DNA of 64,000 nucleotides from contig JASXTE010000009.1 of assembly GCA_030280995.1 (NCBI GenBank), positions 2,202,501 through 2,266,500 on the forward strand. Direction: 5' to 3'. Each line of letters begins with the position of its first letter. The stretch's first letter is position 1. This document shows positions 1-64,000 of this stretch, piece after piece. The translations under genes and the position numbers were made by a program. The notes below the pieces were generated by a model. It ran no database searches. It saw only the letters and a program-made list of their open reading frames with translations, and was not told where the DNA came from. Source of the stretch: Hemileia vastatrix. Its lineage: Eukaryota > Basidiomycota > Pucciniomycetes > Pucciniales > Zaghouaniaceae.

Positions 1-1
1 A

Positions 2-2843
2 TTTGTCACCAAGACATGCTGTGCTAAGTGCTTTGCTGTTGATGAGTGTAACCCGAAACACCCACCATTAATCTTATCTTTTACTCAACCTTTTTATTCA
101 TCCTCAAAGTGCTATTTGAAAGATTTAGAATGGAGAGAAGAAACTATTAATTGTGATGAAAGTTTGTATTTGGCTAAGTACAAACAAGAAGAAGCAATCT
201 ACCCTCCTTGTAAAATGCTTCATCACAACAGTTTGGTTGACTGGATTTCAGGAAAGCGTCAACTAATCAAATTCTAGATGCTGATTGAGAAATAAAATGA
301 TTTTCTATAAAACATGGAAACGGGTGTGATGAAAGATGTATTCAATGGTTTTGTATAAAAATATTTTTCAGATATTTTTATGAATCAAAATAGAAGAGTT
401 GATGGATATACAAAAACATAAGGTAATTTAATGTTTAGTTTATATGTTGACTGGTTTAGGACAGGCGGAAGTTGTATTTGAGGTTGTCAGAAATCTGTGG
501 GTTATATCTTGTTGGTGTGTATGAAGTTTCCCCCAGAAGATTGATACAAAACCAAAAATCTATTTTTGTATGCTATTATTCCTGGTTCAACTGAGCCAAA
601 GATTGAGAAAATAAATCTTCTTCTGAAGCATCTTGTCGATAAACTAAAGAATATATGGGATGAGATATTTATTGAAAAAACACCTCACTATTCACGAGGC
701 GGAATAATAAGGGCTTCATTATTCTATTTAATAGGAGACATTCCTGCAATGCAAAAGATTGCTGGTTTTGTAAGTCACTCATACACTTAGTTCTGTTCTG
801 TCTGTCATATTTTAAAAGACAAAATCAGTGATCATCCACTTGAAAAATTTCTTTACATACTCATGAGGATCATATGCACTGGACAGAGAAGTGGAAAAAG
901 TTTAAGTCACATTGGGAGCAGGTAACTATTGTTAGGAGTCATGGAGTTTAATGGAGCAAGATAAATAACCTTGTACATTAGCATCCTACGGAATATTACT
1001 CAATTGACTTGATGCATTCACAAATGGTTGGAAATCTTAAAGATCACAGTCTTAATTTTTATCTAATACAAAATTCAACAATTGACTTAGAAAAAAAGGT
1101 GAAAAAGGAAAAAATTAACATGTAAGAAGAGACAATGATGATGCACATTCTGATATATTTCTAAAAAAAGTAATATAAAAAAGGTAGAAGCAACTTAATC
1201 AGCAGTGATTCTAATAATATTGAGCCAGTGTGATGGCATAAAAGACTACAATATACAAGTAAAACAAGACTCTCACAAACATATGTAAGAATGGATAGTG
1301 AAGGAGCTGAATCAAAAGGATCAAACAGAAGGACAAAGTCATTAAGCTCTGAAAATCACTTTCAAACCTTAGAGTTTGGCTCAGAACATGCTTCTGGAAG
1401 TGGAAGTGGAAATTTGAACTATAACTTAAGGAAAACGAGTATTAGCATATCTGAAAGTGAAAGATATAATTCATTCCTTGAGAATATTATAAGTAAGGAA
1501 GATAAAAAGAAAGGCAAAGAGAACAAAATGGAAACAAAAAGAAATCCAAAATTTTCAGCCACTGAGCTAAAGGCAGTGTGGAATGTGATTGAGCAAACAA
1601 AAAAACCCCCCTGGATTTCACAAGTGCCTAAGCAAGTAAGATCTAAAAAGTCAGGTTCCCTCAAAGCTGCGGAGTGGCATGTAATTTATACTTTTTACTT
1701 TCCTTTGTCACTTATCCCCCTTTTTGTAGAGAAATTTAATCAAGCCAAGACATCAGTGATGTCAGAAGACAAACCTAGATAATATTATCTTCTTAAATCA
1801 CTCACCACTTTAAGTTCAATTACCAACTTTTTGAATTTAAAAAATGTATTAACCAATGAAGTTGATAAATTAAAACAACTGCTATTGAAATATTGTAACT
1901 TCTTGTAAAAAGGTTGGAAAAATATAAGCTTTAAGCCAAATCTGCATTTCACTCAACATTTTCCAGAAATGATTTAACTTTTTGGTTCACCTAGAGGTAT
2001 GGCTACTTGAACTGCTGAAAGAGTTAATAGTATATTATCAGAAGTTCTAAAAAATCATCATCCAGGTATTTATTTTGGTAATTGGGTTCTTAAAAATTCA
2101 AATGAGCTATTTTATTTTTATTAAACATAGAAGAAATACCACACACTATGCTCAAGCACTGTCATCAGAAGTATAGGGTATTGGAACTAGGTGAAGCTGA
2201 AGATAATGCTCAGTATGGATCTAATATTAAAAAAATTGAACACAATACAAAAAAAGTTATATTCATTTAACTGAGGCATTATTTACAAAATGGGTAAGGG
2301 CACACTTGAGAAAATAGACATCTAAATGGGCTTTGTTACCATCAGAGAAGGTAGGAGACCGGGTAGTTGAAAATGTAGCAAGTATATTAATCCATGGAAT
2401 GTTTTATATGACTCATGACCAGAATTCTGGAAATTATAACATTGAATTCTACTTTAGAAAAGATAGTCACTTTGGGTATATCAATCAGCTTTTTAGTTCA
2501 AAGAACAATAATGAAAAGTCTATCTAATGGTAAGTCCATTTAAAAATTTTATGCCAAAAAATACAAAAAAAGATCCCTAGAGGGGTTTCCACAAGTGCAT
2601 TCCTGTTTAGTAAGAGAAGAAAAATCAACACAAATTGTGATAAATCAAGATTTAAATATTGGACATGTGGCCACTTTACATCACCAAAGGGGAATGTTTG
2701 GAATAAAGTACAATGTTATCACTCCTGTTGGACTTCAGACACTAGTATGTAAAAAAATTAAACAACATGGAATTTTATTTTTGACCATATATTTGAAATT
2801 ATTTAGGATTGGTAAGAATTTGAAGGATTTTGAATCTTTGTAA
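2..2843 (+). pseudogene. Tnp2-like CACTA transposase, broken by stops and frameshifts
   Basis: Relic of the transposase that binds CACTA ends and cuts them. Pieces in order: a Cys-containing N-terminal stretch open from 2 to 277, ending near LHHNSLVDWIS; a core piece 566-790 with IIPGSTEPKIEKIN, SRGGIIRASLF and AGFVSHS, continuing past a TAG into FCSVCH; a piece 1291-1782 with PPWISQVP and LKAAEWHVIYTFYFPLSLI; then FKPNLHFTQHFPE and TAERVNSIL (about 1930-2080); and a C-terminal piece 2333-2527. These match, in the same order, conserved blocks I know from fungal Tnp2 proteins (PGPKEPS, GRLVRCAL, TAGFASHSH, SWV..P..LG, GKLKADEWR). There are several in-frame stops, so no functional protein is expected. 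Some gaps between pieces may be introns rather than damage. Confidence 0.82.
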
Positions 2844-3238
2844 TAGATTTTTGGAACAGCTAGCAGCAAGATTAATAAAAAAACTTTTTGAGATTTTGCC
2901 TAAATGTTTAAGCACACGATAAATAGGGCATTCTTTATGGTTTAGAAACCCTGCTATTAATCAGTGACATTTCATTGTAAATTTACTTTCAAATAAAAGG
3001 AATTCAAAGTACTATACAAAGTCTATCTATACTTGAAAAAAATTATAAATAGTCCAGAACAAGTCTTGAGAAAACTAAGGACCATACTTTACAAGCCAAT
3101 AAAACCAAGTTTTCCACTAACTTTTACGCTTGAATATTTTATTCATTAAACTCACAATTAAAGTTTATAGCTAATTTCTCTTTAATATTATCTTGTCTAT
3201 ATTCTGAAATTTAATAAATTTTTTATATAAATCACAGA

Positions 3239-4160
3239 ATGTCTAATACTGGTTATGCTATGCAGGTTGATACTCTATTAGCAAGTAACTTTAAAGGTAA
3301 AAATAATCCTCCCCCTCAAAATCCTAGAAAGGGTGATTCAGGTCCTGTACCCCCTGAAAATGCTAGAGAAAATACAGGTAAACCAAAGCCTCCTCCTCAG
3401 TCTTCATCAGATCCCCAAATTTAATCAACTGATTACTCTTCTAATATCACAAATACAGATGATCAATCTGCACCTCATAATTTTCAGCAGCAAGCAGAAG
3501 GTGTAGAGAATGATTGGGCTAGTATGTTTTTGAATCAGTTTATTGGAAAAAGTGGGTAACAAACTTCTACTAACCCAGAAGCCAGTACCAATGTACATGG
3601 TGAGTAAACTTTTCCAAAATGCTTTTATGTTTTAAAATAGACTTAAAAATTTTTATTCTCAAAATATTTTAGTTAATCCCTTTCTTATAATTTGAGCTAC
3701 TGATCAGTGCAGAATACTTGATGCTAGGTCACTTCAAAATGAAAAAAACTTGTGAATGTCTAGAAGCATAGTTACAAGGTGTGATGTACCAAGGAGCTCA
3801 GATTCTATTAACAAAAATATCTATCACTTTTTGAAGTTATGTCTTGGTGGACCCATTAATGTATCTGAGTTTTCTAATGGCCCAACAAACAAAGAAGTTA
3901 CAGACTGGAAGAGTTGGCATTATTACAAGAAATTGAATATTGAAAAAAAATTAAAACAGGTTCAAAACACACCACAGGCAACTTCAGCTGCTGATCCTCA
4001 ATTTATTTTAACAAATACTGCCATGTTCTTACTTTCCAAAATTCTTCTACTAACTTCTACTTTAACACCTCAGCCCCAAGGACTAAAGGGAGGACCTTCT
4101 GCACTGATCTCTGTAAAACAAAATTTGGAAAGAGAGCTTCAAGAAGAAGGATTTTGTTGA
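3239..4160 (+). pseudogene. Second ORF of the CACTA element, unknown function, probably spliced and broken
   Basis: Two open stretches on the transposase strand. The first (3239-3424, open after the stop to about 3600) is rich in Pro, Gln, Asn and Ser (PPPQNPRKGD) and ends at a good splice donor, CATG/GTGAGT, near 3599. The second (3756-4160) starts inside an open frame after a possible acceptor TCTAG near 3761; it is richer in Lys and Gln, with a predicted helix near NIEKKLKQVQ and a second near VKQNLERELQEE. No domain is recognised. Its place between Tnp2 and the right terminus suggests the second, end-binding or accessory protein of CACTA elements, but nothing in the sequence proves this. 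The stop at 3422 means it is probably dead. Confidence 0.45.
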
Positions 4161-4640
4161 CTTGCTTTTGATTGGAACTGTCAAAATTTCTCCTAGTCAC
4201 AATGGAATCAAGTAATGGGGAGTGTAGTATCAGAGAATTGTACTAAGTGGCTCTCAAAATTGAAAAACATTGATTCAGCAAAACTCAGGTTTACACCAAT
4301 CATTCTTGAGAAATAAGTGGTCAACTAAAAAGGAGATTTGAAAGTTGGACAGCCAAAAAAGTGAGGTGATTGAGGCAAGTTGAAAGGAAAAGAGATCAAG
4401 AGCACAGATAAAGTGTTATAAAACAAAGGCATTTATTCAAATATAATAACTAAAGAAAGTCTTTTACTAATTTGATTTTATTTTAAATTTTAAAATACCG
4501 TTACAATATGGCAAGAAAAAGTGCATTGATCATTTTTATCTCAGCTGTAATTTTTCTGAGAAGACTATGCACTGAACACTGAGCATGCCAGCTCTTGTGG
4601 CATAAAATCTTAGTTGTTTTTGGATGGCAAATGGATTGAG

Positions 4641-4684
4641 GGGTTGGCACCTGCTAGCAGGTGCCAGGTGTTTTTTTTGTGGTA
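4641..4684 (-). repeat. Right terminal inverted repeat of the CACTA element, with 20-bp palindrome
   Basis: The terminus reads inward on the minus strand from TACCACAAAAAAAACACC into the exact palindrome GGCACCTGCTAGCAGGTGCC centred on GCTAGC. The same arrangement, with different flanks of the GCTAGC core, recurs at nearly every other element end in the window. Confidence 0.8.
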
Positions 4685-5215
4685 CCTTATGGAAGATTTC
4701 ATGGATAACATAATAGAAGTTTTGGGTCAAACATTGATATGTTAAACACCAAATAAAACATATATTTTAATAAAAAAAAGTAGATAATAATAGTATTTTT
4801 TCATTTTTATCTGGTATTAGTTTAATAGAAGATTTGAAAATTTTAATGGCTCCAGTTTTACATGTTTCTACCTCCACTCATCATTTTTTCTATTAAGTTA
4901 AAAACTATCTGCGAAAAAAACAACGTTTGGTTATTTAGAAGCCAACTTTTCTAGATTTTAAAGATAAATCTTCTTCACTTCCTTATAATTAACTTTCAAC
5001 GTATAATTCAATTCCTCGTTGCACGACGTCAACGGATTTTTTTCACCATAAATAAAAGTTAGAATGTAAAAAATCCGTTTCGTGAGTTTGATCAAATTAT
5101 CAATTCGTCCTCCTGGAAGTTAAAAATACTACTGTAAGCTAAATTTTTATCCTTTGAAATAAAAAGAAAAGGATATCCACATATATCCACACATATATAT
5201 ATATATATATATATA
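4685..5215. other. Intergenic, AT-rich, nothing recognised
   Basis: No gene is seen between the CACTA right end and the MITE. It ends in an (AT)n run at about 5190-5215, the site into which the MITE inserted. Before the MITE arrived this was probably 3' flank of the minus-strand gene at 5371-7554. Confidence 0.5.
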
Positions 5216-5428
5216 TACCACAAAAAAACACCTGGAACATGCTAGCAGGTGCCAATCCCTAAATCCATTTGTGACACAAGAATAACTCTGATTTGATTCC
5301 ACGCAAGTTAGCATGCTCAGTGTTCAGTGCGAAGTCTTGCCAGAACAATTACAGCTGAGCTAGAACTGAATCAAATCAAAGATAGGGATTGGCACCTGCG
5401 ATCAGGTGCCCACATTTTTTTTCTGGTG
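5216..5428. mobile_element. 213-bp CACTA-type MITE
   Basis: Left end TACCACAAAAAAACACCTGG, right end (minus) CACCAGAAAAAAAATGTGGG, each followed by a GCTAGC- or GATCGC-centred near-palindrome ending in CAGGTGCCAATCCC. The flanks are ATA on both sides, a possible 3-bp target duplication, but this lies in an AT microsatellite and is ambiguous. The internal segment around 5310-5350 (GCATGCTCAGTGTTCAGTGC) is the inverse of 4535-4580 in the larger element, so this is an internally deleted derivative of that family. Its right end overlaps the last exon of the gene on the minus strand. Confidence 0.8.
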
Positions 5429-7554
5429 ATATATATATGAATTTGAGGGGAAGTGAATTCACCTCTCGAAGAAACAACGAAATCTCGTGATGCATAGGAC
5501 ACACTCGCAATAAAACGTAAAACTCTTAAATATATTTTTTGGTTGTCCTTTAGTGTTTTTAATGATTCTTTTGCTTGGATAATAAGTTTTAGAAGATAAG
5601 TCATTTGATCATGATGTGCTATATGATCTTTTTTCCTGCGTATAAAACGCGTTAAGAGTATTTGTTTTGAGTTAGTGGGAGATAAGTTTGCGTCTTCTAT
5701 CTTTTCAAATAAAATTTCAGTTAAAAAATATAATGCTTGATATTTGAAGTCTAAGCGTGATGTTAAAGAAGGCAATACAATTAAGTACAACCAAAAACCA
5801 CACGCACACAACCAAGATAAAAGATAAAAGAAAGAAAGAGAGAAAGAGACAACCCCTACCTGGAGAGTAATCTTTTTTACTATATCTCATTGTTCTTTGA
5901 ACACTTTTCCGAAATTGATCGTTAAAGAAACCTTTTTCCTGAGACAATTGCAAAATTTCTTGGCAAGACTTTAAATTAGTTCTAAACTCTCCCGCTAAGC
6001 TATAAGCCATTGATTGAAGAATTAAAGGGCGAAAATTATATTGTGTCTCTATGTAGTTCTTTTCATCTTCAAGATCGTTTTAAATTTTTCCGAAAAATCA
6101 AGATTTCAGATTATTTATTTTTTTAGTTAGTCATGAATAGTCTCGTTAACTTACTTATCATTGATTGCTGAGAAAGGGTAAAGGCGTCTTTAACGCATCC
6201 AAGCAATGCCAACCCTCTTAGAAGTTTCCGCCCCGCTGCGTGCGCTACAACATAGTAATAAGAATAATGATAATCAATAAGCCCAATCGTAATACTTTAC
6301 TACCAAAAACAAAGCAAAACCTTAAGAATGACAAATTTTTACCTCTAGTATCTCTCTCAGTTGGAATAGTCAGGAAACAGATCCATTGTATAACTTCATC
6401 TCGGATGTCTTTATTGGGTGGTGTACTTGGACTCATTTCCCAGTGGATACCTTGGATATTTTGAGTGTAGGTGTCGAGTTTTTTAGAAATCTTTTTCCAG
6501 AGTTCTCTCAAGGTCGAATCTAGGGATAAACATACCAGAAGTCTAATAAGTGGAGCTCTTCTTATAACTTTTCAAGTGACTTACGAGTAACTTTTTCATT
6601 ATACTCAAAAGCAACATAATTTTTAAACAGAGCCCACTCTCTATTCCAAGCTTCCTGTCGGTTCCATTCCCAGTACAAGTCCCAAAACAAATATGTACCT
6701 TTTCTTTTCTTTTCAAATTCATTCAAATAAAAATCTAAATTAAGCGTCTGCTTAAGCAGTTTTAAATTAAATTTTCTATTTTCTTCTGAGTAAACGGGTA
6801 AAACGTTAATTTTTTCTTCAATCGGATTTCCTGAGATAGATGATAGTGTAAGATTTCTTGAGGTTTGAAGATTGGTTGTGGGAGACGATGAAGTGACAGG
6901 ATAGTCATTCCTATTCATTATTTTTCTTTCACTCCCAACTGCCGAATCTGAAGCTGAATAAAATATGACAAGATTACGTGAATTTAATGTGTAACTTTAA
7001 TTATCATTGCCTGCAATTCAATGGACTATCCCCCCCCCTTGCTACAAAAAATAATTAAAAGAAAGATGGTCTCTACCGGGGTCTATCCAACTGGGAGATA
7101 GCGGTGTTAAATTCAATCCATGATTAGCGTACATGTGCTGACTTATCTCACTCATCGAAGAGGATTTCACCAAGAAATCAGACGCAAAAGTGTTTGAAGT
7201 TGTTTTTCGAGCTTCTTTACCTGGCTGGCTGATATCATCGACAGACAGTTATGAAATTTCAGTACATGAGGAAGTCGGTGGAACTGTTAAACAACAACCT
7301 GACCTTTCAGAAGATGAAACTTTTTTGTCTTGGATTGATGATACTATGGTCTTAATTGGAGATGGTTCTAGCTCTACAGAGCTTTTGGGAGAGTAGTGAA
7401 CGTTGATTGGGTTTGGAATGGTGGAAGTGTTGAAGGATAATTTTCTCTGTTTCTTAGAAACCCCACATTTTTCTAACTCAGTATTACATTTTCCACCTAA
7501 ATTTTGAAGGTGTATCATCATTAAAATCTTAAAAACTAGCAGGATTTTACTCAT
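5371..7554 (-). CDS. Six-exon hypothetical protein (505 codons), rust-like, 3' end recruited from a MITE
   Basis: Function unknown. Exons on the minus strand: 7554-7304, 7228-7077, 6953-6585, 6519-6343, 6048-5860, 5750-5371. Introns are 75, 123, 65, 294 and 109 nt, all GT-AG with a GTAAGT donor at 6584. Phases agree at every junction (2,1,1,1,1), and the summed length, 1518 nt, is exactly divisible by three. The start at 7554 begins MSKILLVFKILMMIHLQ, a hydrophobic stretch that could be a weak signal peptide. Ser/Thr/Pro-rich residues of about 30-180 are followed by a charged helical part (for example LRELWKKISKKL and YLFWDLYWEWNRQEAWNREW). No known domain is seen. The first intron has a less typical GTCAGG donor; without it an in-frame TAA ends exon 1. 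The last 19 codons (from ITRKKMWAPD) come from the MITE, so the original C-terminus is lost. It could be a secreted or other lineage-specific protein. Confidence 0.68.
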
Positions 7555-9346
7555 AATGTAATTATATGATAAAAGCTCGGTCAGACTGTGAAAACGAAGT
7601 GGGTTCTTGTAAGAGTTATTTATTAGCTATTATGGAGAATGCGCTGTTACAGTGGTATTGTGGATTACATATAATATGCTATTATCAGGAAAATATAACT
7701 TTGTAACACTGTCTGCCCATTTGGACGAAAGAGATTCGTGATACAAATTATGTTAGGATAGATGACATGCTGTTCACACTCTTCACCGATCCAACATAAG
7801 TTTGAATTAATCTTCTGTTAAATTATTTCTGTTGTCTACTTCTCGTTAACTTCGTTTTCTAACTTTATACATCTCATCACACATTAAACTTTAATATTCC
7901 TCAACAAGTTAGACTTCCATTATTACTCTTCTAATGTTTTATACCTCGCTACCTAATTGATTCTTCTCTCTTTTACCTTACCAGTTATGAACTATTAACA
8001 CTATATAAGGTGGATGTCTCTCCTCTTAGTTCGACATCCGTCTTTCTCACCACTTTGGACCTTTACTTACCTATTTCTTCTGATCATCTACTATACTTCA
8101 TTGACCTAGATCCTTGACCTTCTCCTCACTTGACCTTGACCCTGCCTTATTGGCATTGACATTTAACTTATCAATCTGACCTTTACTATACACCTGTTCG
8201 CTACTTCTTTACATTTTCAAGCAAGGAATTGGGATTAAAGACACGGGAAGCAAACCGGTGTCACATTTTCATTTTGAGTGACAATGTTCCGTGTGCAAAA
8301 CGCGGCAAGAGATCTTGTAGAAGGTTGCCTCAGTTCGAAGCTTCCACCTACCGCGAGCATAATTGTCAGCCAGGCTACTAGACTTACCCAGTAAATAATT
8401 AATTATTTAATGGGATAGAGCCACGCATTTATTCCTTATTTAATTTAATTTTACTTACTTTGTAATTTACTTAAAATAATTTAACTGATTAAATAATAAG
8501 TAAAACAAGTAAATAATTAAATTGAATGTTCCCATATTTTTATCCCATGAGAACGTCCTCATGACAGTATAGAGGTGAGATAAAAATATATTAATACTGA
8601 ATATTAAATTCAAATTATTTCAATTACAATTGACATTTATAGAAAATTTAAAATAAATCAAATAAATTGACATATACAGTAAATACACTAGACTGGTACA
8701 TTCTTTATAGAAAAACTTTAATATTTGCAATATCTAATTGTATAATTTTCTCTTTCTCTCCTACTCATGTATATAAATTTTTGACTCTGTAGTTTCTCTC
8801 TTTTTTGCCTATATTAAGGCCTCTCATTCTGTCTGGTTTTCTTCATTCCATTCTCATCTTACAATTTTATTATATTTATATAAAACACATTTATTACTAC
8901 TAGTACTACTTTAGTATTTACATCTACGTAATTCTAAGTTTTTCAAGTAATAATAATAATTACCCTTTACCTCTTCCATTGAGTATTAAAATTATAAAGA
9001 TAAAAAATTATGTACCTTTTAAAATCTTGAGTCTTCCACCCTTCACCACTGTTGGACTGCCATTAAATCTTCTAGACCAAAGGGAACCCTCTGAAAATAA
9101 TGGTGTCAATGTTTCAAATGTAAAATGTGACTTCATGTGTGGTTTTAAAAGGTGACAACTGATCTTGCACATGTCACACACTAGTCATGCATCATGCTAG
9201 CATGTTGTTCATGGGATCATAATTGAATTGTGCGTTGCTAGTCTGATGCATGCACTGTGAGAAATTTTTGTGATTTCATGTATATTAACTTGTTTGTGGC
9301 ATGGGCTCTCACACCATGTCACATTGTAGAAAGAGAGTCCTATAAT
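7555..9346. other. Intergenic region upstream of the minus-strand gene
   Basis: No coding region is supported. It should hold the promoter of the gene starting at 7554. A patch of less AT-rich DNA at about 8225-8400 and a perfect 18-bp palindrome TAAATAATTAATTATTTA at about 8392-8409 are visible, but no element boundaries could be set. Confidence 0.45.
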
Positions 9347-9607
9347 CACTACGCAATATAGGGGGTGAACTTGCTAGCAAGTCCTCAACCTGAACTCAGA
9401 TGGAACTCAGATGGAACTCAGACTGAACTCATACTGAACCCATACTGAACTCTAATTGAACACCCACCTAAAACTTTTCTTCTGAGTGGTGTTCATCCCT
9501 GATTGTATGGTTCCTTTGTCAATAGCTCAAGGTGTGTTCAATCTGTGGTGAGTTTGGGTCCAAGGTTGCGGACTAGCTAGCAAGTCTGCCCCCCATATTG
9601 TGTGGTG
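9347..9607. mobile_element. 261-bp CACTA-type MITE, target duplication AAT
   Basis: Left end CACTACGCAATATAGGGGGT and right end (minus) CACCACACAATATGGGGGGC are both followed by an ACTTGCTAGC-type palindromic core. AAT flanks both sides, matching the 3-bp duplications of CACTA elements. Just inside the left end lie repeated copies of a motif of about 11 bp, related to TGAACTCAGA, at 9380-9455. Such subterminal repeats are usual transposase-binding arrays. About 9347-9512 is homologous to the whole MITE at 36810-36975 in the opposite orientation. Confidence 0.85.
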
Positions 9608-10299
9608 AATACTAAGCTATAGACACAATCCAAGATGAGTTGGTTCTACTTTCTAAATAATAAAAAGAAGTGCCTGCCACTCTAATATTTAAAGAAATTG
9701 TAATAATGTGTATAGTGATGTGAGAGAAGGTAGAGTATAATAGGGGGTGTCAAACATTACCATATATGCCTGGCAGACTTCAGTCTCAAAACGCCATTCC
9801 AAGATGCTATCATAAATGGAAGACTAGGGTTTAGAAATGTCAAATATTTGGTCAAATAATCAATCAAATACTTCCTATTCTCCCACCATATCCCCAACTA
9901 CAATTCAGACCACCAATACACACATTCCCACAATCAACTGTACATCAGACCCCTTTGCTCCCAACCCCACATTATCCTGGAATCCTGCTTAAATTTATGT
10001 ATTCATCCATTTCAGAACACATTTCAAAACACATTTCTGAATGTATTTCATAAAACATATCCTAATCATCATGCAATTCTCCTTCCAGATTCCAAAAACT
10101 CTCATCCTCTTTACATATGTTTCTGCCCTTTCATCAAGGTATGTTTTTTCTTTTTCTTCACAGCTTCACATGTTCCTCATTTTTCTCTTCAAGCCCCTTC
10201 CAAAAATTACCTAAGGTTAGTGCTGCCTGATCCTTCTTCTCTTTTTACTGACTTTTTTCCCTCTTTGTATTTTTTCCTTTTTTTGGGATTTTTATTTTC
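9608..10299. other. Intergenic, nothing recognised
   Basis: No coding region or element boundary was found. Short repeats of CATTTCAGAACACATTTC type occur near 10010-10045. Confidence 0.4.
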
Positions 10300-10675
10300 A
10301 AAATTGCTTTGGAAACAGTCCCAGAAAACTTGTTGACTGTTTCAGAGTGTTTTTGGTATTTTTTTTTGCCTTGGAAATGTGCTTGCAGCATGCCCAGCAC
10401 ATTTCTGAGCATTTTTACTAACAATTTTTTTAAAATATTATTTTCAAATAGATCCAGAAACAGTACCAGAAAATTTCTAGACTGTTTCCAAATGTTTTGG
10501 TAGGTTTTTTTTGGCCTCAGAAACATACTGGAAGCATTCCCAGCACATTACTAAGCATTTTTACAAACATTTTTTAAATTTATTTAGAAACAGTACCGTA
10601 ACATTTCTGCACTTATTCCATGCATTTTGGTAAGTTTTTGTTTTTTCGCCTCAGAAACATTCTGGAAGCTTCCCT
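10300..10675. repeat. Three imperfect tandem units of about 140 bp
   Basis: The block 'aaacagt.cc.g.aaa.tt' followed by 'tttggta' and 'cctcagaaa' recurs at about 10313, 10455 and 10589, giving spacings of about 142 and 134 bp. Short open frames on both strands across it arise from the repeat and are not taken as genes. The next 290 bp, up to 10968, hold nothing recognised. Confidence 0.6.
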
Positions 10676-10968
10676 GTCACCAGACGGCCTACCCACAAAG
10701 TCAAGGGTGTTCCTGAGTAAGTGAGAATGGTAAGAGTAATAGGGGACTACTTCAAGGAAGTGATTAAAAGATACATCAAAGATAATTTATTTTCTACAAG
10801 GCAAGTTCAAGTTGAAAAATAATGTATGGTAGAGTAACACTAAAATTAAATGAGTCTCATGAAGGGCTGCAACTTAATAATCAAAATTCATTTAGGAGCT
10901 TTAAGAAGTCTGAACAGAAATTATATATTAAGAAAGGTAGGGAACAATAATACCTTTTGAACAATTTA

Positions 10969-13900
10969 CACAGGAGAAAAAATCAGTGAACTAGACATCT
11001 AGTTGTTTTTTTGGTTTCTGGTTGTGACCATGTCTGAGCCCAATTCCATTTATTTTTCCCCTTTAACCCTCACAATCTTTTTTTCCATTCATGACTTCCC
11101 CCATATTTTGACTATTCAAAGTTGCATTTCATAACTTCCCCTTTGTATCATTTACTAACCCATTCCACTTCTTCTATCTTCTATTTTTATCTCTAGCATG
11201 GTTGTGAGCTGATTTTTGTCAAGCGCTTTTTTTCCAAATCATATTATCAGAATCTGATTTGTGACCAAATTCCATATCTTCTAATTTTTCAGCACATGAA
11301 AAACATGATAAAGGACTTTATTTATTTGAATAAACATCATCCTCCATTTCCTTCCTTTTCAAGGATCACTCATCCTCAGATTCCTCTGGGGATGAGTGTG
11401 CTGTTTTTTAAAATTTTCTTATTTTTCCATCTTCCTAAACATTTTTTTGCTTAAGAGTTTTTAAAGTCGAGCTAGATTTTGATTTATTATCAGAAGATAA
11501 ATTAGCTGTCTTTAATGTTTTATTTGAGTTACTCTTTGATTATTATTAAAAGAGAAATTAGTAACAAAAAAAATAAACTTGCAAAGATGGCTTGTGCCCT
11601 TAATCTGGGTTAATTTTTATGATTGTTAATTTTAACTTTTCTTTTTTTTGGAAGGAGATCCCTTCTCAAAGCACAAATGTGCAAAAGCAACACCCCTCCC
11701 CTTTGTATTGAAGAATAGGTCAAAATTACTAGATATAAGTGGCCCAGTAATCAATGCAGTGACATTTGCTCACCATTATGATGATTAAAGGCAACTGGAG
11801 TTAAAGCTGGTGTAAATGAGTGTATAGCTTGAACAATCTCAGCTTCAACTGAGACTCTACTATTTTAGCTAAGTGTTAAAAGAAATGCACAGTATTTTTC
11901 TCTCTACTTGGCCAAATTTTTTATTCTCCAAAATTATACTCAAAAGTGAAAATTTTTCAAGGAGAAAAAACAATTTTGCTTACCAGTCTTAATTATGCAA
12001 TATGTGAATCAATATGGAATATCCCTTTTTTTTGATACTGTTGATATAATATTTTCAACAACAAATTAAGAATTAAGTAAACTCTATTTTATAATTCTAA
12101 TAGATAAATAGTTTAATATAGTAATTTTAAAAACAATGAGCTATCCAGGTTGAAAATCTAAGTAAAATTTTATAAGTTTTAGCCATTTCATCCTAACATG
12201 TGATTTTCACTAAGAAGTGCTATATCTCACTCAAATTTTAAGCTACAATAATAATTTCATGATATATAGTGCTTCATGCAGTGATTAAGAAACCAATGAA
12301 CCAATCATATTTAGAATTTAAGTAAAATTGGCTAATTCATAGCCATTTCAACCTGAGATGTGATTTTCAGTAAGAAGTGCTTTATCTTGCTCAAATTTCA
12401 GGCTACAATAATAATTTCAAGATATAGAAAGCTTCATATAGTGATTAAAAATCTAATGAGATATTCATATTTAAAATCAAAGCAAAATTGGTAAAGTTAT
12501 GACAATAAGTGAGATGTGGCACTTAGTGAAAATCACATGTTATGTTGAAATGGCTAAACAATAGCCAATATTGCTTATGTTCTAAATCTGATTAGCTCAT
12601 TGGATTCAAAATCAATATATGAAGCTTTCTATATCTTGAAATTATTATTGTAGCTTGAAATTTGAGAAAAATATAGCACTTCTTAGCAAAAATCACATGT
12701 CAGGTTGAAATGGCTATAACTTAGAAAATTTTTCTTAGATTCTAAATCTGATTATTTCATTAGATTCAAAATTACTATATGAAGCTTTCTATATCCTGAA
12801 ATTGTTATTTTAGCTTGAAACTTGAGTGAGATATAGCTCTTATTAGTAAAAATCACATGATAGGATTAAATGGCTATTACTTAGCCAACTTTAATTAGAT
12901 TTTCATTCTGAACAGCTCATTGGTTTTGCATTTACTATATTAGCTTATTTATTGATTGGAATAATAAAATAGTGCTTACCTAATTCTTAATTTGTTGTTG
13001 AAAATATTATATCAACAGTGTCAAGAAAAAGGATATTCAATAATGAACTGAATATTGCATAATCAAGACTGGAAAGTGAAATCATTCATTTCCTTCACAA
13101 ATTTTCACCTTTGAGCATGGTTCTGGAGAATAAAAAATTTGGACAAGTAGTGAGAAAAATACTATGCATTGCTTTTAACACTTAGCTAACATAGTAGAGT
13201 CTCAGTTGAAGCTGAGATTGTTCAAGCTATACACTCCTTTACACCAGCTTCTACTCCAGTTGCCTTTAATCATCATAATGGTGAGAAACTATAACTGCAT
13301 TAATTACTGGGCCACTTAGATCTAGTAATTTTGTCCAATTCTTCAATAGATAGGGGAGGGGTGTTGTTTTTTGTGCATTTGTGCTTTGTGTAGAGATCTC
13401 CCGCCAAAAAAAAACAAAAATCTAAATTATCAATCATAAAAATTAATCCAGCTTGAGGCCACAAGCCATCTGTTCTAGTTAATTTTTTTTACGGAATTCT
13501 CTTTTAATAATAATCTTAGAGTAAATCAAATAAACATTAAAGACAGCCAATTTATCTTCTGATAATCAATTAAAATATAGCTCAACTTTAAAAACTCTTA
13601 GTCAAAAAAGTGTTGAGGAAGATGGAAAATTAGAAAATTATAAAAAACAGCTCACTCATCCTCAGAAGAATCTGAGGATGAGTGGTCTTTGAAAGGGAAA
13701 GAAAAGGAAGATGATGTTTATTAAAATAAATTAAGTCCTTTATCATGTTTTTCATCTTCTGAAGAAATAGAAAATAAGGAAGTTGCTCACAAATCTGATT
13801 CTGATGGTATGATCTGACAAAAAAGTGCTAGACAACAATCAGATCATAATTATGCTAGAGATAAAAATAGAAGATATTAGAAGTGGAATGGGTTAGTGAA

Positions 13901-14113
13901 AAATAAAAAGGGGAAGTAATGAAATGCAACACTGAATTGTAGAAATAAGGAAGAATTCATGAATGAAACTAAAAAAGAATATTGTGAGGTGTAAAGGGGT
14001 AAAGAAAATTGAATGGTGCTTAGACAGGGTAATTATCATTATCACACACAGGCTCACAACTAGAAACCAAAAAAAACAACTAGACGTCTAGTTCACTGGT
14101 TTTTTCTCCTGAG
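10969..14113. mobile_element. 3.1-kb element made of one giant inverted repeat
   Basis: The two halves are inverted copies around a centre near 12541. For example, the segment near 11680-11880 (ending in CTTCAACTGAGACTCTACTA) returns inverted at about 13190-13400. The ends read CACAGGAGAAAAAATCAGTG on the left and CTCAGGAGAAAAAACCAGTG on the right (minus), then AACTAGACRTCTAGTT, a palindrome at the same place as in the other CACTA-type ends. Flanks are TTA on the left and TTG on the right, so a target duplication is possible but not clean. There is no coding capacity. It could also be called a foldback-type element; the CACTA link rests on the shared end architecture. Confidence 0.7.
12180..12910. 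repeat. Converging 165-bp tandem repeats at the centre of the 3.1-kb inverted repeat
   Basis: Units containing 'agccatttca.cct.a.atgtgattttca' face right at about 12182 and 12345. Inverted units 'aaaatcacatg...aaatggct' follow at about 12530, 12695 and 12855. The middle of the element is therefore a head-to-head array. Confidence 0.65.
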
Positions 14114-15341
14114 TTGTAAAAAATTAAAGTTTAACCTTAAGTATCTGTTTTAAATGTGTACTGATTAGTTGAAATACTCTCTATCCAAATTCATTTCTTT
14201 TTAATATATTAATTCTAGTATTTCTTAAGTATAAGGCCAATTACAAGAAGATTTATAAAATTTTCTGTTTAAATATAATATCAGAGGGATTTTACTTTAA
14301 AGAATTGGAATTTTAATAGCAGAATAATATAATTTTTAACCATCAGTGTCAATAAAATTTATCTAATAAATTATTGATAAATTTTTAACTCATATATTCT
14401 ATTTTAGATGTTTAAATGTTCAGTTGTGAATTAATCCTGTCAAAAACTTTTTTCCAAAGACTGAAAAAGAAAACCTGAAACGTTTTACTTAATTTATTCA
14501 TGAACAACATAGAATTGAAATATTCTGTCTATTCATTTAAAATATGCATCATTATTTATTTTAATTAAAATATAATCCCTTAAAAACTAGCTTTTTTATA
14601 TGAGAAGGACTCAAAATACCTATTGTGTCTGTTTTATAAAATAATTATCATATGGTAGTTACACAATGAGCAACTAATATAATGATGAAGAATTACCTTT
14701 TTTACATATTAATTTAAGTTCTTGCACCATATTTTACTCTGAAATTTAACCTGAACCACATTTTTTACATGATAACACCTTTGAAAATCTATGGTGCTTA
14801 TTCACAGGTGAACAAAGCAATTATACCACTATATAGCATGGAAGCACACTTAAGAATTAATATTAAAGTTAGAGAATTTAATGCTTTTTTGTTGTATGTC
14901 ATCTTTATAATTTTACTTCTAGTTTGAATTTCAGTTTTTCATATGGAAAATTCATTGAGTAGTGATTAATCATTTTAAATCATGAGATCACTTACCAACT
15001 GTCAATTTTTTCATAGAATTTTTATGAACTAAATCATGACAATGTTCTGGAATCTCATATATTTATTATGTTAACTAAATGCTGATTACAAAACTACTTA
15101 GTATTTAAGGAATAAACAGAAAAAAAAAAGTTTAAAAATGAATTTCCTTTTAATTTTAATCATTGACATGCATTTAAAAAATTCAAAAGCTAGATTAAAT
15201 ATACTATTATAAGAGACATACTTTTTTACACAAATATAATCAAATGATTTCTCAAATATTATTGTTGATTATAAGGAATATATTAGATTACTTCATTTAG
15301 TGAGAGATTGAGAAAACACATTGTTAATTTTTTTGTTTAGT
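14114..15341. other. AT-rich stretch, nothing recognised
   Basis: No coding region, tandem repeat or element end was found between the 3.1-kb inverted repeat and the foldback that starts at 15342. Confidence 0.4.
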
Positions 15342-15978
15342 TATATGTGGTTTAACTGTATTCTTGAAGTAAAAACATAAGATATTTTAGGGTTCAATAT
15401 TTTTTTGGATAACTCAACTGAATTGAAAATAATTATATTGAATGAAAAAATATTATTTAAATACATGAAATAAAGAATCAGGTCATATGGGTTAAAATTT
15501 AAAATCAAAGCTTCAAATTCTGGGTTAAAAGGAGTTTTCAACAAAAAGAGACACACATATAATTTTATATTTTTTCTCAAAAAATTAATTAATTCATTAG
15601 AAAGCCTATAAGTAATTATTTTGAAATAAGTAAAATGATTTAAAGTCTTTTTACAAGAAAAATGAAATTCAAAATAAGCATTAAATTGTGTTTTATTAAT
15701 AAATACTGTGTATTTATCAGAATATTAAGCTGACCTTCTTTGTATTTCTATTAATTTTTCATTAAACTATCAATATTTTTTCAGCACAGTATCATTCATC
15801 CTTGATTAAGAGCTCAATATGAGCTCAAAGTAAATTTCAGTATAAGTTCATTATCTGTTCAGTCTGAGTTCCATCCAAACTCAAGATGAGTATTTTCAAT
15901 TCAGTTGAGTTATCCAAAAAAATATTGAACCATCAAATATCTTATATTTTTACTTCTAGAATACAGTTAAACCATATA
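15342..15978. repeat. 637-bp foldback with arms of about 88 bp
   Basis: 15342-15430 (TATATGTGGTTTAACTGTAT...) is repeated inverted at 15890-15978. Inside the right arm, about 15805-15890, lie GAGTTCAGTCTGAGTTCCAT-type repeats like those of the MITEs at 9347 and 36810. The right arm ends exactly where the terminus at 15979 begins, which suggests nested or adjacent insertions. Confidence 0.65.
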
Positions 15979-16290
15979 CACCACGGGAAATCAGGGGGTG
16001 AACTGCTAGCAGTTCCCTCTCTTTGAAAATTTAAGGAAGAGGTTGGGAAAAAATTGGGGAAATGTTGTGAAAGTGTTAGGAAACTTTTTTTAAATTAGAT
16101 GAAAAAATTTTGAAAAAAAAGTTGGCCCCAAATTGAGCCTCAATTTATCCCTTCTTGAGGAGAGCTTTGTATTCAATTTGAGCATCAGTTGGACCAAATT
16201 TGAGCAATGGTTGAGACACAACACTTAACATACCATAATATTCAATTTTATATCTAAATCCATTTAATGTTGAGAGTTCAGGTTTGATTT
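15979..16290 (+). mobile_element. Solitary 'a'-type end of a relative of the giant element
   Basis: Starts CACCACGGGAAATCAGGGGG, then AACTGCTAGCAGTT. The following 290 bp align with those inside 18281 at roughly 70% by eye, including the stretch 'cttgaggagagctt' against 'cttgagcagagctt'. No matching second end was found nearby, so it is a truncated relic. Confidence 0.7.
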
Positions 16291-16741
16291 TAGTAGAAAT
16301 ATCTTAAATGACACATAGTATACTAGGTCTGGAATATTATTTTAATTATAATTTTTATTTCCACAAATATATTAGAAAGAATACTATTTAAGTCCTTTTT
16401 AAAAATTTAATTAATAAAAATATAACTCTGTAAAAATATTTGCTCATAATTTTAAATTTTCTAGACAAAAGTTGATATTGAGCATTTATTAATAGAAATT
16501 TCTTATTGTTCCATAGAATAGAAAAATATAAGACAATAATCAAAAAATTTAAAGTAAGAGAATATATATATTTTATAAGGTGAAACAATAGTAATGAATT
16601 TTTTTTACATTTACGCTATTGAAGAAACTAATTTTAATATATAGGCACAAAACTTAAGCGCTAAAATAATGCACTTCCTTCAGTTATCTATCTGTATTTA
16701 GTTTTTATTAAAATGTGAGTCAACATTAATTATTAACATAA
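16291..16741. other. AT-rich upstream region of the SNF2 pseudogene
   Basis: No element or convincing coding sequence. It presumably includes the promoter of the helicase gene that starts at 16742 or 16871. Confidence 0.35.
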
Positions 16742-18280
16742 ATGAAAAATTCAATTGTAAATATTCATCGAATATTATATATTTTCTCTACTTTATTCTA
16801 TATCAAAACTTTGCTCTCATCCTTTCTTTCTTATAACTACCGCCATCACCATAAAATTCATCTAATTAAAATGTCAAATTTAAGATGTGTCAGACAATTC
16901 TCTTTAAATTTTAAACCTATTTTTCCAAGGGAAAGATCAATATTTGATGAAGTCTCCACTCCATTTATTTTGCAACAAGGAAGATCTTTAGTTCATGTTT
17001 TTGGATTATTCAATGAAGGAGAAGCAACACCTATTGGTGATCTTTCTAACAAACAGAGATACCAAATTGGAAAACTACTTGGAGAAATTGGATCTGGATC
17101 TCAAATTTTAACTGAGGAAAGGGCTTTAAATCCCCAAATACCTAATTATTTTTTTCTCTTACTTGGTTCTACTTTTAAACAGGCAGTATAGAATTTGTCA
17201 CCTCCTTTTTTGTTTGACTGATTTTATTAGTCAGGATGAAGAAGTATTTCTAAATGCTCAAATTGATTTGACACAGGATCCACACTACAATCCAACAATC
17301 TTCTTCAATATTCCTCATTTTTGTATTAAAACAACTTCTGAAATTCTTTTGACAAGAGATAATCAAATGGAAAATATATCTCTACATGGTATCAAAACAA
17401 CTCTGAAAGCGCATCAGATTCAAGCTATCAATTTTATGATAGACAATGAAAATAACTTATCAGAAAATTTAGAAAACCTGTGGAGGCATGTGGAAAACAG
17501 CTGGCTGAGAGTAGGTTCTAATAATTATTATGAACAACTTCCTGAAGAAGAGTTATCCTCTTCAGGAATTGGTTCAATTCTAGCTGATGATATTAGCTTG
17601 GGAAAGACCCACTCAACTCTTGCCCTAATTACTGCAACTCAAAGTGAAGCTAGTAGATTCAAAATCTTGGGTGGTGGAGAAGAGAAAGTTAGGACATCAG
17701 CCACTCTCATCATTTTCCCACTTGCAGCACTATCAAATTGGGTCAATGTAATAAAAACTCACATTGAAGATAATGCACTACCTTTCAAGGTTCTTTATGG
17801 GAAGGATTCAATGAAAATTGATTTTGAGGAGCTTCAGATCCAACTAGTTGTTTTGAATATCTATGAAAAAGCAAGTCCATCTTCTTAAAAGAAAATTCCT
17901 CAACCTATTCTGCCAGTAACTCATAAACTCATTTGGTACAGAATAGTTTTAGATGAGGCTCAGTAAGCATTAATTTAAATTACTAAAGTTTTTGGACATA
18001 ATATTATAAGCTAATGAAATGTTTAATGTAATTAAAAAGTTTAATCAAGAATCCCCAGTTGCAGAAGAATCAGAATATATCAGACCTGGAGGCTGAGTAT
18101 CAACTATTCTTGACAGGGACACCACTTTAGAACCATAAAACTGATCTTTAAAGCCTTATATCATTCCTCAGAATTGAAAGATGACACAAAAACTGCTTGT
18201 GGATTAATTTTCTTATGATTGGCTTAAACAGAGGAAGCTTTAGCTGAAAAAAATTGATACATACTCTCATGAATGTCATA
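16742..18280 (+). pseudogene. SNF2-family helicase-like ATPase, 5' half, interrupted by a 21-kb insertion
   Basis: Chromatin-remodelling or DEAD-like ATPase of the SNF2 family. ATG candidates are 16742 and 16871 (MSNLRCVRQF). Motifs in order: the segment before the ATPase (LKAHQIQAINFM), motif I GSILADDISLGKTHSTLALI with SLGKT where GLGKT is usual, motif Ia TLIIFPLAALSNWV, and motif II region WYRIVLDEAQ. Downstream comes LEAEYQLFLTGTPL, motif III. One or more introns are likely (a donor GTAAGC directly after DEAQ near 17964). Premature stops include TAA at 17886 and TAG/TAA where Gln codons are expected after LTGTPL. The frame runs to 18280 and continues at 39423. It was dead or dying independently of the insertion. 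Confidence 0.85.
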
Positions 18281-18654
18281 CACCACGGGAAATCTGGGGG
18301 TGAACTGCTAGCAGTTCCCTCTATTTGAAACTATCAGGTATTTGTCAGGAAACTGTTGGGAAACCATCCTGAAACTGTCAGAAATATGTTTTTAAATCTG
18401 ATAAAAAAACATTGAAAAAATAAACTGTCACAGATTGAATCCAGAACAATCCCTCCTTGAGCAGAGCTTAAGAACCACATTGAACATCAGTTAATCTCAG
18501 GTTTGGCAAAAGGTTGAACAACATCACTTAGCATACCTTAATATTCAAATATTAAACTTGAATATATGTTGCGTGTATGATATAGATGCATATGCATTTG
18601 AATTTGCATGGTGGATACTTATTGCATGCTAAAAATTGATGTGAAATGCCTATC

Positions 18655-19000
18655 TAAAGTGTATGCATAATGACTATGAAGAATAAATATGCATAAAAAA
18701 TATGCATAAAAATATGCATAAAAAATATGCATAGTGATTATGCATAAAAAATATGCATATTGAATATGCATATAATATGAATAAAAATATGCATTAAAAT
18801 ATGCATATTGAATATGCAAAAAAAAGGTGCATATACGTATATGAATAAAATATATTAATATGCATATAAATCTGTATAATGAATATGCATATGAATATGC
18901 ATAAATATGCATAATGATTGAAAAATGCAAAAAAATGATGCTTAATAAGTATATTTTATGCATAAATAGAAATATGCAATATGAATTCATATTGCATACA
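18655..19000. repeat. ATGCATA-rich low-complexity block in the 'a' end (outer copy)
   Basis: Dense copies of ATATGCATA and AAATATGCAT. The inverted counterpart is at about 34860-35245 in the inner copy. Frames across it give Tyr/Ile/His/Phe-rich peptides typical of translated low-complexity DNA. Confidence 0.8.
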
Positions 19001-22000
19001 AATAACACTGGCAAACCAACTTGACCAAAACTCATACTAAATTTTCATTCTGGACTAAAGGTGTGAGGGAAGGAAGAAAAACAGTCCAACGTTAGAAAAA
19101 TGCTACATGCACTCATTTTGTAGCAGAGCAAATGAGAAGTGCTGAATTATGGTTGGTGCCCATAATTTAGCATGATATCATAATTTTATTTAATTGTTTT
19201 CAATATTGAAAAGACTTTAGGTCGGTTGGTATGGATCTAGCTGTGCCAGGGTCTAATCTAATTATTTTAAAAATTTCTTAATAATTAATGGGTTTTAATA
19301 CAAAAACAGGTTGTATTTTTTGTGGGATATTGGATATGATAAGGTCTTTTGTAAAAAAAACATATATTGTTCCAAAATATTCCTGAATCAGATGTGGGAT
19401 TATCACTACAAAAAATTGAAGTACTATGAGCAATAAAATATATGCACAAGCAGTAAAGAAAGGACTGACTGAACCCTTTTTGTGCAGTGGGAATCATTAG
19501 AGTGGAATTGTGGATGAAAAATATAATTCATTATTACCATTTTATTTAATCAAAAAAATTATAATATTAAAAAGAACCATTGATTAATTGGTATTTGACC
19601 TTTGTGCCTCACTCATATTTATCATTTGATTGATTTTTTGTCACCATTATGTTATTAATATTATAAGTATAGTAAAAACTCGTGTGCCCAATGCATTCCG
19701 GGTGATGTTACACCTTTTATAATATTATTAAATAAAGGTAAAAAAATAGGAAAATGATTTGTTTTACAAAAAATTAATTGATATCCAAAAGCAATATGAG
19801 GGATAAAAAGGTAAAATTAAAGGGATCAAATATGAATTAAAAAATTAAATTAAAACTCCTGCCATCAAGAGCAAGTAGACATGATGGGGTGAACGCCCAC
19901 CAGTGGCACTAAACTTGGACTATAATTTCTTTTTTGTAAAAATAAAAAAAAATCCACTTGATTTTTACCAAAACTTCTGGATGACAATTTTGCCATATCA
20001 AACAACTTCTAGTGCAACTATTGAAGAAAAATTCATTTTCATTGCAATAGAGAGAATTGATCACATCAGACTGCATGTGAGTAAAAGTGTCCAGCACAAG
20101 TTCGGCCGAGCATGTGCTGGACACTTTTATGATGGAGAGTAGCTAGGGTGAAATTTTTCTTCAGTTCATCTGGTATTTCTTATAAACATGTCCACTGGTA
20201 TTTGATCTTTGTGCCTCACTCATATTTATTATTTGATTGATTTTTTGTCACCATTATGCTATTAATATTGTAAGTATAGCAAAAACTCGTGTTCCCAACG
20301 CATACCAGGTGATGTCACACCTTTTATAATATTATTAAATAAAGGTAAAAAAATATGAAAATGATTTTTTTTACAAAAAATAAATTGATATACAAAAGCA
20401 ATATGAGGGATAAAAAGGTAAAATTAAAGGAAGCAAATATGAAATAAAAAATAAAATAAAATTACTGCCATCAAGAGCAAGTAGACATGTTTGGGAGAAT
20501 GCTCACCAGTGGCACTGAACTTGGATTATAATTGCTTTTTTAAAAAACAAAAAAGTGCCAATCTGAGGTTTAACAAAACTTCAGCAGTAAAATTTAGCCA
20601 TATCAAACAACTTCTAGTGCAATGATTAAGAGAGAATTGATCACACCAGACTGCATGTGACCAAAAGTGTCCAGCACAAGTTCGGCCAAACTTGTGCTGG
20701 ACACATTTATGACAGAGAGTAGCTAGTGTAGAATTTTTCTTCAGTTAGTCTGGTATTTCTTATAAACATGTCCATTTTTACTTGATCTTTGTGCCTCACT
20801 CATATATATTATTTGATTAATTTATTGTCACGATTATATTATTAATATTATAAGTATAGAAATAACTCATGGGCCAAATGCATACCAGGTGATGTTACAC
20901 CTTTTATAATATTATGAAATAAAAGAAAAAAAAATATAAAAATGATTAGCTTTACAATAATTTAAATAGATATTAAAAAAATAGAGAAATAAAAAAGCAA
21001 AATTAATCTCAAAGAGATCAATTATGAAAAACAAAATACTAGTAAAATTCATGCTCTCAAGAGCCAGTAGAAGTGTTGAAACAAATGGGAGCCATCAGGG
21101 CTAAATTTTAATAAGTGACTTTTTTTTATAAAGATAAAAAATTATACACCTGAGGTTGGGAAGAACAACAGGTGGATGATTCTGCTAAACAAAACTACTG
21201 GTAGTGAAGTTTAATAAAAAAATGTTTTTTTGTTGCCATAGAGAGAATTGATCCCATCTGACTGCACCTGACCAAATGTGTCCAGCACAAGTTTGGCCAA
21301 ACTTGTGCTGGACACTTTTATAATGGAGAGTAGCTTGGGTGAAAATTTTCTTCAGTTCCTTCATCTTGTATTTCTCATAAACATGTCTACTGGTATTTGA
21401 TCAGTCTGTATCTTTCATATTTATCATCCGATTAATATTTTATCACCATTTTATTATTAATGTCATTAGTATAGCAAAAACTTGTGTGCCAAATGCATAC
21501 CATGTGAAGTTATAACTTCAATAATTTTTTAAAAAAGACGTAAATAAATATGGAAAGGATTGGTTTTACAAAAGTTAAGTGGAAATTTAAAAGTAAAAAG
21601 AGGAATAAAAGAGTAAAAAAAAAGTCAAAGAGTTAAAATATGAAAAAAATACTAGTAAAATTCCTGCTATCAAGAGCCAGTAGAGGTGTTAAAGCAAATG
21701 GGAGCCATTAGGGCTTAATTGTAATAAGTGACCTTTTCTTTAAAGATAAAAAATTATACACCTGATATTGGGCAGAACAGCAGGTGGATGATTCAGCTAA
21801 ACCAAACTACTTCTAGTAAAATTTGATAAAAAAAAATTTTTGTTGCCATACAGAGAATTGATCCCATCTGACTGCACATGACCAAAAGTGTCCAGCACAA
21901 GTTTGGCTGAACTTGTGCTGGACTCTTCTATGATGGAGAGCGGCTGGGGTAGAATTTTTCTTCAGTTCATCTGGTATTTCTTACAAACATATCTACTGGT

Positions 22001-23096
22001 ATTTTATCTTTGTGCCTCACTCATACATATTGTTTGATTAATTTTTTGTCTTAATTATATTATTAATTATATAAGTATAGTAAAAATTGTGTGCCAAATG
22101 CATACTGAGTGATGTTACACCTTTTATAATATTATTAAATAAATGTATAAAAATATTAAAATAATTTATTTTCAAAATTATTAATTGATATCCAAAAGCA
22201 ATATGAGGAATAAAAAATTAAGTTAAAGGGATCAAATATGAAAAAAGAAATCCAAGTATTATTCCTAATATCAAAGGCCAGTAGAGATGTTTTAGCAAAT
22301 GAGAGCCATCAGAGATAAATTTTACTAAATTGAATGTTTTTTAAAGATAAAAAATTGTGTACCTGTGGTTTGGATGAACTCTAGGTGGATAATTCAGCTA
22401 TATCAAACTACATCTAGTGAAGATTCTTATCAAATAATGTTTTTCATTGCCAAAGAGAGAGTTGATCCCATTTGACTTCACCTGACCAAGAGTGTCCAGC
22501 ACAAGTTCGGCCAAACTTGTGCTGGACACTTTTATGATGGAGAGTAGCTGGGGGGCAGGTCTTCTTCAGTGCAACTGTTATTTTTTTAAAACATATCAAC
22601 TGGTATTTGATCTTTCTGTGTTATTCAAATTTTATTATCTGATTAATTTTTTGTCTTTAGAATATTATTAATTTTTTTTAGTATAGAAAAAACTTTTGCA
22701 CCAAATGCATGCCATGTTATATTACACCTTTTATAATATTATTAAAAAATGTTAAAAAAATATGAAAATGATTTTTTTTCCAAATTATAAATTAATATCC
22801 AAATGTAACATGAGTGATAAAAAAGTAAAGTAAAAGAGATCAAATATGAAAAAGAAAAATTCAAGGAAAATTCCTGCCTTCAAGAGCCAGTAGAGGTGTT
22901 GAAACAAATGGGTGCCATCAGGGCTAAATTTGATAAAGTTAATTTTTTTTAAAGATAAAAAGTCTTTCACCTGAGGTTTGAAAAAACTCAAGGTGGATAA
23001 TTCAGCCATACCAAACTACTTCTAATGTAATTATTTAGAATTTTTTTAATTTACATTCAACAGAGAGAGTTGATCCTATCTGACTGCACCTGAACA

Positions 23097-23140
23097 AAAG
23101 TGTCCAGCACAAGTTCGGCCGAACTTGTGCTGGACACTTT
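23097..23140. other. Perfect long palindrome, type example of the array hairpin
   Basis: AAAGTGTCC through GGACACTTT with the core AAGTTCGGCCGAACTT is an uninterrupted inverted repeat of at least 44 bp with no loop; a second perfect copy is at 31917-31960. Other units are perfect over 38 bp with the alternative core GTTTGGCCAAAC (21278, 29481, 33741, 36012). A transcript or single strand would fold into a hairpin of miRNA-precursor stem length without a loop. Confidence 0.9.
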
Positions 23141-23277
23141 TATGATGGAGAGAAGCTAGGGTGGAAGTGTTTCTCAGTACATCAGTTTTTTGTTTTTCAC
23201 ATTTCTATTGGTTTTTTAACTTTTTTTATGATTCATATTTATCTTATAATTAATTTTTTGTCACCATATATATTATT

Positions 23278-24454
23278 TGTCAGTATAGTCTAGTATATAA
23301 GTATGATATAATAGTATTTATTTATGGTCCTACTACTTATTGTTAATGATTTTGTGATTAAACCTCAGTGGAAGACTAATAGAATAGTTATACTCAAATA
23401 AAACTCACAATACTTGGATTTTAATGCGTGCTTAGTGGTGGAAAATAGATGAATAAAATATAGTTATAGCTTATATAAAGATAAGATAAATTTATAGTGG
23501 CTTTATAATATATTTCTAAAGGTTAATAATTGTATAGTAGTGTTTATTGGAGTTGTAGTAATTGAATTATGATAAATAACCGTCAAAATCCCTCCTTACT
23601 TATACCCAAATCCACTGGAGTGCACAGACCTTCAATCCAGATGATGTCACTGCTATCCCCGGCAATTACAGCACTGTGAGGGCCCATCACCTCCCCATGG
23701 CGTCCACTTCAAGCAGTTTCAACACCCAGACCTCCAGTAAGGACTCTCCATCACTATTAATAATAACACTGATCCATACCATAAATAGAAAATCCAGATA
23801 AAAGCGGATACCATAAAGAAACAGGTAAAATAAATAATCAAAAAGAGATTTAATGAAACTAAAAGCATATAAAGGAAACAAATAAAATGTCCAAGCCCCC
23901 AATAACATCCCCAAGCATCCACATTAACCCAGAAACATCCTTCCAACCCATAAATCCGTGAATAACCATCCAAGGAAGTAATTTTAGTTGTCCAAACTGG
24001 GTGTATGCGCCTGATATAGGTGTCTATGCTTCTGTAGGCGTTGTGAGTACACTGATTTCGTCCATATGACCTAAAATAAGCAGGAAAACATAATTTATAG
24101 GCTATTAAGGGGCTAAAACCCACTTATATACCTAAATATACATAATATACCACATATTTCACTGAATCTGAGATTTATGTATACATATAAGCTTATGTAT
24201 GTTAATAATTACTTCATATCACTTAAGATAAGTATATTATGACTCCATTAACACCTTAATAAATATTATTAGGCCATGGATAAGCTATTTAAACTATTAT
24301 AAATTATATAATAGAATAATAATTATATATATATATAATAAAATAATATATATTATTATTTTAACCTTATTTTTAAGATATAAGCTTAATCTACTTAAGG
24401 TTATCTTATTTTAAGAATAAGAAATACTCAGTCCTAAGGATATTTAGGCTGACA
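23278..24454. mobile_element. Solo LTR, 1,177 bp, target duplication TTATT
   Basis: Starts TGTCAG and ends CTGACA, with TTATT on both sides. The inner copy of the element lacks it at the equivalent point (about 31790-31800), so it inserted in the outer copy alone. It is less AT-rich at 23590-23720 (GGGCCCATCACCTCCCCATG). The 134-codon minus-strand frame inside (24123-23719) is not supported as a gene. It was left by recombination between the two LTRs of a retrotransposon unrelated to the two gypsy elements further right. Confidence 0.85.
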
Positions 24455-26279
24455 TTATTAATGTTTCTAGTATAGCAAAAACCTGCATGCCACATTTGAA
24501 ATTGGTGATGTTACGCCTTTAATAATATTATTATATAAAGGTAAAAAAATATGAATATGTTTAGTTTTTAAAAAAATAAATTGATACTTAAAATTAAAAA
24601 GAGTAATAGAAAAGTAAAATTAAAATAAATGGGATGAAATACAAAATAAAAAATACAAGTAAAATATTTACTATCAAGAGCCAGAAGTGGTGTTGGGACA
24701 GTTGGGGACCCCTAGGTCAAGACTTGGTCTAAACTTACTTTTATGTATAGCTAACAAATTTTGAGCTGAGGTTTGGACAGACTTCCAGGGGACAATTTTA
24801 CAATATTAAACATCCTTTACTTCAATAATTGAGTGAAATATCATTTTCATTGCCATAGAGAGAATTTATCTCATATGACTTCATGTAACCAAAAGTGTCC
24901 AGCACAAGTTCGGCCAAACTTGTGTTGGACACTTTTATAATTGAGAGTAGGCATACAGCAAATCTTCTTAAACTCAAAAGGGATTTCTTATAAAAATTTC
25001 CACTGGTATTTGATCTCTCTGTGTCATTTAAATCTACCATTTTATTAATTTTTTGTCATCATTACATTATTAACATTATTACTATAGTAATAACTTGTGT
25101 GAAAAATGCAAACCAGGTGGTGTTCCACCTTTGATCATATATTATTAAATAAAGGTATAAGAGTATGAAAATTATTTATTTTAAAAATTAAAATTTGATA
25201 TCCAAAGCAATATGAGCAATAAAAAAGTAAAATAAAAGGGATAAAATAAGAAAAAAAAATCTAAGGAAAATTCCCACTATCAATAACAAGTAGAGGTGTT
25301 AGATCAAATGTGCACCACCAGGGATAAACTTGGACTAAATTTTCATTTTTTTTAAACCAAAGAAAGTGTCCTGATGATTTTTGAAAATTCATCAGGAGGA
25401 CATTTTGGCAATATCAAACTACTTATTGTGAAATGATTGAGCAAAATGTCATTTTCATTTCCATAGAGTAAATTTATCCCATCTGACTGCATGCAACCAA
25501 AAGTTTCCAGCACAAGTTTGGCCGAACTTATGATGGACACTTTTATGATGGTGAGTATCTAGGGTGCAGGTCTTCTTCAGTTCATCAAGTATTCCTTATA
25601 AACAAGTCCACTTGTGTATGATCTTTCTGTGTCGTTCATATTTATCATTTGATTCATTGTTTTTCACCATTATACTATTAATGTTATTAGTATTGAAAAA
25701 AATTATAAGCCAAATGCATACTGGGAGATGCTACATCTTTAATAATCTTATTAAATAAAAGTAAAAAAATATGAAAAGTATTAGTTTTACAAAAAATAAA
25801 TTGATATTTGAAAGCAAAATGAGGAATAAAAAAGTAAAATAAAAGTGATTAAATATGAAATTAAAGATTCAAATAAAATTTCTGCCATCAAAGAAAATTT
25901 GAGTTATCAGACAGAAATTGCACCACCAGTTCTAGATAAGGAATATATTTTCATATTTTTTAAATTAATAAAAGTGTCCACCTAAGGTTTTCAAAAAACT
26001 CAGGAGGATAGTATAGCAGTATAAAACTACTTCTTGTGCAATGATTAAGCAAAAATTCATTTTAACTTCCATTGAGTAAATTTATCCCATCTGACTGCAT
26101 GCAACCAAAAGTGTCCAGCACAAGCTCAGCTGAACTTGTGCTGGACACTTTTATGATGGAGAGTAGCTAGGGTGCAAGTCTTCTTCATTTAATCTGATAT
26201 TCATTTTAAAAATGTCTATGGGTATTTGATCTTTCTGTGTCATCCATATTTATTATTTGATTATTTTTTAGTCACCATT

Positions 26280-27850
26280 CACCACGGGAAATCTAGGGGT
26301 GAATTGCTAGCAATCCCCTCTCTTGAAATTTAGAGTGTCCCTTAAGTATGCCATGTTTATGAATACTTTATAAACATAAGTAAATTAGAGTTAGATTTAC
26401 ATTTATTCTCAGATTGATTATAGACAGAATATCAACTGATTCCAAATTATGCACAAGTTGATCCTCCAGAACTTGATTTTGGTCCTCTGATGAGAACAAA
26501 TTGAGCACAAATTGATCTAACCTAAGCTTATGCATATATAATAATTCAGGATACTTGCTCTATTAAATTTGATAATAAAATAAAATATTGATGAATTTAT
26601 ATAAAAAAAATTATCATGTAAGATATTAAATTATAAATTTAGGCATCATTGGAGGGCACATAATAGAACTTAATTATACTATGTGACACCTTAATAATGT
26701 ATTACACAGTTTGAAACAGTTTAAAAAAATGAGTCATGATGGGAAATGAAATTGCTTGGACACACTCTTTCAAAATTAATACTGACCATAATAAATAAGT
26801 ATGAAACCTTGGCATCTATCCAATAAAAGATTTTCATTCTGATAAATAGATTTTTCTCAGTTACTACCTGCTAAAAAGTGTCCTTCTGAGGTTTGTCTGA
26901 CCTTCAGGGGGGTAATTTGGCCACATCACACTACTTCTTTTTCCATGATTGACCAAAACATCATCCTAATTCCCATCTAAAGAGTTGATCTCATCTGACT
27001 GTGGCTGATCAAAGGGGTCCACCACAAGTTTAGCCAAAATTTTGTTGAACACTTTTTTGATGGATAGTGACTAACTGGTGCTTTCCGAAATTGTCCACCT
27101 CAAGTTAGGATAAACTTCAGGAGGATAAATTTATTATGAAAACAAAATTAACTGAAGAATACTTTTGCCCTAGCTACTCTGCATCATAAAAGTGTCCAAC
27201 TGAGGTTTAGTCATAATTCAGGTAGACAATTTTGGAAAGGCACAGTCTGATGGGTTTAATATCTATATATGGCGATAAGTATCAGTTTTTTATCAACATG
27301 GAACTAGAATTAATTTAATATGGCCAAAGTGTCCATCTGAAGTTTGGCCAAAATACAGGTGGAAATTTTTATGAGGATTACTTGATGAAATGAAGAAGAC
27401 TTGAAATTACTTTCTTTCATAAAATTTTCAAACTTAAGTTTATCAAAAATTGTGGTGACACTTTTGCCAGATCCAGTCATATGGCATCAACTCTCTATAT
27501 GGCAATGAGAATCAATTTTTAGTCAATCATGGAATTAGAAGTAATTTGATATGGACAAACTTTCCACCTGATTTTTGGCCAAAAATAAGTTGGAAATGTT
27601 TATGAGGAATACTAGATTAACTACAGAAGACTTGCACACTACTACTGTCCATCATAAAAGTGTCCACCAGAAGATTTCTCAAACTTGTGGTTGACACCTT
27701 TGGCCTGGTCCAGCCATATGGGATCAATTCTGCATATGGAAATGAGGATTTAATTTGGTCAATCATGGTACTAGAAGTAATTTGATATAGATAAAGTGTC
27801 CAACAAAATATTGGAAAAAAATCAGTTGAAAACTTCATTTAGTTTTTCAA
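26280..27850 (-). repeat. 'b' subterminal region of the inner copy
   Basis: Matches 37860-39422 inverted. The last 600 bp hold degenerate relatives of the palindrome and of 'gtccacctgaagtttggcc', spaced more closely than in the main array (around 27000, 27190, 27330, 27660), so the array decays towards this end. Confidence 0.75.
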
Positions 27851-27989
27851 AAAATCAATTAAGTAAAATTTTATTCCTGATGATGCCCATTTTATCCAAC
27901 ACCTCTTCTGAGCCTTGAAAGTAGGCATTTAGCTTGAATTTTGAATTTCATATAAAATCCCTATTATTCAACTTATTTCTTTTTATCCC

Positions 27990-30900
27990 TTTTTTTCTTT
28001 TAGATATCAATTAATTTTATGTAAAACAAATCATTTTCATGATTTTTTACCTGTATTTAATAGAATTATTAAAGGTGTAACATCTCCCTGTAAGCATTTG
28101 GCACATGTTTTTTTGCTATACTAATAAAAATAATAATATACTGGTAACAAAAAATTGATCAAATGATAAAATATTAATAAAACAGAAAGATCAAATACCA
28201 GTGGATATGTTTTAAAAAAATACTAGTTGCTCTGAAGAAGAGCTGCACCCTAGATACTCACCATCAAAAAAGTGTCCAGCACAAGTTTGGCTGAACTTGT
28301 GCTGGACACTTTTGGTCAGTTGCAGTCATATGAGATCGATTCTCGCTATGGCAATGAAAAAAAATTTTGGATAAAAAACTTCACTAGAAGTAGTTTTACA
28401 TAGCAAAATTTTCTACCTAGATTTCATCCAAACCACAGGTGCACAATTTTTTACTTTGAAAAAAAGTCAATTTAGTACAATTTATCCCTGATGGCTCTCA
28501 TTTTCTTCAACACCTCTACTGGCCTTTGATAGTAGGAATATTACTTGGATTTCTTTTTTCATATTTGATCCCTTTAACTTAACTTTTTACTCCTAATGTT
28601 GCTTTTGGATATCAATTAATAATTTTTAAAATAAACTATTCTCATATTTTTATACATTTATTTAATAATATTATAAATGGCATAACATCACCTGGTATGG
28701 ATTTGGCACATGAGTTTTTTATATACTTATAAAATTAATAATATAATGGCGACCAAAAATCAATCAAATGATATTAATGAGTGAGGAACAAATATAAAAT
28801 ACAAGTAGACATGTTTGTAATAAATACTAGATGAACTGAAGAAAAATTCTACCCTAGCTACTCACCATTATAAAAGTGTCCAGCACAAGCTCGGCCAAAC
28901 TTGTGCTGGACACTTATGGTCAGGTGCAGTCAGATGGGAGCAATTCTCTCTATGGAAATGAAGATAAATTTTTGATATAAAATTACACTAGAAGTAATTT
29001 GATATGGCAAAATTTTCATGCTGAAGTTTTGGTAAAGCTCAAGTGGATTTTTTTTTATTTTTACAAAAAAGAAAATTTAGTGCAAGTTTAGCCCTGATTG
29101 TTCTAATTTAATTCAACATCTCTTTTCTCTGTTTATTGCAGGAATTTAACCTTGATTTTAATTTTCATCTTTGATTTCTTTTATTTTACTTTATTCCTCT
29201 CATATTGCTTTTGGATAGAAGTTTTTTTTTTGTAAAAAAAATCATTATCATATTTTTTTACCTTTATTTAATAATATTATAAAAGGTGTAACATCACCCA
29301 GTATTCATTTGGCACACAATTTTTTGCTATACTGATAATATTAATAATATAATGGTGACAAAAAATTAATCAATTGATAAATATGAGTGAGTCACAAAGA
29401 TTTAATAACAGTGGAGATGTTTATAAGAAATTTCAGATGATTAAAAATGACTTGCACCCTGGCTACTCTTCATGATAAAAGTGTCCAGCACAAGTTTGGC
29501 CAAACTTGTGCTGGACACTTTTGGTTGCATGCCGTCAGACGCAATCAATTCTTTTTATGGAAATGAGACTGAATTATCACTCCATCATTGCACTGAAAGT
29601 AGTTTTATATAGACAAATTGTCCCCTGGAAGTTTGTCCAAACCTAAGGTAGACAATATTTTCCTTTGGTAAAAAGTAAATTTGATCCATGTTAATCTATG
29701 ATGGTGCCCATTTTTTCTGAAGCCTCTACTGGCTCATGATAGCAGAAATTATACTTAATATCTTTATTTCATTTTTGATCTCTTTAATTTTAATCTTACC
29801 CTTTTATTTATCCTTTAGCTTTTAAATATCAATTTTATTTTGGTAAAACTGATAACTTTCACATTTTTTTATATTTATTATATTATATTATTAAAGTTGT
29901 AAAATCATCCAGTGTACATTCATTACACATTTTTTTGCTATACTAAAAACATTAATAATATAATGGTGACTAAAAAATAATCAAATAATAAATATAGATG
30001 ACACAGAAAGATCAAATACCCATAGACATTTTTAAAATGAATATAAGATTAACTGAAAAGGACTTGCACCCTAGCTACTCTCCATCATAAAAGTGTCCAG
30101 CACAAGTTCAGCTGAGCTTGTGCTGGACACTTTTGGTTGCATGCAGTCAGATGGGATAAATTTACTCAATGGAAGTTAAAATGATTTTTTGCTCAATCAT
30201 TGCACAAGAAGTAGCTTTATACTGCTATACTATCCTCCTGATTTTTTGGAAAACATCAGGTGGACACTTTTATTAATTTACAAAAAAAAGAAAACATGTT
30301 CCAAAACTAAAACTGGTGGTGAAAATTTGGTCTGAAACCTCAAATTATCTTTGATGGCAGAAATTTTATTTGAATGTTTAATTTCATATTTAATCACTTT
30401 TATTTTACTTTTTTATTCCTGTTTTTGCTTTCAAATATCAATTTATTTATTGTAAAACCAATAATTTTCATATTTTTTTTACTTTCATTTAATAAGATTA
30501 TGAAAGATGTAGCATCTCCCAGTATGCATTTGGCTTAAAAATTTTTTCAATACTAATAACATTAATATTATAATGGTGAAAAACAATGAATCAAATGATA
30601 AATATGAATGACACAGAAAGATCATATACAAGTGGATTTGTTTATAAGGAATACCTGATGAACTGAAGAAGACCTGCACCCTAGATACTCACCATCATAA
30701 AAGTGTCCAGCATAAGTTTGGCCAAACTTGTGCTGGACACTTTTGGTTGCATGCAGTCAGATGGGATAAATTTACTCTATGGAAATTAAAATGAAATTTT
30801 GCTCAATCATTGCACAATAAGTAGTTTGATATTACCAAAATGTCCTCCTGATGAATTTTCAAAACTCATCAGGACACTTTCTTTGGTTTAACAAAAAAGA

Positions 30901-33900
30901 AAATATAGTGCAAGTTTAGCCCTGGTGGTGCACATTTGATCAAACACCTCTACTTGTTATTGATAGTGGGATTTTCCTTAGATTTTTTTTTCTTATTTTA
31001 TCCATTTTATTTTACTTTTTTATTGCTCATATTGCTTTGGATATCAAATTTTAATTTTTAAAATAAATAATTTTCATACTCTTATACCTTTATTTAATAA
31101 TATATGATCAAAGGTGGAACACCACCTGGTATGCATTTTTCACACAAGTTATTACTATAGTAATAATGTTAACAATATAATGATGACAAAAAATTAATCA
31201 AATGGTAAATTTAAATGACACAGAAAGATCAAATTCCAGTGGAAATGTTTATAAGAAATCCCTTTTGAGTTTAAGAAGATTTTCTGTATGCCTACTCTTA
31301 ATTATAAAAGTGTCCAGCACAAGTTCGGCCAAACTTGTGCTGGACACTTTTGGTTGCATGAAGTCATATGAGATAAATTCTCTCTATGGCAATAAAAATG
31401 ATATTTCACTCAATTATTGAAGTAAAGAATGTTTAATATTGTAAAATTGTCCCCTGGAAGTCTGTCCAAACCTCAGTTCTAAATTTGTTAGCTATACATA
31501 AAAGTAAGTTTAGACCAAGTCTTGACCTAGGGGTCCCCAACTGTCCCAACACCACTTCTGGCTCTTGATAGTAAAAAGTTTACTTGTATATTTTATTTTG
31601 TATTTGATCCCATTTATTTTCATTTTACTTTTCTATTACTCTTTTTAATTTTAAATATCAATTTATTTTTTTAAAAACTAAACATATTCATATTTTTTTA
31701 ACTTTATATAATAATATTATTAAAGTTGTAACATTACCAATTTTGCATTTGGCATGCAGGTTTTTGCTATACTAGAAACATTAATAATATATATGGTGAC
31801 AAAAAATTAATTATAAGATAAATATGAATGATAAAAAAAGTTAAAAACCCAATAGAAATGTGAAAAAAAAACTGATGTACTGAGAAACACTTCCACACTA
31901 GCTACTCTCCATCATAAAAGTGTCCAGCACAAGTTCGGCCGAACTTGTGCTGGACACTTTTGTTCAGGTGCAGTCAGATAGGATCAATTCTCTCTGTGGA
32001 AAGTAAATTAAAAAAATGCTAAATAATTACATTATAAGTAGTTTGGTATGGCTGAATTATCCACCTTGAGCTTTTCCAAACCTCAGGTGAAAAATTTTTT
32101 ATCTTTAAAAAAAAATAAATTTTATCAAATTTAGCCCTGATGGCACCCATTTGTTTCAACACCTCTACTGGCTCTTGAAGGCAGGAATTTTCCTTGAATT
32201 TTTCTTTTTCATATTTGATCTCTTTTACTTTACTTTTTTATCACTCATGTTACATTTGGATATTAATTTATAATTTGGAAAAAAATCATTTTCATATTTT
32301 TTTAACATTTTTTAATAATATTATAAAAGGTGTAATATAACATGGCATGCATTTGGTGCACAAGTTTTTTCTATACTAATAAAATTAATAATAATATAAT
32401 GACAAAAAATTAATCAGATAATAAAATATGAATAACACAGAAAGATCAAATACCAGTTGACATGTTTTAAAAAAATAACAGTTGCACTGAAGAAGACCTG
32501 CCCCCAAGCTACTCTCCATCATAAAAGTGTCCAGCAGAAGTTTGGCCGAACTTGTGCTGGACAATTTTGGTCAGGTGCAGTCAGATGGGATCAATTCTCT
32601 CTATGGAAATGAAAAAAATTATTTGATAAGAATCTTCACTAGATGTAGTTTGATATAGCTGAATTATCCACCTAGAGTTCATCCAAACCACAGGTACACA
32701 ATTTTTTATCATTAAAAAACAATCAACTAAGTACAATTTATCCCTGATTGCTCTCATTTGCTTCAACATCTCTACTGGCCTTTGATATTAGCAATAATAC
32801 TTGGAGTTTGTTTTTCATATTTGATTGCTTTAAATTAATTTTTTATTCCTCATATTGCTTTTGGATATAAATTAATAATTTTGAAAATAAATTATTTTAA
32901 TATTTTTATACATTTATTTAATAATATTATAAAAGGTGTAACATCAGTCAGTATGCATTTGGCACACAATTTTTACAATACTTATATAATTAATAATATA
33001 ATTAAGACAAAAAATTAATCAAACAATATGTATGAGTGAGGCACAAAGATAAAATACCAGTAGACATGTTTGTAAGAAATACCAGATGAACTGAAGAAAA
33101 ATTCTACCCCAGCCGCTCTCCATCATAGAAGAGTCCAGCACAAGTTCAGCCAAACTTGTGCTGGACACTTTTGGTCATGTGCAGTCAGATGGGATCAATT
33201 CTCTGTATAGCAACAAAAAATTATTTTTATCAAATTTCACTAGAAGTAGTTTGGTTTAGCTGAATCATCCACCTGCTGTTCTGCCCAATATCAGGTGTAT
33301 AATTTTTTATCTTTAAAGAAAAGGTCACTTATTACAATTAAGCCCTGATGGCTCCCAATTGCTTTAACACCTCTACTGGCTCTTGAAAGCAGGAATTTTA
33401 CCAGTATTTTTTTCATATTTTAACTCTTTGACTTTTATTTTACTCTTTTATTCCTCTTTTTACTTTTAAATTTCTATTTAATTTTTGTAAAACTAATCCT
33501 TTCCATATTTATTTACGTCTATTTTAAAAAATTATTGAAGGTTTAACTTCACATGGTATGCATTTGGCACACAAGTTTTTGCTATACTAATAACATTAAT
33601 AATATAATGGTGATAAAATATTAATCGGATGATATATATGAAAGATACAGACTGATCAAATACCAGTAGACATGTTTATGAGAAATACAAGATGAACAAA
33701 CTGAAGAAAATTTCCACCCAAGCTACTCTCCATCATAAAAGTGTCCAGCACAAGTTTGGCCAAACTTGTGCTGGACACCTTTAGTCACGTGCAGTCAGAT
33801 GGGATCAATTCTCTATATGGCAACAAAAAAACATTTTTTTATTAAACTTCACTACAAGCAGTTTTGTTTAGCTGAATCATCCACCTGTTGTTCTTCCCAA

Positions 33901-34280
33901 CCTCAGGTGTATAATTTTTTATCTTTAAAAAAAAGGTCACTTATTACAATTTAGCCCTGATGGCCCCCATTTTTTTCAACACTTCTACAGGCTTTTGAGT
34001 GCAAGAATTTTACTAGTATTTTGTTTTTCATAATTGATCTCTTTGAGATTAATTTTACCTTTTTATCCCTCATATTGCTTTTGGATATCAATTTATTTTT
34101 TGTAAAACAAATCATTTTCATATTTTTTTACCTTTATTTAATAATATTATAAAAGGTGGAACATCACCCGGTATGCATTTGGCACACGAGTTTTTGCTAT
34201 ACTTATAATATTAATAACATAATGGTGACAAAAATCAATCAAATGATAAATATGAGTGAGGCACAAAGGTCAAATACCAA
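27990..34280 (-). repeat. Tandem array of about 606-bp palindrome units, inner copy (reverse orientation)
   Basis: Palindromes start at 28272, 28876, 29481, 30093, 30703, 31310, 31920, 32527, 33131 and 33741, spacing 603-612 bp. The flanks read 'ctagctactctccatcataaaa' on the left, the inverse of the outer copy. Individual units can be matched to particular outer units: the one near 31500 with 'ggggtccccaactgtccc' matches 24700. Confidence 0.9.
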
Positions 34281-34859
34281 TTAATCAATAGTTCTTTTTA
34301 ATATTATAAATTTTTTGATTAAAAAAAATGGTAATAATGAATTATATATTTCATCCACAATTCCACTCTAATGATTCCCACTGCACAAAAATGATTCACT
34401 TGGTCCTTTCTTTACTGCTTGTGCATATATTTTATTGCCCACAGTACTACAATTTTATATAGTGATTATCCCACATCTGATTCAGGAATATTTTGGAACA
34501 ATATATGTTTTTTTTACAAAAGACCTTATCATATCCAATATCCCACAAAAAATACAACCTGTTTTTGTATTAAAACCCATTAATTATTAAGAAATTTTTA
34601 AAATAATTAGATTAGACCCTGGCACAGCTAGATCCATACCAACTGACCTAAAGTCTTTTCAATATTGAAAACAATTAAATAAAATTATGATACCATACTA
34701 AATTATGGGCACCAACCATAATTCAGCACTACTCATTAGCTCTGCTACAAAATGAGTGTATGTAGCATTTTTCTAACGTCGGACTGTTTTTCTTCCTTCG
34801 CTCACACCTTTAGTCCAGAATGAAAATTTAGTATGAGTTTTGGTCAAAATGGTTTGCCA

Positions 34860-35245
34860 GTGTTATCTGTATGCAATATGAATTCATATTGCATATTTTT
34901 ATTTATGCATAAAATATACTCGTTAAGCATCATTTTTTTTGCATTTTTCAATAATTATGCATATTTATGCATATTCATATGCATATTCATTATACAGATT
35001 TATATGCATATTAATATATTTTATTCATATACGTATATGCACCTTTTTTTGCATATTCAATATGCATATTTTTAATGCATATTCAATATGCATATTTTTT
35101 ATGCATAATCACTATGCATATTTTTTATGCATATTTTTATGCATATTTTTTATGCATATTTATTCTTCACAGTCATTATGCATACACTTTAGATAGGCAT
35201 TTCACATCAATTTTTAGCATGCAATAAGTATCCACCATGCAAATT
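34860..35245. repeat. ATGCATA-rich block in the 'a' end (inner copy)
   Basis: Inverted counterpart of 18655-19000, at the same distance from its terminus at 35566. Confidence 0.8.
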
Positions 35246-35566
35246 CAAATGCATATGCATCTATATCATACACGCAACATATATTCAAGTTTAATATTTG
35301 AATATTAAGGTATGCTAAGTGATGTTGTTCAACCTTTTGCCAAACCTGAGATTAACTGATGTTCAATGTGGTTCATAAGCTCTGCTCAAGGAGGGATTGT
35401 TCTGGATTCAATCTGTGACAGTTTATTTTTTCAATGTTTTTTTATCAGATTTAAAAACATCTTTCTGACAGTTTCAGGATGGTTTCCCAACAGTTTCCTG
35501 ACAAATTCCAAATAGTTTCAAAAAGAGGGAACTGCTAGCAGTTCACCCCCAGATTTCCCGTGGTGA

Positions 35567-38060
35567 TTATATTATCAATGTTTTTAGTATAGAAAAAACA
35601 TGTGTACTGAATGTAAACTGTGTGATTTTAAAACTTTAATAATATTATATAATAAATGTAAAAAAATGTGAAAGTTATCAGTTTTATCAAAATAAAATTG
35701 ATATTTAAAAGCTAAAGGATAAATAAAAGGGTAAAATTAAAATTAAAGAGATCAAACATAAAATAAAGAAATTAAGTATAATTTTTGCTATGATGAGCCA
35801 GTAGAGGCTTCAGAAAAAAAGGGCACCATCATAGCTTAACATGGATCAAATTTACTTTTTACCAAAGTAAAAAATTGTCTACCTTAGGTTTGGACAAACT
35901 TCCGGGGGACAATTTGTCCATATAAAACTACTTTCAGTGCAATGATGGAGTGATCATTCAGTCTCATTTCCATAAAAAGAATTGATTGCATCTGACGGCA
36001 TACAACCAAAAGTATCCAGCACAAGTTTGGCCAAACTTGTGCTGGACACTTTTATCATGGAGAGTAGCCAGGGTGCAAGTCATTTTAAATCATCTGGAAT
36101 TTCTTGTAAAAGTGTCCGCTGTTATTAAATCTTTGTGCCTCACTCATATTTATCAATTGATTAATTTTTTGTCACCATTATATTATTAATATTATCAGTA
36201 TAGCAAAAACTTGTGTGCCAAATGAATACTGGGTGATGTTACACCTTTTATAATATTATTAAATAAAGATAAATAAATATGAAAATGATTTATTTTACAA
36301 AAAATAAACTTCTATCCAAAAGCAATATAAGAGGAATAAAGTAAAATAAAAGAAATCAAAGATGAAAATTAAAATCCAACTTAAATTCCTGCCATAAACA
36401 GAAAAAAGAGATGTTGAATCAAATTAGCACAATCACGGCTAAACTTGCACTAAATTTTCTTTTTTGTAAAAGTAAAAAAAAAATCCACGTGAGCTTTACC
36501 AAAACTTCAGCATGAAAATTTTTCCATATCAAACTACTTCTAGTGTAATTTTTTATCAAAAATTCATCTTCATTTCCATATAGAGAATTGCTCCCATCTG
36601 ACTGCACCTGACTATAAGTGTCCAGCACAAGTTTGGCTGAACATGTGCTGGACACTTTTATGATGGAGAGTAGCTAGGGTAGAATTTTTCTTTAGTTCAT
36701 CTAGTATTTCTTACAAACATGTCTAATGGTATTTTATCTTTGTTCCTCACTCATAAATATCATTTGATTAATTTTTTGGTTGCCATTATATTATTAATTT
36801 TATAAGTATCACCACACAATCAGGGATGAACACCTTTCAGCAGAACAGTTTTAGGTGGGTGTTCAAGTAGAGTTCAGTATGGGTTTAATATGAGTTCAGT
36901 CTGAGTTCCATCTGAGTTCCATCTGAGTTCAGGTTGAGGACTTGCTAGCAAGTCCACCCCCTATATTGCCTAGTGTATAGAAAAAACTCATGTGCCAAAT
37001 GCATACCAGGTGATGTTATGCCATTTATAATATTATTAAATAAATGTATAAAAATATTAAAATAATTTATTTTAAAAATTATTAATTGATATCCAAAAGA
37101 AATATTAGGAATAAAAAATTAAGTTAAAGTGATCAAATTTGAAAAAAGAAATCCAAGTAATAATCCTACTATCAAAGGCCTGTAGAGGTGTTGAAGCAAA
37201 TGAGAGCCACTAGGGATAAATTGTACTAAATTGACTTTTTTTTAAAGATAAAAAATTGTGCACCTGTGGTTTAGATGAACTCTTGGTAGAAATTTTGGCT
37301 ATGTAAAACTACTTCTAGTGAAGTTTTTTATCAAATTATTTTTTTCATTGCCATAGCAAGAATTGATCTCATATGACTGCACCTGACCAAAAGTGTCCAG
37401 CACAAGTTCAGCCAAACTTGTGCTAGACACTTTTTTGATGGTGAGTATCTAGGTTGCAGCTCTTCTTCAGTGCAACTGGTATTTTTTTAAAACATATCCA
37501 CTGGTATTTGATCTTTCTGTTTTATTATTATTTTATCATTTGATCAATTTTTTGTCACCAGTATATTATTATTTTTATCAGTATAGCAAAAAAACATGTG
37601 CCAAATGCTTACAGGGTGATGTTAAAGCTTTAATAATTTTATTAAATACAGGTAAAAAATTATGAAAATTATTTGTTTTACATAAAATTAATTGATATCT
37701 AAAAGAAAAAAAGGGATAAAAAGAAATAGGTTGAATAAAACAGATTTTATATGAAATTAAAAATTCAAGCTATATGTCTACTTTCAAGGCTCAGAAGAGG
37801 TGTTGGATAAAATGGGCATCATCAGGAATAAAATTGTACTTAATTTGATTTTTTGAAAAACTAAATTAAGTTTTCAACTGATTTTTTTCCAATATTTAGT
37901 TAAACACTTTGTCTATATCAAATTATTTCTAGTACCATGATTGACCAAATTAAATCCTCATTTCCATATGCAGAATTGATCCCATATGGCTGGACCAGGC
38001 CAAAGGTGTCAACCACAAGTTTGAGAATTCTTCTGGTGGACACTTTTATGATGGAAAGTA
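35567..38060 (+). repeat. Continuation of the outer 606-bp array
   Basis: Palindromes start at 36012, 36618 and 37393, in the same orientation as 19600-26279, with a degenerate one near 38010. The interval 36618-37393 is long because of the 166-bp MITE at 36810. Confidence 0.85.
36810..36975. mobile_element. 166-bp CACTA-type MITE, target duplication TAT
   Basis: Left end CACCACACAATCAGGGATGA, right end (minus) CACTAGGCAATATAGGGGGT followed by ACTTGCTAGCAAGT. TAT is on both sides; deleting the element and one TAT gives 'aagtatagaaaaaactc', the normal wording of the 606-bp unit. It is the compact form of the MITE at 9347, with the same GAACTCAGAT-type subterminal repeats. Confidence 0.9.
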
Positions 38061-39422
38061 GTAGGGTGCAGGTCTTCTTTAGTTAATCTAGTATTCCTTA
38101 TAAACATATCCAACTTATTTTCAGCCAAAAATCAGGTGGAAAGTTTGTCCATATCAAATTACTTCTAATGCCATGATTGACTAAAAATTGATTCTCATTG
38201 CCATATAGAGAGTTGATCCCATATGACTGGATCTGGCGAAAGTGTCACCACAATTTTTGATAAGCTTAAGTTTTAAAATGTTATGATGGAAAGTAATTGC
38301 AAGTATTCTTCATTTCATCAAGTAATCCTCACAAATATTTCCACCTTTTTTTCGCCAAACATCAGGTGGACACTTTGGCCATATTTAATTGATTCTAGTT
38401 CCATTTTGATAAAAACTGATACTTATTGCCATATATAGATATTAAACCCATCAGACTGTGCCTTTCCAAAAGTGTCTACCTGAATTATGACTAAACCTCA
38501 GTTGGACACTTTTATGATGCAGAGTAGCTAGGGCAAAAGTATTCTTCAGTTGATTTGGTATTCATAATAAATTTATCCTCCTGAAGTTTAGCCTAACTTC
38601 AGGTGGACAATTTCGGAAAGCACCAGTTAGTCACTATCCTTTAAAAAAGTGTTAACCAAAATTTTGGCTAAACTTGTGGTGGACCCCTTTGATCAGCCAC
38701 AGTCAGATGAGATCAACTCTTTAGATGGGAAGTAGGATGATGTTTTGGTCAATCATGGAAAAAGAAGTAGTGTGATGTGGCCAAATTACCCCCCTGAAGG
38801 TCAGACAAACCTCAGAAGGACACTTTTTAGCAGGGAGTAACTGAGAAAAATCCATTTATCAGAAGGAAAATCTTTTATTGGATAGATGCCAAGGTTTCAT
38901 ACTTGTGTATTATGGTCAGTATTAATTATGAAAGTGTCTGTCCAAGCAATTTCATTGCCCATCATGACACATTTTGTTTTAAATGTTTCAAACTGTGTGA
39001 TACAGTATTAAGGTTTCACATAGTATAATTAAGTTCTATTAAGTGCCCTCCTATGATGCCTAAATATATAATTAAATATATTACATAATAATTTTTCTTA
39101 TATAAATTCATCAATATTTTATTTTATTATCAAATTTAATAGAGCAAGTATCCTGAATTATTATATATGGATAAGCTTAGGTTAAATCAATTTGTGCTCA
39201 ATTTGTGCTCAACAGAGGATCAAAATCAAGTTCTGGAGGATCAACTTGTGCATAATTTGTAATCAGTTGATAATCTGTCTATAATCAACCTGAGAATAAA
39301 TGTAAATCTAACTCTAATTTACTTATGTTTATAAAGTATTCATAAACCTGGCATAATTAAGGGACACTCTAAATTTCAAGAGAGGGGATTGCTAGAAATC
39401 CACCCCTAGATTTCTCGTGGTG
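38061..39422 (+). repeat. 'b' subterminal region of the outer copy
   Basis: Inverse of 26280-27640. It includes the block 'cactctaaatttcaagagagggg' directly inside the terminus. No coding sequence. Confidence 0.8.
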
Positions 39423-40300
39423 ATATGCCTGTGGAGGACCAAAGAAGCAATCTTATTACTTACTCTAAAAATTGAGCAGTAAATATATGTAGAATTAGCA
39501 GATCCTTGGAACTCAAAACTTACCAAGCTTCAAGAACGTTTTTCTGAGTATTATTGGCCATCTCGAAACACCACCCTCCCTTGGGACTCAGCTGAGTTTC
39601 TCTGAGAACTTTCAATTTTACAGAAATTTTGTAACCACCCTGTCTACAAAAACCCAGCTCAACCTCCAAAATTTAATTTCATGTGGAAATATTCAGGAAA
39701 GATTATACATCTAATCAGTCATTTAGAAAATTTCTTAAAGGGAGAAAGGGGGATAATTTGTCTTAAGGCTTTTATATTTTCAGAATGTGCAGATTTTTTT
39801 GAAATGTAAGTAATTCTATTAATTACCTCAGTAAGTTATTTTTTGCTTAATCAACATCTCAATATTCTATCTGTTGAAACAATATAAAAAAGTCTTTATA
39901 TGACCTTGAAATTAGCTACACAGAGCTTTTAGAAAGGTTGAACATAAAAAAAGGGATGAATATCTGGAAAAATTCAAAAATGATGAAATATGTCAAGTTT
40001 TGCTGGGTATTATCAAGGCTTCAGGAGTTGGAATAGACTTGAGGTTTGGGCAAAATGCATATATAATGGTAAGTCAAACAGTGTTATATTGAAATAAAAA
40101 AGGTTAAACAGAAAATTTGTTTAATATATTGAAACAGGAGCCTAATTGGAATCCAGAAGTTGAACAGCAAGCAGATGATTGTCTGTATAGAATGGGCCAA
40201 CAAAATGAAGTTCATGTACTCAAGTATTTTGTAAGCAGAAGTATTGAATTCAGCACTTATTAGATAGAAAGAAAAAAGATTGAGCGATCAATGTAGGTGA
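39423..40300 (+). pseudogene. SNF2-family helicase-like ATPase, 3' half
   Basis: Continues the frame cut at 18280: across the junction, with one ATA removed, the reading is LMNVICLWRTKEAILL, the conserved '.ICLRRTKE' element. Then LQERFSEYYWPSRNT, LSILQKFCNHPVY, SGKIIHLISHLENFLKGERG and FSECADFFEM; after an intron near 39806-39910 come LLGIIKASGVGIDLRFGQNAY and, after another near 40070-40140, EPNWNPEVEQQADDCLYRMGQQ, helicase motifs V and VI. It ends near YIERKKIERS (about 40290). Stops at several sites (for example after DSAEFL) confirm a pseudogene. Confidence 0.85.
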
Positions 40301-40613
40301 AATTTTCTTTGTATAAAGTTGCATCATAGCTAAAAAATTTATTTATTCTAATTTTTTAAGGCTAAGTGTCCCAAACATTAGAAACAAGGAAAATGAGTCT
40401 GCTAGATTATTGATTTGTGAATTCATTAATAACGCACATTAGAATTTGAAATTTGTTGAAGTATGTAGGAAATGTTTGTTGGGGCTTGACAATTAAGAAG
40501 TCTTTATTGTTGAGGATTGAGAGAAGCTAGATATAAAGAAGAATAGCAGTCACTTGGCAAGCCCCTGGGGACTGAAAAAGAATTAAAGTGAGTCTCAATT
40601 GAGAATACCAAAT
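40301..40613. other. Short region between convergent pseudogenes
   Basis: It lies between the end of the SNF2 relic (plus) and the stop of the minus-strand pseudogene at 40614. No feature recognised. Confidence 0.35.
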
Positions 40614-41198
40614 TTAATCTATCATATAATGCCAAGTTGTTAAGTATTTCTCCTGAATAAGGGGAATTTTCTCAGACTTGAATGTGTTTATGGTCAAGAT
40701 TTTGTGCAAGTCTTGAGAATTCTTCAGATCTCCATGGCAATAAAATCCGCTTATAAGAACCTTCATCATAAATTTCAGTGTCTGAGCAACATTTGACATT
40801 TTTAAAAAGATTCTAATAGGTTTCACCACTTGGCGGTTGTTTAAGAAGGTGAGTTCAGTTAAAATAATTCTGAAAAATATTGTCAAAACTATATAAGCCT
40901 GTGGAAAAAATAAGAGAAAAATATTATTTCTTACTTTATTTTTTATTTTATTTTTTTACTTTCTTATTTCAACTTTTTCACAGAAACTAACACAATCTTT
41001 TCTGAGTCTTAACTTATCAGAATAACCTATAAACCAACGGTGAAGAACACCCATTTGATTTAGGTAAAAAATATAAGTAGAGTCCATTGAATAAGAAACC
41101 AAATAATTAGTTTTCAAAGCTTTATCCCAGTGATTAATGATAATTTTTGCCAAAAGTTGATTCCACTTGTGATACCAATCAAAATTTCAAGCAAACAT
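40614..41198 (-). pseudogene. Hypothetical host gene, 3' part, interrupted by gypsy element 1
   Basis: Unknown protein on the minus strand. 41198-40957 reads FDWYHKWNQLLAKIIINHWD and continues through MGVLHRWFIGYSDKLRLRKD to a TAA. A second exon probably follows at 40898-40614 after a CCACAG acceptor (AYIVLTIFFRIILTEL..., ending at 40614); the donor before it is not clear. The upstream part of the frame lies beyond the retrotransposon at 53058-53265. Removing element 1 with one target duplication gives a continuous frame, except for one TGA where Trp would fit (FA-stop-NFDW). Confidence 0.6.
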
Positions 41199-42271
41199 TG
41201 TGGTCTTCCAACATGGGCTGAGCCCTTTGTTGGTTTATTTGGTGTTGTTTTGGTATGCCTTAAAGGGCATTATTTAAATAATTAGGTATTTTTCAGGAAT
41301 TATGCAGCAAATATTGTGACTACAGGGATCTGGAAACTACCATTGGATATCCCTAGTTTTTCTCTATATTTTATGTCGTGTGGATATATTTCATAGCTTA
41401 AGTATTTGGAGGATCATTTCTCACTTTTCATTTTAAAAGATTGCTGTTCAACTTTTTTTTTCAAGTTTTACCGGATAACCTTAACTCTTAGGGTTAAGTG
41501 CTTAGTACCTTGGGAAAGAGCAGAATTTTCTCTACATTTCATGTCCCAATGTTGTTTTAGTGTAATTATGTGTTTTAAGGGTTTTAGTAGTTGTAGGTGA
41601 ATTTTCTAAGTAGTTTGGGTGCTTTTGGTGGTTTTCTGGCTTCAGGGTGGTCAGGCTGCTTCAGGCGGGTGGACTGCCTGCCTCAGTGCTAGAGGGCTGG
41701 GAGGTGCTTCTAGGGAGGTTTTATGCAATTTGGTGGTCAGGAATTCCGGATTCACAGGTGTGCATGGGCTCTTAGTAGTCGGTGTGTATAGAGTGAATAA
41801 GACAGTTTGGGGTAACTTTAATTATCATACAACCATCCGGAGGTGATATCCTTGTTCCTCACTCAGTTTTCACTCTTTTTTGGCCACAATTGGCTGTGTT
41901 TGTTGCAAGGTTAGTTCTTTATTTACCTCAACTTTGGAAGCTTTTTTCTCTGGTGTAGTCTTGCAAGCTATATCAAGTATTATTGCTGTCTCTGGTGTGG
42001 ATTTGAAGCCCACATCAAGTATCTTTTCTTTCTCTGGTGTGGACACTGGTCTACGTTTCAGTTCTTTGGTTCAGTAGTCTGTTTGGGGACTACTTTCTTG
42101 GCTTATCAAGCAGTCAAGTGTGTTGAAAAAGGGGCTTTAGCAAACAGGAACCAACTTACTTTAGCAAGTAAATCTTACTCTATTTTTCTAAAGGGAAAGG
42201 GGATTTTCTCTCTGGGTCTTCTCCAACTCCCTTGGTCAAGGCCTATAGCTAGTACTATAGGATTGTATACA
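41199..42271 (+). repeat. 5' LTR of gypsy element 1
   Basis: Begins TGTGGTCTTCCAACAT, ends GGATTGTATACA. Short open frames inside are not genes. A tRNA primer site should follow at about 42272-42290 (ACGTGGGGTTTACAG), but the tRNA was not identified. Confidence 0.85.
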
Positions 42272-42351
42272 ACGTGGGGTTTACAGATCTGTTAGTTCTT
42301 TGGAATCTCTGTTTCCTGTGATTGGCTCTTTCTGTGATTTGGACTTGAAGA

Positions 42352-43379
42352 ATGGCTTCTGGTTCTTCTATTCCTGTGGTGACTGTCAATGGGGGGGAAG
42401 GTCCGCCTGCAGTGATGGTTAGGGAATGTGTGAGGATTAAAACTTGGGATGGTACCAAGTTTAATAGTGAAGATATAAAGTGGTTTCTAGAGAAATATGA
42501 AACTTCTGCTGGAGTTAGAGGTTTTGGTAAGGGATCTGGTTTGATTCCTGTAGATGGAAAATCTGTTGGTGGTCCTGGTCCTCAGGAATTTTCTAGGAAC
42601 AAGGTAGTGAAGCCAAGGGCTCACTTTGAGAGGCCAGCAGTTTCTGGCCAATTTAATGTTATGGACTCTGTTCCATATAGGATGAACCAGGGTCAGGTTT
42701 CCCTTACTTATGGGGAGTTATATGATATCAGTCCTGGATTGGCAGATAGAAAAAAGATGTTATTGACCAGAAGAAGAGTGTCTTCTGGGGAAGTAGAATA
42801 CATATGTGATTCAGCTGAGAAGCTTGGTGAGGGGTTGGAAACTCATTTTTCTGCTTCTCTGGGATATGTCAACGTCACCCTGAATGGCAGGGAGGCTAGG
42901 GCATTGGTTGATTCAGGTTCTCAGATTAACCTGATTTCTTTGTTTGAGGCTACTCATTTGGGCCTCCCCATCAAAACTGGTATTGGCGGAAATTTGAGAG
43001 GTATAGGCTGTCGTTTAACGGGGTTTATAGGAACCTTCTAATTTGTTAAGTGTGATGTTGGTGGAGACTCCAGAAAGGCTCTTTTTTACATTGCTAAATG
43101 TAATGTTAAAGCTGTTTTAAGTGTGCCATTTTTGATGGATTTCCAGGCAAGAATTGGTTATCAATTTGACATGGGAATTTTTTTGGAGTTGACTGGTGAA
43201 GACAAGAGGAGGCTTCACATGAGGTTTTCATCTCCTGGAGATGATGGTTGGGAAACCAGGCCTGGTTTGTTGTCAATGTGTCAATGCATGGATTGTTGCA
43301 GGAGGAGAAAAGAAGTGGGTGCCACCTCTGAATTTTTAGAGTGTGGCTCAGGCTCTATTGAGAGTCTGTCTTTTTACTA
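42352..43379 (+). pseudogene. gag remnant plus aspartic protease of gypsy element 1
   Basis: ATG at 42352 (MASGSSIPVVTVNG). After about 55 codons (VRIKTWDGTKFNSEDIKWFL) the usual capsid region is missing, and the frame passes to a Gly/Pro-rich linker, so gag carries a large internal deletion. From about codon 175 lies a retropepsin: VTLNGREARALVDSGSQINL with the catalytic D-S-G, then HLGLPIKTGIGGNLRGIG. A stop at 43039-43041 interrupts it; the frame then continues (VPFLMDFQARIGYQFDMGIF) to 43379. Confidence 0.75.
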
Positions 43380-44168
43380 ATGATGAGGGCTGATCACCCA
43401 AGTGATACAACCTCTCCCCAAGATGAGGAAATCCAAGGTTGTAGTAGGTCAGCTCCCTTGGAGATATACCAAGTGGATTTTCAACTTTCTCTTTTTAATT
43501 TTTCTATTCTCTGCAAGTATTCTTCAAGTTTTTTATCAAATCTCTATCCTTTTCCAAGATTTTCAATTAATATTAATTCAAGTTCAAAAAGAAAGATGAG
43601 TTATATATCTTTATTGAGAAATATGCAGAAAAGATTTGGAGTGGTGAGATTTGGAAGTAAAAGTAAGTCCTCCCAATTGTGCACTGCTAGGGTTTCTTCT
43701 ACACCTTTCAAAAACATTACCTTGGCCATGCCTGTGAGCATTGGGGAAACCCCTGGTTATTTTTGTAGGCAAGAAGAAAACCCAAGAAAAGAAAATGAAA
43801 ATTTCAAGATAGTTCAAGAAAATCAAGAAAAAAATCTGAAGATAATGAAGAAAGAAGACAAAAATTATTTTTCTGAAGATCAGCAAGATCTTGTTTTGGG
43901 CCTCTGGCAAGTGGTTAAACTGCACAAATTTTTGAAGAATGAAGATCATGAAGATTTAGTTTTTAGCCTCAAGCATGCGAATAAACTGCACAGTTTTAGA
44001 GGATGTGATTCTGAAGATGAATCAAGATTTGAAGATTTGGTAGATGGAAGTGAAGATGAAGATGTGGAATTGTGGAAAAGCTTTGGAGTGGTGAGATTGG
44101 GGAGTAAAAGAAAGTCCTCCCAATAGTGAACCGCTAGGGTTTCTTCTACACCTTTCAAAAACATTACC
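43380..44168 (+). pseudogene. Acidic protease-to-RT linker of gypsy element 1
   Basis: Open 43380-44126. It is rich in Glu, Asp, Lys and Ser (DSEDESRFEDLVDGSEDEDV) with repeated units of form KLHKF..NEDHEDLVF. It contains two copies of FGVVRxGSKxKSSQ followed by ARVSSTPFKNITLA, starting at 43634 and 44080. No catalytic domain. The same linker and duplication occur in element 2 (63248-64000). Confidence 0.65.
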
Positions 44169-46263
44169 TTGGCCACACATGTGATCAATGGGGAAACCCT
44201 TGGTTTTTGCTACAGGTCTGGTGGAGAAGACATCCTGAATATCCCTCAAGTTGACAGTAGAGCTGCAAAGTATAAGAATGTGGCACAGAAGATTAGGCCT
44301 GTCAATGAGCCTATTCCTGTAGGTTTGAATCCTCCATTGAAGAGACCTCCATTGTCAAGAGATCTGTACTGTACTCCTCTGGTGAAGAGTCCTCCTGTTT
44401 TTGAGGAAACTGCTAGAGTGGCAATGGAAAGGTTGAAGGTTGTTAATTTTTGTCCTGATGGTTGGTTGTCTGAGGAGGAAATGAAGTTGTTGTTGCACAT
44501 TATTGTGCTGAGGAAGAAGGCGGTTGCATTTGTTGAAGAGGAAAGGGGTGTGTTGAAACACTCTTATGGGGAACCTTACTTGATTCCTTTGGTTTGTCAT
44601 GAACCTTGGCAAATCAAACCTATTCCAATCCCTGTTGCTATCCAGGATGATTTTGTAGATATTGATAGATAAAGTGTCAGGACAGGATTGTATGAAAAAT
44701 CAACTTCTAGTTACTCAAGTCCGGTTTTATGTGTTAAAAAGCACAATTGAAAGCTCAGGGTGGTACATGATCTTAGAGCCCTGAATAGACTTACTATCAA
44801 GGATGCGGGAATGCTTCCAAGTGCAGAAAAATTTGTGGAAGCCTTTGCTGGAAGGGTTTGTTATGGTTTGGGTGATATTATGGGTGGTTATGATGAAAGG
44901 GAAATTCATAATTATTCACAGACACTCACAACATTGGAGACTCCTCTGGGGAGATTTCAGCTAACTAGGTTGCCTCAAGGAGAAACTATTTCAGTATCTG
45001 TTTATCAAGCACAAATGGCTTGAACTTTACAGGATGAGGTGCCTCCTCATGCTGAAATTTTTATTGATGATGGTAGATTTAAAGTACCCTACACTGATTA
45101 TGGAAATGAAGTTCTGAAAGAGAACCCAAGTATAAGGAGATTTGTTTGGGAGTATACAGTTACTCTAGAGAGAGTATTGTTCAGAATTGAAGAGTCTGGC
45201 TTGAGAATTTCTGGGTCAAAGTTTTGTTATTGTGTTCCGGATCTGGAAATTCTTGGGCATGTGGTATGTAAAGAAGGGAGATTTATGGCAAAGAAGCAGG
45301 TTAATAAAATTCATTCATGTCCAAGGCCTTAAAATACTACTGAATTCAGATGATTTTTGGGAGTTTGTGTGTATGTCAGGATTTTCATTAAAGATTTTTC
45401 TTTGTTGGCTTCACCTTTAAGGAGGTTGACCAGGAAAGATGCAGAGAGTGAATGGACTTAATAGTGTGAAGAGGCTTTTCAGAAGTTGAAGAAGGTGTTG
45501 GGTGAATATATTATTCTTCACAAGTTGGATTATGGTAGAGAAGCTGGAAAAATTTATCTGGCAGTGGACTCAAGTTATATTGCTGCTGGTGCTGTTTTGT
45601 TTTAGAAAGATAAATCTGGTAAGGTCAGGCCAGTAAGGTATGAGTCTGTGGTTTTTAATGAGGTGGAATCTAGGTACACTCAACCAAATTTTAATTGTGC
45701 AGTGTAGAAAAGATCTTAAAGAAGCTATTACTTTTTTTGGGGGGGAGCATTTTGAGATGCAGGTGGACACTAAATCTCTGGTTCAAATGATCAACACACC
45801 TAGCCTTCCAAATGCTTCAATGACTAGGTGGGTGGAATTTATTCATAATTTTTCTTTTGACCTGGTTCACAAGCCCAGTAAAACTTTTACAATGCCAGAT
45901 GGATTGTCAAGGAGACAGCCCACAGATGAAGATTCTAATCCTGAAGAGTGTGACAAAGATGTTCCAGTTGTTAGACCCAGCACAAACGGTGCTGGAGATT
46001 TTTATCTTTTCCCCAATGAGGCTAAACTGGGTGATTGTTCTCTCCTCCGCCAAGAGGATAAACTGGATGTTTCTGATCTTGATTCTGTTGATCAGGATAT
46101 TTTTTTTGATGAAGATGGGGCTGTTGTTTTGGATGGCTCAAATCTGGAAAATGGTGTTTTTGTTAGTGAACTGGATTTTCATAAGATTCAGTGGAAGGTG
46201 AGGGAATTACCAAAGTTTAGAGTTTGTTGTCCTGGATGGGCCTGTCTTGTTTCTCATGTGTAA
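44169..46263 (+). pseudogene. Reverse transcriptase and RNase H of gypsy element 1
   Basis: Reverse transcriptase pieces: RAAKYKNVAQKIRPVNEPIP and LLSEEEMKL-type upstream part (44169-44672), then VVHDLRALNRLTIKDAG, YGLGDIMGGYDERE, TRLPQGETISVSVYQAQMA (44760-45023) and IFIDDGRFKVPYTDYG with the D-D pair of the active site (45039-45332). RNase H: YLAVDSSYIAAGAV-like region with stops, then EMQVDTKSLVQMINTPSLP and FTMPDGLSRRQPTDEDS (45640-46263). At least six stops or frameshifts. 'MPDGLSRR' is wording I associate with rust gypsy elements. Confidence 0.82.
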
Positions 46264-46293
46264 ACTGGCAGTTTTGATGGTAGGGTTGTACCC

Positions 46294-47102
46294 TTGGATG
46301 TTGTTTCTCTGGGTTTCGGGGGTCAGACTGGATTTTTTTGTTTTGCTGAATATCTGTTGACCTTGGAGAGGCCAGATATTTGTGATGAGATGAAGTTGGC
46401 GACTGTTGACAGAGGGCCAGAGTTTGAAGCTGAATTCAAAGAGGCTGTGGAAAGTATTGGTTCTAAATTTAGAGTGGCTAATCTTTATTATTCTGAAGCT
46501 GAAGGAATGGTTGAAAGGGGCCATCAAGTTATCAAGAATTCTCTGGTCAAGATGTGCGGAGATAGCGCTGAAAAATGGAGACATTATTTACCCTTGGTGT
46601 TATTTGCTGAAAGGGTCACGGTGAAAAGGACAACTGGGTATTCTCCTTATGAATTAATTTTTGGTCAGAAAGCTGTAATGCCAGTGGATCTGGAAGGCGT
46701 CTCTTATCTTGGAATTGACTGATATGATGTGTGCTCAACAGAAGATTTGATCTGTTCCAGCATGCAACAGTTAGAATGTAGAGAGAATGTCATGAGAAGG
46801 CATACTCTAGAAAGATGAAGATAAGAATCCAATCAGTCAGATACTGGGACAAGAAGTTGGCTCATAGACTCAGGAATCCCTTGAAACCTGGTTTTTTGGT
46901 TTTGGTGTATAATAGAAGTTTGGAGAGACAGTGGGGAAAAATGTTTGCTGACAGATGGAATTGATCTTAAAGAGTCAGATCTCAGGTGTCTGGAGGTTCT
47001 TATTTTTTGGAAGAGTTGGATAGTGCAGTCTTAAAGAAGAGAGTGGATGCTGATCAGGTGAAGAGATTTCACCCTAGAGGCACTAGAAGTGAAGAAGATT
47101 GA
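46294..47102 (+). pseudogene. Integrase remnant of gypsy element 1 with core deletion
   Basis: LLTLERPDI is followed directly by MKLATVDRGPEFEAEFKEAV. Compared with element 2, about 150 codons holding the zinc-binding H2C2 part and the first catalytic Asp are missing near 46390. Retained: VDRGPEFEAEF (second Asp), EAEGMVERGHQVIK (Glu region), RTTGYSPYELIFGQ, YWDKKLAHRLRNPLKPGFLV, and the C-terminal RFHPRGTRSEED ending at 47102. Confidence 0.8.
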
Positions 47103-48153
47103 CTCCACAATGAGGATAAACTATGAAACAATATATAAATTTGGATTTTTCGTGGTGATGCTGTACATCTGTTTTGTTGGAAACTTTTGTTAGAAGGTAC
47201 CCATGGGTGGGGTTCTGGATATTGCCTTGGAAAGTGTGGGGGTGACTGATGGGCTCACTGCTCTATCAACAGTTACCCCAGATTTTCTGTTTCCAACTCC
47301 TTCTCTTAATTTGGTTTAACCCTGGTATTGGTTTATCTTCACAGGTTTAGTCCTCTATGACTTTAAACAGGAAGTTTCTTTTTGTTTTCAAGTGCGGGAC
47401 TGTTAACAATTATTGGTTTTGATTTGTGTTGGATGTTGTGTTTTTGATAGAAGGTACCAGGGGGGGGCTTCTAGATTTTATTTTGGAAAGTGAGGGGGTA
47501 ACTGATGAGCTGGCTTCTCTGTAGAACAGTTACCCCATAATTTCTGTTTCAAGTATTTTGTTTGTCCTAGTTGAACACTAGTTCTGGTTTTTGTTATTTA
47601 GGTGTAGTCCACTATGACTTTAAATTGGCTTTAGACTGGCTTCTGTGTTTCCTTGGAATGGCAGCGGATCACTGGTGGTCTCCCATCATTTTTACTTATT
47701 GGATGGAGCCCACCCAGTGATCATATCTTTGGATTGGACTTTTTTTCTTTTTTTCTGAATTTTGTGTTCATGTTTGTGTTAGAGAGTAGTTTTAGATTTT
47801 TTTCTTTTTTTCTCTTTTTTTATTTTAAATTTTTATGGGGGTTATTAGGATCTAAAGAGGGAAATATCACAAGTTATGATGTTACCACATTAGGGCCACC
47901 TGGATGTGGGCAAGCATTGGTGGGAAAAAGCTTATCAATTGGCAGGGCAATTCTATTTTCTTTTTTTTCTTTCTTATTTATTTCAATGATTTCTTTGTTT
48001 CAATATTTATTATTTTCTTTAATTTTTAATTTTGATCAGTTCATCAATTGGCTAGGAGATACCATTTGTTATAATTATTTAGTTCATATTATTTTATTTA
48101 TATCATTTTAATTTCATTTTCAATTTTTTTTTAGTATTTTAGTAGTTTAGTAG
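47103..48153 (+). other. 3' noncoding part of gypsy element 1 with repeated blocks
   Basis: A block 'gaaggtacc..ggg' ... 'ggggtaactgatgagctggcttctctgt..aacagttacccca' is present at about 47195-47290 and 47450-47535 and again at about 50945-51035. A 152-codon frame (47653-48111) is a hydrophobic by-product of T-rich DNA and is not called. Confidence 0.6.
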
Positions 48154-48986
48154 ATAAAAAAAATAAAAATAAAAATAAAAATAAAAATAAAAATAAAAAT
48201 AAAAATAAAAATAAAAATAAAAATAAAAATAAAAATAAAAATAAAAATAAAAATAAAAATAAAAATAAAAATAAAAATAAAAATAAAAATAAAAATAAAA
48301 ATAAAAATAAAAATAAAAATAAAAATAAAAATAAAAATAAAAATAAAAATAAAAATAAAAATAAAAATAAAAATAAAAATAAAAATAAAAATAAAAATAA
48401 AAATAAAAATAAAAATAAAAATAAAAATAAAAATAAAAATAAAAATAAAAATAAAAATAAAAATAAAAATAAAAATAAAAATAAAAATAAAAATAAAAAT
48501 AAAAATAAAAATAAAAATAAAAATAAAAATAAAAATAAAAATAAAAATAAAAATAAAAATAAAAATAAAAATAAAAATAAAAATAAAAATAAAAATAAAA
48601 ATAAAAATAAAAATAAAAATAAAAATAAAAATAAAAATAAAAATAAAAATAAAAATAAAAATAAAAATAAAAATAAAAATAAAAATAAAAATAAAAATAA
48701 AAATAAAAATAAAAATAAAAATAAAAATAAAAATAAAAATAAAAATAAAAATAAAAATAAAAATAAAAATAAAAATAAAAATAAAAATAAAAATAAAAAT
48801 AAAAATAAAAATAAAAATAAAAATAAAAATAAAAATAAAAATAAAAATAAAAATAAAAATAAAAATAAAAATAAAAATAAAAATAAAAATAAAAATAAAA
48901 ATAAAAATAAAAATAAAAATAAAAATAAAAATAAAAATAAAAATAAAAATAAAAATAAAAATAAAAATAAAAATAAAAATAAAAAT
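48154..48986. repeat. (AAAAAT)n hexanucleotide array, about 830 bp
   Basis: Near-perfect period-6 repeat of about 138 copies inside element 1. Element 2 has only a few copies of the same motif at the homologous place (about 58548-58580). Confidence 0.97.
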
Positions 48987-49076
48987 ATAATTATAATTAA
49001 AATTAAAATTAAAAATAAAAATAAAGTTGAAAATAAAAATTTAAATATAATAAAACAAATTTTTTATATATGTCTG

Positions 49077-50634
49077 CTAGGTGTTATTTTTTTTTTTAGT
49101 TATTTTGTTTAAATTCTTTTTTTTAATGGCGGGATAAAGAAGCCTCTGGTGGTTGGTCCAGATGGTGTTGTTGTTTTTGTTTCTTTTTTGGATTAGATGA
49201 AAAAATGTTTTCTTTGTAATGCTCGCAGCTGGAGAAAGTATGTGGGTTATAGTGGTCTGGAACTGGGTCAGAAGGTAAACTTTGGAAAGAAGAAGAAGAA
49301 GCAGGAATGGAGTGTTGGAAAGTGTTCTTGATAATTCAAGAAATCTTCCAGTGGTCATCAAGGTGTTGTTTTCTCAGATTCTTCTCAATGTCATTTAACG
49401 GACCATGGAGAAGAAAGGCCTTAAGCATGTTAGAACACATCATGGTTAGATGTTGCTTCATATCAGCCTACTCCAGTGTCAAAGTAGTTTCTAGGGGTAG
49501 GAAAGTTGCAAAAGCAGTTTCAGGAGGTGGGGTTCCAACTAAAATCAGATAATTGGTTCAATAATTATCCTCTGTTGAAGAAATTAAATTTTGTTATTTT
49601 ATTTTGGTACTTACAGATTGGGATATCTTCAAATTTGTATGCAGCGGGAATTGGGACGTCTGAAGAGTGTTGGATAGGTATTGTAGGAGGGTCCACCAGA
49701 CAGAGATATGGATTTTTGTGGTAATCCTCTACATTGTGTTGAAAAGATGAAGGAGAAGAAGGAGGTTCCTGTTCTCTTATTGCAGCAGCAGGGCTGTTGT
49801 TGTTGTTATTCTTTATATTATTGCTTGGTGCAGGTTTACTAGATTCTGGCAGAGGAGTGCCAGGTTGATTGAGGGAAGGACCAGGAGATGGTGATCTGGT
49901 GACTGATTGGGATCTTCTGGATGAAGATTCAGAAGAATAGTTGGTGGCCAGAGGAGAGGTGAAGTTGTTTTCTCCTGAAGCAACAGGAGTTTTGTGTTTA
50001 GAAACGGTGTTGGCTGTTCTGGTGTTAATAGATGAAGAAATCTTAGAGGCACGGATTGCTCTGGGAGAATTAAGAGGTTTTGATGATGAGTTATTGGTGT
50101 TGGAGGGAAGAATTTGGTTGTCTTTTGGCTGAATTTGGATGTTCTGAGACTAATTTTCTTTTTCTGATGAGGAAGGTGTGCCTCCTGACGACAGGATAGC
50201 CGCCTGGATGCGGTCTAGCAGCCTAGGAGCTTATTTTGGCGCCATTTTTTCTGAAGTTGCTGAGAGGAAAGCATATTCTTGTGAAGATAAAGCTGGTCTT
50301 TGGGCAATGTCTTGGGAGTTGAGTGGTGTGATCTTCTGGAAGGAGCAGAAGTCAAAGAGGAAGAAGCAGGTCCAAAGCCCTGGTGACCTGGTAGGAGATC
50401 TGGATATATATTTGTGTGAAGGTGAAGCCGAAGGTATTGGGTACTAGGGATCTCTGTCACACCTTTTCTTTTTAGAATTGCAAGAATCAAAGGCCCTGTT
50501 ATAGAGTTTGTCTTGGGAAGTAGGAAGAGTGAATATGAAACTTCTGCACATGTGTATGCATTGTTTGCAAGAGTAGTTCTTAGGAGCAGTGAAGCAGGGA
50601 AGGTCCAAGGGTTAAAATTTGGTGATCCAGACAT
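49077..50634 (-). pseudogene. Antisense accessory gene Y of gypsy element 1 (zinc-cluster-like)
   Basis: Runs opposite to the retrotransposon. ATG at 50634 (MSGSPNFNP). Then comes a Cys-rich basic stretch whose best-preserved part is FDSCNSKKKRCDRD; element 2 has CDSC here, so the first Cys is mutated. A Ser/Asn-rich linker (TRTANTVSKHKTPVASGENN) follows, then an intron 49614-49539 (donor GTAAGT, acceptor TTTTAG), then an exon with TIWTNHQRLLYP near the end (49077-49361 region, with frameshifts). Stops and frame changes make it a pseudogene. Zn(II)2Cys6 DNA-binding proteins share C-X2-C-X6-C; DNA or RNA binding is inferred only. Confidence 0.6.
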
Positions 50635-50754
50635 AGCCTGTAAGAGATGAATAAAAAGATTTTTCAGTGATGTTTAGATGGTGTAGAAAGAGTGGAAGTT
50701 CAGAAGGTTGGCTGCGGAGCTTTGTACATGGAGGCAGCACCGCCTTTGCTATGC

Positions 50755-51230
50755 ATCAGTCTGTCAAGACTTTAAACTGAAATTTGGAAGGTAGTCCATC
50801 AAGACTTCAAACTGAACACTGGAAAATATGTCAAGACTTTAAACTGAACACTGGTTCAGTCCCCCAAGACAATAAACTGAGGATGGTTTAATGGTTGAGT
50901 CCTTCAGGACTTTAAACTGATAATGGGAGTTTGTGTGATTCTGGCAGAGGGCATCCAAGGGGTAGTCTCTGAAATTTGTTAAGGCAAGTGTGAGGGTAAC
51001 TAATGATCTGGCTGCTCTGTAGAAAATTTACCCCAAAATGTTAGTTTGTTTCTTTGGGTCTTAAATGTTTTGATCTCTGGTTCTATCTTTTTGATTTAGG
51101 TTTTTAGTCCCCCAAGACTATAACTGAAGGTTTTTGAGTCCCCCAAGACTATAAAATTAGGTCTGTTAGTCCCCCAATATTTAAAACTGAAGATTAGTCC
51201 CCCAAGAATGTAAACTGAGGAACTCTTTTA
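50755..51230 (+). repeat. Minisatellite AGTCCCYCAAGACTWTAAACTGA
   Basis: About ten imperfect copies of 'caagacttTaaactga' spaced 35-60 bp in two clusters (50765-50935 and 51105-51230), separated by the 'agtttaccccaaaatg' block. Element 2 has the inverted counterpart at 56340-56850. Confidence 0.75.
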
Positions 51231-51300
51231 TAATGATTGGCTACATTCAGGAAGTCTGGAGAAGTCAATATTTTCTTTTATTTCTAAGTCAAGAGATTAA

Positions 51301-51937
51301 TCAAGAGTCAGGAGGCAGAAGAGAATCTAGAGATGTGACAAAATGTTCAGCATTGGCTTTGAATTGGTGTATGAGGATCTTCCTTTTCTCAAGATCCTGT
51401 GGGTTCTTAGCAGGAGTAGATTGGATGTAGTTTAATAAGAGATTCTTATGTTGAAAAGAATGTTGTTGAAATTTTTCCTTAATGGTGGGCAATGGGTTAC
51501 GTGGGGGTGTTTCAATGGTTCCCACATTGTCATCATTGCTTTCAGGAGGGAAATGAACTGGAAAATTGTCAGATTGGAGTTCAGTATGAAGAAGATTTGT
51601 GCTTACCATCAGAAAGACCAGTGATGGTAGAGCTAGTGGTAGTAGCAGGGTTGGAAATCTTTTTTGAAGGGTTTAATTTGTGTACCAGCCTGGGGATCAG
51701 GTTAGATGGCCTGAATCTTTTAGTACTGGTAGAAGGTGGATCAGGTTGTGGAGAAGGGGAAGAAGTTGCAGAGGAAAATAGACCAGGTCTGAAGCAAGTC
51801 TTTTTTCTAGAGTGGAAGGCATCACAGGAGGTTCTGTAGGGATGAGCTGGTGGTTAGATGGAGAAGATGAGATTATTTTCAATTCAGTATTGGCAGGGGC
51901 CCATGTCAGTAGCAGATTTGGAAAGAAAGCTGAACAT
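51301..51937 (-). pseudogene. Antisense accessory gene X of gypsy element 1 (zinc-cluster-like)
   Basis: ATG at 51937 (MFSFLSKSATDMGP), a few codons from the 3' LTR border. SCDAFHSRKKTCFRPG follows, where element 2 has CDAC, so the second Cys has changed to Phe. Then a Ser/Pro/Thr-rich linker and a C-terminal part NVGTIETPPRNPLPTIKEKF ... HFVTSLDSLLPPDS to the stop at 51301. Internal stops are present. Confidence 0.55.
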
Positions 51938-51975
51938 GGTGGTTGTGGTATAGGAGAATGTGGACATTCTCTATT

Positions 51976-51983
51976 GGAGGGAG
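51976..51983 (+). other. Polypurine tract before the 3' LTR
   Basis: GGAGGGAG ends two bases before the TG of the 3' LTR. Element 2 has GGAGGGAGGA directly next to its LTR (55605-55596, minus). This is the plus-strand primer site of reverse transcription and confirms the LTR border. Confidence 0.8.
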
Positions 51984-51985
51984 TA

Positions 51986-53057
51986 TGTGTTCTTCCAACA
52001 TTAACGGAGCCCTTTGTTGGTTTAATTGGTGATATTATGGTATGCCTTAAATGGCATTGTTTAAATAATTAGGTATTTTCCAGGAATTACACAACAAATA
52101 TTGGGACTATGGGGATCTGGATGCTACAATTGGATAGCCCTGGTTTTTCTCTATATTTTATGTTGTGAGGATATTTTTCATAGCTTAAATATTTGGGGGA
52201 TAATTTCTCACTTTTCATTTTAAAAGATCGCTGTTGAATTTTGTTTTTTGTGTCTTACAGGCTAACCTTAAGTCTTAGGGTTAAGTTCTTAGTACCGTTG
52301 GAAAGAGCAGAATTTTCTTTAAATTTCATTTCTCATTGTTGTTATAGTGTAATTATGTGTTTTAAGGGTTTTAGTAGTTGTAGGTGAATTTTCCAAGTAG
52401 TTTGGGTGTTTTTGGTGGTTTTCTGGCTTCAGAAAGGCTTTTCAGTGTCGGGAGGACTGCCTGCCTCAGTTCTAGAGGGCTAAGAAGCGCTTCTAGGGAG
52501 GTTTTAAAAAATTTGGTGGTCAGGAACGCCCAATTTGCAGGTGTGCATGGGCTCTTAGTTAGTAGTTGGTGTGTATATAGTGAATAAGACAGTTTGGGGT
52601 AACTTTAATTATTATACAACCATCCGGAGTTGATATCCTGGTTCCTCACTCAGTTTTCACTGTTTTCTGGCCAGAATTTGGCTGGTTGTTGCAAGTGAGT
52701 TCTTCATTTAACTTAACTTAGCAAATGTTTTTATCTGTTATAGTCTTGCAAGCTATAGCAAGTATTATTGCTGTCTCTGCTATGGATTTGAAACCTAGAT
52801 CAAGTATTATTGCTTTCTCTGGTGTGGAAATTAGTCTACATTTCAGTTCTTTGGTTGGGTAGTCTGTCTGGAGACTACTTTCTTGACTGATCAAGAAGTC
52901 AAGAGTATTTGGAAAAGGTGCTATTGGTTAACAGGAACCAAATTAATGAAACAGGTAAATCTCACTTGTTTTTCTAAAGGGACAGGGGTCTTTCTTTCTG
53001 GTTTTACTCCAACTCCCTTGGTCAAGGCATATAGATAGTACTATAGGTTTTTCTACA
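51986..53057 (+). repeat. 3' LTR of gypsy element 1
   Basis: Begins TGTGTTCTTCCAACAT, ends TTTTTCTACA; followed by ACATT, matching the target duplication before 41199. Confidence 0.85.
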
Positions 53058-53265
53058 ACATTTTTCTGTGAAAGTTGCATTGATGAAGAAAGTGGATAAA
53101 AGCATCATTGAATATAGTAGGGATTTTTTCAGAAATGCGGTAATTTTGTTCAGGATATGGCAAATTAATATCCAAGTTGAGAGAGCTTATATTGAACAAT
53201 GAAAAAATGTGTAGTTTTTTTTTGGTGGGGTTCAGCTTCCATTTTATTAGACTGAGGTGAAATAT
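53058..53265 (-). pseudogene. Hypothetical host gene, upstream part of the frame broken by gypsy element 1
   Basis: Minus-strand open frame FHLSLIKWKLNPTKKKLH ... LNLDINLPYPEQNYRISEKI ... FNDAFIHFLHQCNF. It runs into the target duplication and continues at 41198 in the same frame. A TGA lies upstream at 53268-53266; a CCTCAG acceptor at 53254-53252 suggests the exon begins there. No family recognised. Confidence 0.55.
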
Positions 53266-53940
53266 TCAAAAGGACACAACACAAATCGTTAATAGACCTG
53301 CAAAAATGAGAAGTTGATTGAGAGAGTATCTCATTGAATCTTTTATTAAGTACACAGTTATTAGTAAGTATTTTTCTTTAAAATAATATATATTTTTTTA
53401 AAAAAAATTATTTTTAAGGCTGTAATTTTATATTGTGAAAAATAAAAATTATAAATTTTTTTATATATTATAGTGATTATTAGTGAAAACCTTTCTGTTA
53501 CTTGGCAGAATTTTATTTATGCAGGTGATTGTAGAAAAAAAAATTGCAACACTTAAAGAACTTTATTATTATAAATTAAATGGTATTATTTTGATTCAAG
53601 CTATATTATAGTCTCTCCTATATTTAAAACTTCAATCAATTTGTATTCTCTTATAGTATAATGCTTTGTGCAACATATGCTGTTTGATAAACATGTATGC
53701 AACATTGTAAAATGTAGCAAGTCTGAAACATTTTGCTGATGAAGAGTATGGATACCTACTTAATTCATGGTTGATATGCATGAAAGAAAAACATTTAAAG
53801 AAATGGATGGTAAACCACTTGTTAATTAACTTCTTAAGACATAAAAACTAGCTTATTTTATTAAGGGCTTCACAATAAATAAATAGTTTGTTCATTTGGT
53901 ACCATCCGGTAACATATTTCTTATATCCAGAAGTCTTAAA
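53266..53940. other. Host DNA between the two retrotransposons
   Basis: AT-rich intergenic sequence with no recognised gene or element end. Introns or exons of either flanking host gene may be present but could not be identified. Confidence 0.35.
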
Positions 53941-54505
53941 ATGCCACCTTTTTTTGCATTTGTAAATGTTAAGAGCTTGGATTTTCATAAGGAAAAAATC
54001 AGACCTCATTGGGAAGCTTTAAAGTTGGTGTAGCTTTCAAAACATCTCATTCATACTTCAAACATGAAGAGGAAAAAAATTGCAAAGCACAGATGGTTGG
54101 TACATCCAGCGCATCACCTAAATTAGGATTCAAAATCCAAGATCTTGTAAGACATAAATATTTGGTAAATAAAGAGAATTTATGTTTCAATTAATCTCTA
54201 TTTTTTTTCCTTGCTTAGGGCAGCCTGTTTTGGAAACAATTCAATCTCTACCATGTTCAAATAATTTGAATTTGGAAGAGCTTTATTTCCAAAAGATAAT
54301 TTGGCAAGCAGCAAAACTTTCTCTTATCCATCATTTAAGCAAAGAAGGTTGTGTTAAATTTTTGCATGATGAAATCAACAAACTCAAATTTCTTAGTGAT
54401 GTAGGTATACTAGATACTAGTAGAATAATAATCCTGATTTCCCTTTCTATACAGACAGTTTTTAGTCGATTGCGACTCAATCCATTATATGTCACCATTA
54501 CATGC
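53941..54505 (+). pseudogene. Hypothetical host gene truncated by gypsy element 2
   Basis: Likely spliced gene on the plus strand. A possible exon ends SPKLGFKIQDL at a GTAAGA donor (about 54147). The next exon follows a TTGCTTAG acceptor at 54219 and reads GQPVLETIQSLPCSNNLNLE ... LSLIHHLSKEGCVKFLHDEI ... KFLSD, then a GTAGGT donor (about 54402). After a CTATACAG acceptor the third exon reads TVFSRLRLNPLYVTIT, where the LTR of element 2 begins (54506). Junction phases agree. Function unknown. Confidence 0.5.
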
Positions 54506-55595
54506 TGTAGACAATCCTATAGTGCTAGCTATAGGACTTTACCAAGATAGTTGAAGTAAAACCAGAAGAAAAACCCCTGTCTCTTTAAAAAACAAGTGAG
54601 ATTTACCTGTTACAGTAAATTGGTTCCCGTTACCAAAAATCCCCTTTTTCAAACACACTTGACTGCTTGATCAGTCAAGAAAGTAGTCTTCATACAGGCT
54701 ACCAAACCAAAGAACTGAAATTTAGACTAATGTCAACACCAGAGAAAGCAATGATACTTGATTTAGGTTGCAAATCCACACCAGAGACAGCAATAATACT
54801 TGCTATAGCTTGCAAGACTATAACAGAGAAAACAGTTGCTAAGTAAAGTTAAATGAAGAACTCACTTCCAACAAAACACAGTCAAATTGTGGCCAACCAA
54901 AAGTGAAAACTGAGTGAGGAACAAGGATATCACCTCCAGATGGTTGAATGATAATTAACGTTGCATGAAACTCTCTTAATCACTATATACACACAGACTA
55001 CTAATTAAGAGCCCATGCACACCTGCAAATCCAGCGTTCCTGACCACCAAATTGCATAAAACCTCCCTAGAAGAACTTCCCAGCCCTCTAGCACTGAGAC
55101 AGGCTGTTCTCCTGGCACCAAGAAGCCTGTCTGAATCGGCCTGACCAGCCTGAAGCCAGAAAACTACCAAAAACACCCAAACTACTTAGAAAATTCACCT
55201 ACAACTACTAACCCATAAAACACATAATTACACTATAAAAACATTTGGAAATAAAATTTAGAGAAAATTCAGCTCTTTCCAATGGTAATAAGCACTTTAT
55301 CCTAAGACTTAAGTTTAGCCCATAAAACACAAAAAATAAAATTCAACAGCAATCTATTAAAAATGAAAAGTGAGAAATTATCCCCCAAATACTTATGCTA
55401 TGAAAAATGTCCTCAAAACATAAAATATAGAAAAAAACCAGGGCTATTCAATTGTAGCATCCAGATCCCCATAGTCCCAATATTTTCTGCTTAATTTCTG
55501 AAAAATACATAATTATTTAAACAATGCCATTTAAGGAATACCAAAACATCACCAAATAAACCAACAAAGGGCTCCACCAATGTTGGAAGACCACA
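54506..55595 (-). repeat. 3' LTR of gypsy element 2
   Basis: Reads on the minus strand from TGTGGTCTTCCAACAT (55595) to GGATTGTCTACA (54506). Clear homologue of both LTRs of element 1. Confidence 0.85.
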
Positions 55596-55643
55596 TCCTC
55601 CCTCCAATAGAGAATGTCCACATTCTCCTATACCACAGCCACC

Positions 55644-56292
55644 ATGTTCAGATTCCTTTCCAAATCTGCTAATGACATGGGCCCCTTCCAATACTGCATT
55701 GAAAATTATCTTATCTGCTCCATCTTACCACCGGCTCATCCCTTCAGAACCTTCTGTGATGCCTGCCACTCCAGAATAAAGAATTGCTTCAGACCTGGTC
55801 CATTGTCTTCTACAACTTCTTCACCTTCTCCACAACCTGATCTACCTTCCACTAGTACCAAAAGATCCTGGAATTCCATTCTGTTCCCCAGACTGGTCCA
55901 CAAATTACACCCTCCAAAAAAGAGTGTCCACACTACTACTACCACTACTTCTACCATCCCTGGTCCATCTGATGGTAAACACAGAACATCTTCATACTGA
56001 ACTCCATTCTGTCAATTTTTCAGTTCATTTCCCTCTAGACAGCAATGATGAAAATATGGGAACCATTGAAACACCCCCACCTAACCCATTTCCCACCATT
56101 AAGGACCGATTTCTACAACATTCTTCTCAACTGAAGCATCTCCTATTTAACTATTTCTAATCAACTCCTGCTAGGAACCCACAGGATCTTGAGAAATGGA
56201 AAAACCTCATACAACAATTCAAAGCTAATGCTGAACATTTTGTCACATCTCTTGATTCTCTTCTGTCTCCTGATTCTTGCTTAAGCTCTTGA
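55644..56292 (+). pseudogene. Antisense accessory gene X of gypsy element 2, zinc-cluster-like
   Basis: ATG at 55644 in a strong context (GCCACCATG), 48 bp inside the LTR border. MFRFLSKSANDMGPFQ, then FCDACHSRIKNCFRPG with an exact C-X2-C-X6-C, then a Ser/Thr/Pro-rich linker. A stop at 55998 is followed by the C-terminal part in another frame (MGTIETPPPNPFPTIKDRF, HFVTSLDSLLSPDS) to 56292. C-X2-C-X6-C with basic residues is half of the fungal Zn(II)2Cys6 cluster. Homology to true transcription factors is not shown; it may bind nucleic acid as an accessory protein of the retroelement. Confidence 0.6.
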
Positions 56293-56339
56293 CTTAGAAA
56301 TAAAAAAATTCATGACCTCTCCAGACTTCCTGAATGTAG

Positions 56340-56850
56340 CCAATCATCATAAAAAAAGTTCCTCAGTTTACAGTCTTGGGGGACTAATCCTCAGTTTCAA
56401 GTTTTGCGGGACTAACAGCCCTCATTTTATAGTCTTGGGGAACTCAAAACCTAAATCAAAAACAGAACCAGAGATCAAGACATTTAAGACCCAAAAAAAA
56501 AACTAACATTGTGGGGTAACTGTTCTACAGATCAGCCAGCTCATCAGTTACCCCCACACTTGCCTTTACAAACTTCAGAGACTCCCCCTTGTATGCCCTC
56601 TGCCAGACTCACACACTCTCCCTTTTTTAGTTTATAGTCCTGAAGGACTCAACAATTAAACCATCCTCAGTTTATAGTCTTGGGGGACTGTACCAGTTTT
56701 CAGTTTAAAGTCTTGACAGACTTTCCAGTGTTCAGTTTAAAGTCTTGACGGAATTTCCAGTGTTCAGTTTAAAGTCTTGACGGACTTTCCAGTGTTCAGT
56801 TTAAAGTCTTGATGGACTTATTGGAATTTTCAGTTTAAAGTCTTGAGGGA
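56340..56850 (-). repeat. Minisatellite of gypsy element 2
   Basis: Inverted counterpart of 50755-51230: 'tcagtttaaagtcttga.gga' repeated at 30-50 bp spacing in two clusters, with more copies at 56690-56850 than in element 1. Confidence 0.75.
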
Positions 56851-56997
56851 CTGATGCATAGCAAAGGTGGAGCCACCTCCATGCAAAATGCACCACTGCC
56901 AACCTTCTGAAATTCCCCTCTTTCTACTCCATCTACACATCACTGATAAATCTTTTAATTCATCTCTTTTCTTCCCACTATTGCTCCTTCACAGTTT

Positions 56998-58484
56998 ATG
57001 GCTGGATCACCTAATTTTAACCCATTGGACCTTCCCTGCTGCACTACTCCAAAAGACTATGCTTGTAAACAGTACATCCACATGTGCAGACCTTGCAATT
57101 TCACTCTTCCTACTCCTCAGTCCAAACTCTATAACAGGGCCTGTGATTCTTGCAACTCCAAAAAGAAAAGGTGTGACAGAGATCACAACTAACCAATACC
57201 TCCGCCTTCACGTTCACATAAATATATATCCAGATCACTTACCAGGTCACCAAAGTATGGACCTGCTTCTTCCTCCTTGTCTTCTGCTCATTCCAGAAGA
57301 TCATACCGCTCTACTCCCAAGACCAAGCGTAAAATACCAGCTTTATCATCCCAAGAATCTACTTTACTCTAAGCAACTTCGTCAAAAATTGCGCCAAAAT
57401 CAGCTCCTAGGCTGCTAGATCGAGTCCAGGTGGCTATCCTGTTGTCAGGAGGCCCACCCGCCTCATCAGAAAACAAAAATCAGGCTCAGAACATCCAAAT
57501 TCAGCCAAAAAACAACCAAATTCTTCCCTCCAACACCAATAACTCATCATCACAATCTCCAAATGCTCCCAGAGCAATGAATACCTCCACCATTTCTTCT
57601 TCTATTAACACAAGAACAGCCAACACTGTTTCTAAACACAAAACTCCTGTTGCTTCAGGAAAAAACAACTTCACCTCTCCTCTGGCTGCCAACTATTCCT
57701 CTGAATCTTCATCCAGCAGATCTTAATCAGTCACCAGATCACCATCTCCTGGTCCTTCCCTCAATCAACCTGGCACCCTCCTCCAGCATCTAGTAAACAT
57801 GCACCAAGAAATAATATAAAGAATAACAACAACAACAGCGCAGGAATCTCTCTCTTCTCCTTCATCTTCTCAACACCATTCAGAGGATTGCCCAGAAAAT
57901 CCATACCTCCATCTGGTGGACCCTCCTACAATACCTGTCCCACACTCTTCAGCCATCTAGATTAGAGCCGCATAAAAATTTGAAGATCTCCCAATCTGTA
58001 AGTACCAAAATAAAATAACAGAATTCAATTTCTTCAACAGAGAATAATTATTAAACAAATTCTTCTGTTTTTAGTTGGAACCCTGCCTCCTGCAACTGCA
58101 TTTGGAACTGGCCAACCTCTAGAAACTAATTTGGCGCTGTATTATGCTGATATGAAGCAACACCTTAGCATGACGTGTTCAAACATTCTTAAAGATTTTT
58201 CTCTTTATGGTCCATTGATTGATTTTGAGAAGAATATAAGAAAAAAACTCCTTGATGACCACTGGAAGATGTCACAAATTATCAAGCACACTTTCCAGCA
58301 CTACATTCTTGCTTCTTTCCAAAATTTACCTTCCAACCCAGTTCCACACCACTATAACCCATATACTTTCTCCAGCCGCCTGCACTACAAAGAACACAGT
58401 TCTTCCTCTAATCCAAACAAGAAAAAAAACATTAAAACCATCTGGACCAACCACCAGAGGCTTATTCATCCTGTCTTTAAATAA
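56998..58484 (+). pseudogene. Antisense accessory gene Y of gypsy element 2, zinc-cluster-like, with intron
   Basis: ATG at 56998 (MAGSPNFNPLDLPCC). Cysteines: CC, YACKQ, MCRPC, then RACDSCNSKKKRCDRD with an exact C-X2-C-X6-C and basic spacer. A Ser/Arg-rich part (SRRSYRSTPKTKRK) and an Asn/Ser-rich part follow. Intron 57998-58074 has a GTAAGT donor and TTTTTAG acceptor in agreeing phase. The last exon reads TLPPATAFGTGQPLETNLAL ... LYGPLIDFEKNIRKKLLDDH ... TIWTNHQRLIHPVFK, stop 58482-58484. The whole first exon is in one frame with several TAA/TAG stops. Gene order, intron and C-terminus match element 1. Confidence 0.65.
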
Positions 58485-58539
58485 AATAATTTAAACAAAA
58501 TTACTAACTAGAAAAAAATAACCACAGCCAGCAGATATA

Positions 58540-59712
58540 TATAAAAAAAAATTTTATTTTATTTTTATTTTTATTTTTACTTTTAACTACTAAACTACTA
58601 ACATACTAGAAAAAATTTGAAAATGAAATTAAAATGAAATAAATAAAATAATATGAACTCAATAATTATTACAAATGGTATCCCCCAGCCAATTGATGAG
58701 CTGATCCCCTGATACCTTGCCCAAATCTAAGTGCACCTTGATGTGGATACACAATTAAATATTTTAAATGATTAATGATAAGGAAGTTAGAAATTAAAGA
58801 AAATACTAAAAAGTGAAACACAGGAGAATAAAATGAAATAAATAAAAAAGAAAATAGCATTGCCTGTCCAATTGATGAGCCTTTCCCCACCAATGCTTGC
58901 CCACATCCAGGTGAATCTGATGAGGTAGACCATAATTTTTGTGATTTTTCACTCTTTATATCCTAATAACCCCCATAAAAATAAAAGAAAAAAAAAGAGA
59001 AAAAAAGAAAATAATCTAAAACTACTATCTATCACAACCATAAACACAAAAATCAGAAAAATGAAAGAAAAAGTCAGATCCCAAAGTAATGATCACTGGG
59101 TGGGATCCATCCAATAAGTAAAAATAATGGGAGACCAACAGTGATTCGCCGCCACTCCAAGGAAAAAAAGAACCCATCCAAAGCCAGTTTAAAGTCACAG
59201 TGGACTAAAACCTAAATAACAAAACCAGAACTAGATTCAACTAGGACAAACAAAATACTTGACACAGACATTATGAGGTAACTGTTCTACAGAGCAGCCA
59301 GCTCATCAGTTACCCCCACACTTGCCAAAATAAAATCTAGAAGCCCCCTCTGGGTACCTTCTAACAAAAAGACAACATCCACACATTAAAACAAAATTAA
59401 TAAGCGTGAAGAGTCCAAGACTTGAGGACCAAAATAATTTCTAGGTTAAAGTCATAGAGGACTATAAACCTGTGAAGAAAAACCAATACTAGGATTCAAC
59501 CAAATTAAGAAAAGGGGTTGGAAACAGACAATCTGGGGTAACTGTTGTTAGAGCAGCCAGCCCATCAGTCACCCCCACACTTGCCAAGGCAAAATCTAGA
59601 GGCCCGGCCCATGGGAACCCTGTAACAAATTTCCAAAAAACAGATTCACAGCATCACCACAACATAAAATCCAGAATTAAAGAATGGTCCGTAGTTTATC
59701 CTTATTGCGGTG
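58540..59712 (-). other. 3' noncoding part of gypsy element 2
   Basis: Counterpart of 47103-49076. It has short AAAAAT remnants (58548-58580) and two 'ggtaactgtt..agagcagcc.gc.catcagt.acccccacacttgcc' blocks at about 59275-59330 and 59535-59585. Confidence 0.6.
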
Positions 59713-60376
59713 TCAGTCTTCTTTACTTCTAGTGCCTCTAGGGTAAAACCTCTTCACCTGATCTGCAGCTACCCTCTTCTTTAGGACTGCAAAATCCAAC
59801 TCTTCCAAAACATAAGAACCTCCAGAAACTTGAGATTTGACCCTGTAAGGTCTATTTCATCTGTCAGCTAACATTTTTCCCCAATGACTCTCCAAACTTC
59901 TATTATACACCAAAACCAAAAAACCAGGTTTCAAGGGATTCCTGAGTCTATGAGCCAGCTTCTTGTCCCAGTATCTGAATGATAGATTTCTTATCTTCAT
60001 AATTCTAGAGTATGCCTTCTCTTGACATTCCTCTCTACATTCTAACTGTTGCATCCTGGAACAGAGCAAATCTTCTGCTGAGCACACAAGAAGAGCTTTC
60101 TGACAAAAAATCAATTCATAAGGAGAATAGCCAGTTGTCCTTTTCAAAGTGACCCTATCAGCAAATAACACCAAGGGTAAATTATGCCTCCATTTTTCAG
60201 TGCTATCTCCACACATCTTGACCAGAGCATTCTTGATAACTTTATGGCCTTTTTCTACCATTCTTTCAGCTTCAGGATATTAAGGTTTAGCCACTCTAAC
60301 TATAGAACCAATACTTTTCACAGCTTCTTTGAATTCAGCTTCAAACTCTGGCCCTCTGTCAACAGTCACCAATTTC
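59713..60376 (-). pseudogene. Integrase C-terminal half of gypsy element 2
   Basis: VTVDRGPEFEAEFKEAV (second Asp), a stop, EAERMVEKGHKVIK, RTTGYSPYELIFCQ, YWDKKLAHRLRNPLKPGFLV, then RFYPRGTRSKED ending at 59713. Separated by a frame break from the part at 60378-62066. Confidence 0.8.
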
Positions 60377-60377
60377 A

Positions 60378-62066
60378 TCAACTCATATCTAAATACCCAT
60401 TTTTCTTCAAATCCTCCGCCACATTCTTGGCAGTCAAATTAACCAGAGGCGCTGCCTCCACCCAACCAGACAAATCATCTGTGGCAACAAACAAGTATTT
60501 ATACATGCCCTCTTTAATATGGACAGCATCCAAAATGACTCTTCCAAACACACTTGTTTCACCAGTAGCATGGCCAACCTCTTTAGGTTTAAAGTGAATT
60601 CTTCTTTGAAATTCTTCACAAGATTGAAACCAACCCTGCACAGCCAACTTCATACCTGGCCACCAAAATTTGTCAGCAACTCTTCTATTAGTCTCCCCAA
60701 AGCCTCTATCACCAAGATCTTCATGCAAAGACTTTAACACCAACACTTGACCCTTTTTCTGAGTCACCACAACTTGTAGATTTTGATGTCTCCTCCTCAT
60801 CAACCTACTTCCTGACGCATAGAATCCTGGACTTTTCTTCTTGATTGGCAGCCTAGTATTATCATCAGAAATATCTGGCCTCTCCAAGGTCAATAGATAT
60901 TCAACCAAAACAAAATAAAACCCAGACTGACCCCAGGTCTCATCTTCAAAATCCAATAACAAAACATCCAAGGGTATAAACCTATCTTCAAAATCACCAG
61001 TGTACACATGAGCCACACAACCGGCCCATCCGGGACACCAATCTCTAAACTTTGGTAATTCCCTTCCATTCCACTGAATCCAATGAGAATCCAGTTCACT
61101 AACAAACACACCATTCTCCAGATTTGAGCCATCCCAAACAATGGCCCCATCTTCATCAACAAAAACATCCTTATCATTAGAATCAAGATCAGAAGAATTT
61201 AGTTTATCCTCTTGGCGGAGGACAGAACAATCATCCAGTTTATCCTCATGGGGGAGGAAAGAAAAATCATCAGCACCCTTTGTGCAGGCTTTAACAACTG
61301 GGACATCTTTGTCAAACTTTTCAGGATCTGAATCTTCATCTGTGGGCGGTCTTCTTGACAATCCATCTGGCATAGTAAAAGTTTTACCTGGCTTGTGCAA
61401 CAGGTCAAAATAAAAATGTTGAATAAATGCCACCCACCTAGTCATTGGAGCATTTGGAAGGCTAGGTGTGTTGATCATTTGAACCAGAGATTTAGAGTCC
61501 ACCTGCAGCTCAAAATTCTGCCCCCACAAAACAGTTTGTAGCTTCTTTAAGATCTTTGCTACACCACACAATTCCAATTTTGGCTGAGAGTACCTAGATT
61601 CCACCTCATTAAAAACCAAAGACTCATACCTTACTGTCCTGAACTTCCCAGATTTATCTTCCTGAGACAAACCAGCACCAACAGCAATATAACTTGAGTC
61701 CACCGGCAAATAAATTTTTCCAGCCTCTCTACCATAATCCAACTTGTGAAGAATAATATCTTCACCCACCACCTTCTTCAACTTCTGAAAAGCCTCTTCA
61801 CACTCTTCAGTCCATACCCACTCTACATCTTTCTTGGTCAGCCTCAATAAAGGTGCAGCCAACAAAGGAAAATCTTTAATAAAAATTCTGACATAAACAC
61901 AAACTCTCAAAAATCCTCTGACTTCAGTAGTATTTTTAGGCCTTGGCCATGACTGAATTATATTAACCTTCCTCTTTGCCATAAATCTCCCTTCTTTACA
62001 TAACACATGCCCAAGAATTTTCAGAGCCGGAACAAAAAAACAAAACTTTGACCCAGAAATGGTCAA
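60378..62066 (-). pseudogene. RT end, RNase H and integrase N-terminal half of gypsy element 2 (562 codons open)
   Basis: Longest open frame in the window. Order: end of RT (ISGSKFCFFVPALKILGHVL, WPRPKNTTEVRGFLR), RNase H (YLPVDSSYIAVGAGLSQED; FELQVDSKSLVQMINTPSLP; FTMPDGLSRRPPTDEDS), an acidic spacer, then integrase with HEDLGDRG...SCEEFQRR, where the second zinc Cys is Phe, and the first catalytic Asp in RVILDAVHIKEG, then ATDDLSGWVEAAPLVNL. The frame is lost at 60378 just before the second Asp. The missing Cys and the frame break make it inactive. Confidence 0.85.
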
Positions 62067-62465
62067 GCCAGCCTCTTCAATTCTAAATAATACTTTCTCT
62101 AGTGTAATTGCATATTCTTAAAAAAACCTTCTTATATCTGGGTTTTCTTTCAGCACTTCATTTCCGTAATCAGTGGAGGGTACTTTAATTCCACCATCAT
62201 CAAAAAAAATACCAGCATGAGTAGGTACCTCATCCTATTAAATCCAAGCCATTTGTGCTTGATAAACTGCTACTGAATTAGTTGCTCCTTGAGGCAACCT
62301 AGTGAGCTGAAATCTCCCCAGAGGAGTCTCAAATGTTGTAAGTGGCCGTGAATCAGTGTGAAATTCCCTTTCATCAAAACCACCCATAATATCACCCAAA
62401 CCATAACACACCCTTCCAGCAAAGCCTTCCGCAAAGTCTTCTGCACTTGGCGGCATCCCTGCTGT
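62067..62465 (-). pseudogene. Reverse transcriptase core of gypsy element 2, truncated
   Basis: GMPPSAEDFAEGFAGRVCYG, LGDIMGGFDEREFHT, TRLPQGATNSVAVYQAQM, then after a stop IFFDDGGIKVPSTDYGNEVL with the Asp pair. The upstream 375 bp of RT present in element 1 (44430-44805) are missing; sequence changes at 62466 into the end of an LTR. Confidence 0.8.
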
Positions 62466-63250
62466 AGACAATCCTATAGTGCTAGCTATAGGCCTTGATT
62501 AAGGGAGTTGGAGAAAACCCAGAAAGAATAATCCCTTTCCCTTTAGAAAAAAGGTGAGATTTACCTGTTGCAGCGAATTGGAGATCTGTTTGCTACACCC
62601 TCTAATTAAACACTCTTGACCCCTTTAAAAGTGAAGATAATAATCCCAGACAGACTACCAGAAAGAGTTGAAATGAACAGTAATATATTCCAACAAAACA
62701 CAAGCCAATGAGACAGTGAGGAACAGAGAGGCAATGAGATAAAGAGGTAAGGTGATTCCCCTAAAAATCTTCCCACACGCATCATACAGCCAGTGCACAG
62801 ACCAGCCTAACCAATTCCCCACCCAAAATCCAGCTTTTCAAGCATTTTTCATGCATAAAAGTGCATTTTGGCGCTTCCCCAGCGCCCAGGCGGGACTCTT
62901 CTTAGGGGAGTAAAGGCCTCTTAGGTGCAGGTGGGCCGCTTATAGGCCCTAAAACATCCATACAACCCATAAAAAACCTATAAACCCAAAAACCCATAAC
63001 TTCACTAAAAAAAAGATAAACACACATAAGACATACCAACATGAAAAGAAAATAAAGGACAATAATCTGAGACATAATAAGTGACCCTAGCTTAAGCCTA
63101 CATAAGTACCACTAAGCAATAAACTTTGAATAAATACCAATAACAACACCATAAATACCCTATAAATCAAGGTAACCACCCATAAGGGATACCAAAATGA
63201 AGAGGAGAGAAAGGAAATTAAGCTGAGACATAATAAGTGACCCTAGCTTA
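62466..63250 (-). mobile_element. LTR-like fragment replacing part of RT in gypsy element 2
   Basis: On the minus strand it ends TATAGGATTGTCTACA, and its last 250 bp resemble the end of the gypsy LTRs (AAATCTCACCT..., CTCCAACTCCCTTAATCAAG). The first part differs from them and holds two copies, about 155 bp apart, of 'ggcttaagctagggtcacttattatgtctcag' (63255 and 63100, reading minus). The TG start is not clear. Either a related solo LTR inserted with a deletion, or two elements recombined. Confidence 0.6.
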
Positions 63251-64000
63251 AGCCTTAAAAAAATTCAACCTTTCCATTGTCACTCTATCAGTTTCCTCAA
63301 AAACAGGAGGATTTTTCACCAGAGGAGTACAGTATAGATCTCTTAAAAATGGAGGTCTCTTCAACGGAGAATTCAAACCTACAGGCATAGGCTCGTTGAC
63401 AAGCATAATCTTCTGTTCCACCTTCTTATACTTTGCGGCTCTATGGTCAACTTGAGATATCTTCAGGACATCTTCTCCACCAGACCTGGAACAAAAACTA
63501 AGGGTTTCCCCATTGCTCACATGTGTGGCCAAGGTAATTTTTTTGAAAGGTGTAGAAGAAACCCTAGCAGTGCACAATTTGGAGGACTTACTTTTACTCC
63601 CCAATCTCACCACTCCAAAGCTTTTCCCCAATCCCACATCTTCATCTTCACTTCCATTTACCAAATCTTTAAATCTTGATTCATATTCAGAATAACATCT
63701 TCTAAAACTGTGCAGTTTATCCTCATGCTGGAGGCCAAAAACTAGATCTTTATGATCTTCATTCTTCAAAAATTTGTGCAGTTTAACCTCTTGCTTGAGG
63801 ACCAAAACAAGATCTTGCTGATCTTCACAAAAATAATTTTTTTCATCTTTCTCCATTATCTTCAGATTTTTTTCTTGATTTTCTTTAATTACTGTGAATT
63901 TTTCTTTTCTTTTCTAGGGTTTTCTTCTTGCCTACAAAAATAACCAGGGGTTTCCCGAATGCTCACGGACGTGGCCAAGGTAATGTTTTTGAAAGGTGTA
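63251..64000 (-). pseudogene. Acidic linker and RT upstream part of gypsy element 2, runs out of window
   Basis: Open 63856-63251: LVLVLKQEVKLHKFLKNEDH, acidic NGSEDEDVGL, FGVVRLGSKSKSSKLCTARV, then AAKYKKVEQKIMLVNEPMPV and RDLYCTPLVKNPPVFEETDR. It matches 43800-44430 of element 1 and ends where the LTR-like fragment begins. The first copy of the linker duplication (...ACACCTTTCAAAAACATTAC) starts at the window edge. Confidence 0.7.

Follow-up and report, generated by a model that had tools for sequence, protein, structure and literature searches.

Subterminal repeats of maize En/Spm are bound by an element-encoded DNA-binding protein (TNPA recognizes those of Spm/En), and proteins of the system can act in trans to move defective elements, according to the available part of PMC2613891; by analogy, we predict a similar arrangement for the elements described here. 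In the available sections of two reports on rust fungi, EnSpm/CACTA elements have CAC...GTG termini, 3-bp target duplications, and an EnSpm-group transposase, and CACTA elements rank second to Ty3 in abundance in A. psidii (PMC12730594, PMC12774611). The term “SNF2” is absent from the text of PMC12730594. Tandem arrays within transposons are also on record. A Chenopodium CACTA element holds 32.5 copies of a 171-bp unit, described as a captured satellite (PMC8978399, in excerpt), and the non-autonomous Drosophila element Tetris has internal tandem repeats, while those of Galileo hold extra transposase binding sites (PMC4079207, in excerpt).

The element studied here, which we call the giant, occurs twice in the window, the 64,000-nucleotide stretch of Hemileia vastatrix DNA that we analyzed. 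It resembles the rust-fungus elements in its termini and duplications but is gene-free, whereas the EnSpm families in the available sections of PMC12730594 and PMC12774611 carry genes, including TET/JBP. Like the Chenopodium element it has an internal tandem array; that element, however, retains a coding region, and subterminal motifs within its array go unmentioned in the available text of PMC8978399. Soybean Tgmt* has its repeats in the outermost 159 and 732 bp (PMC2613891, available part), whereas those of the giant are spread at 606-bp spacing through its interior. In Tetris, which the giant resembles as an apparently non-autonomous element with tandem repeats, and in Galileo, the repeats sit in long inverted repeats (PMC4079207, in excerpt). 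By contrast, the giant's array is central and its two ends, a and b, share an inverted repeat of roughly 50 bp (40 of the first 45 bases match); no inverted a/b pair over 250 bp appeared in a self-comparison of the window. The foldback arrangement, long inverted repeats at both ends of one element, was thus not found: the long pairs join one copy to the other, as a-a and b-b. CAC...GTG termini, a 3-bp duplication, a short terminal inverted repeat, and, in a copy of a related element (the partner) at locus C19, a tnp2 domain of the kind also encoded by maize En/Spm and Tgmt* (PMC2613891, available part) place the giant, on sequence features, in the EnSpm/CACTA class, although CAC ends and 3-bp duplications alone do not identify the acting transposase. 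Our literature search found neither a gene-free, 10-kb, repeat-built EnSpm/CACTA form nor a fungal CACTA element with such an array.

A sequence-only reading of the window had described a 21-kb insertion as two nested copies of one element, with four terminal repeats in the order a-b-a-b. We found CACCACG... termini at 18281 (+), 26280 (+), 35565 (-), and 39422 (-); with up to three mismatches, the terminus pattern matched the window five times, at these four nested ends and at 15979, and matched none of 100 shuffles. The proposed pairing of a with a and b with b was reproduced in the self-comparison, with 98% identity for the a-a arms (18281-18778 and 35068-35565) and 94% for the b-b arms (26279-26729 and 38973-39423). 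The target duplications, said to pair 18281 with 39422 (ATA) and 26280 with 35566 (ATT), both lay where expected (Table 1). After removal of the inner copy and one ATT, the outer giant measured 11,853 bp, and about 10.5 kb once two small insertions were also removed. The nested structure stood, with the qualification that the extra length of the outer copy is partly due to these two further insertions. In a full-length alignment against the reverse-complemented inner copy, the outer sequence (run to 39423, one base past its true end at 39422) was identical at 8,854 of 9,280 positions (95.4%), in agreement with one copy having jumped into the other in reverse. Four gaps were at least 12 bases long: 22 bp inside the TATGCATA microsatellite, 1,186 bp corresponding to two repeat units, 1,182 bp corresponding to a foreign insertion and its duplication, and 169 bp corresponding to a 166-bp mini-element and its duplication.

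Both empty sites had been predicted to rebuild exactly, and both proved gap-free. The inner copy runs without a gap through 29962-29964, and two related loci elsewhere, C19 and C2, read through the outer insertion point (C19 with 171 identities over 198 positions and no gap, C2 with no gap in the portion of the alignment displayed). The status of the SNF2 frame at the outer site changed. We had taken it from Pfam for an ordinary host gene and dropped this assignment, as other loci with a like CACTA end carry an SNF2 frame; by sequence comparison, the interrupted frame belongs to a related CACTA transposon starting at 15979. Together, the data confirmed that the window holds an a-to-b giant containing an inverted copy of itself.

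Table 1. Coordinates of the nested giants, their internal features, and partner sequences in the window.
Feature	Position	Strand	Remarks
Start of related gene-carrying CACTA element (partner)	15979..18280	+	decayed SNF2-like gene; matches C19 from 4726166 on at 89.5%
Partner continuation past giant insertion	39423..41199	+	rest of SNF2-like gene
Further partner pieces	53057..54508	+	Gypsy-type DNA on both sides
Outer giant	18281..39422	+	a end left, b end right
Outer target duplication, left	18278..18280	.	ATA
Outer target duplication, right	39423..39425	.	ATA
Inner giant, inverted	26280..35565	-	9,286 bp
Inner target duplication, left	26277..26279	.	ATT
Inner target duplication, right	35566..35568	.	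ATT
Internal empty site	29962..29964	-	inner-copy equivalent of insertion point, uninterrupted
Outer 606-bp array, left part	19634..26279	+	resumes 35569 to about 38 kb
Inner 606-bp array	28154..34235	-	11 unit anchors
Example of 46-bp palindrome	23096..23141	+	21-base arms, 4-base center
a-side subterminal TATGCATA field	18662..18964	+	14 exact copies
Separate 1,177-bp insertion	23278..24454	.	ends TGTCAG...CTGACA; duplication TTATT
166-bp CACTA-type mini-element	36810..36975	.	duplication TAT

Inside the giant, a 606-bp unit is repeated about 12-13 times (measured lengths 604-615 bp, and one of 580 bp), with about one 46-bp palindrome per unit. Position-matched units of the inner and outer copies (seven pairs) were 92-97% alike, whereas units within the inner array averaged 74%, indicating that whole arrays move. 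Conservation within the unit was highest in the palindrome, at 92% among inner units against that unit mean. Since the two window copies split, however, it has changed at 11 of 322 sites, compared with 218 of 3,933 in the rest of the unit, counts that do not establish present constraint on the palindrome in these copies; its covariation did not rise above that of shuffles. The TATGCATA field is mirrored in the inner copy (13 copies at 34904-35184, plus one at 26529), giving 28 copies in the whole window against 1.6 expected.

A search of all 748 Mb of the genome gave 1,756 exact matches to the 24-base terminus and 0 to the reversed control. We read 14 complete elements elsewhere (13 giants and one short relative), all of which, like both window giants, have CAC...GTG termini; 13 of the 14 fit the proposed a end, b end, and matching 3-bp duplications, C50a alone having no matching duplication. 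The 13 giants span 8.0-11.1 kb, and the common form of about 10.5 kb agrees with the CACTA-type element of about 10 kb proposed earlier. Among the first 100 of the 1,756 termini, ten had convergent neighbors within 15 kb, all with unlike ends (nine a/b pairs and one variant end with b); a-a or b-b pairs did not occur among them. Of the ten a-end loci read initially, six had no b end within the 11.5-14 kb covered.

The giants were also said to lack recognizable genes, and our searches agreed. The longest frame was 80-133 aa in the 14 complete elements elsewhere (none above 133 aa in the 13 giants), 141 aa, with no Pfam match, in the outer copy, and 89 aa in the inner copy, a length that 73 of 100 simulated sequences also attained. 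Twelve stop-to-stop open reading frames of at least 75 aa overlap the outer element, and none of the eight scanned (seven in the giants, one in the 1.18-kb insertion) had a Pfam family; we discarded genes inside the giants on account of these short frames and Pfam results. No Rfam family at gathering threshold and no tRNA was detected, the terminus had no match in viral and prokaryote collections, the palindrome had none in viral contigs, and window positions 40500-48000 had none among plasmids.

The loci at C2:5840185 and C19:4726166 are about 90% like window 15979-18280 joined to 39423-41199, through the junction. The C19 copy has an SNF2 domain (PF00176, 87.7 bits) and, downstream, a Transposase_21/tnp2 domain (PF02992, 41.3 bits against a cut-off of 28.6, with partial profile coverage, in the one open frame examined). 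We saw the two domains together at this locus only, and no b end was found in 21 kb there; SNF2 and tnp2 presumably belong to a single element. The partner pieces in the window keep the C19 order up to C19 position 6180 and end before the tnp2 domain. The left SNF2 exon had no match in the protein collection, prokaryote contigs, or PDB, and the right-hand exon matched SNF2 helicases in PDB (best E 1.4e-4). An SNF2 gene carried by a CACTA element is of interest in its own right.

Giant and partner share their terminus and the palindrome. The a end of the giant is identical to that of C19 at 29 of 30 bases and its b end to that of a 2,284-bp relative at 29 of 30; over 53 bp, the b end of the giant is 84.9% like the partner's a end. 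This relative (C19:7112234, duplication ACC) combines the partner's start and four palindromes with a b end that resembles that of the giant at 84%. The C19 partner copy has 13 palindromes in 1.5 kb, spaced 102 or 136-139 bp apart, scoring 36-41 of 42 (best in five simulated sequences, 22-24). The palindromes are clustered in this partner copy and spread through the interior in the giant, where the TATGCATA field is subterminal on the a side. Unmasked, the cluster matched the giant over up to about 104-111 bp (77-81%), extending past the palindrome; with palindromes masked, no match fell below E 0.016.

Because the palindrome is shared and masked similarity is not significant, the giant is most likely a non-autonomous member of EnSpm/CACTA: its array would distribute the partner's putative subterminal motif over its interior, and the partner would mobilize it in trans. 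Partner proteins are predicted to bind the terminus and palindromes of the giant and to cut and paste it in trans, leaving 3-bp target duplications; palindrome number would presumably matter. In the window, the SNF2 gene of a partner element received one giant, which a second giant later entered in reverse. This transposon is abundant, large, and gene-free; apart from its ends and one palindrome, its repeat-built body has, as far as tested, little in common with its likely master. It makes testable whether tandem arrays in transposons have a role in transposition or are passive, and connects satellite origin and trans-mobilization with the growth of a genome of 748 Mb. More tentatively, the giant could be a parasite of the SNF2-plus-tnp2 CACTA element, one that prospered by converting its entire body into a long field of the partner's putative binding palindromes, one per 606 bp. 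If so, the partner's SNF2 remodeler would open chromatin for both, and the array would be a selected transposition module rather than a passive satellite.

The interior might instead be an ordinary genomic satellite captured once by a CACTA element, its palindrome having no role in transposition. Such capture is known within a plant CACTA element (PMC8978399, in excerpt), the differing unit numbers resemble unequal exchange, and the unit beyond the palindrome is unlike the partner's cluster; yet this palindrome forms a cluster of 13 in the partner copy, recurs four times in the short derivative, and is the most conserved portion of the unit, and we regard capture as unlikely. Somewhat less likely still is a hairpin-RNA or silencing feature in place of a transposase site. 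In the one copy tested, the single-stranded palindrome DNA does form a strong hairpin (-24.1 kcal/mol, z -8.8), but the palindrome's 102/137-bp clustering in the far portion of an element that bears a transposase resembles CACTA subterminal repeats, and the right border of soybean Tgmt* likewise has 12 possible stem-loops (PMC2613891, available part). Inversion or recombination between elements as the source of the a-b-a-b order, conceivable given the long inverted repeats, has a negligible chance and was dropped: both elements are flanked by matching duplications of their own, cutting out 26280-35565 and one ATT restores outer/inner collinearity across the junction, and a flip between a ends would destroy it.

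Under the more tentative reading of the giant as a parasite, the 606-bp array may also be a landing pad: the outer copy was hit three times independently within 24 bp of one unit position (chance 0.005 under uniform targets, noticed post hoc). Both mini-elements in the window (2 of 2) have a 3-bp target duplication.

The sequence-only reading had placed two head-to-head copies of one giant element in the window, and all four termini and both target duplications were found where it had put them, with 39422 as the final base of the right b end. The terminus pattern (three or fewer mismatches) matched the window five times, compared with no matches in 100 shuffled sequences; the matches were the ends at 18281, 26280, 35565 and 39422 and a fifth terminus at 15979. 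Self-comparison of the window showed that ends of like type form inverted repeats, a with a and b with b. As a test of nesting, we excised the inner copy (26280-35565) together with one ATT and aligned what remained of the outer copy with the inner copy's reverse complement. The two were 95.4% identical over 9,280 positions, with 166 transitions, 260 transversions and four gaps of at least 12 bases. The empty site for the inner insertion was visible in the inner copy itself, which is uninterrupted at the equivalent position. One gap (1,186 bp) was a two-unit block missing from the inner copy, a second (1,182 bp) was a separate 1,177-bp insertion with ends TGTCAG...CTGACA and the duplication TTATT, a third (169 bp) was a 166-bp CACTA-type mini-element with the duplication TAT, and the last reflected microsatellite slippage. 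Because the closest match to the two-unit block elsewhere in either array was only about 76% over the block (one 224-bp piece reached 93.8%), the inner copy more likely lost the block than the outer copy recently gained it. Three insertions that entered the outer copy independently (26277-26279, 23273-23277 and 36807-36809) lay within 24 bp of one position in the 606-bp unit, a coincidence with a chance of 0.005 under uniform targets in a pattern spotted after the fact.

From its a end, the giant comprises the terminus, a TATGCATA field, the 606-bp units and the b region. Unit anchors numbered 12 in the outer and 11 in the inner copy; for alignment we used 19 units (10 inner, 9 outer), omitting two outer intervals longer than 650 bp that hold insertions. 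Units within the inner array were on average 74.4% identical, whereas the seven position-matched inner/outer pairs were 92-97% alike, which argues that the whole array is carried along in transposition and that its units diverged before the two copies split. A 46-bp palindrome, its arms 21 bases long, occurs roughly once in every unit, and many units of the giant also contain a second, weak one some 137 bp away. In an alignment of 22 of the 24 better matches from the two copies (excluding two lower-scoring ones close to the b end, at 32 and 33 of 42), mean column identity was 93%. Within the unit, conservation was highest in the palindrome (92% among inner units), and one copy of it folded strongly as single-stranded DNA; covariation between its paired positions was no greater than in shuffles. 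Since the two copies split, 11 of 322 palindrome sites had changed versus 218 of 3,933 sites elsewhere, a rate that is not clearly slower.

We searched the assembly (747.6 Mb, 791 contigs) for further copies. The exact 24-base terminus occurred 859 + 897 times and its reversed control 0 + 0 times, and the a end gave 40 scored matches at 99-100% out of 1,879 first-look candidates. The 100 termini listed comprised 46 of b type, 43 of a type, 8 of AG type and 3 others; extrapolated from these, should they be representative, the genome would hold about 750 a ends and 800 b ends. In agreement with an element running from a to b, none of the 19 convergent neighbours within 40 kb among these termini paired a with a or b with b. 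Ten convergent neighbours were within 15 kb (nine a/b and one variant/b), all with the matching duplications that the same reading implied; nine of them are giants (7,991-11,053 bp), and one is a relative of 2,284 bp. Two further pairs within 15 kb were non-convergent, one of them a pair of b ends pointing the same way. A b end was present in the stretch read at four of the ten first-fetched a-end loci (10,481, 10,458, 9,943 and 9,851 bp), with matching duplications in three. At the six loci where none was seen in that stretch, similarity to the reference copy extended for 1.1-9.5 kb before it ended or other DNA intervened; this DNA included long open frames, and the 446 aa scanned from one of these frames matched no Pfam family. 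The inner copy and five near-standard copies shared 95.4-97.4% identity. The longest frame in each of these 14 complete elements was 80-133 aa, and the 13 giants among them had 8-13 strong palindromes each; in the window, the outer copy has one 141-aa frame, which crosses the TATGCATA field and matched no Pfam family.

The fifth terminus, of the AG type, begins an element akin to the giant, with 73% identity across 268 bp of a-end sequence. Two AG-type loci elsewhere (C19:4726166 and C2:5840185, among the 8 AG ends listed) were about 90% identical to window 15979-18280 and onward to 39423-41199, and both read through the giant's insertion site. The C19 copy encodes an SNF2 domain (87.7 bits) and, further on, a tnp2 transposase domain (41.3 bits; cut-off 28.6); a later SNF2 piece in the C2 copy scored 21.2 bits, below the cut-off of 24.9. 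Over the joined window flanks, Pfam matched SNF2 profile positions 137-288 at 45.4 bits, versus 35.8 bits for the left flank and no match for the right. The outer giant therefore lies inside an SNF2-like gene, as had been claimed, but one that belongs to a related transposon and is decayed here by stops. That SNF2 and tnp2 form one element is suggested by the C19 locus and by window pieces in matching order; no b end of the C19 copy was found in 21 kb. The transposase piece had four matches, the three named ones being one from Puccinia sorghi and two from Austropuccinia psidii (39-48% identity); with the matches of the Gypsy protein described below, they make a rust fungus the likely source. 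The pairing, in a CACTA-type element, of an SNF2-type ATPase gene with a tnp2 domain, which lies downstream in the C19 locus, may be new in itself.

At the a end, 29 of the outermost 30 bases are the same in giant and partner; at the b end, the giant and the 2,284-bp relative likewise agree at 29 of 30. In its far part, the C19 copy packs 13 examples of the giant's palindrome into 1.5 kb, spaced 102 or 136-139 bp apart, with scores of 36-41 of 42 compared with peaks of 22-24 in five simulated sequences. Unmasked, this cluster matched the giant over up to 104-111 bp at 77-81%; once palindromes were masked, no significant match survived, and the best of those remaining were 16-base half-palindromes (E 0.016). 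Retention of a palindrome amid changed surroundings would be expected of a binding site. The 2,284-bp element (L047, C19:7112234-7114517), with ACC duplications, combines the partner's first 1.1 kb, four copies of the palindrome and a b end resembling the giant's (84% over 259 bp); it looks like a natural deletion derivative.

We propose that the giant is a non-autonomous CACTA element that the SNF2-tnp2 partner would mobilise in trans, the giant's terminus and palindromes being candidate cis signals; binding, trans-mobilisation and a benefit from many palindromes are what we infer. For Spm/En, TNPA is described as recognising subterminal repeats and the proteins as possibly acting in trans on defective elements, and 12 possible stem-loops are described in the right border of soybean Tgmt* (PMC2613891). 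Rust EnSpm elements are reported with CAC...GTG ends and 3-bp duplications (PMC12730594), and CACTA elements are ranked after Ty3 in A. psidii abundance (PMC12774611). Parts of the giant have precedents in a plant CACTA element described with a captured satellite inside (PMC8978399) and in foldback elements described with internal repeats bearing extra binding sites (PMC4079207). We found no description in the open-licence literature of a gene-free CACTA element whose array body bears its partner's palindrome.

Features of the window
Feature	Position	Remarks
Partner-matching stretch, second (transposase part)	1-4532	87% to C19 locus positions 6159-10694
CACTA-type mini-element	9347-9607	261 bp; AAT duplications
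Tandem arrays	12153-12491, 12523-12921	160-bp period; apparently mutual inverses
Outer giant	18281-39422 (+)	duplication ATA
Inner giant	26280-35565 (-)	duplication ATT
Gypsy-type LTR copy	41199-53061	interrupts partner element
AAAAAT array	48159-49055	900 bp; about 150 copies, 98% matches
Further partner pieces	53057-54508	
Gypsy-type LTR copy	54502-64000	appears to interrupt partner element as well

The two Gypsy-type copies are related, lie in opposite orientation and share pieces 83-91% alike. Named best matches to the Gypsy protein were mostly from rusts, with other basidiomycetes lower; one match near the top was labelled as a bacterial metagenome bin. Across eight CACTA-type termini compared, CTAG lay 27 bases from the tip within a palindrome; this arrangement is missing from the 166-bp element at its left end. 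Both arms of this CTAG-bearing palindrome differ in concert between families, as judged by eye.
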